From IMG/VR virus record IMGVR_UViG_3300018079_000030, positions 1-29,664 of that record: 29,664 bases of DNA; one strand, 5' to 3'. This stretch comes from a virus. Made by a program: the position numbers and the translations under genes. The notes under the pieces were generated by a model. The model saw only the letters and a program-made list of their open reading frames with translations. It was not told the DNA's origin and ran no database searches. This document shows, in pieces, positions 1 through 29,664 of the stretch (position 1 is the first letter of the stretch; each line of letters starts with the position of its first letter).

Positions 1-370
1 CCCGAACGCCTCGGCGCTGGCGATGCCGGAGGGGAAGATGAATACGCCCTGTAGGACCTCGTGCGTGCCGAACGCCTCGGCGCTGGCGATGCCGGAGGGG
101 GACAGCGTCACGGCGCCGGCGGTGATCGTCGCGTTCCCGAACGCCTCGGCGCTGGCGATGCCGGAGGGGGCCAGCGTTACGGCGCCGGCGGTGATCGTCG
201 CGTTCCCGAACGCCTCGGCGCTGGCGATGCCAGAGGGACTCAAGGTGATCGTAGCGCTCAGCGTAGCCGTCCCGAACGCCTCGGCGCTGGCTATCCCGGA
301 GGGGCTGAGGATCGTCGCCTGCACCATCGAGGGCGTCCCGAACGCCTCGGCGCTGGCGATGCCGGAGGGG
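1..370 (-). repeat. Six in-frame coding repeats (66/69-nt period, PSGIASAEAFG core)
   Basis: A nearly invariant core of about 32 nt begins at plus-strand positions 2, 68, 137, 206, 272 and 338. Spacing is 66 or 69 nt, always a multiple of three. Read on the minus strand each core encodes PSGIASAEAFG. The 11-12 residues between cores vary, except that copies 3 and 4 share almost the same linker. The array continues to the left edge, so its full length is unknown. Confidence 0.95.
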
Positions 371-1656
371 AAGACCGTCGGCGCCCTGATGGACATCAGG
401 ACGGCCAGGCGATCGACCGGCGACGCGGTGGTGATCTGGATCTTCGGGCCGAGGGCGTCCGGCGGATTGTTCGCTACCGCCACCCACTCGCTGAAGGTTG
501 CGGCCCCGGCCGTCGTCATGGCTATGACCACGTCGGAGTCGCCCGCCATGATCGAGTTCGCCTTGACCGTACTGACCCCCGAGATCCCATCCTCGAAGAA
601 GACAGAGACCAGACTGCCGTTCATCCCGCCGGGGAACGCCGCGCCCTCCGAGAGTGACCCCTGATTTCCGCTCTGGACGACTCCGATCTGGGAGACGCTC
701 GAGACCTCCACCGGGATCGTCGTGCCGAGTATCTCGAACCCGAGGGGACGGAACTGAGGGTCCGTCACGGTCCTCACGCCCGTCGTGTCGGTGTTCAGGT
801 CCACGACCTGTACGTGCACGTCGGTCCCGCCCAGGCGGACAGTGATGACCATGATCTCCAGCGCGGACGCCGCGTTCTTGGTGCGGATGGTCCAGCCGGT
901 GCTGTCGAAACTGCGGAACTCTAGCCACGGGCCCAGAGTGACCGTGCCGGCCGAGGACGTGAGCCTGGCGGCGATCCCGTCGTTTCGCACTATCGCCCCC
1001 GCGGAGCTGGGGGATTCACGGTCCTCGGCGCAGATGCAGGCGCAGCCCTGGGTGAGGGAGGGGCTGCGTCCGGCGTACCCGACGGACATCATTCCTTCGT
1101 TCCCGTTGCCGTCGGCCACGAACGTCTGGTTGACGGAATAGACCTCGGCTAGGTCCCCGCGGAAGCCAGGTGCGGTGGTGGGGAAGTCTGCATCCTGCGT
1201 GGCCGACGGGGTGTAGCTGTCGACGTGGAAGTCGCAGTCGGCCCCGAAGTAGAAGTAGGCCATCCCGCGCAGGGCCGTGGCCGGAAAGTTCAGCCAATTC
1301 AGGTCAATCGAGTCGGTTCCCAGTGCGGTGGCCTCCGCCTCTCCGTCGATGGCCTGCCCCGTGGTGAGAGACATGTTGATGACGGTGGCGGTGTCGACTC
1401 GGTAGCCAGTATCGGTGGTGCCGGCGGTGTTGCCGTTCTCCCCGACGAAGGTGCAGCAGCGCTGACGCGTGCCGTCGTAGGCTCCCACGCTCCTCCGGGC
1501 GCCGGCCGTGATCGTCCCGACCGCCGTGGCGCCCGCGACGATGATCTTCACTCCCTTGGGGACCTTGCCGGGTCCTCCGGTGAGGGAGATCGTCTGAGCC
1601 GCGCCCGAGGTGTTGCAGACGAACGCCACGCTGCGGATGCCGAAGTCGCCTGCCAT
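1..1656 (-). CDS. Repeat-bearing virion appendage/tail-fibre-like protein (C-terminus beyond left edge)
   Basis: An open frame of 552 codons starts at ATG 1656 and has no stop before position 1, so the protein is longer than what is seen. Residues 1 to about 390 form a non-repetitive, Gly/Thr/Ala-rich, beta-looking region with several Cys residues and no signal peptide or membrane segment. From about residue 430 on, a 22-23-residue unit with the core PSGIASAEAFG recurs six times (DNA 2-369). I know repeats of this kind from phage tail and appendage proteins; their exact role is unknown. The gene lies 7 nt downstream of the sulfatase gene, at the end of the visible virion operon. A fibre or spike decorated with small beta-repeats is my inference. 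Adsorption protein is the best guess, but no receptor-binding domain is identified. Confidence 0.8.
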   Translation of the reverse strand, partial: MAGDFGIRSVAFVCNTSGAAQTISLTGGPGKVPKGVKIIVAGATAVGTITAGARRSVGAYDGTRQRCCTFVGENGNTAGTTDTGYRVDTATVINMSLTTGQAIDGEAEATALGTDSIDLNWLNFPATALRGMAYFYFGADCDFHVDSYTPSATQDADFPTTAPGFRGDLAEVYSVNQTFVADGNGNEGMMSVGYAGRSPSLTQGCACICAEDRESPSSAGAIVRNDGIAARLTSSAGTVTLGPWLEFRSFDSTGWTIRTKNAASALEIMVITVRLGGTDVHVQVVDLNTDTTGVRTVTDPQFRPLGFEILGTTIPVEVSSVSQIGVVQSGNQGSLSEGAAFPGGMNGSLVSVFFEDGISGVSTVKANSIMAGDSDVVIAMTTAGAATFSEWVAVANNPPDALGPKIQITTASPVDRLAVLMSIRAPTVFPSGIASAEAFGTPSMVQATILSPSGIASAEAFGTATLSATITLSPSGIASAEAFGNATITAGAVTLAPSGIASAEAFGNATITAGAVTLSPSGIASAEAFGTHEVLQGVFIFPSGIASAEAFG

Positions 1657-1663
1657 CGCGAGC

Positions 1664-2836
1664 CTACGCCCTCGGCGGGAGGCCGGCAAGGTACGCCGAC
1701 AGGTCAGCGTACGCCGCCTGCTGCTCTGGGAGCAGGAACGGCGGGGAGACCGGCGTCGTCTCGAGCGGGTCCGCCAGCAGGTCGTACAGCAGTTCTTGGT
1801 GAGACTGCTCGAAGTCCAGCACGCGCAGCTTCCACCGCGCGTCCCGGGCCATCAGGTCGCTGCCGGCCGCGCCGGGGCTCCCTGTGTCGTAGCGCTCGCA
1901 GGCGAGCCTGGCGCGGGAGAACATCGGGGCGGTGTCCAGGCCGGCACCGGAGGGGGGTATCGCGGCCTCTGCGAGGGAGGCGACGTTAGAGTAGACGTCG
2001 ACGCAGGAGAACAGGTCGGCGGACTCCGTGCCGACCGGCACGCCCGGCCCGGCGGCTACCGCCGGGACGTTCACGCCGGCGCGAGTGGTAGTGCCCTTGC
2101 CGGCCCCGGGGGTCCCGTTGTCGGACACGAGGATCACCACGGCGCCGGGGGCCGCGGCTCTAATCTCGCCCAGCGCGACGTCCACCGACTCGACCATGGC
2201 GAGGCGGCGCTGCTCCTGGGTCGGCAGGGGGCCGAGCGCGGTGTAGCGCCAGGAAGCGGGAGGGGAGTGGAAGGGCGCGTGCGCGGCCGAGAGCGCGACT
2301 GTCAGCAAGTAGGGCGCCTGGGCGGAGCCGACGTACTCGACGGCCGCCTGCACCTGCGCCTCGGTGGCGTACTGGGTGGTGTGGGTCGAGACGCCGTCGT
2401 CGATCCGGTCCCACGAGGAGTAGCTGCTCCCGGAGACGAGGTTTCCGAGGCAGCCGGCGAGCCAGCGGTCGTAGCCGCCGACGAGGATCGCGCCCAGCTC
2501 TGGGCGGTCGAACGAGGGGGACATCCCGGCGGCGCCCAGGTGCCACTTGCCTACCAGGGCCGTGGAGTAGCCGCGCGCCTTCAGCAGCCGGGGGAGCGTC
2601 GGCAGGTCTCTGGGAAGCCCCACGACATCGGAGCCTACCTCCTCGCCGATCCCCAGCCTACGGGGCAGGAGTCCCGTGAGCATGGCCACCCGCGACGGGG
2701 AGCAGCTCGGCATGGAGTGGTAGCTGAGCAGCGTCAGGCCCGCGGCGCGCATCTCGGCGATGCGAGGCGTCTGCGCGAGCTGTATATCGCTCCAGCCCAC
2801 GTCGTCCACCACGACGAGGATGATGCTCGGAGGCAT
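1664..2836 (-). CDS. Arylsulfatase-type sulfatase (alkaline phosphatase superfamily)
   Basis: A 390-residue protein with the full set of type I sulfatase motifs. The N-terminal metal site is VVVDD (Asp11, Asp12). C45-S-P-S-R49 followed by VAMLTG is the Cys-type formylglycine signature. VGKWHLG holds Lys97 and His99, HAPFHSP holds His186, and VSDNG holds Asp239-Asn240. K247 precedes the usual 'VP' strand. Enzymes of this family hydrolyse sulfate esters after a maturase turns the Cys into formylglycine; no maturase gene is in the window, so the host would have to supply it. There is no signal peptide, so it is cytoplasmic until lysis or packaged in the virion. It sits between a structural gene (11 nt upstream) and the appendage gene. 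No clear Shine-Dalgarno site precedes ATG 2836. Family call is firm; substrate (sulfated glycan) and virion location are inferred. Confidence 0.9.
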   Translation of the reverse strand: MPPSIILVVVDDVGWSDIQLAQTPRIAEMRAAGLTLLSYHSMPSCSPSRVAMLTGLLPRRLGIGEEVGSDVVGLPRDLPTLPRLLKARGYSTALVGKWHLGAAGMSPSFDRPELGAILVGGYDRWLAGCLGNLVSGSSYSSWDRIDDGVSTHTTQYATEAQVQAAVEYVGSAQAPYLLTVALSAAHAPFHSPPASWRYTALGPLPTQEQRRLAMVESVDVALGEIRAAAPGAVVILVSDNGTPGAGKGTTTRAGVNVPAVAAGPGVPVGTESADLFSCVDVYSNVASLAEAAIPPSGAGLDTAPMFSRARLACERYDTGSPGAAGSDLMARDARWKLRVLDFEQSHQELLYDLLADPLETTPVSPPFLLPEQQAAYADLSAYLAGLPPRA

Positions 2837-2847
2837 CTGGTACAGAC

Positions 2848-3264
2848 CTACAAGCGGAAGATCTTGTTCGCGCCGTTGTCCCAGGAGACGGTGATGTCGC
2901 CTCCGTTCGGGGTGACGGGCAGGTTCGTCGCCGTGTCGATGTAGGCGATCAGGCGCGAGGTGGATTCGGTGCCGGTATGCTTGTAAATCACAAGGGCCTC
3001 GCTCACGTCTCCGGTGACGGCGACGAAGGTCGCGTCGGAGGCGTCGAATACCCGACCTGTGACCGACTCGCCTGTCAGGGCGACGATGGCGACCCGTGCC
3101 GCCGCGGGCACGTCATCGAGGAAATCGTGCGTGGCGAGGTTGACCGTGTAGTCGGCCGTATCCACCAGGATCACGCGGATGTCGTCGGGCAGGTCGAAGT
3201 CGACCTGGGTAGCGGCCTGCGTCAGGATGTTGTTGACGAATGTGTCGTAGAGGGCGTTCGCTAT
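2848..3264 (-). CDS. Conserved phage structural protein, apparent AUA start
   Basis: The 138-residue product begins [M]ANALYDTF and ends GGDITVSWDNGANKIFRL. This is the pattern of a small virion-associated family in many phages whose members start MANALYD. The only standard start in frame is a GTG 90 nt further in, which would remove the conserved N-terminus. The codon in the expected place (3262-3264) is ATA, and no ATG, GTG or TTG lies between it and the preceding gene's stop. A GAGGA sequence about 11 nt upstream could be its ribosome site. The gene follows the connector gene by 7 nt. Family function is not known to me beyond 'structural'. The start is the uncertain part; a sequencing error of ATG to ATA is the alternative. 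Confidence 0.75.
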   Translation of the reverse strand: MANALYDTFVNNILTQAATQVDFDLPDDIRVILVDTADYTVNLATHDFLDDVPAAARVAIVALTGESVTGRVFDASDATFVAVTGDVSEALVIYKHTGTESTSRLIAYIDTATNLPVTPNGGDITVSWDNGANKIFRL

Positions 3265-3271
3265 GGGGCTA

Positions 3272-3820
3272 TCAGTCCTCGGCGACTGAGCGCCGGAAGC
3301 GGGGGATCAGGGTGTCTCCCGGCAGCGGGATGCTGTCGGGATCCTCGGGCGTGCCGTCGAAGGTCAGCACGCTCCGCGTGTCGCCGGGGGACTCGTCGCC
3401 GTCGCGCTCGAGCTCCTGCATGGCCTGCTCTATCTCCTCGAGCAGCCGGGCGATCTCGCGCTCTCGGTCGGAGCGCGGGCGCTCGCGGAACGGAGCCTCC
3501 TCGTTCCACCGGCGGTTGAGGTCTCCGGAGGCGTCCATGAAGGCGTTCGGCAGCTCCCGCAGGAGGACCACTCGTACCAGCTTCACCTCCGTCAGGCTGG
3601 CCAGGGAGCGCAGAACCTCGTCGTCGGAGTCGGGCGACGCGACCTCGGCGATGTCCAGCAGGCGCTGCACCGCCGGGCGCCCGAGGCGCCGGTAGAAGGA
3701 GAGCCTCGCCGAGGAGATGGCCTCGTCTACGATCGCCAGGGTGTCCTCGGAGCTGTCCGGGACGCTCGTGAGGCGCAGCCTGGACCTGATCCAGGCGTCG
3801 TCCTGTGCGAAGAGGGACAT
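3272..3820 (-). CDS. Probable head-tail connector/adaptor protein
   Basis: A 182-residue acidic, mostly helical protein. Its first 110 residues have several predicted helices. Residues around 115-140 (DREREIARLLEEIEQAMQEL) look like a coiled coil, followed by a Pro/Asp-rich tail. It has the size and gene position (two genes after the capsid) typical of gp6-like head-tail adaptors, but I see no diagnostic motif. Its start overlaps the stop of the preceding gene (TGATG), so translation is probably coupled. The role is inferred from position and fold character only. Confidence 0.65.
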   Translation of the reverse strand: MSLFAQDDAWIRSRLRLTSVPDSSEDTLAIVDEAISSARLSFYRRLGRPAVQRLLDIAEVASPDSDDEVLRSLASLTEVKLVRVVLLRELPNAFMDASGDLNRRWNEEAPFRERPRSDREREIARLLEEIEQAMQELERDGDESPGDTRSVLTFDGTPEDPDSIPLPGDTLIPRFRRSVAED

Positions 3821-4287
3821 CAGCCCTCGGGCGCCTGGAGGTCCTTGGAGGAGGCGACCCGGGCGGCCCCTCGGCGGGCCGCGCGCAGCGCGCCCTTGCT
3901 GAGGCGGTTGCGGTCCCTGGACCGAGCCGAGGGCGGCGCCAGCGCGGGCTCGTAGTCGCCCGTCAGGAGCTGCACCAGGGCGGCCTCGGAGAGCCCGGAG
4001 ACGTCCATCTCGGGGTCACCATCCAGAGCCATGACGAGAAGCTCGTCGCGGCTTCTGCCGGCCAGGGAGGCGGGGTCGTGGCGCCAGCGACCGACCGGGC
4101 CGGGCAGGGGCTCGACGCCGGGGGGAGGCGGGGCCTCGGCGGGACCGAGGATGCCCGCGGAGATCAGCCGCTCCACGTCCGCGGGCGGCAGGGCACCCTC
4201 GGGCACGAGCTGGCCCAGGCGCACCAGGACGCGGCGCGGGCCGCTCCCGGGGAGCTTCACGGTTCCGACCTTGACGACTAGATTCAT
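3820..4287 (-). CDS. Hypothetical virion-module protein, capsid-proximal
   Basis: A 155-residue protein with a basic C-terminus (residues about 120-150, many Arg/Lys) and a Pro/Gly-rich middle. Residues 30-50 (PEGALPPADVERLISAGILG) resemble a short helical motif seen in small head proteins located after the capsid gene. No family is recognised. ATG 4287 has a good ribosome site (GGAGG, 8 nt spacing) that lies just downstream of the strong RNA hairpin at 4306-4348. It overlaps the next gene (TGATG). A head-completion or neck role is possible from position alone. Confidence 0.6.
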   Translation of the reverse strand: MNLVVKVGTVKLPGSGPRRVLVRLGQLVPEGALPPADVERLISAGILGPAEAPPPPGVEPLPGPVGRWRHDPASLAGRSRDELLVMALDGDPEMDVSGLSEAALVQLLTGDYEPALAPPSARSRDRNRLSKGALRAARRGAARVASSKDLQAPEG

Positions 4288-4305
4288 TGGACAGCCTCCA
4301 CTGCG

Positions 4306-4348
4306 CCGACGGCCGAGACCCCGCTTGCGTCGAGGCCCCGGCCGTCGG
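4306..4348 (-). promoter_or_regulatory. Long intercistronic RNA hairpin after the capsid gene
   Basis: On the minus-strand transcript a perfect 9-bp outer stem (CCGACGGCC/GGCCGTCGG) continues into 8 more pairs (GGGGCCUC with GGGGUCUC, three of them G-U). A 9-nt loop (GACGCAAGC) closes it. The wobble pairs work only for the minus-strand RNA, which is the transcribed strand. No U-run follows; instead the GGAGG ribosome site of the next gene comes about 10 nt later. It therefore looks like an mRNA-stability, processing or translation-control element, or a leaky terminator, that lowers expression after the capsid gene. Confidence 0.6.
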
Positions 4349-4366
4349 GCTTCCGGTCCGAGGAGA

Positions 4367-5446
4367 CTAGACGACCTTCATCGAGACGTGCGTGTCGGGG
4401 CGACGGTTGCACGGGATCGGGTTGGACTCGATCAGGCTCATCATGGCGGAGGGGTCCTCCACCTCCCACGTCTTGGAGAAGCGCTTCGACTCCAGCACGC
4501 GGCCAGCGCCGATCGCCTTCATGTCGCGGATGCCGCCGAAGTACATGACGCGCTCGGCCTCGGGGGAGGCCCAGACGAACTCGGCATAATCAGGGCGGAC
4601 GAGGTCGACCAGCTCGCCCTGGGGGAAGGCGACGGTCTTCGGCATGCGGAGCTGGCGGCCGTACGACCACACGCGGACCTGGTGGTCGTACATGCCGAGG
4701 AACAGAGCGCCGTCGTCGCGGTTGACTGTCGTCAGATCGACCTGCCCCTGGCGGACGTTCTCGCCGCGGTACTCGAACTTGGCTCGCACGTTCGCGTTCG
4801 ACAGGAACGCCGCGCGGGCGTTGCGGCCTAGGATGGCGTCCGTGGCGCGGCCCTCGGAGAAGTCGTTGATGAGCTCGCTCGCGACGAGGAAGTCGTCGGA
4901 CGGCTGCCCGGTCGAGGCGGACCAGAGGTCGGCGCCGGCGAGGATGACCACCAGGGAGGGGTCGCGTCCGAAGTCGACCTCGAAGGAGACTCCGTCCTCG
5001 GCCACATAGGAGATGACGCCCGTGAGGGCCTGGCTCGACAGCCACTCCTCCGCGTTCGCGACCTTCCGCAGCATGCCGGACATCTCGCGGGCGAGGTATG
5101 CCCGCATCTGGCGATTCATGTCGCTCGCGTCCACGTGGATGCCGAATCCAGCGCGGCGCTTGTCGAGCAGGTCGGAGGGAGAGAGGGGCCGCTTGATGCG
5201 GATGTGGGCCGGCTTGACGATTCGGAAGTCCTCGCTGTCCCCGTCGACCATGATGGCTGCCCCGTCACGCTTCACGAAGGGGGCCATGCTGCGGCCGTCG
5301 CGGATCGTGGAGAGCTCGATGTCGACCGTCGGCTTAGTCTCCTCACTACCGTAGAGCAGGTTCTTGAGGAACGAGAGGGGGGACCGGACCTCGTTGACCG
5401 CGGCGGTCAGGGAGGCGGGGGAGAGGATGTCTGCGCTTGAGGGCAT
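4367..5446 (-). CDS. Major capsid protein, lambda gpE family
   Basis: A 359-residue protein, normal length for the Phage_cap_E family of HK97-fold capsid proteins. Matching features: the N-terminal segment FLKNLLYGSEE (about residues 26-36), the block with IELSTIRDGRSMAPFVKRDG (43-62), the KPAHIRIKRPLSP segment, and a C-terminal part ending in a beta-rich domain with RVMYFGGIRD and SNPIPCNRRPDT. It forms the head shell. It follows the protease/scaffold and decoration genes in the order used by many siphophages. ATG 5446 has no Shine-Dalgarno; a C-rich leader (GCCCCACCCCC) precedes it, shared with the decoration gene. Start supported by family N-terminus and by lack of an earlier in-frame start. 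Confidence 0.92.
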   Translation of the reverse strand: MPSSADILSPASLTAAVNEVRSPLSFLKNLLYGSEETKPTVDIELSTIRDGRSMAPFVKRDGAAIMVDGDSEDFRIVKPAHIRIKRPLSPSDLLDKRRAGFGIHVDASDMNRQMRAYLAREMSGMLRKVANAEEWLSSQALTGVISYVAEDGVSFEVDFGRDPSLVVILAGADLWSASTGQPSDDFLVASELINDFSEGRATDAILGRNARAAFLSNANVRAKFEYRGENVRQGQVDLTTVNRDDGALFLGMYDHQVRVWSYGRQLRMPKTVAFPQGELVDLVRPDYAEFVWASPEAERVMYFGGIRDMKAIGAGRVLESKRFSKTWEVEDPSAMMSLIESNPIPCNRRPDTHVSMKVV

Positions 5447-5464
5447 GGGGGTGGGGCGGTCGGC

Positions 5465-6208
5465 CTAGTGGAAGTTCGGGAGGCCCTGGACGTCGATGCC
5501 CTTCTCGCGGAGCGAGGAGCTCAGGAGTGCCTCGTTCAGGTCGGCGCGGGACTCGCCGGAGGGAACGGGGACGTCGGCCGCGTGGATCACGCCGCGCAGG
5601 AAGACGTTGATAATCTGCTGACCGGCGGTGCTGACCGCATGGGGCGCGTCCGGGGACCACAGGAAGGCGTCGATGTCGGAGCCGTCGGCGGCGTCCGATC
5701 CGCCCTGCGTGGGCGTGGCCAGGACGTGGTCGTTGCCCGTGATGCCCGTGAAGTCGCCGGTGATGTCGACGTTCTGGCCGGCGAAGGAGCCGCCCCAGGT
5801 CAGGGTCAGGACGTAGGAGGCGTCGCCCAGGTCTCCGGCCGCCCCGCTGGCGACTACGTCGCCGGGAGCGACGTTGGAGAGTGCCTCCAGCGCGGCTTGC
5901 ACGATCGCGGGAGTGGCGTCGAAGACGATGGCGGCCGTGGTTAGGCCGTCCACGGTCAGCGTGAACGTGCCGCCGGTGCCGGGCGTCGCGTTCGAGGTGA
6001 TCGTGTTCACCTCGTTCGACTGTCCGATCCAGACCTCGTACTCGTCGTCGGCGTCCTTGAAGTAGAGGGGCGTCAGGTGCTCCAGATCCGCGGCGGCGCC
6101 GAACTGGCCGAGGGTGCCGCGGATAATGCCGTCTTCGCGGGGGTAGGCGCGGAGGGTCGGGCGCTGATCGACGGCGGCGCCGAACAGGGACTCGGGGATG
6201 ATTGCCAT
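5465..6208 (-). CDS. Head decoration protein with Ig-like inserted domain
   Basis: A 247-residue protein. I chose ATG 6208 (MAIIPESLFGAAVDQRPTLR) because the longer frame adds 23 low-complexity residues. Residues 1-60 and the last 60 look like a lambda gpD-type decoration protein. Between them (about residues 70-160) lies an Ig-like or beta-sandwich domain with TLTVDGLTTAAI, AIVQAALEALSNVAPGDV and YVLTLTWGGSFAGQNV. This domain type is frequent in phage virion surface proteins. Inferred role: trimeric capsid cement displaying Ig-like domains. It lies 18 nt before the capsid gene. The leader has no Shine-Dalgarno but carries GCCCCACCCC. Confidence 0.75.
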   Translation of the reverse strand: MAIIPESLFGAAVDQRPTLRAYPREDGIIRGTLGQFGAAADLEHLTPLYFKDADDEYEVWIGQSNEVNTITSNATPGTGGTFTLTVDGLTTAAIVFDATPAIVQAALEALSNVAPGDVVASGAAGDLGDASYVLTLTWGGSFAGQNVDITGDFTGITGNDHVLATPTQGGSDAADGSDIDAFLWSPDAPHAVSTAGQQIINVFLRGVIHAADVPVPSGESRADLNEALLSSSLREKGIDVQGLPNFH

Positions 6209-6236
6209 GGGGTCGTTCTGGGGTGGGGCTCGGGTA

Positions 6237-7352
6237 CTAGTGGACGTTCCAGCCGGAGACGGCCTTCGACTCGCCAATAAAGGACTTGGCCAGCTCTAGG
6301 CCCTCGGCGATGTCCAGCTCGACCTGAGACTTCTCGATCGGGCTGCCGCCCGCGGCCGGGGCGTTGGACCTGCGCTGGGCCTTGAAGAGGCGAAGCTTCA
6401 GGTCGCGCACCTCCTGCGAGTCGCCCTTCTCGATGCCGGCATCCTTGTCGCTCGGCGCCGCGACCGCCAGGGCGGCGCGCCGCTCGGCGATCTCGTCGGC
6501 GGTCATCTTTCCCCCGGCGACGGCCTTGCGGAACTCGTAGGCCCGCACGGCCTTCTCGTACGTATCCAGCGCGGTCAGGTCGAGCGGGTCGCCAACGAAC
6601 GCCGGGAACTCCTCGACCCTCGGCTCGGGCGTCGGCTCGGGCGTCTCCACCTTCTCCGGGGCGGGTCGCACCAGTTCGGTGACGGACTTCACGAGGACGG
6701 TCTGGAGGCCGGCGAGACCGGCGCTGAAGGCGTCCATGAGCTGCTTGAGCTGTTCGGGGGTCATCGTGTCTTCGGGTCGCGAGGATGACTTGGTGATGAC
6801 CTGCTCCGGCACGCCCTCGCCGACGCCGAACAGGCTGACTCCGTCCCACTCGCCCCGAGCGCGGGAGGCGCGCAGGGCGGGATCGTCGATGTTGATCTGC
6901 ACGGCCGCGGCGCCCGTCAGGTCGCCGGCGGGGGTGCCGTCGTAGTTGCGCCAGTCCGCGAAGCGGGGATCGCTCTTCTGGACCGTGAACGCCTCGGCCA
7001 CGTACGCCTGCTCGCGGGAGAGGACCTTCCCGTCGTGCTCGATGTCCAGCTCCGCGCCGTTGCGCATGAGGCTATGGAGCATCTGTCGAACGACGCCCTC
7101 GTCGGCGACGTGCCGGTCCGCGTCCTCGCGCTCGGGCGCGTACATGACGGCTAGCAGGGTGCCCTCGTCCACGGCCTTCACCAGAGCGTCGAGCTGTAGG
7201 GTGCCGTCTGCCTTGTAGAGCGTGCACAGGCCGTTCTTCGCCTGGCGGCAGAGCGACAGGCGCCGGACCTCCGCCTTCTTGATACGGACCCGCCCGGCCT
7301 TGGAGAGGCGCAGAGGGAGGAGGCGCTGCCAGCGCTGTCCGAGGGAGAGCAT
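6237..7352 (-). CDS. XkdF-like capsid maturation protease with C-terminal scaffold region
   Basis: A 371-residue protein. Residues about 65-190 resemble the XkdF-type phage serine protease family: LLAVMYAPEREDADRHVADE, MLHSLMRNGAELDIEHDGK, AYVAEAFTVQKSDPRFADW and EWDGVSLFG. Residues about 195-371 are charged, helical and Pro/Glu-rich with LKLRLFKAQRR, as expected of a fused scaffold. Such proteins assemble inside the procapsid and cleave the scaffold during maturation. It is the first gene of the leftward virion operon, starting 100 bp from the divergent portal gene. The ATG 7352 start has a weak ribosome site. Family call is good; catalytic Ser/His assignment is not attempted. Confidence 0.8.
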   Translation of the reverse strand: MLSLGQRWQRLLPLRLSKAGRVRIKKAEVRRLSLCRQAKNGLCTLYKADGTLQLDALVKAVDEGTLLAVMYAPEREDADRHVADEGVVRQMLHSLMRNGAELDIEHDGKVLSREQAYVAEAFTVQKSDPRFADWRNYDGTPAGDLTGAAAVQINIDDPALRASRARGEWDGVSLFGVGEGVPEQVITKSSSRPEDTMTPEQLKQLMDAFSAGLAGLQTVLVKSVTELVRPAPEKVETPEPTPEPRVEEFPAFVGDPLDLTALDTYEKAVRAYEFRKAVAGGKMTADEIAERRAALAVAAPSDKDAGIEKGDSQEVRDLKLRLFKAQRRSNAPAAGGSPIEKSQVELDIAEGLELAKSFIGESKAVSGWNVH

Positions 7353-7370
7353 CAGGGGCGAAAAGGAATC

Positions 7371-7447
7371 CCCGGAATACGGTCGCCGGGAAAGGGGCCT
7401 GCCCTGTATGCTACAACATCCTTCCCACTAGGCAAGAACTTTCCGGG
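7371..7447. promoter_or_regulatory. Divergent promoter/operator region between capsid and portal operons
   Basis: This is the only divergent intergenic region in the window. Leftward: TTGCCT (7435-7430), 16-nt spacer and TAGCAT (7413-7408) form a sigma70-like promoter about 50 nt before the protease start. Rightward: TATGCT (7407-7412) overlaps it, but no good -35 is seen. A 7-bp inverted repeat, CCCGGAA (7371-7377) and TTCCGGG (7441-7447), brackets the region and could be an operator. All by eye; no transcription data. Confidence 0.35.
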
Positions 7448-7452
7448 AAACA

Positions 7453-8922
7453 ATGACTGACCGAGAAGAAGAGGGCGTTCCCAGGGATAGCATCGTGGTC
7501 GCGAGGGAGGTCCCGCCAGACCCGTTCGACGGCGCCGACCAGAGGACCCTGCTGCACCTCCTGAAGGCGGTCCGGCCGACGGGCGGCACGAATGTAGGCA
7601 CGGAGGTCGGCGCGAGGGCGCACCTGATCCACAAGGAGGCGTCGCGCCGGATGCGCGACCTGAACGCGACGCACGCGACCTGCCTGGACGCGAAGCGCTC
7701 GAGCTCCGTCGGGATGGGCCATCGCGACCAGGCGATCTATGAGGCCCTGGATCCACTCTGCCGCCACGGCTGGCAGGACGTGCTGGACTCGAGTGGGGAG
7801 GACATGACGGGGGAGGGCGAGGGCTTCATCGAGGTCGTGTGGACCCCGGAGCGCGCGAGGGTGCTGGCGATCAACCACCTCGACGGAGCGCAGGTCAACG
7901 TGGTCGTGGAGAGGCAGAACGACTCCGAGCAGGTTCACTACCAGGTGACCAGCAATATCGCCACCCGCGAGACGGTGGCGATGGCGGCGTGGGGTGACCT
8001 GCTGGACCTGAGGGCCCGCCACGAGGCGAGCGGAGGCACGGTCCGGAACGGCTCGATCGGGCGCAGCGACGGAGTGCTCGCCTCGCCGCTCGGCGGCAGG
8101 ATCGTCGACTCGGAGGTGATCCACCTGCGCACGCCGACGCCCCGGGATCCCTACATGGGCTACCCTGACTGGGTGTCGGCCACGCCTTTCATCGAGCTCG
8201 TGCAGGCGATGGTTCGCCACGAGTTCGACTTCCACTTCAACCGGGGCGTGCCGGAGCTCCTGCTGACCCTCATCGGGGGCTCCATCTCGGAGCCGGACTG
8301 GGAGGCCATCAAGTCGATCTTTCGCGCGAGCCAGGGGCCGGGGAACAGCCGCAAGACCGCCGCGGTCAGGTTGACCGGCAGCCCGGAGGACGTGAAGGTC
8401 CAGGTCGACAAGCTGGGCGAGGAGGGCGCGCGAGACTACTTCGGGGAGAAGGTCGACACGATGGCGATGCTGATAGCCACGGCGCACGGGGTGCCCCCGA
8501 TGCTCGCGAACATCCTCCTGCCCGGCAAGATCGGCGCCGCGAACGAGGGCCCGAACGCCCTGATGCTGTTCCAGAAGCGGAAGCTCGGGCAGATCCAGCG
8601 ATCCGTGTCTGCCATTCTGGCCCGCACCCTGGGTTCTGGGGTGCCGCTGAACAATCCGGACGATCAATCCCGAACGCTGACGGCTGCGCACTTCTTGGGG
8701 ACGAAGTACGTCGGGAAGCAGGTCGACCCGGACTCCCAGATGCCCATCTACCACGAGGTCGGGAACGGCTTCCGCACGGTTCTGGACGGCATGACGCTAG
8801 GCGCGCAGGACGCCCTGTCTAGGATGAAGGAGCCGATCGCGGGCTCCGGCCGGAATCCGGCGGACGGGCTGCTCGGCGGCGCGGACGACCGCAGGAGTGG
8901 AGACCCGAGGAGGAGCCGATGA
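7453..8922 (+). CDS. Phage portal protein
   Basis: A 489-residue protein of normal portal length. Recognisable parts: RDLNATHATCLDAKRSSSVG near the start, VIHLRTPTPRDPYMGYPDWV (middle), VRHEFDFHFNRGVPELLLTL, and DTMAMLIATAHGVPPMLANI followed by a PNALMLFQKRKLGQIQ segment. The order fits the PBSX/Phage_portal_2 type of portals. It forms the dodecameric ring for DNA passage at the head vertex. Unusually it is on the plus strand, divergent from the protease-capsid operon. ATG 7453 has only a weak ribosome site (GGGA). The last 25 residues are Arg/Asp/Gly-rich, and the stop overlaps the next start (ATGA). Confidence 0.88.
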   Translation: MTDREEEGVPRDSIVVAREVPPDPFDGADQRTLLHLLKAVRPTGGTNVGTEVGARAHLIHKEASRRMRDLNATHATCLDAKRSSSVGMGHRDQAIYEALDPLCRHGWQDVLDSSGEDMTGEGEGFIEVVWTPERARVLAINHLDGAQVNVVVERQNDSEQVHYQVTSNIATRETVAMAAWGDLLDLRARHEASGGTVRNGSIGRSDGVLASPLGGRIVDSEVIHLRTPTPRDPYMGYPDWVSATPFIELVQAMVRHEFDFHFNRGVPELLLTLIGGSISEPDWEAIKSIFRASQGPGNSRKTAAVRLTGSPEDVKVQVDKLGEEGARDYFGEKVDTMAMLIATAHGVPPMLANILLPGKIGAANEGPNALMLFQKRKLGQIQRSVSAILARTLGSGVPLNNPDDQSRTLTAAHFLGTKYVGKQVDPDSQMPIYHEVGNGFRTVLDGMTLGAQDALSRMKEPIAGSGRNPADGLLGGADDRRSGDPRRSR

Positions 8923-9023
8923 GTCTCACCAGCGTCGATCTCGCCCGCGATCCTGACGGGCGCTGGCACATCCTGATCTGCGGTGGCGGGGGCCGATGGT
9001 GCTACGTGGTCCCGATCGAGTAA
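8919..9023 (+). CDS. 34-residue protein coupled to portal
   Basis: ATG 8919 overlaps the portal stop (ATGA) and has a perfect AGGAGG ribosome site 6 nt upstream. The frame ends at TAA 9021-9023. The product starts MSLTSVDLARDPDGRWHILI and ends GGRWCYVVPIE; it reads as a small beta-rich protein. No family is recognised. The strong ribosome site, tight overlap and codon use support a real gene. Confidence 0.6.
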   Translation: MSLTSVDLARDPDGRWHILICGGGGRWCYVVPIE

Positions 9024-9024
9024 C

Positions 9025-9585
9025 GTGGCGCTCTTCCCCGACGACGCGGTAGAGGAGATGCTGCGGCTCTACGGGGCCGAGGAGCTGGAGCGGGCCCGAG
9101 CCCTGATCGGCTCGAGCACGCTGCGAGCGGCGGTGACACTGATCGTCGAGGCCCAACTCGGGGCCGACGGGTCCGGCACGGCGCGGATCTTCGTCCCTCA
9201 CTACTGGGCGGAGTTCTACCACGACGGGCGCGAGGGCTTCTCGGCGGAGTCGGGGCGCCTCCTGGTCTTCTTCGCGGACCCCGACGACGACCCCCGCCTG
9301 GAGGGCGGCTACCCGATCCGACAGGCTGACGTCCGGCGCCTGTCGCGAGAGGCTTTCTTCGCCGGCCTCGCCGAGAACGAGGCCCGGGCCGCGGCGGGGG
9401 CACCCCCGTTCATGTTCGTCCTGCGGTCCGTCGGGCCTGCAGGAGCACACCCCTTCTTCGACCAGCTCGCCGTCGGCGCGGCAGACCGGGCGGGCTTCTT
9501 TGCGGGACTCGCCGTCGACCAGCTCGTGCAGGATAACCTGGACGAGGAGGGCCCGGAGCGCGCTACGGCGTCGGTTCGACTCTGA
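9025..9585 (+). CDS. Possible tail-completion/neck protein
   Basis: A 186-residue product read from GTG 9025, one nt after the preceding stop (MALFPDDAVEEML...). The longer frame starting at 8983 would overlap the 34-residue gene. Residues about 55-75 (ARIFVPHYWAEFYHDGREGF) and 130-150 (GPAGAHPFFDQLA) recall the HK97 gp10-type neck family, in which a tyrosine/aromatic segment is followed by a 'HPFF' stretch. Position after the portal fits. Similarity is by eye and weak. It ends 24 nt before a convergent gene, with no clear terminator between them. Confidence 0.5.
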   Translation: MALFPDDAVEEMLRLYGAEELERARALIGSSTLRAAVTLIVEAQLGADGSGTARIFVPHYWAEFYHDGREGFSAESGRLLVFFADPDDDPRLEGGYPIRQADVRRLSREAFFAGLAENEARAAAGAPPFMFVLRSVGPAGAHPFFDQLAVGAADRAGFFAGLAVDQLVQDNLDEEGPERATASVRL

Positions 9586-9609
9586 CGACCAGCGTTTCAA
9601 AGACGAACA

Positions 9610-11019
9610 TCAGTCGCCTCTCGCCGCCAGGGCCTTCGAGAGCAGCGGCGCGCCGACACCTTCAAGCAGCCCGTGAACGTTCAAGCGCGGATCGCGGGGG
9701 TCCTGGATGGTACACGCCGAGTACCAGTTCAGCACGTCCACGCCGGCTGCCTCGGCTACGCGCCGGATACCCCTGTAGAGCTCGCCCATCCACTCCGTCC
9801 GCTGCGCCTCGATCGCCGCGCGGCGCCACGGGTGCCCATCCGCGAGCAGGGACTGTCCGGCCTCGTAGCAGGCGAAGTAGGGGACGCGGTGGCGCGCGAG
9901 GATCGCCGCGTGCTGGGCCAGGGGGCCCATCGGGTCTCGAGTGGGGTCGTTAATCCCGGTAGCGATCTCCTCCAGCCGCGCGAGGCAGCTCGCTCGGAGC
10001 TCGTCCTGCGTGGGGCACGAGCCGGTGGCCTCCCACTCCTCCTTGTGGGCCTTGAGGGGCGTCACGTAGAGCGCCGGGCCGGCCAAGTCGGGCGTCACGC
10101 CTAGACCCGCTAGCTCCGAGAGGAGCCTGTCCATGTGGGAAGGGACCGTCAGCTGCCCGCCGACGAACAGCCAGTACGGCCGCGCTCCCAGGAATCTCGG
10201 CTGGCCGAAGACCCGGTCGGCGACTCGCTTGAGGGTCTGGATCTCGCGGGCCGCGAACCTGTGCCAGGACCAGGCCACGACGTCCTCCGGGCGCCCAGGG
10301 TGGCCGTCCGGCTCGTGCAGCCAGCCATGCACCGGGAAGCCCGCATTCCAGATCTCGTTCACGTACTCTATGACCGGCGGCAGCTCGACGGAGTCGCGGA
10401 TCGCTACTAGGTACTCCTCGAGGCGAGTCTCGTATTCCGCGACGCTAAGTTCGAACCGGGGCGGGGCGTTCCACCAGAGGTTGCAGTGGAGCAGGCGGGA
10501 AATCTTCGCCTGAATCTCCACGGCCATCTCCTCGCCCTGAATCAGGTCAGAGGGGAGAACGCGACCTCTTGACCAGTCGGGGCGACGGTCTCGTCTGGCC
10601 TGCCAGCCGAGGTCCAGAGTGCGGAAGACGCGAGGTCGGAGCGAGGCGAGGGCTTCGAGAGACGGGATGTGCAGGCGCGGGGCCTGCGGCGTAAACGGGA
10701 GCACGTCGAGCATGCGCAGCGCAGCCGAGGTAGGTCGCCTCGTCCAGCTCAGGGACCCGGCCCCGGAGGGCCCAAGGATGACCAGCCAGTCACGGTAGGC
10801 CCGAGCCGCGTCGGAGATCGGCAGGCCCTCGAGCAGCCGCACCCCGTGCCGACGCCCGTCCTCGACGGGCCACCCTTCAGAAAGTAGGCTGGCCTCGCCA
10901 ATCGGCCTGCCGGCGTCGTCGAAGATCTCGAACCTCCGGGCGCGCGCGATCGGGCTGGCGAGCAGCGGCAGCGGGGAGGAGAAGCAGAAACTGGGATTCA
11001 GGCCGTAGTACGTGGTCAT
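9610..11019 (-). CDS. Clan GH-A glycosidase-like protein
   Basis: A 469-residue product from ATG 11019, which overlaps the previous stop (ATGA); the longer frame has an unlikely 30-residue extension. Two motifs fit a clan GH-A (beta/alpha)8 glycosidase. LPPVIEYVNEIWN carries Asn221-Glu222, the usual acid/base on strand 4. PYFACYEAGQS carries Glu386, a likely nucleophile on strand 7. Similar 'EY-NE-WN' proteins exist in bacteria and phages and are mostly uncharacterised. No signal peptide or carbohydrate-binding module is seen. It is the last gene of the leftward operon, after the metallophosphoesterase. Together with the sulfatase it suggests glycan processing, but it could also be a virion protein. 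Substrate unknown. Confidence 0.6.
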   Translation of the reverse strand: MTTYYGLNPSFCFSSPLPLLASPIARARRFEIFDDAGRPIGEASLLSEGWPVEDGRRHGVRLLEGLPISDAARAYRDWLVILGPSGAGSLSWTRRPTSAALRMLDVLPFTPQAPRLHIPSLEALASLRPRVFRTLDLGWQARRDRRPDWSRGRVLPSDLIQGEEMAVEIQAKISRLLHCNLWWNAPPRFELSVAEYETRLEEYLVAIRDSVELPPVIEYVNEIWNAGFPVHGWLHEPDGHPGRPEDVVAWSWHRFAAREIQTLKRVADRVFGQPRFLGARPYWLFVGGQLTVPSHMDRLLSELAGLGVTPDLAGPALYVTPLKAHKEEWEATGSCPTQDELRASCLARLEEIATGINDPTRDPMGPLAQHAAILARHRVPYFACYEAGQSLLADGHPWRRAAIEAQRTEWMGELYRGIRRVAEAAGVDVLNWYSACTIQDPRDPRLNVHGLLEGVGAPLLSKALAARGD

Positions 11020-12089
11020 CGGCGCAGGTTCGGCTTTCTCTTCGTCAGATATAGGAGCGTGTCGGACACTACGCCGTGCTTGGCGTCCATGAACAGCAGG
11101 CGCTGGCACGGGTCCCCCGCGGCGGCGAGCTGCTCCTTCGCGAACTCGTTGTCGGACTCGGTCGTGCCGTTCGCGTAGAACCTACGATACCCGAGGGTCG
11201 CCATAGCGGGCGTGTGGAAGTGGCCGAAGAGCAGGTTGTCCCACTTCTCGTCGATTGCGTCGATCCAGCCCCACGCTTTCTTACCGGCCCCGTACCAAGG
11301 GAAGCCTGCGAAGCCGCCGCTGATTTGGTGGCCGTGCACCATCAGGTTCCCCCAGTCGAACACGCGATCCACCACGTAGAAGTCCTCGGGAGCGATGAAC
11401 TCCAGTCTTGAGCGAAGTTCCTTCCTTGGGGCCTCCTTGGTCCCGAGCAGCGTAGCAAGCAGGACCTGGTAGGTCACGCGGTCCCAATTCGTGAGCGGGT
11501 TGGCCCGCGTGGACTTTGGCCCGTTGCGCCCGTGGTTGCCGGCCACGCAGAGGACCTTCACCCGCGGGAAGTGCTCGAGCGCGGTGAGGATCGCCCGCGA
11601 GAAGATCCGAGGGGCGTTCACGCACGCCTGGTCGAAGAGGGAAGAGTCGATCTCGTGCGCCTGATGCGGGAAGATGTCCTCCCCCTCGATCATGTCGCCT
11701 CCGAGGTAGACATGGATCTCGTCGACGCGCGCGATCTTGCGGCGCAGGTCGGCGATGTATGCGGCCTTCTGCACGGCTAGAAGCACTCGCTCCTCCGCGA
11801 CTTGCGTGTCGTAGGACTTAGTGATCTTCCCGATCTGGGTGTCGGAGAGGTGCAGTATTGCAATCTCGTCGTAACGGCCCCGGCCGCGACGCGGCGTCGG
11901 CGGGACGCGCAGGACGGGTGGGCTCGCCGCGAGGGCGGACTGCACTGCCTCGACGATGGTCGCCTCCCGCGATTGGGTTTTTCGCAGCCTCCGCTCGAGC
12001 ACGCGCACCTGGGAGCGGAGGTCCGCTACGGACTCGGCCTCGGCGTCCCTTGAAAGGAACTCCTTCAGGGCGGGATTCTTCTTGCTCAT
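11016..12089 (-). CDS. Calcineurin-like metallophosphoesterase
   Basis: A 357-residue product from ATG 12089 (MSKKNPALKEFL), which overlaps the preceding stop (ATGA). A charged coiled coil (about residues 15-50) precedes the phosphoesterase domain. Motifs seen in order: ILHLSDTQIG (about 78), YLGGDMIEG, CVAGNHGRNG, LMVHGHQISGG and LLFGHFHTPA. These give the usual two-metal site, except that motif I reads D-x-Q rather than D-x-H. Phage members of this superfamily are often annotated as Mre11/SbcD-like DNA nucleases or phosphatases; which applies here is not clear. Its place downstream of polymerase and resolvase genes favours a nucleic-acid role. Confidence 0.8.
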   Translation of the reverse strand: MSKKNPALKEFLSRDAEAESVADLRSQVRVLERRLRKTQSREATIVEAVQSALAASPPVLRVPPTPRRGRGRYDEIAILHLSDTQIGKITKSYDTQVAEERVLLAVQKAAYIADLRRKIARVDEIHVYLGGDMIEGEDIFPHQAHEIDSSLFDQACVNAPRIFSRAILTALEHFPRVKVLCVAGNHGRNGPKSTRANPLTNWDRVTYQVLLATLLGTKEAPRKELRSRLEFIAPEDFYVVDRVFDWGNLMVHGHQISGGFAGFPWYGAGKKAWGWIDAIDEKWDNLLFGHFHTPAMATLGYRRFYANGTTESDNEFAKEQLAAAGDPCQRLLFMDAKHGVVSDTLLYLTKRKPNLRR

Positions 12090-12364
12090 CGGGACTTGAC
12101 CTTTATGGGCTTCCCGGTCGTTGGATCGACGCCGAGGCAGCGACTGGCGTGGTATCTGAGGGAGTTCAGGCACGGGGCGTTCGAGTAGGTTGCAAGGACG
12201 TACTCTGAGTGGAAGGCGTACAAAGTCTGGCGCGTCCCGCCAGCGGCGCGAGAGCGCAGGAACTCGCGCAGGTCCGAGGAAAGCTCCGGCATGGCGCAGC
12301 AGCGACACCGCTGCCCGGGACGAACGGGCTTCGTGCTAATGAACCTCTTTAGGGCGGATTTCAT
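12086..12364 (-). CDS. Small Cys-containing protein, unknown function
   Basis: A 92-residue basic protein. RCRCCAM near residue 20 and two later Cys (NAPCLNS, ASRCLGV) could form a zinc site. It ends with a basic tail GKPIKVKSR. It starts at ATG 12364, 4 nt after the resolvase stop, and overlaps the metallophosphoesterase start (ATGA). No family recognised; a small DNA- or RNA-binding protein is possible. Confidence 0.6.
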   Translation of the reverse strand: MKSALKRFISTKPVRPGQRCRCCAMPELSSDLREFLRSRAAGGTRQTLYAFHSEYVLATYSNAPCLNSLRYHASRCLGVDPTTGKPIKVKSR

Positions 12365-12368
12365 ATCC

Positions 12369-13007
12369 TTATCCTACCTTCTGCCAAGCCCGTCCGGCGG
12401 CCTGTTCCCAGCACCATCGCGCGAGCAGGAGCGCATCGCCGACATGCTTCCATTCCATCAGGGAGATATTATCGAACTCTGCGGGCGGATTCTGAGGCAC
12501 GGCGTATTCGCCCTTCCGGCTGCGACCGATAGGCGCCCTCTGGTTCTTCCACACCACCTCGTATCCCCAGCCAATCTCCTCGTACAGCCGCGCCTGCATC
12601 GCGTGCTTCTCGACCGAGCCCTTCCACTCAGAGGGCTTCGGCCAGTAGAGGCCGCAGCCGTTTAGGTACCGGAGAGCCACTCGCATGACGCACATCCCAG
12701 CGACGTTTCCGAGATGGATCAGGTCTAGAGGGCGCGCGTGGTACTTACCTCGGACCTGCCGGGTCTCCTGACCCTCGACGGCGCACCAGTCGGGGAACTC
12801 GTCCAGGTAGTAGTGGGTGCAGCCCTCGCCCATCACGCGGCCGAGCATCGGCCAGGGCTTCGAAAGCTCGTGCATCATCGACAGCAACGCGTCGGTGCCG
12901 GTGATCTTCTTGGGTACGCTCACGACGTGCGCCGTCACGGGTCCGAGGTCGTCCCACGAGGCGATCGCGAGGTCGTGCATGTCCGGGTCAATCCCGAGGC
13001 AGAGCAT
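12369..13007 (-). CDS. RuvC-like Holliday-junction resolvase (RNase H fold)
   Basis: A 212-residue product read from ATG 13007 (MLCLGIDPDMHDLAIASWDD). The longer frame would run through the small membrane-protein gene. The first acidic residue is in LGIDPDMHDLA. A second acidic strand is HYYLDEFPDW. A C-terminal HVGDALLLARWCW resembles the last HxxDA helix of RuvC-type nucleases. This fold resolves branched DNA before packaging or during recombination. ATG 13007 overlaps the preceding stop (TGATG). Only moderate certainty that it cuts Holliday junctions rather than other structures. Confidence 0.7.
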   Translation of the reverse strand: MLCLGIDPDMHDLAIASWDDLGPVTAHVVSVPKKITGTDALLSMMHELSKPWPMLGRVMGEGCTHYYLDEFPDWCAVEGQETRQVRGKYHARPLDLIHLGNVAGMCVMRVALRYLNGCGLYWPKPSEWKGSVEKHAMQARLYEEIGWGYEVVWKNQRAPIGRSRKGEYAVPQNPPAEFDNISLMEWKHVGDALLLARWCWEQAAGRAWQKVG

Positions 13008-13141
13008 CAGACCCGCTCCCTCTGAAGTCGCCTTCCGTAAGCGCACCCCACGCCGTATGCGATCAGGACACCTAGCAACGGGTGAAGGTAGAGCCCCGCG
13101 TAGGCGGCCGAGATCAGGCCGATGCTGGCTAAAGAAGTCAC
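13007..13141 (-). CDS. 44-residue membrane protein
   Basis: GTG 13141 overlaps the stop of the MazZ-like gene (GTGA), and TGA 13007-13009 overlaps the resolvase start, so the frame exactly fills the gap between two genes. The product begins MTSLASIGLISAAYAGLYLH, continues PLLGVLIAYGVGCAYG and ends in a basic tail RRLQRERV. It is one or two short transmembrane segments with a positive C-terminus. The fit and overlaps support a real gene; function unknown. Confidence 0.6.
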   Translation of the reverse strand: MTSLASIGLISAAYAGLYLHPLLGVLIAYGVGCAYGRRLQRERV

Positions 13142-13626
13142 GACTTCGGCTCCACGTCGGGGTGATCGTACACGTCATTTAACTCCTCCGGCAGGGACAT
13201 CGCGTAGACCCGATGCAGGGTCTCCACCGCCGCGAGGCAGTTCCACGCTGCCTGTATGAGGTGGTCCTCGTCCGTCAGGCCCTGCGCGGCGCGGTGCAGG
13301 TGACGCACGGCGCTGTCAATGTAGCGGCTGATCGGCTGGCCCTTCTCCCAGTTGCGCTCGCCGTATTTCGCGGCGCCGAGCTCGAGCAGCACGGCCATGC
13401 GGCGAAGCGCCTCGGGCATGCCCCTGAAGAGGAGGTCGAAGCGCCCCTTGCCATGGCGGGAATCCCGCTTGGATCCGGTAGAGAACTCCTCGCGTCGACC
13501 GGAGTCTTTCAGGTGATATTCCAGGTCGTTGGGAGAATTCTCCAGGATCGGAGGTGGAATATAATTGCAATCTTCCCGAGGATCGAAATCATCCGGCTGC
13601 GCAGCGTGCTTAGGATCAGTGAACAT
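13138..13626 (-). CDS. MazZ-like dATP/dGTP diphosphohydrolase-domain protein (DUF5664)
   Basis: A 162-residue product from ATG 13626, overlapping the polymerase stop (TAATG) with GAGGAG 6 nt upstream. Features of the DUF5664 / 'dATP/dGTP diphosphohydrolase N-terminal' family: FSTGSKRDSRHGKGRFDLLF (49-68), AAKYGERNWEKG (86-96), SAVRHLHRA (105-113) and DEDHLIQAAWN (119-129). The E and D residues fit a MazG-type all-helical metal site. In phage phiVC8-like Z-genome phages a member (MazZ) turns dATP/dGTP to the monophosphate, feeding PurZ with dGMP. Family also occurs in phages without Z DNA. Its direct coupling to a PolA gene is notable. Function as nucleotide pyrophosphohydrolase is likely; the Z pathway role is inference. 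Confidence 0.8.
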   Translation of the reverse strand: MFTDPKHAAQPDDFDPREDCNYIPPPILENSPNDLEYHLKDSGRREEFSTGSKRDSRHGKGRFDLLFRGMPEALRRMAVLLELGAAKYGERNWEKGQPISRYIDSAVRHLHRAAQGLTDEDHLIQAAWNCLAAVETLHRVYAMSLPEELNDVYDHPDVEPKS

Positions 13627-15923
13627 TATTTCTCCTCGGGTTGCCACGGGATCAGACTGCCCGCCGAGTCGCGGACGGGCTCGGCGGACTTCGACCAGAC
13701 GCGCGTGAGCAGCGGCTCCGTGCGCATCTGGACCCTCGGTAGGGCGACGCGCGCGGCGTCGATCATCAGGCGGCTCACCTCCATTGCCTGATCGTGCCAG
13801 AGGCTCTCATCGCGAGTCGTCTCGCCGACGACCTGGTCGTGAACGAACGCGATCGGCCGACAGCCGAGGAGTACCGAGCCCCGGCTAGGGTCGTGGCAGG
13901 CGCGGACCACGGCGTTGTTCCCAGTCTTGGCGGCCTCCGCCCCGGGAGACTGCATCGCCTTGCCGTTGGCGATCGAGGTGTAGGTACACCCGACGCGCAC
14001 CGCGCCCATCGGCGTCTCGTAGCGGTACAGCTCGATCGACCGGCCGTCTGGCAGCCGGGCGTCGTTTCGGTAGTCGCGCTGCGACTCCACCCACTTGAAG
14101 TACTGGGGCATCTCCGGGTAGACGTCGCGCCACACCTCGCGCAGCTCGCGCGCCTTGGGTTCCGTCAGCGTCACCCCGTACTGCACTCGCGCCAGGATAC
14201 ACATCTTCTCAGGGCCGATGCCGCCAGGGAACCCGAGGCCGATCGGCTTCGCGAGGTCGCGTAGGTGCTTGTACGCCCTCTCAAGCGCGGGCTCGCCGCA
14301 CCTCTTGAAGAGCAGGAAGATCCGGTAGCGCTCCTCGGCCTCCCCGGCCAGGGATTGCTGGATCTCCGCCTCGGCGCCCTCGAGCGCGCTGCGGATGGCA
14401 ATCTCGGTCGCCAGGCCCGCATGCAGGTCCCACCCGGCGTTGTAGCGAGCCAGGTGCTCGGAGTGCCCGAACAGGTCGTGCGTGACCTGGCCGACGCAGG
14501 CTAGCTCGAGGCAGTGCAGGTCAACGTCGAAGAAGACCGTCCCGTCGCGCGGCCGGTAGCCGCGCCTAGGGTCTATCGACGCGTCCCTCGACCCGTCCTG
14601 GTTCCTCGGGGTCTCGATCGCCTTCGGCACGTTCTGGCCATTGGCAGCCGGGTAGAGTGCCGGCTTGCCCCTGGGGTTGCCCGAGGAGGACGTTCGTGTG
14701 GTCTCCTTAAGGGCATCGTACTTGAAGTGGACGACAGGGTTGCCCTCCAGGGTCGGCAGCTGGTTCGTCGCCATCTTGCGCAGCGATTTCCGTACGTGGT
14801 ACTGCGCCATGATCGGGCAGGCGACCGCTAGGGCCTCTGTCTCTTCGTCGCCCAGCTGGATGTTCTCCTTCCGCGTCCCGTCCTTGAGAACGCGACCGGC
14901 GGTCAGGGTCGGGATGGCCCCCAGGCGACGGTATGCCTCGCCCGCGACTCTCTGCAGCTCAGCCTCGCATATGGACTCCTCTACCGGCGCCCGGAACTTG
15001 ATCCCGAGCTCCTGGAGTCGCGCGACGTAGGGAGACCAGTCGAAACCCCCCGCGTGAGCCCCGTCGTATCCAGACGTGTCTGCTCCCATATCCCGCAGAA
15101 GCTCGGCCGCGCGGTCCAGGTCGCGCTTGTACGGCTCAGGGCCTGAGCCGCCGCGAAGGGCGCCGCTGGACAGGAGGAGGTCCCGGTTCGCGACCAGCAC
15201 GCGGTCTACCTGCCGACGCATCTCGGCCACCGCGACCTGGTCGGTGGCCATGCCCCAGGAGGTCTCCAGGTACAGGCAGAACGACGACAGGAGCTGGAAC
15301 TCCTCCGTCCTCGTGCTGGCGTGGGGGAACTCGCGCTTCCTGTCCTCCTGCGCCTCGTGCACCAGCAGTGTGCCTCGCGCGTCGGCCATCGCGTACTCGG
15401 CCGCCTCGGGGGGGAACTCGTCTGCCCGTAGGCCGTCCAGCATCCCGTAGTGGACTCGCCAGTGGTCCTCCTGGTCCTCCTTCTCCGCTGAGCGGTCGAG
15501 GCCCAGGTACTGGCGCTCCAGGTCAGCGAGGCCGTACTTGATCTCCATCGTGGAGCCGTCTGGCAGGTCGACCCTGTCGAGTCGGCCCGTGAGAGACAGG
15601 TTCAGCAGCCGCTCGCGCCAGAGGGTGTCGGTGCAGTTGCCGGAGTGCAGCGCCGCGAAGACGATCGGGATCAGCTCGGGCCAGGTGGAGCAGGCGCAGG
15701 CGTAGTCGTAACCGCCGTTGTGGGTGACGAGTCGGGCCTCGCCCGCGATCGCCTGCTCGAGCAGGTTGCGCAGCTGCACGAGGAGAGGGTCGCCCTGCGC
15801 GACCAGGCTCGACTGGAGATCGCCCCGGTCGATCCTCCAGGCGAACGAGGCGCAGACGATCCTCGGCGCGATCGCCGCTGGCGAGATAGCGTACGTCTCG
15901 CTGTCCCATGCGATGATCCTCAC
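13626..15923 (-). CDS. Family A DNA polymerase with 3'-5' exonuclease domain
   Basis: A 765-residue replicative polymerase from GTG 15923, overlapping the preceding stop (GTGA). Exonuclease: WDSET (Asp7, Glu9), THNGGYDYA (Asp73) and YAMADARG (Asp181). Polymerase motif A is FFDVDLHCLELA (Asp468). Motif B is RDLAKPIGLGFPGG with Arg555 and Lys559. Motif C is FVHDQVVGE (His695, Asp696). The position equal to E. coli Phe762 is Leu563, and the motif C Glu is Gln697. Leu at that site is seen in many environmental phage polymerases and has been linked to lifestyle. Z-genome phages also use a PolA-type enzyme (DpoZ) with a proofreading domain, but I cannot tell DpoZ from other PolA by eye. No 5'-3' exonuclease domain. 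Confidence 0.92.
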   Translation of the reverse strand: MRIIAWDSETYAISPAAIAPRIVCASFAWRIDRGDLQSSLVAQGDPLLVQLRNLLEQAIAGEARLVTHNGGYDYACACSTWPELIPIVFAALHSGNCTDTLWRERLLNLSLTGRLDRVDLPDGSTMEIKYGLADLERQYLGLDRSAEKEDQEDHWRVHYGMLDGLRADEFPPEAAEYAMADARGTLLVHEAQEDRKREFPHASTRTEEFQLLSSFCLYLETSWGMATDQVAVAEMRRQVDRVLVANRDLLLSSGALRGGSGPEPYKRDLDRAAELLRDMGADTSGYDGAHAGGFDWSPYVARLQELGIKFRAPVEESICEAELQRVAGEAYRRLGAIPTLTAGRVLKDGTRKENIQLGDEETEALAVACPIMAQYHVRKSLRKMATNQLPTLEGNPVVHFKYDALKETTRTSSSGNPRGKPALYPAANGQNVPKAIETPRNQDGSRDASIDPRRGYRPRDGTVFFDVDLHCLELACVGQVTHDLFGHSEHLARYNAGWDLHAGLATEIAIRSALEGAEAEIQQSLAGEAEERYRIFLLFKRCGEPALERAYKHLRDLAKPIGLGFPGGIGPEKMCILARVQYGVTLTEPKARELREVWRDVYPEMPQYFKWVESQRDYRNDARLPDGRSIELYRYETPMGAVRVGCTYTSIANGKAMQSPGAEAAKTGNNAVVRACHDPSRGSVLLGCRPIAFVHDQVVGETTRDESLWHDQAMEVSRLMIDAARVALPRVQMRTEPLLTRVWSKSAEPVRDSAGSLIPWQPEEK

Positions 15924-16141
15924 TCGGTCACCTCCGGCGGGAACGGGGTCCAGGTCGTATTAGTAGGCTGCCCAGCGATGCGCGCGCCGCAGAATGCACA
16001 GAAGCGCGTCACCATCTTCGGCAGCTTTGTCTCGAAGTCCTCGATGAACTCGCCCGCCTCTACGGGCACGGGCTCCGTATTGCGGGCACCCACGATCCCG
16101 ATCAGGAAGTGTCGGCGCATTCTGCAGCAGTAGTCGGCCAT
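15920..16141 (-). CDS. 73-residue zinc-ribbon-like protein
   Basis: A small protein with MADYCCRMRR at the start and FCAFCGARI near residue 50, so two pairs of Cys can form a zinc ribbon. The frame begins at ATG 16141 and its stop overlaps the polymerase start (GTGA). No family name recognised. Its position just before the polymerase suggests a replication or transcription accessory role, but nothing more can be said. Confidence 0.65.
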   Translation of the reverse strand: MADYCCRMRRHFLIGIVGARNTEPVPVEAGEFIEDFETKLPKMVTRFCAFCGARIAGQPTNTTWTPFPPEVTE

Positions 16142-16166
16142 GGAGAGATTGAAGGCTTGAAAGGCA

Positions 16167-16238
16167 CCCGAGGGTCAGGATTTGAACCAGACTATTCACC
16201 TTGTACGGATGCGACGTTTCCATTACGTCCACCCCGGG
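16167..16238 (-). tRNA. tRNA-like element, possibly degenerate tRNA-Val(UAC)
   Basis: The 72-nt minus-strand sequence folds by eye as a cloverleaf. Acceptor CCCGGGG/CCCTCGG has one C-C mismatch and one G-T. The D arm GACG/CGTC has GG in its loop. Anticodon stem GCATC/GGTGA has one G-A mismatch. The T arm TCTGG-TTCAAAT-CCTGA has one T-T mismatch and a classic GGTTCAAATCC. The anticodon loop CGTACAA gives UAC (Val), but position 33 is G instead of the nearly universal U. Base 26 is missing and CCA is not encoded. It may be a decayed tRNA or a tRNA mimic. It lies between the ssDNA-binding-like and zinc-ribbon genes. Confidence 0.35.
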
Positions 16239-16242
16239 GCTT

Positions 16243-16311
16243 GCGGTGAGTTCCACACCGCCGTGGCTTTGCAGGGGCCACTACCTGGAGGAGAGGGCGC
16301 TTGATCCCTCT
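16243..16311 (-). other. Series of three short hairpins beside the tRNA-like element
   Basis: In the minus-strand transcript three hairpins follow one another. AGAGGG/CCCTCT has an 8-nt loop and overlaps the stop of the upstream gene. GTGGC/GCCAC has a 9-nt loop. GCGGTG/CACCGC has a 7-nt loop. None is followed by a U-run, so they do not look like standard terminators. With the tRNA-like element they fill the 168-nt gap between genes, where no ORF is seen. They may be processing sites. Confidence 0.35.
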
Positions 16312-16831
16312 ATAGGCCATTAGGGAAAAAGCGCTTGATGCCTTCTTCTCCGATGATCTGCAAAATCTCCTCATCCGTCAGCGACGGCGACCAGGTGTAG
16401 ACGCTGTAGTCGAACGGCTCGCCGTTCTTGTCCCGCGCCGACTTGCTCGCGCGCTGGAACGCCTTCACGCGGCACACGGTGCCGTTCATCACGGCCTGCC
16501 CATCCTGACTCGGGTCGAGCGTCCGCATGGTCTCGGCCTCTCCGACTTTCGAGTCCTCTACGTTCATCACGCCGGCGATGAAAGACTTGATGTTCCCGAG
16601 CCATTGCTTCTCGGTGATGCGCTTGTCCCCGAAGTTCACCGTCACGACCTCGCCCGCCTTGTGGGGTCCGTCGGAGACGGCCAGGATCGTCAGCGTGATC
16701 TTGAAGCAGTTGCCGGAGATGTCGGTCTTGAAGAGGTCGCACTTGTCGACCCGGGCGACGTAGTCACCCTCAGTCAGCTTGTTGGAGGCGAAGCCGCGAG
16801 TCGCGCCCTGCATACCTGCGAAAATTCCCAT
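16310..16831 (-). CDS. ssDNA-binding-like phage protein (DUF669-type)
   Basis: A 173-residue product from ATG 16831 (MGIFAGMQGATRGFASN); AAGGAA lies 10 nt upstream. The longer frame to 16930 would run through an inverted repeat and is unlikely. Features: LTEGDYVARVDKCDLF, NCFKITLTILAVSDGPHKAGE, VNFGDKRITEKQWLGNIKSF, an acidic C-terminal part and a final EGIKRFFPNGL. This beta-strand pattern with 'GNIKxF' resembles DUF669-like phage proteins thought to coat single-stranded DNA. The gene lies between helicase and polymerase genes, which fits. Function inferred from family and position. Confidence 0.65.
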   Translation of the reverse strand: MGIFAGMQGATRGFASNKLTEGDYVARVDKCDLFKTDISGNCFKITLTILAVSDGPHKAGEVVTVNFGDKRITEKQWLGNIKSFIAGVMNVEDSKVGEAETMRTLDPSQDGQAVMNGTVCRVKAFQRASKSARDKNGEPFDYSVYTWSPSLTDEEILQIIGEEGIKRFFPNGL

Positions 16832-16864
16832 CGTCGTTCGTTTCCTTGTCTGGGTTTTCAGAAA

Positions 16865-16930
16865 GTGCCGCCCGGCTTCTTCTGTTGTCCGGATCACTCG
16901 CACGGTGTCGCGATTCCTGCCGGGCGGCAC
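16865..16930. repeat. Perfect 12-bp inverted repeat between helicase and ssDNA-binding-like genes
   Basis: GTGCCGCCCGGC (16865-16876) and GCCGGGCGGCAC (16919-16930) are exact reverse complements separated by 42 nt. They lie in the 117-nt gap between the helicase stop (16949) and the next start (16831). The rest of the gap holds no ORF that looks real. It could be an attenuator, an operator or part of a replication origin. No U-run follows directly on the minus strand. Confidence 0.6.
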
Positions 16931-16948
16931 GTCGATCGTACCACCGCC

Positions 16949-19021
16949 TCACCGCGGAGGCAAGAGCGGCCCGAACTTCTCCTCGAGAGCCGCGCGCACC
17001 GCCGAGTCGAGCCGAGGCACGTCCGAGAAGCCGCGCTCCCGCAGGAAGTCGGGCGGGTAGACCCTCGGCAGCGGGTCGTACGAGGCGTAGATGGCCTTCT
17101 GGCGCGAGCCGGTCGATTGGTGGATGTAGAGGCTGTCTATCAGGCAGGCGCTCATGTTCTGGTGGTCGAACTCGGATGTGTTCACCGTGACCGGGACCAG
17201 CTCGTCGGCGGACTGGCCAAAGCGGTGCGTCCGCCCGAGCATCTGCTCCAGGGTGTCCGCCTTGCGCGGGAACTGGGCGATCACCTGGCGCTCGAAGCCG
17301 GCGTGGTCCCCCTCGCCCTGGAGGTTCTTGCCTTCGCAGTGGCCGCCGGTCGCCACCACGACTATCCGGCTCGCGTTCCTTGGGTCCAGCAGGCGCGCGC
17401 TCGAGCCCGGGCGAGTGGCGTCCGCGGGGCACCAGAGGGGCTCCTCGCCGAGCGCCTCCAGGGACTCCATCAACCAGCGACCTACCTCGTCGTGGTGGTA
17501 CCAGACCAGCACCCCCGGCCTGGTCCCGTCCGCCAGGGCCTCGGCCCGCTCGGCCGCCGCCAGCGCGGCGACGTGCTCGACCTTCCATGGAGAGACCCGG
17601 ACTGGCTCCGACATTCGCTCCGGCATCCCGTCGAACTCGAGGTCCTTCGCCGCGCGCCAGGCGGCGTACATCTCCGGGTAGGAGACGTTCTCCGACCCGT
17701 GGCGAGCCATGTCCGAGGCGACCAGGAAGGGCGTGTCGAGGCCAGGGCGCCCGCGGCGCTCCAGCCACAAACGCATGTGCTTATGGTACTCCTGCAGCGC
17801 CTCGTGGTGTACCTGCGCCTGCGCCAGGTACGACGCGGCCTCGTCCTCCGTCAGGCTGCGGCGCTCAGCGAGCTCGGCTACCTCGGGCCACCTCAGCCGG
17901 TAGAAGAAGCCGCTCGAGAGCGCGTACAAGTGTTGCCACTTGTGCATCCCGTGCTCGATCTCGTCGCCGCTCGGGCTGATCGAGAGCTCCTCGACCTGCC
18001 GGACGAGCCTCTCGACCTCGGGGAAGCCTGGGGCGTCCTCTGGGCGCTCCACCGGCACGTTCCGGACCAGGAGGCTCGTGCCGAGCTCGGCATCCCCGGA
18101 CGAGACCACCCCGGGGGCGGAGTTCAGTCGCAGACGGAACGCGGCGCGGAACCCCGGCAGGCCGCGCGGAATCTTTTCCTCCGGGAATTCTGCGGCGGCC
18201 CACTCCAGAAGCGGCGCGATCGGGCCGGACTGCGACGAGCCTGGGTCCTCCCCCGCGCCGGCGTCCACTAGCGCCGCCCAAGCGTCGGCCAGGACCTGCT
18301 CGTGTGGCAGCGGGGAGTTCTCCCGCAGGGCGTGGTTCGCCAGGTGGTGGTAGTCGTGGATCGACTTCGACGTGATCGTGCCGGAGAGCGCCACCAGCCT
18401 CGGCGAGTTGCGGACTATAGCGCGCATCAGGCGCGCGGTCCGCGCGGCCTTGCGGTTCTTGACGCGGTGCGCCTCGTCCAGGATCAGCAGGTCTGGCGCG
18501 AGGGCCGCAAGGACCTCCTCGGCGTCGCGCGTGGACAGGTAGGAGTACGGCATGACGTAGCAGCCCGTCTTGCCGGACGACGCGGCCGACAGGCGCGCTC
18601 GTCGGTTCTTCCCGGCCAGCACCACGAACGGCACCCTGACTCCGAAGATCCTCCGCGAGGCCGGAATATTGGTCTGGAATAGCTGGCCGAGGATCGACGG
18701 AGGGACCACCAGCAACGAGCGCCGGGACTCCCCGCGGCGGAAGGCGCGGTCCGCGATGAGGATCGTCAAGAACGTCTTTCCCCTGCCGACGCCGATCGGG
18801 CCCAGAAGGCCGTCGTACAGGTCGAAGGCGAGGAGCCCCGCGGCCTGCTCTGGGTGCAGCCTGAAGCCGCGCTCGAAGTGTTCCGCCTGCACGACCTCAC
18901 GCGAGACGGCCTCGACCTCCTCTGGCGTCGGCAGGCCGACCACGGGAAGACCAACGATGCGTGCTATCTCGAGCTGGTCGGCGGTATCTCTTCGCTTCGC
19001 CCTGGCGAAGGGGTCACTCAC
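16949..19021 (-). CDS. SNF2-type superfamily 2 DNA helicase
   Basis: A 690-residue ATPase from GTG 19021, overlapping the preceding stop (GTGA). HPEQAAGL (about 56) is a Q-like motif. GPIGVGRGKT holds Lys82-Thr83. PDLLILDEAHRVKN is the DEAH box (182-185). LVALSGTI is motif III. A C-terminal EQMLGRTHRFGQ is motif VI with its arginines, typical of SNF2/RapA-like phage enzymes. The middle about 200 residues are divergent. It would translocate on or remodel DNA during replication or recombination. It is encoded between two small unknown genes and the ssDNA-binding-like gene, inside the replication operon. Confidence 0.88.
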   Translation of the reverse strand: MSDPFARAKRRDTADQLEIARIVGLPVVGLPTPEEVEAVSREVVQAEHFERGFRLHPEQAAGLLAFDLYDGLLGPIGVGRGKTFLTILIADRAFRRGESRRSLLVVPPSILGQLFQTNIPASRRIFGVRVPFVVLAGKNRRARLSAASSGKTGCYVMPYSYLSTRDAEEVLAALAPDLLILDEAHRVKNRKAARTARLMRAIVRNSPRLVALSGTITSKSIHDYHHLANHALRENSPLPHEQVLADAWAALVDAGAGEDPGSSQSGPIAPLLEWAAAEFPEEKIPRGLPGFRAAFRLRLNSAPGVVSSGDAELGTSLLVRNVPVERPEDAPGFPEVERLVRQVEELSISPSGDEIEHGMHKWQHLYALSSGFFYRLRWPEVAELAERRSLTEDEAASYLAQAQVHHEALQEYHKHMRLWLERRGRPGLDTPFLVASDMARHGSENVSYPEMYAAWRAAKDLEFDGMPERMSEPVRVSPWKVEHVAALAAAERAEALADGTRPGVLVWYHHDEVGRWLMESLEALGEEPLWCPADATRPGSSARLLDPRNASRIVVVATGGHCEGKNLQGEGDHAGFERQVIAQFPRKADTLEQMLGRTHRFGQSADELVPVTVNTSEFDHQNMSACLIDSLYIHQSTGSRQKAIYASYDPLPRVYPPDFLRERGFSDVPRLDSAVRAALEEKFGPLLPPR

Positions 19022-19254
19022 TTATTCCTGCGACGCCTGCGCCGACGAGAGAACCGTTCCAGGATGCTGAGAATCATGAACTCGCTGATCGGCGACTGCG
19101 TCTCCGGTCGATCGTCTCGAAGGACGTGCAGCGCGCGCCAGGACGGGGCGTCGAGCAGGTCGTGATGCATTACCTCCAGCACGAAGTCCCTCGGACCGCG
19201 ACGGATCAGCCGCGAGTACTCGGAGAGCTGCAGCACCTTTCGCGGGATACTCAC
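19018..19254 (-). CDS. 78-residue hypothetical with poly-Arg tail
   Basis: Starts at GTG 19254, overlapping the preceding stop (GTGA), and its own stop overlaps the helicase start (GTGA). The product has a helical body and ends in FSRRRRRRRNK, a very basic tail. No family recognised. The overlaps on both sides and coding-like composition support it. The basic tail suggests nucleic-acid binding. Confidence 0.65.
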   Translation of the reverse strand: MSIPRKVLQLSEYSRLIRRGPRDFVLEVMHHDLLDAPSWRALHVLRDDRPETQSPISEFMILSILERFSRRRRRRRNK

Positions 19255-19523
19255 CGGATTCCCTTACGAGCATTGTAGTAGGAATCCAGTAGATCGAGCG
19301 CCTTGCGGAGAAGGGGACGCATGTCCTGCTTCCCCCAGAAGGTGACGGCGCTGGAGTCGTCGTCTCCAGGCCGGTGAACGAACGGCCCCTTGTGCTGAAG
19401 CCCTCCCACCGTCGCCGGCAGCTCAAGATAGAAGCGCAGCGCGGTGAATTCGTGGCAGTCGATCTCCTTCGAGATGATCTCGACGCGGTCGGTCATCTCC
19501 TCTGCGTAGACGTTGACCCTCAT
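19251..19523 (-). CDS. Conserved phage protein of unknown function (MRVNVYAEE family)
   Basis: A 90-residue product beginning MRVNVYAEEMTDRVEIISKE and containing DDDSSAVTFWGKQD (about 54-67) and a C-terminal helix PLLRKALDLLDSYY. Small proteins with the same start and the 'SAVTFW' segment are common in phage genomes, often near recombination or replication genes, with no known function. ATG 19523 overlaps the nuclease stop (ATGA) and the end overlaps the next start (GTGA). Confidence 0.75.
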   Translation of the reverse strand: MRVNVYAEEMTDRVEIISKEIDCHEFTALRFYLELPATVGGLQHKGPFVHRPGDDDSSAVTFWGKQDMRPLLRKALDLLDSYYNARKGIR

Positions 19524-22483
19524 CGCAGACCCTCCACGACTGTCTCCGTGAACTGGCTCGAGGCCAGGGAGCTGACGAGCGAGTCCACGTCAGGGTCCCG
19601 GACCCCGGCGACGAGCAGGACCGTACGGCCGAGGGACTGAGCGATGTCGTCCGCACGCTGCTTGAGCCGATCGCGGCGCTTGAACGGGTCCAGTTCCCAG
19701 TAGGAGGCGGCGCCCATGTCTTTAGCGAGCTCCGCACCGAGGCGCGCGAGCAGCTCCTGAGCGAGGAGAGTAGGGCGGTCGACGCCCTTCAGCTGCGAGC
19801 AGCCGATCAGGATCGTCATGCCTGCAGGCTTGCGACCTCGTTTGCTACCCTCGACTTTGTCGAGTGCCGCGACTATCTCAGGGGAAGGGGCTTCGCACTC
19901 AGCGGCGGCCGCGTGCGCGGCGGACGGAATTATAGACACACTTCCTGTTGCGGTCGTTGGGCCTGAACTTGCCATCGTGTGAATGGCGAGTACCTGAACC
20001 GTGGCCTGCTCCGCGGTCTTAGCTCCGAGAACAATCGGACCGATACGACTAGACCAAGCCTCCGGCGCGCCGAGCGCGAACAGGTCAGCGACCTTCTCCG
20101 GTCGCGAAGCAGCCTCGAAGCCCGACTGGGCATCGCCAGAGATCAGGTACATCGACGAGGTCGGGCGCTTGGTGCGCTTCGCGAGCGCGTCACAGAGCGG
20201 GCACGGCCGGCCCTTGGAGTTGAAGCCCGTCCCGCGGCACGCCGTGCACTGCGGGTTCGCCCACGGCGGCGCGTTGGACGGCGGCGGGGGCGCGGCCGGT
20301 GCCGAGGGCGCGACGCCTCCATTGATGCCCGGAGCAGTTGGTTGGATCACTGCAATGGGGACTACCTGCTGCGGTTGGACCTGAGACGCGGGCCTGGAGC
20401 CACGCGCTCTCGCGAAGATGTTGTCGCTCATTTCCTTCTCGGCCCTCCGGGCCCCCGTGGTTACGTTTGGCCGCGCGACCGGCGCGGCGGCAAGCTGACG
20501 CTCTACCCTACCGCGGTGGCCCTCGACAGTCGAGCGCCTTCCGCATATCTCCCGGAACGGGCAGCCACCGTACTTCGAGCAGACGTCCGTACCATAGGGA
20601 CCTGGCACGTCATCCCAGCGCTTGATCTCTCGGACGCGCAGCATCTCCGCCGTGCTCTCCTGGATCTCCGCCCAGCGTCCGGCCCACTCGTTTGTAGAGA
20701 CGATCGCCTCTATGCAGCGCGGGCCTCGTCCGTCGTCGAACTTCGGGAACTGGTTGTGGCGCACCGAGACCGGGCCGTCCCAGTCATCCAGAATCGAGGT
20801 CGCCGCAGCGTAGGTCAGGAGCTGCCTGTCCCTACCTAGGTAGTTCGGACTGGCAGAGCCGGGCTGCTTGAGGAAGCGGACGGAGCCCTCTCCGAAAGTG
20901 TTGTGGAGCACCACCCCCGAGCCTATCCAGGCGTGCGTCTCGGGAACAGATAGATCGAAGACAGGACACGGCCCGGCAGGGGCGATGCTGCGGATCTTCA
21001 CCCAGCGCACATCGTTCCGACCGGCACTTTTACGATGCCGCACACGAGCCTGGAGTTTTTGAAGGGCCGCCGCCTGAACCTCCCGCTTTCCAGGAATGGG
21101 CGGTAGCGCCTCCAGCAGCTTGGCCGCCTCTGTACCTGCAATTTGAAGACGCCAAGATTGGAAAACTTTGCCGTTCAAAGGGGTGCGCTGGGGGTACACA
21201 TTACCGACAACCCCCAGTCGGTACGCGAGGTGGCGAATATCCCGAATGAGTCCCTCATTCGCCAGAGTAATTATCACTTCAAGGCGCTTCGGGTTGATGT
21301 GCCCATCGCAAGCGATGAACCGGCTCAAGAACAGCACGCACTGTGCGTTTGACAGCCGATAGTAGTTAGCAGGCAGCCGCTTATTCGTGGACTTGTGGCC
21401 CTCCTGCTGCAGCGCCTTGAGCACTGCGTTCAAGCCCAGCACGGTTCGGGTGTAGGCGCGCCCCGCCTCGGTCCGGGAACCGAGCCTGCCGCCCAGCTCC
21501 ACAACCGCCTTTTCAAAATCCTCCCACACCTCTGACGACATATTCGTAAATGAAGCTGAGCACCTGCGCAGCTCCTGCGCTGAGCAGCCATCCGACATCA
21601 TACAAGCCAGAAAGCGAACCTCTGCGTCACTAGGCGCGTGCTCCTCCGCCGGAGCTGGTAAGGATCGCGGAACTCCCACCCTGTCCGCCTGCGTCAAGTC
21701 CTGCACGGGCACCCAACCACGTTCGGTAAAAACCGGATGATCCCACGACAGCACCACACGCTCGCCGGACATGAGAAGCAGTTCGGCGCAATCCTTGGTG
21801 CCACTGGGTAGGACCGTGCCGGGCTTCCACATCAGAGTACCAGAGCCATCCATAGAAACCGTGATGGCCGGTCCCAGATCGTCAGCACGGCGTCGCCCGT
21901 GTTGCAGGTCGTAGAACTCGGTCCCGGCGGCCACGCACTTGTGGTCGTGGATCGCGGGCGGCGAGCCCGGTACGAACACATCGATGAACCCGACGAGCTC
22001 GACACCCTCAATTACAGGTAGGCGCACCTCCCGCTCCAGCATGCGTCCGTCGCCGCGCTGCACTATCCCGCGCTCCACGGCCTGCTCGACTAGACGCCGA
22101 ATCAGCGCGGCCTCGTTCGGCGTGACGGTTTCCCTGCGACCCTTCTCCTCAACAGTCTCCCACCCGGATGGGTACACGTCGGCAGGGTCTCCAGGGCGCT
22201 GCAGGAGCAACGGGCTCTCGTCGCCGTGCACCTCCAGTCTATCGACCAGGCGGCAAGCCCGGGACTCTCCCACCGGCGGCACGCGACCATGGGCGTCCGC
22301 GCTCGCCCAGCGCTGCAGGCACTCGTGCAGGACCGCGCCGAATGTGAGGTACCCCCGCGGGACGCGCGGCAGGCGAGCGACCTTCTCTAGCCACCACTTG
22401 CGGCGGCAGTCATGGAACGTGTCGAGCTGGCTCGACGAGACGGTGAGAGGCTCGATCACCGAAATCTTTTGGGCTCTTTCCAT
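19520..22483 (-). CDS. Cas4/RecB-like PD-(D/E)XK nuclease with intein and extra C-terminal domains
   Basis: A 987-residue precursor from ATG 22483; 641 residues remain after removing the intein (183-528). The N-terminus SSSQLDTFHDCRRKWWLEK and YLTFGAVLHE match RecB/AddB/Cas4-type nucleases. The active site is GFIDVF (Asp168) and AIHDHK (Asp180, Lys182). Cys26 plus DVCSKYGGCPFREICG later make the one-plus-three Cys arrangement of a 4Fe-4S nuclease. After about residue 690 come a Pro/Ala linker, a zinc-ribbon CTACRGTGF/CPLC and a C-terminal alpha/beta domain (MTILIGCSQLKG) that I cannot assign. An internal ATG at 20431 with GAGAAGGAA just upstream could give a separate 303-residue C-terminal product, but its spacing is too short. 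Role: end processing in recombination. Its start overlaps the Mom-like gene by 28 nt. Confidence 0.85.
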   Translation of the reverse strand: MERAQKISVIEPLTVSSSQLDTFHDCRRKWWLEKVARLPRVPRGYLTFGAVLHECLQRWASADAHGRVPPVGESRACRLVDRLEVHGDESPLLLQRPGDPADVYPSGWETVEEKGRRETVTPNEAALIRRLVEQAVERGIVQRGDGRMLEREVRLPVIEGVELVGFIDVFVPGSPPAIHDHKCVAAGTEFYDLQHGRRRADDLGPAITVSMDGSGTLMWKPGTVLPSGTKDCAELLLMSGERVVLSWDHPVFTERGWVPVQDLTQADRVGVPRSLPAPAEEHAPSDAEVRFLACMMSDGCSAQELRRCSASFTNMSSEVWEDFEKAVVELGGRLGSRTEAGRAYTRTVLGLNAVLKALQQEGHKSTNKRLPANYYRLSNAQCVLFLSRFIACDGHINPKRLEVIITLANEGLIRDIRHLAYRLGVVGNVYPQRTPLNGKVFQSWRLQIAGTEAAKLLEALPPIPGKREVQAAALQKLQARVRHRKSAGRNDVRWVKIRSIAPAGPCPVFDLSVPETHAWIGSGVVLHNTFGEGSVRFLKQPGSASPNYLGRDRQLLTYAAATSILDDWDGPVSVRHNQFPKFDDGRGPRCIEAIVSTNEWAGRWAEIQESTAEMLRVREIKRWDDVPGPYGTDVCSKYGGCPFREICGRRSTVEGHRGRVERQLAAAPVARPNVTTGARRAEKEMSDNIFARARGSRPASQVQPQQVVPIAVIQPTAPGINGGVAPSAPAAPPPPSNAPPWANPQCTACRGTGFNSKGRPCPLCDALAKRTKRPTSSMYLISGDAQSGFEAASRPEKVADLFALGAPEAWSSRIGPIVLGAKTAEQATVQVLAIHTMASSGPTTATGSVSIIPSAAHAAAAECEAPSPEIVAALDKVEGSKRGRKPAGMTILIGCSQLKGVDRPTLLAQELLARLGAELAKDMGAASYWELDPFKRRDRLKQRADDIAQSLGRTVLLVAGVRDPDVDSLVSSLASSQFTETVVEGLR
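20900..21937 (-). mobile_element. Intein with LAGLIDADG homing endonuclease, in the nuclease active site
   Basis: 346 in-frame residues start at Cys (codon 21937-21935) and end His-Asn (codon 20902-20900), followed by Thr. Block A: CVAAGTEFYDL. Block B: VVLSWDHPVFTERGWVPVQDL with the conserved His. Endonuclease helices: FLACMMSDG and FLSRFIACDGHIN (two LAGLIDADG motifs). Blocks F/G: PVFDLSVPETHAWIGSGVVLHN shortened here to its start and end, giving the penultimate His and final Asn. All splicing residues are present, so it should be active. The DNA is visibly less GC-rich than its surroundings. Insertion is right after the catalytic Lys of the nuclease, a highly conserved site of the kind inteins favour. 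Confidence 0.93.
22362..22452 (-). repeat. Nuclease 5' end, copy 1 of direct repeat
   Basis: This stretch encodes the first about 30 residues shared by the intact nuclease and the chimeric gene. It is repeated at 23285-23374 with only a few substitutions and a 1-nt deletion in the second copy. The 9 nt ACGCGCGGC at its left end are shared with the primase gene at 23932-23940. Confidence 0.9.
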
Positions 22484-22968
22484 ACGAGCTCAGGTCGCTT
22501 TCGTAGCACTGAAGCATCTCGCGGCGTGAGAACATCGTGACGTCTTGGGTCCCGATCCAGTAAGTATGCCCACCGATCCTTTACTGACTCGATCTTGACA
22601 TTCCAGCAGCCGTTCCCAGACGGCGGCGGACGCAGCCGATGCCACGTCGGGCACCAGATCCAGTTACTCGCCTTGTATAGAGCGCCGGTATGACCCACCG
22701 ACGGATCGGAGTAGCTGATGACAGTAGAGGTCTTGCCTCGCAATGCACGTGCGACGCGACTCCACTGTGAAGAACCGGCGTTCTTCCCACCCACCAGGCA
22801 CCAGCGAGAGAGTTCTAGCCAGTCCTTCGGTAAGTGTCGCGATGCCGGCCGGCTTAGCACAAGGGCCCCATCTTCGTCGAGCCAACAAAGGACCGCTCGC
22901 CGACACGGCCCTAAGTAATACTTAGCCTCCAGAAGAGGATTCACCTCAGCCACCTGACACCAGCTCAT
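22456..22968 (-). CDS. Mom-like DNA adenine modification acyltransferase
   Basis: A 170-residue product from ATG 22968, overlapping the chimera stop (ATGA) with GTAGGA upstream. It resembles the GNAT-related Mom family: NPLLEAKYYLG (10-20), LELSRWCLVGGKNAGSS (51-67), then SYSDPSVGHTGALYKASNW (85-103), the most diagnostic block, and ESVKDRWAYLL (127-137). Mu Mom converts adenine to N6-methylcarbamoyl-adenine to resist restriction. The DNA looks somewhat less GC-rich than its neighbours, and the gene is bounded by duplicated ends of primase and nuclease, both signs of recent acquisition. Its end overlaps the nuclease start by 28 nt. Family call is by pattern only. Confidence 0.72.
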   Translation of the reverse strand: MSWCQVAEVNPLLEAKYYLGPCRRAVLCWLDEDGALVLSRPASRHLPKDWLELSRWCLVGGKNAGSSQWSRVARALRGKTSTVISYSDPSVGHTGALYKASNWIWCPTWHRLRPPPSGNGCWNVKIESVKDRWAYLLDRDPRRHDVLTPRDASVLRKRPELVWKEPKRFR

Positions 22969-23378
22969 GCCGCTATCCTACCCCCACCATGGACCCGAGC
23001 CTCGGCGATCAGCCCCGAGCCGTCGTCGCGAATCCGCAGCAGTCCCTCAATCCGGCCGCACTCCATCCCGTAGCGGAAGCACTCCTCGAGCAGCATGGCT
23101 AGATCCAGCTCGATCCATCGGCCCTTCTTCGGGGCGCCGGGCGGCTGCTTCACGGGCACGTACTCCTCCGGGTTCAGGGAGTCAGAGCTGAACCGGCGTA
23201 GCACCTGTCCGACCTGCGGCATGGTCACGTTCCGGCCGAGGCTCTGCAGCTCCATGTAGTCCGTGACGCACGAGACCGTCACCCACGCGCGGCAAGCGCG
23301 CGACCTCTCTAGCCACCACTTGCGGCGGCAGTCATGGAACGTATCGAGCTGGCTCGACGAGACGGTGAGAGGCTCCAC
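22965..23378 (-). CDS. Chimeric ORF: nuclease N-terminus fused to primase C-terminus
   Basis: A 137-residue frame from GTG 23378. Residues 1-25 (MEPLTVSSSQLDTFHDCRRK onward) match the start of the Cas4-like nuclease. Residues about 34-125 match the C-terminus of the primase-helicase (AWVTVSCVTDYMELQSLGRN and on). The joint is the 9-nt ACGCGCGGC at 23285-23293 shared by both parents. A 1-nt deletion relative to the nuclease copy puts the two parts in one frame. The last about 20 residues differ from the primase. It may be a non-functional recombination product or may act as a free C-terminal DNA-binding domain. Real ORF; function unknown. Confidence 0.7.
   Translation of the reverse strand: MEPLTVSSSQLDTFHDCRRKWWLERSRACRAWVTVSCVTDYMELQSLGRNVTMPQVGQVLRRFSSDSLNPEEYVPVKQPPGAPKKGRWIELDLAMLLEECFRYGMECGRIEGLLRIRDDGSGLIAEARVHGGGRIAA
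23104..23293 (-). repeat. Primase 3' end duplicate, copy 1
   Basis: This 190-nt stretch matches 23751-23940 in the intact primase gene at a constant offset of 647 with few substitutions and no gaps. Outside it, toward 22980, the two copies are still related in protein but far more diverged. Confidence 0.88.
23285..23374 (-). repeat. Nuclease 5' end, copy 2 of direct repeat
   Basis: Second copy of 22362-22452, one nt shorter because a T is missing (plus strand CGACC-TCTCTAG versus CGACCTTCTCTAG). It is the 5' end of the chimeric ORF. GTG at 23378 here is probably the ancestral nuclease start, since it directly follows the stop of the 74-residue gene. Confidence 0.9.
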
Positions 23379-23603
23379 TCAACCCGCCTCGGCGCGCGAA
23401 CGCCGGTCCTGGTCGAACGCCTCAGTGATCGCCCCCAGTACGTTCTCCAGCGTCTCCTCCCCTATCAGGTACAGTCGGAAGTTTCCGAGCGACAGAATCA
23501 CCGTAGGGCCGGAGATCCCCGCGAGCGCAAGGCCCATCCCGTCGGATTCGTGGATCGTCAAGTCCTCGTTGCTCACCCTCGCGCTGATCCAGCGGACGCC
23601 CAC
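23379..23603 (-). CDS. 74-residue hypothetical between primase and nuclease remnants
   Basis: From GTG 23603; its stop is followed at once by the chimera's GTG (TGA-GTG). The product is a beta-rich domain with GPTVILSLGNFRLYLIGE then a helix TLENVLGAITEAFD. No family recognised. In the inferred ancestral order it stood between primase and nuclease, so it belongs to the recipient phage's own operon. Confidence 0.6.
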   Translation of the reverse strand: MGVRWISARVSNEDLTIHESDGMGLALAGISGPTVILSLGNFRLYLIGEETLENVLGAITEAFDQDRRSRAEAG

Positions 23604-23611
23604 GCCGAACC

Positions 23612-26263
23612 CTACCGCATCCTGACGGCCTGGGCTGCGACCCTAGCCTCCGCCGTCGCTCCCGCTCCGCCGTCCCTCACGCGCAGCAGGGACTCCACCC
23701 GCGAGCTAGCCATGCCGTAGCGCAAGCACTCCTCCAGGATAGCCGCGAGGTCCAGCTCGATCCATCGGCCCTTTTTCGGGGCGCCGGGAGGTTGCTTTAC
23801 GGGAACGTACTCCTCCGGGTTCAGGGGGTCAGAGCTGAACCGGCGTAGCACCTGTCCGACCTGCGGCATGGTCACGTTCCGGCCGAGGCTCTGCAGCTCC
23901 ATGTAGTCCGTGACGCACGAGACCGTCACCCACGCGCGGCCCTCCTGGAGGTGCAGGCCGTCGCGGGCCGCCTGGGAATCCAGCATGCGGGCGAGAGAGC
24001 GCAGCACCGCCTGGGAGGCGTCCGACCGGAGGCAGAGGTCGCGCACGAGCTCCGTACGCGTCTCGCCCTCCACCAGGAAGCGGCCCGACGACGACCGGCT
24101 GGGCGTGCGGTGCTCATGAAGGAAGGCGACGTGGTTCGCGATCACGTAGCGGCTCGGGCCGTCCCCCGCCACCCAGCCCCGCGTGTGCGCGTAGTTCCCT
24201 TTAGAGTCCAGGAGCCGCCTGGCATCCGGCCCGACGTGGATCGACAGCAGCCGAACCTCGATCGCCCGCACGTCCTCCTCAGTCAGGTCGCGCGCTCCGA
24301 CGATGGCGCGCATGATGTCCCGGTCGTTCGACGCGAACACCATCCGCGGGTAGAGGTCCGCGACGATGATGTCCCGCATCTTCCCCTCGATCTGCAGCGT
24401 CCCGCCGGCCACTAGAGAGCGGAACACCTGGTCCGCGGTGGAGCCCAGGCCGCGGATCTGCGGCACGCCCTCGTCGCACCAGATCACGGGGCTTCTCAGG
24501 AGCCCGACGTTGAAGCGATCCATCGCCCGGCCATCGTTCGGCGACTCCTTCTCGAAGCACTCCGAGAGCCCCTGGCAGAGCAGGGCCTTCCCGGAGCCAG
24601 AAGAGCCGTGGAGGTTCAGCGCGCAGATCGGTGAGGCAGTAGACAGGGAGTGCGACAGCCAGTCCACGCCGGCGCCGTAGGACTCCCCGAACAGGGCGCG
24701 CAGCCACTCGTCCACGTCGGCCGAGAACGCCGGTCGCACGCGAGGGTTGAGCCTGTGGATCGGCACCCGCAGGATCCTCTCCCCGTCGGGCCCGTCGACT
24801 CTCGCGATCCGCTCGCGCGCGCTGCAGCGCACCTGCACCACCGGCACGGCGTGCTCTGAAAGCACGTCCTGGGCAGAGCGGAACACTAGCTTCTGCCCCC
24901 GCAGGTGCCGGGTGGGGATGGCGTCCTCCATCCCGAGCTCCCGGATCATCGGGATCAGCATGGAGTCCCCGACGGCCGAGAGGTTGTACGAGCCGTCCCG
25001 GCGCATGACGTAGTGGTGGGTTCCGTCGGAGGCGATCATGCGGGTAGAGACCCACGCCTCGGCCCCCGCGGCGTCGCCGGGCACCTCCTCCGGGGCGGCG
25101 ACCCTCACGGCTGCGGCGATCTCCAGCCTAGCCTCCCGCCCGGTCTCCTCCGAGCGGTCGCGCGCCGCGCGCTCGTCAGTTAGCCGGGCCTCCTCAACGC
25201 CCCACATCCGGGCGACCATGTCCCAGCCGATCTCCTCCCAGTCACGACGATCAATGTCCGAGACGGAGAGCTGCTCGAGCGCTGGCCGCAGCAGGGCGAA
25301 GCAACCCTCCGGGGTCGCGGAGTCCAGGTGCGCGAGCATCGAGACGACTTGCCCGACGTAGTAGAGCGTCGCGTTATTCCATCCGTCCTCGAGCCGTGCT
25401 GGGTCGAGCGGCGCATCCTCGAAGGCAACGGCGAAGGACTCTCGCCCCCTCAGCCAACGGCGCGCCTCGCGCGAGAAATCGGTCATCACGGGGCGCCCGG
25501 CCCTACCGAGCTCCTGCAGCTCCGCCCGGCAGGCGGCTTCGTCGGGCATGCCGCCGCGATAAGGCGCAGCCGAGGCGCTTGGCGCCGAGTCATGCCTCGG
25601 AACCTGGTGGGCCATGGAGGTGGGGTCCAGCTCCGGCCCCCCGTCCACCAGGTAGAAGCGCTCGTCCAGCCAAAACGGCTGGCCGGAGTCCGAGCGCACC
25701 GTGCGGGGAAGGCGGAAGACCCGCGTCCAGTCCACGCACGAGGCGGCCCCCGGCAGGCCGCCGGGGACGGCCGCGGCCCAGGCGTCGACCAGGCCGCGGG
25801 CGAGTCCTTCCGCCTCCAGGCGGTCCACCGGCGCGACCAGAACGTACACCAGTCGGGAACCGTGGAGCGTCGAGTACCAGGACGTCGGCTGAAGGTCCGG
25901 CGGGATGGACGCCAGCCAGGCCAGCGGCTCGTCTGGGTCGGACCACTCCCGGTGCCCTGACAGGTCATGATCGAGGCAGACGATCGAGCAGGCAATCCGG
26001 CCACCGATCTTGGCGAGCTGATGCCCGATCGGAGCGCCGGCCTTATTCGCGCGGGCGAATACCAGCTGCCCGGTCTCGTCCTCCAGCCGGTACTGGAGCA
26101 GGTGCGCGTCCTCCGCCCACTCCCGCGCTAGCGCCGCCGAGAGCGGCATGCGCTCGTCGCATAGGAACCGGCATCCGGTCAGGGGGTCGGACAGCTCCTC
26201 CAAGGTCCGCGCGCCGGGGTGGGCGTCGCGCCGAAGGATCACGCCGATCTCGGGGTCTGTCAC
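23612..26263 (-). CDS. Primase-helicase: Prim-Pol (AEP) domain plus SF3-like helicase
   Basis: An 883-residue replication protein from GTG 26263. The N-terminal primase-polymerase domain has SIVCLDHDLSG (Asp98, Asp100), WYSTLHGSRLVY (His134) and SCVDWTRVFRLPRT (Asp178). The helicase has NLHGSSGSGKALL (553-562), PVIWCDEGVP (Asp597, Glu598) and PRMVFASNDRD (sensor Asn646), followed by an arginine-finger region. The Walker A ends GKA instead of GKS/T. The last 100 residues look like a winged-helix DNA-binding tail and are duplicated in the chimera. It would make primers and unwind DNA at the fork. It stands 9 nt after the HD gene. Confidence 0.87.
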   Translation of the reverse strand: MTDPEIGVILRRDAHPGARTLEELSDPLTGCRFLCDERMPLSAALAREWAEDAHLLQYRLEDETGQLVFARANKAGAPIGHQLAKIGGRIACSIVCLDHDLSGHREWSDPDEPLAWLASIPPDLQPTSWYSTLHGSRLVYVLVAPVDRLEAEGLARGLVDAWAAAVPGGLPGAASCVDWTRVFRLPRTVRSDSGQPFWLDERFYLVDGGPELDPTSMAHQVPRHDSAPSASAAPYRGGMPDEAACRAELQELGRAGRPVMTDFSREARRWLRGRESFAVAFEDAPLDPARLEDGWNNATLYYVGQVVSMLAHLDSATPEGCFALLRPALEQLSVSDIDRRDWEEIGWDMVARMWGVEEARLTDERAARDRSEETGREARLEIAAAVRVAAPEEVPGDAAGAEAWVSTRMIASDGTHHYVMRRDGSYNLSAVGDSMLIPMIRELGMEDAIPTRHLRGQKLVFRSAQDVLSEHAVPVVQVRCSARERIARVDGPDGERILRVPIHRLNPRVRPAFSADVDEWLRALFGESYGAGVDWLSHSLSTASPICALNLHGSSGSGKALLCQGLSECFEKESPNDGRAMDRFNVGLLRSPVIWCDEGVPQIRGLGSTADQVFRSLVAGGTLQIEGKMRDIIVADLYPRMVFASNDRDIMRAIVGARDLTEEDVRAIEVRLLSIHVGPDARRLLDSKGNYAHTRGWVAGDGPSRYVIANHVAFLHEHRTPSRSSSGRFLVEGETRTELVRDLCLRSDASQAVLRSLARMLDSQAARDGLHLQEGRAWVTVSCVTDYMELQSLGRNVTMPQVGQVLRRFSSDPLNPEEYVPVKQPPGAPKKGRWIELDLAAILEECLRYGMASSRVESLLRVRDGGAGATAEARVAAQAVRMR
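23751..23940 (-). repeat. Primase 3' end duplicate, copy 2 (in intact gene)
   Basis: Counterpart of 23104-23293. It ends at the 9-nt ACGCGCGGC (23932-23940), beyond which the primase gene and the chimera have no similarity. Confidence 0.88.
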
Positions 26264-26272
26264 TACCCCAGT

Positions 26273-26872
26273 CTACGCGAGCCCGAGAACCTTGGCGCGC
26301 ATATGGAACTCTTGCTCCACATAGAGGGGGTTCCTAAAGCGCACGGACAGGCCAGAGTAGCCCCAACCGGCTGCGGCTCGCACCCACTTAGGCACCGGCC
26401 GTAGTAGTTCCGCGGCCTCCTTGTGCAGGACAACGTCGTCGTACGGCTTCACGAGGTTCTTGTATATCGCCTCGTGCACGGCAGGCAGCATTGCTGCCCG
26501 AAGGGCGGCGGCGATCGAGCGCTCTAACGCAACCAGCTCCGGGCAGGCCCACTTCATGGGCGTCGGCACGTCTCCAACGTACGCCTCGTGCGCGTCATGC
26601 AACAGGCCCGCCGCCTGCTCCTCTGGGGACAATCCGTCCTGTTTCATCATCTCAGAGACCATGATGGAGTGCTGCGCTACGGAGTAGAAGAAGCGCGTGT
26701 GCCCGCAGAAGCGAGTAATGAGGGACAGCGAGTGGGATATGTCTCCCATCACGAAGGGACCAGGGTGGTCGTAGTAGAAACGCGCGCCAGTGAAAGTCGT
26801 AATGTAGCCGTGCGATCTCAAATCGATGTGATCGTCCCCAGAGTCAGTCCCAGCGTCCACTAAGTTAGTCAT
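26273..26872 (-). CDS. DatZ-like HD-domain nucleotide phosphohydrolase
   Basis: A 199-residue protein from ATG 26872, overlapping the preceding stop (ATGA). HD motifs: DISHSLSLITRF (44-55), SVAQHSIMVS (His68), GLLHDAHEAYVGDVPTPMK (His92-Asp93, Glu96, Asp101). This is the pattern of YfbR-like phage HD hydrolases that include DatZ. DatZ in cyanophage S-2L removes triphosphate from dATP, so that 2-aminoadenine replaces adenine in DNA. HD proteins of this sort also occur widely in ordinary phages with unknown or dNTP-pool roles. Position next to the primase supports nucleotide metabolism. Family call good, dATP specificity not tested. Confidence 0.8.
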   Translation of the reverse strand: MTNLVDAGTDSGDDHIDLRSHGYITTFTGARFYYDHPGPFVMGDISHSLSLITRFCGHTRFFYSVAQHSIMVSEMMKQDGLSPEEQAAGLLHDAHEAYVGDVPTPMKWACPELVALERSIAAALRAAMLPAVHEAIYKNLVKPYDDVVLHKEAAELLRPVPKWVRAAAGWGYSGLSVRFRNPLYVEQEFHMRAKVLGLA

Positions 26873-27102
26873 TGTTCGCGTCCCTCGTTGCAGTCCTCAT
26901 CATTCAGGTCCGCCAGCCCCTCGTGCGCGCGGCGCAGGGACTCGCACTCGCGGCAGTAGTCGCAACCCCTGATGGCGAAGCTCGAGCACGAGCCCAGCTC
27001 CGGCCAGCCGTCGCAAGCACGCCTGGTATCGTACCTGATCCTAGCCTCGCCGCGCCAGAACTTGTCGCGGTGCTCGCGACCGTCGTAGCCGAGGTAAGTC
27101 AC
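26869..27102 (-). CDS. 77-residue Cys-rich protein
   Basis: From GTG 27102 (MTYLGYDGREHRDKFW). ACDGW, GSCSSF and GCDYCRECESL give five Cys in the middle that may bind zinc. The C-terminal part is acidic. Its stop overlaps the HD gene start (ATGA), so it is in the same operon. No family recognised. Confidence 0.6.
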   Translation of the reverse strand: MTYLGYDGREHRDKFWRGEARIRYDTRRACDGWPELGSCSSFAIRGCDYCRECESLRRAHEGLADLNDEDCNEGREQ

Positions 27103-27107
27103 GGTCC

Positions 27108-27413
27108 CTACAGGCCCCTTGAGTCCTCGGGCTGCTCCGCAGGCGCGACCAGCTCGCGATCGGAGGTGAGCATCGGCACGATCGACGGATTCAGCACTTG
27201 TGTGTCAATTAGGGCGTCGCCCTGACAAATCTCGTTCACGGTCGCCTTCCCGTGCTGCTCGTACGAGTGCCCGATGCAGGCGAACAGGGGGTGCAGCACG
27301 GCCGCTTCCGGCTCGAGCCCGAGCAGGTACTTGAAGACCGCCAGAGCACGCTCTCGCGGTCCGATGTTAGGAGCTGGACTATCCGGCTGGGGGTAGCTTC
27401 GTATGATCCTCAT
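27108..27413 (-). CDS. 101-residue hypothetical protein
   Basis: From ATG 27413 (MRIIRSYPQPDSPAPN). It contains a helical segment ERALAVFKYLLGLEPEAAVL and the segment PLFACIGHSYEQHGKATVN. It is soluble in character, with no known motif. It lies 5 nt before the Cys-rich gene and 14 nt after the membrane-protein gene, inside one operon. Confidence 0.6.
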   Translation of the reverse strand: MRIIRSYPQPDSPAPNIGPRERALAVFKYLLGLEPEAAVLHPLFACIGHSYEQHGKATVNEICQGDALIDTQVLNPSIVPMLTSDRELVAPAEQPEDSRGL

Positions 27414-27427
27414 GTCCAGAGCCTAGC

Positions 27428-27619
27428 CTACCTGCCGCCTGGAGGTCGTCCGCGTCCCCGAAACGAGTCCCGCAGCGCTGCCCGGGCGCCAGTGAAGGCG
27501 CCCGGGACCAGATCCGCCATCAGAGCCCACGCCGCTCCGGCCAGCGCTGCAGCAAACATGAGCACCAGCGCCCCGACCAGCACGGGGAGACCCAGGACCA
27601 GGGCTGCCCAACGCCTCAC
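27428..27619 (-). CDS. 63-residue membrane protein, holin-like in size
   Basis: From GTG 27619, overlapping the stop of the 55-residue gene (GTGA). Residues 4-34 are a long hydrophobic stretch (WAALVLGLPVLVGALVLMFA and on) that could span once or twice. The C-terminus is Arg/Gly-rich (FRGRGRPPGGR). Size and charge pattern are compatible with a small holin or other membrane effector, but no motif proves it. Confidence 0.6.
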   Translation of the reverse strand: MRRWAALVLGLPVLVGALVLMFAAALAGAAWALMADLVPGAFTGARAALRDSFRGRGRPPGGR

Positions 27620-27783
27620 GCGTCCGCCTCGTCCTGGTCGCGCTCATGCCTCTTGGCGCGCTCCGTCATCAGGTGCCACCAGCATGCTGCTGCCCACCAG
27701 CAGGTTGGATCCTGATACAAAAGGCTCCAGACACCTACGAGCCCTAGACAGAGCATTTCTGCAGCGCGCATCAGAACGACCAT
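27616..27783 (-). CDS. 55-residue membrane protein
   Basis: From ATG 27783, overlapping the end of the lipoprotein-like gene by 13 nt and ending in a GTGA overlap with the next gene. It has a hydrophobic segment MLCLGLVGVWSLLYQ, a Trp/Cys-rich stretch (TCWWAAACWWHLM) and a charged tail. One or two membrane helices. The overlaps on both sides make it a credible gene; function unknown. Confidence 0.55.
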   Translation of the reverse strand: MVVLMRAAEMLCLGLVGVWSLLYQDPTCWWAAACWWHLMTERAKRHERDQDEADA

Positions 27784-28658
27784 CGCAGACCTCCTACCAC
27801 GGACAGCCCGCCTAGCTCCACGTCCAGGTCGTCCACCTCGGCCGCCGGGCCGTCCACGTACATCGTACGCACGAAGAAGGGGCCGCGAGAGGCCGTCGCC
27901 GCCGCATATGCCCCGAGGCCGGACTCGTCCAGGTCCCGAGTCACTCCGCCCGCGCTCGCCTCCCCGCTCACCACGGTGAGGCAGGCGCCGAGTCCCAAGC
28001 TCCAGTCCAGCCCGAGCGCTCGGCTCGTCCTGAGCCGCAGTCCCAGGCCGGCCCGGACCACGTCCGCATCGAGATCGAACAGCCCGAGCTCCCCGGCGTC
28101 CGCCTCACCCGAGGCCCGGCCGAGCTCGAGAAACCACTCCCCCGCGGCGCTGGTGAGCGAGTCCGGCTCGGAGATCGAGCCCGACACCCCGACCAGGCCG
28201 AACGGGCCGACGTCCGCGACGTCCTCGTGCCCTCGGCCGGAAGGCTGGCCCGCGCCGACATACGCCTCGAGCGTTCCCGCGGAGGGTCTGGTGACGGGCG
28301 GCATGCTGCTACAGCCCGTGGCCAGGAGCAGGAGCGCGAACAGCGACAAGCCGACCAACGCGGCGGTCCCCAGCCTCTGCATCAGCGCCCGGCTGGCCAG
28401 CGAGCGCTCGGCGCGCGCCGTCTCGTCCCCAGTCGCGGTCCGCCGGGCGTACTCGAGCTCTCGCTCCCGAGCGAGCACGGCCTCGGCCCGATCGGCCACC
28501 TCCGCATAGAGGGCGGCGTCCGCGACGCGGCCCGCGCGCATGGCGTTCTCCTCCCTGGCGCGGCACTCTCGAGCCACGTCCTCCATTCCGCGCGCCCGTC
28601 GCGCAGTCGGCGCCTCTTCGCTCGTCCTAGACAGTAATCTTAGCTTTCGATCGTCCAC
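27771..28658 (-). CDS. Membrane-anchored or lipoprotein-like protein with beta-barrel-like C-terminus
   Basis: A 295-residue product from GTG 28658, with AAGGA 8 nt upstream. Residues 1-95 are charged and helical. Residues 96-115 (GTAALVGLSLFALLLLATG) are hydrophobic and followed by Cys116-Ser-Ser, a near-lipobox. The rest consists of alternating strands and ends GGLRWSF, with a terminal Phe as in outer-membrane barrels. An internal ATG at 28382 would make the hydrophobic part a true lipoprotein signal, but no ribosome site precedes it. The last 180 residues could be an outer-membrane barrel or a plain beta domain. The neighbouring small membrane genes suggest an envelope or lysis role. No family is recognised. 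Confidence 0.6.
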   Translation of the reverse strand: MDDRKLRLLSRTSEEAPTARRARGMEDVARECRAREENAMRAGRVADAALYAEVADRAEAVLARERELEYARRTATGDETARAERSLASRALMQRLGTAALVGLSLFALLLLATGCSSMPPVTRPSAGTLEAYVGAGQPSGRGHEDVADVGPFGLVGVSGSISEPDSLTSAAGEWFLELGRASGEADAGELGLFDLDADVVRAGLGLRLRTSRALGLDWSLGLGACLTVVSGEASAGGVTRDLDESGLGAYAAATASRGPFFVRTMYVDGPAAEVDDLDVELGGLSVVGGLRWSF

Positions 28659-28697
28659 GTTGTCAGTCCTTTCGGTATCTGGTTTCGGAACAGGAAT

Positions 28698-28910
28698 TCA
28701 TCCGCTCACCCTCCCAGGAAGCCGCTCGAGGCGCACCGCTCGCGAGCCGGCGACGATGGACTCGGCCCTCTCGACGGCCTCGTCCGGGTCCCTGGCGCGT
28801 ACCAGGCGCGTCGCGGAATAGGTGAAGCCTCCATTTTCCAGTGCGTCCAGGCGCACGGATAGCGTCACCAGGAAGAGACCGAACGGTCGCATTATGTATT
28901 CGGCGCTCAC
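28698..28910 (-). CDS. 70-residue hypothetical protein
   Basis: From GTG 28910, overlapping the preceding stop (GTGA). The product has a strand-rich start (FGLFLVTLSVRLDALENGGF) and a helix DPDEAVERAESIVAG. The fold reads as a small alpha/beta domain. No family recognised. A 39-nt gap with a ribosome site separates it from the next gene. Confidence 0.55.
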   Translation of the reverse strand: MSAEYIMRPFGLFLVTLSVRLDALENGGFTYSATRLVRARDPDEAVERAESIVAGSRAVRLERLPGRVSG

Positions 28911-29263
28911 GGGGTGGAGCCCCCTATAGCCGCCCGCGCGAATGCTGCAGCCGCGGCGCGCTGATAGGCCAGGGCGACGGCTTCGGCAGCGCGCTGGTAC
29001 TCATCGGCGCTTAGGTACTCGTCCCAGGCGAGGAGCTTCGGCACGTCGAACTGGGCCATGGTGATGCGCATGGCGCGCCAGTATTCGGCCCGGGCGGGGG
29101 CGGGGAGCAGGTTCTCCGCCGCCCAATCCCAGTCGAACAGGTCAGCGACGGAGAGGCAGAGAACTTCCGTCACGTCGACGCCGTCGCCGAACCGGGCTAC
29201 GAACAGCTCGACCTGGTCGGCGCAGGCGCCGGCGGCGCGAAGGGCGGAGAGAAGGATCCTCAC
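28907..29263 (-). CDS. 118-residue protein, paralogue of the neighbouring repeat protein
   Basis: From GTG 29263 (MRILLSALRAAGACADQVEL), overlapping the preceding stop (GTGA). I prefer this start over a longer Arg/Pro-rich frame that only shadows the neighbour's repeats. Residues about 33-64 (GVDVTEVLCLSVADLFDWDW onward) match the partial gene upstream almost residue for residue. The C-terminus has EYLSADEYQRAAEAVALAY and an Ala-rich helix. No known family. It looks like a tandem duplicate without the repeat expansion. Confidence 0.65.
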   Translation of the reverse strand: MRILLSALRAAGACADQVELFVARFGDGVDVTEVLCLSVADLFDWDWAAENLLPAPARAEYWRAMRITMAQFDVPKLLAWDEYLSADEYQRAAEAVALAYQRAAAAAFARAAIGGSTP

Positions 29264-29664
29264 GGGCGCACCTCTGTCAAACTGAGAGCTGCCCGAGCAA
29301 AAGATACTGCCGCGGCGCGATCGTACTCGGCCCGGGCGGGGGCCAAGGCGCGATCGGCGCGATCGTACTCGGTCCAGGCGGGGGCCAAGGCGCGTTCGTA
29401 CTCGGCCCGGGCGGGGGCCACGGTGCGCTCGTACTCGGCCAGGGCAGGGGCCAAAGCGCGATCGTACTCGGCCCGGGCGGGGGCCACGGTGCGCTCGTAC
29501 TCGGCCAGGGCGGGGGCCACGGTGCGCTCGTACTCGGCCAGGGCAGGGGCCAAGGCGCGACGGTACTCGACCCGGGCGAGGGCGGGGAGCAGGTACCCCG
29601 CCGCCCAATTCCAGTCGAACAGGTCGGCCACGGAGAGGCAGAGAGCCTCCGTAACGTCGACGCC
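29260..29664 (-). CDS. Hendecad-repeat protein (N-terminus beyond right edge)
   Basis: The frame is open to the right edge; the first visible residues are GVDVTEALCLSVADLFDWNW, homologous to the next gene. Then come about eight units of the 11-residue type APALAEYERTV/APARAEYDRAL, one unit being 14 residues, and an Ala-rich end SFARAALSLTEVRP. Eleven-residue periodicity predicts a long right-handed helix or coiled coil. Similar EYER/EYDR repeat proteins occur in phages with no known function. The stop overlaps the next start (GTGA). Confidence 0.7.
   Translation of the reverse strand, partial: GVDVTEALCLSVADLFDWNWAAGYLLPALARVEYRRALAPALAEYERTVAPALAEYERTVAPARAEYDRALAPALAEYERTVAPARAEYERALAPAWTEYDRADRALAPARAEYDRAAAVSFARAALSLTEVRP
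29300..29590 (-). repeat. 33-nt tandem coding repeats (11-residue EYER/EYDR units)
   Basis: About eight consecutive in-frame units, mostly 33 nt, with cores such as GCGCTCGTACTCGGCC and GCGATCGTACTCGGCC on the plus strand. Two unit types (APALAEYERTV and APARAEYDRAL) alternate. One unit carries 9 extra nt. Near-identical DNA between units suggests recent slippage or unequal recombination. Confidence 0.9.

Follow-up and report, generated by a model that had tools for sequence, protein, structure and literature searches.

The window analysed here is a linear virus contig of 29,664 bases, and its open reading frame at 1664-2836 is a complete type-I (S1) sulfatase by domain, catalytic residues and predicted fold. 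The gene lies inside a cluster of virion genes and is followed by an appendage gene, whose N-terminal 425 residues are referred to as AppN. The pairing of sulfatase and AppN is recurrent in divergent uncultured phages, yet not obligatory. Chance is excluded as the source of the sulfatase identification and of its gene context. The most likely explanation, with a probability of about 45%, is that a catalytically competent S1 sulfatase associated with the appendage desulfates a host glycan at adsorption.

The original prediction was an intact sulfatase with all catalytic motifs, including CSPSR, and this was borne out. The ORF runs on the minus strand from an ATG at 2836 to a stop ending at 1664. 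The Pfam Sulfatase profile (PF00884) matched the 390-aa protein with an E-value of 1e-30 (107.5 bits, cut-off 25), and residues 3-289 aligned onto positions 1-299 of the 301 in the profile, which corresponds to a full-length domain. The activation motif C/S-x-P-x-R was present as C45-S-P-S-R49. The protein also contains the full set of D11, D12, C45, R49, K97, H99, H186, D239, N240 and K247, the positions known for metal and sulfate binding in S1 sulfatases. When its sequence was searched against solved structures, iota-carrageenan sulfatase, GALNS and arylsulfatase A were matched.

The structure was modelled by AlphaFold2 with 19 phage homologues as input (pLDDT 84.9, pTM 0.89). The model showed the alkaline-phosphatase-type alpha/beta fold with a C-terminal subdomain. 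It matched 7stv with a Z score of 40.9 over 369 residues, nearly the whole chain, and PsS1_19B and i-CgsB with 40.4 each. Because many S1 subfamilies tie in this comparison, the substrate is not readable from the fold. The enzyme shares the whole-length fold (Z 38-41), the catalytic and metal residues and the C-x-P-S-R motif with PsS1_19B, Ps i-CgsB, the Pedobacter yulinensis enzyme 7stv and the S1_16 AMOR sulfatase. In contrast to these sulfatases, to which it is only 20-30% identical, it has a shorter C-terminal part (390 aa in all), no signal peptide, and a location in a phage tail-gene cluster.

Table 1. Position of the sulfatase gene and its neighbours in the window.
Feature	Position	Strand	Basis
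S1-type sulfatase, 390 aa, without signal peptide	1664..2836	-	PF00884, structure model, catalytic set
C45-S-P-S-R49 codons, formylglycine site (C-x-P-x-R)	2690..2704	-	translation
AppN, all-beta N-terminal region of the appendage protein encoded just downstream of the sulfatase gene	382..1656	-	ATG at 1656; model; homologues beside sulfatases
PSGIASAEAFG repeats in the C-terminal part of the appendage ORF, truncated where the contig ends	1..381	-	phrog_13352, phrog_8501 minor tail proteins
'Tail wing arm' homologue (phrog_644), directly upstream of the sulfatase	2848..3264	-	9d93_Ra E 2e-22; phrog_644 4e-37
Conserved structural-module gene, 72% identical in L002	3272..3820	-	
Conserved gene of the structural module (41% identity to L002), with a weak match to head-tail connectors	3820..4287	-	
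Major capsid protein (Phage_cap_E)	4367..5446	-	Pfam 1.7e-41; phrog_29 4e-52; 76% in L002
Capsid-adjacent protein, major-tail-like domain by PHROG	5465..6208	-	78% in L002
XkdF-like head maturation protease	6237..7352	-	PF14550 3e-7
Portal protein	7453..8922	+	TIGR01540 8e-12; phrog_12 6e-10

The gene had been placed inside a virion-gene cluster from the start, and the neighbourhood agreed with this (Table 1). The minus-strand order is protease, capsid-associated protein, capsid protein E, two small conserved genes, the phrog_644 protein, sulfatase and appendage. Only 11 nt separate the tail-wing-arm gene from the sulfatase and 7 nt the sulfatase from the appendage gene, as in a tight operon. 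On the upstream side, the gene product is homologous to the arm of the mycobacteriophage tail wing and matched the 'Tail wing arm, gp31' chain (Ra) of PDB 9d93. This entry is presumably that of mycobacteriophage Bxb1 (Freeman et al. 2025). Relatives of this protein were found in 416 phage records, chiefly phages of mycobacteria and Pseudomonas. Unlike the window, the annotated genome of mycobacteriophage Bigfoot has the arm gene without a neighbouring sulfatase. On the downstream side, the C-terminal repeats of the appendage ORF (1-1656) matched minor-tail PHROGs (6e-24). The start of the tail-wing-arm gene at about 3264 is non-ATG and was placed by comparison with L002, a contig from another metagenome; at this aligned position the window carries an isoleucine codon (3262-3264, minus strand), and no ATG, GTG or TTG.

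From the portal through to the appendage, L002 keeps the gene order of the window, with a sulfatase in the corresponding slot. An AppN homologue directly follows the sulfatase in L002, L066 and L101. Scanning viral contigs with the single window sulfatase sequence gave no match; relatives surfaced when alignments were used. Further loci were collected with the sulfatase alignment alone, and the AppN profile was built before they were inspected. AppN was detected immediately downstream of the sulfatase in seven new loci (L115, L116, L119, L120, L122, L123 and L125; E 1e-24 to 1e-51). In all ten AppN-paired relatives, the AppN homology begins 9-61 nt past the sulfatase stop. A pattern scan of the viral collection found 15 stretches; the bacterial-looking ones (L099, L102, L106-L108, L111 and L112) were kept out of the phage evidence. 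In L101, an HNH-endonuclease-like gene (1565-2074) is inserted immediately ahead of the sulfatase.

Sulfatases without an adjoining AppN were found in L093, L113, L118, L121, L124 and L104, and the locus of L117 is cut by the contig end. The genes of L118, L121 and L124 are still amid head or packaging genes, and the protein encoded directly upstream in L118 belongs to Pfam Gp80 ('podophage GP4 fiber I'). Conversely, AppN occurs without the sulfatase in L080 and L065, and an unrelated 404-aa protein stands between the tail-wing-arm homologue and AppN in L083. The sulfatase slot, empty in two phages and otherwise filled in a third, thus behaves as an exchange site. PHROG 19870, a family of unknown function, matched the window sulfatase at 2.5e-12, so a few known phages have sulfatase-like proteins; neither function nor virion placement is recorded for this family. 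The claim that phage-borne sulfatases are rare was right for cultured phages; among uncultured ones, the sulfatase-appendage pair recurs.

AppN was predicted to be an all-beta protein (pLDDT 82.5, pTM 0.88). Its sequence had no match in Pfam, PHROG, PDB or 50,697 phage records, and its fold had no clear match in the PDB. It weakly resembled the single-chain trimers of C1q and adiponectin, with Z scores of 6.6 and 5.4, below the trusted level. Neither the 241 genomes searched in one phylum nor the 247 in another contained AppN, a negative that is uninformative because no AppN-positive genome is known. In L115 (5458-7170) and L122 (13511-15058), a further AppN-like protein, diverged from the first, is encoded some 2.3-2.5 kb farther downstream, which gives these phages two appendage paralogues.

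Among 19 phage sulfatases with about 30% identity, D11, D12, C45, R49, G96-H99, H186, P188, D219 and D239-G241 are invariant, and K247 is nearly so. The maintenance of the catalytic and metal set at this divergence indicates that catalysis is under selection. Some members have another residue in place of the proline of C-x-P-x-R, with CxQSR in L115, L116, L117 and L105, CSASR in L118 and CSLFR in L066; their metal ligands are still invariant.

Comparison of close relatives suggested that the sulfatase is exchanged. Between the window and L002, most proteins of the head module, those of the capsid and tail wing included, are 72-78% identical (76-78% for the capsid and tail-wing proteins), versus 33% for the sulfatase; the protein labelled 'prot' is 63% identical. 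In a tree that combined 18 phage sulfatases with 23 others, L002 falls in a clade with support 99 and the window sulfatase lies outside it. Given the similarity of the capsid and tail-wing proteins, one of the two phages has probably had its sulfatase replaced. Different sulfatase clades in close relatives are as expected of a swapped host-interaction cassette. A phylogeny against bacterial sulfatases had been proposed as a check. In the tree, the phage copies group together, but with a basal support of 33 and limited bacterial sampling this no more than suggests a single origin. Across eleven phages, the sulfatase and AppN distances are correlated (Mantel r 0.65, p 1e-4), partly through one cluster. 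The sulfatases of L115 and L116 are 82% identical and their AppN proteins 41%, so the two do not always co-vary.

A search for a formylglycine-generating enzyme (PF03781) in the window and 16 related records, all of them possibly incomplete, was negative. Oxidation of Cys45 would then fall to the host, in line with the predicted dependence on a host-supplied enzyme. Judged by their start sites, the sulfatases seem to come in two forms. The window, L115, L116, L117, L119, L120 and L105 encode sulfatases without a leader. Strongly hydrophobic leaders were found in 10 of the 18 relatives with a readable N-terminus (L002, L101, L093, L113, L118, L121, L122, L123, L124 and L125), two of them with a lipobox-like cysteine, and the leader of L066 is Tat-like; these were judged from start sites and hydrophobicity rather than by a trained predictor. 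A leader-bearing sulfatase would exit the cytoplasm, so in those phages export or membrane attachment fits the enzyme better than a role in the virion. The leaderless window enzyme is compatible both with virion carriage and with release at lysis. In L093, a 2171-aa internal-virion-like protein (2343-8858) is encoded upstream of the leader-bearing sulfatase, whose motif is CTPYR.

Based on these results, we infer that the sulfatase would be a late product, made alongside the virion proteins, and would act as partner to the AppN encoded next to it. Its Cys45 would be converted in the cytoplasm by the host's own formylglycine-generating enzyme. The enzyme would then remove sulfate esters from a sulfated glycan that the appendage encounters, either on the host cell or in its surroundings. 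During adsorption it would most likely be a component of the tail appendage or be bound to it. The position between the tail-wing-arm homologue and AppN, the same in L002, L066 and L101, argues for a partnership with the appendage. The missing signal peptide of the window enzyme also speaks for this explanation. The leader-bearing relatives, whose enzymes would be exported rather than packed in the cytoplasm, the lack of a virion fusion or recognisable attachment domain, the six or so sulfatases that are not beside AppN and the uneven divergence in L115 and L116 count against it. More tentatively, the two genes may form an attachment and receptor-modifying pair, in which AppN attaches to a sulfated glycan of the host, and desulfation of this glycan by the partner enzyme allows particles to move, enter or leave. 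If true, the cassette would be the phage counterpart of the attachment/receptor-destroying enzyme pairs of animal viruses.

Ranked next is a role as a receptor-destroying enzyme, in which an exported or released sulfatase desulfates the glycan bound by AppN and prevents progeny from sticking to debris, or prevents superinfection. The signal-peptide-like leaders in about half of the family, including those with the lipobox-like cysteine, would fit this role, and so would a gene that is paired with an appendage protein and exchanged among relatives. Consistently, the sulfatase sequences showed no fusion to a virion protein and no recognisable virion attachment domain. However, the window copy and six relatives are leaderless, and in these phages such an enzyme would act only after lysis. 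We regard this role as less likely than desulfation at adsorption by an appendage-associated enzyme.

The gene could also be an auxiliary metabolic gene that takes no part in host contact and scavenges sulfate from sulfate esters of the host or the environment. The protein is a sulfatase, and glycan-degrading bacteria are rich in such enzymes (about 150 matches in one Verrucomicrobiales genome). However, a metabolic gene would be expected outside structural modules, and this one lies in a virion cluster with AppN synteny in ten relatives. No further sulfur gene was seen in the window, and external substrates would be out of reach of the leaderless enzyme during growth. This explanation is improbable.

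Equally doubtful is the idea that the protein belongs elsewhere in the alkaline phosphatase superfamily, for example as a phosphonate monoester hydrolase or phosphodiesterase, or has only a structural role. A weak Phosphodiest match and the altered activation motifs of the six relatives listed above could be read in this way. Against it, the window protein has the canonical CSPSR and retains Lys97, His99, His186 and Lys247, its nearest folds are all S1 sulfatases, and the metal ligands do not vary even in the altered-motif copies. That a bacterial gene was joined to the phage by assembly, as the metagenomic and linear nature of the contig might allow, is almost certainly wrong: L002, which comes from a different dataset, and nine further phages share the order, GC3 (0.918) matches that of the phage genes (0.88-0.93), and a scan of genome contigs found only distant bacterial sulfatases, the best being about 28-35% identical. 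An assembly chimera was rejected because of the conserved synteny.

Known phage enzymes acting on surface sugars cut, lyse or deacetylate chains. Like the virion-associated capsule depolymerases and tailspike enzymes (lyases, glycosidases and deacetylases), the window sulfatase is encoded in the tail/appendage cluster, the receptor-binding region, and is exchanged among relatives. Unlike them, the putative enzyme would take off sulfate in place of cutting or deacetylating the chain, is encoded by a separate unfused gene, would need a host-made formylglycine, and is a candidate virion protein by its gene position. The phage 'FGE-sulfatase' proteins, which are targets of diversity-generating retroelements, have a formylglycine-generating-enzyme or lectin fold and are not sulfatases (PMC12724379); their likeness to the window sulfatase is the annotation word alone. 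A literature search returned host enzymes or formylglycine-generating-enzyme folds and no paper on a virion-module sulfatase, and a recurrent, exchanged sulfatase-appendage cassette in uncultured phages is apparently unreported in the searched literature.

If the main explanation is true, the sulfation of surface or matrix glycans would be a barrier or receptor on which phages act. It would also indicate hosts with sulfated polysaccharides and their own formylglycine-generating enzymes, and host range would be determined in part by a host modification enzyme that activates a phage enzyme. Gene families left unnamed by annotation pipelines would gain a function.

Several other features were observed elsewhere in the window. 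The 499-aa protein at 9610-11109 (minus strand) is 64% conserved in L002 and had no Pfam, PHROG or PDB match; its EYVNEIWN stretch recalls the catalytic loops of glycoside hydrolases. A 987-aa ORF at 19520-22483 (minus strand) carries an intein (TIGR01443, intein-bearing helicase/RecA profiles) within an apparent PD-(D/E)XK nuclease, and 22456-22968 (minus strand) encodes a Mom-like DNA modification protein (phrog_1384, 6e-14). The short ORF at 22965-23378 is an apparent hybrid of two other ORFs. Its N-terminus copies the start of ORF 19520-22483 (70 nt, 99%; 22384-22453 and 23306-23375), and its remainder is a copy of the 3' end of ORF 23612-26263 (300 nt, 86%; 22992-23291 and 23639-23938), which looks like a partial duplication, a recombination or an assembly effect. 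At the contig end, 28907-29664 (minus strand) carries short tandem repeats, which read PRPGRVRAHRG in one frame and LAPALAEYERTV in another.
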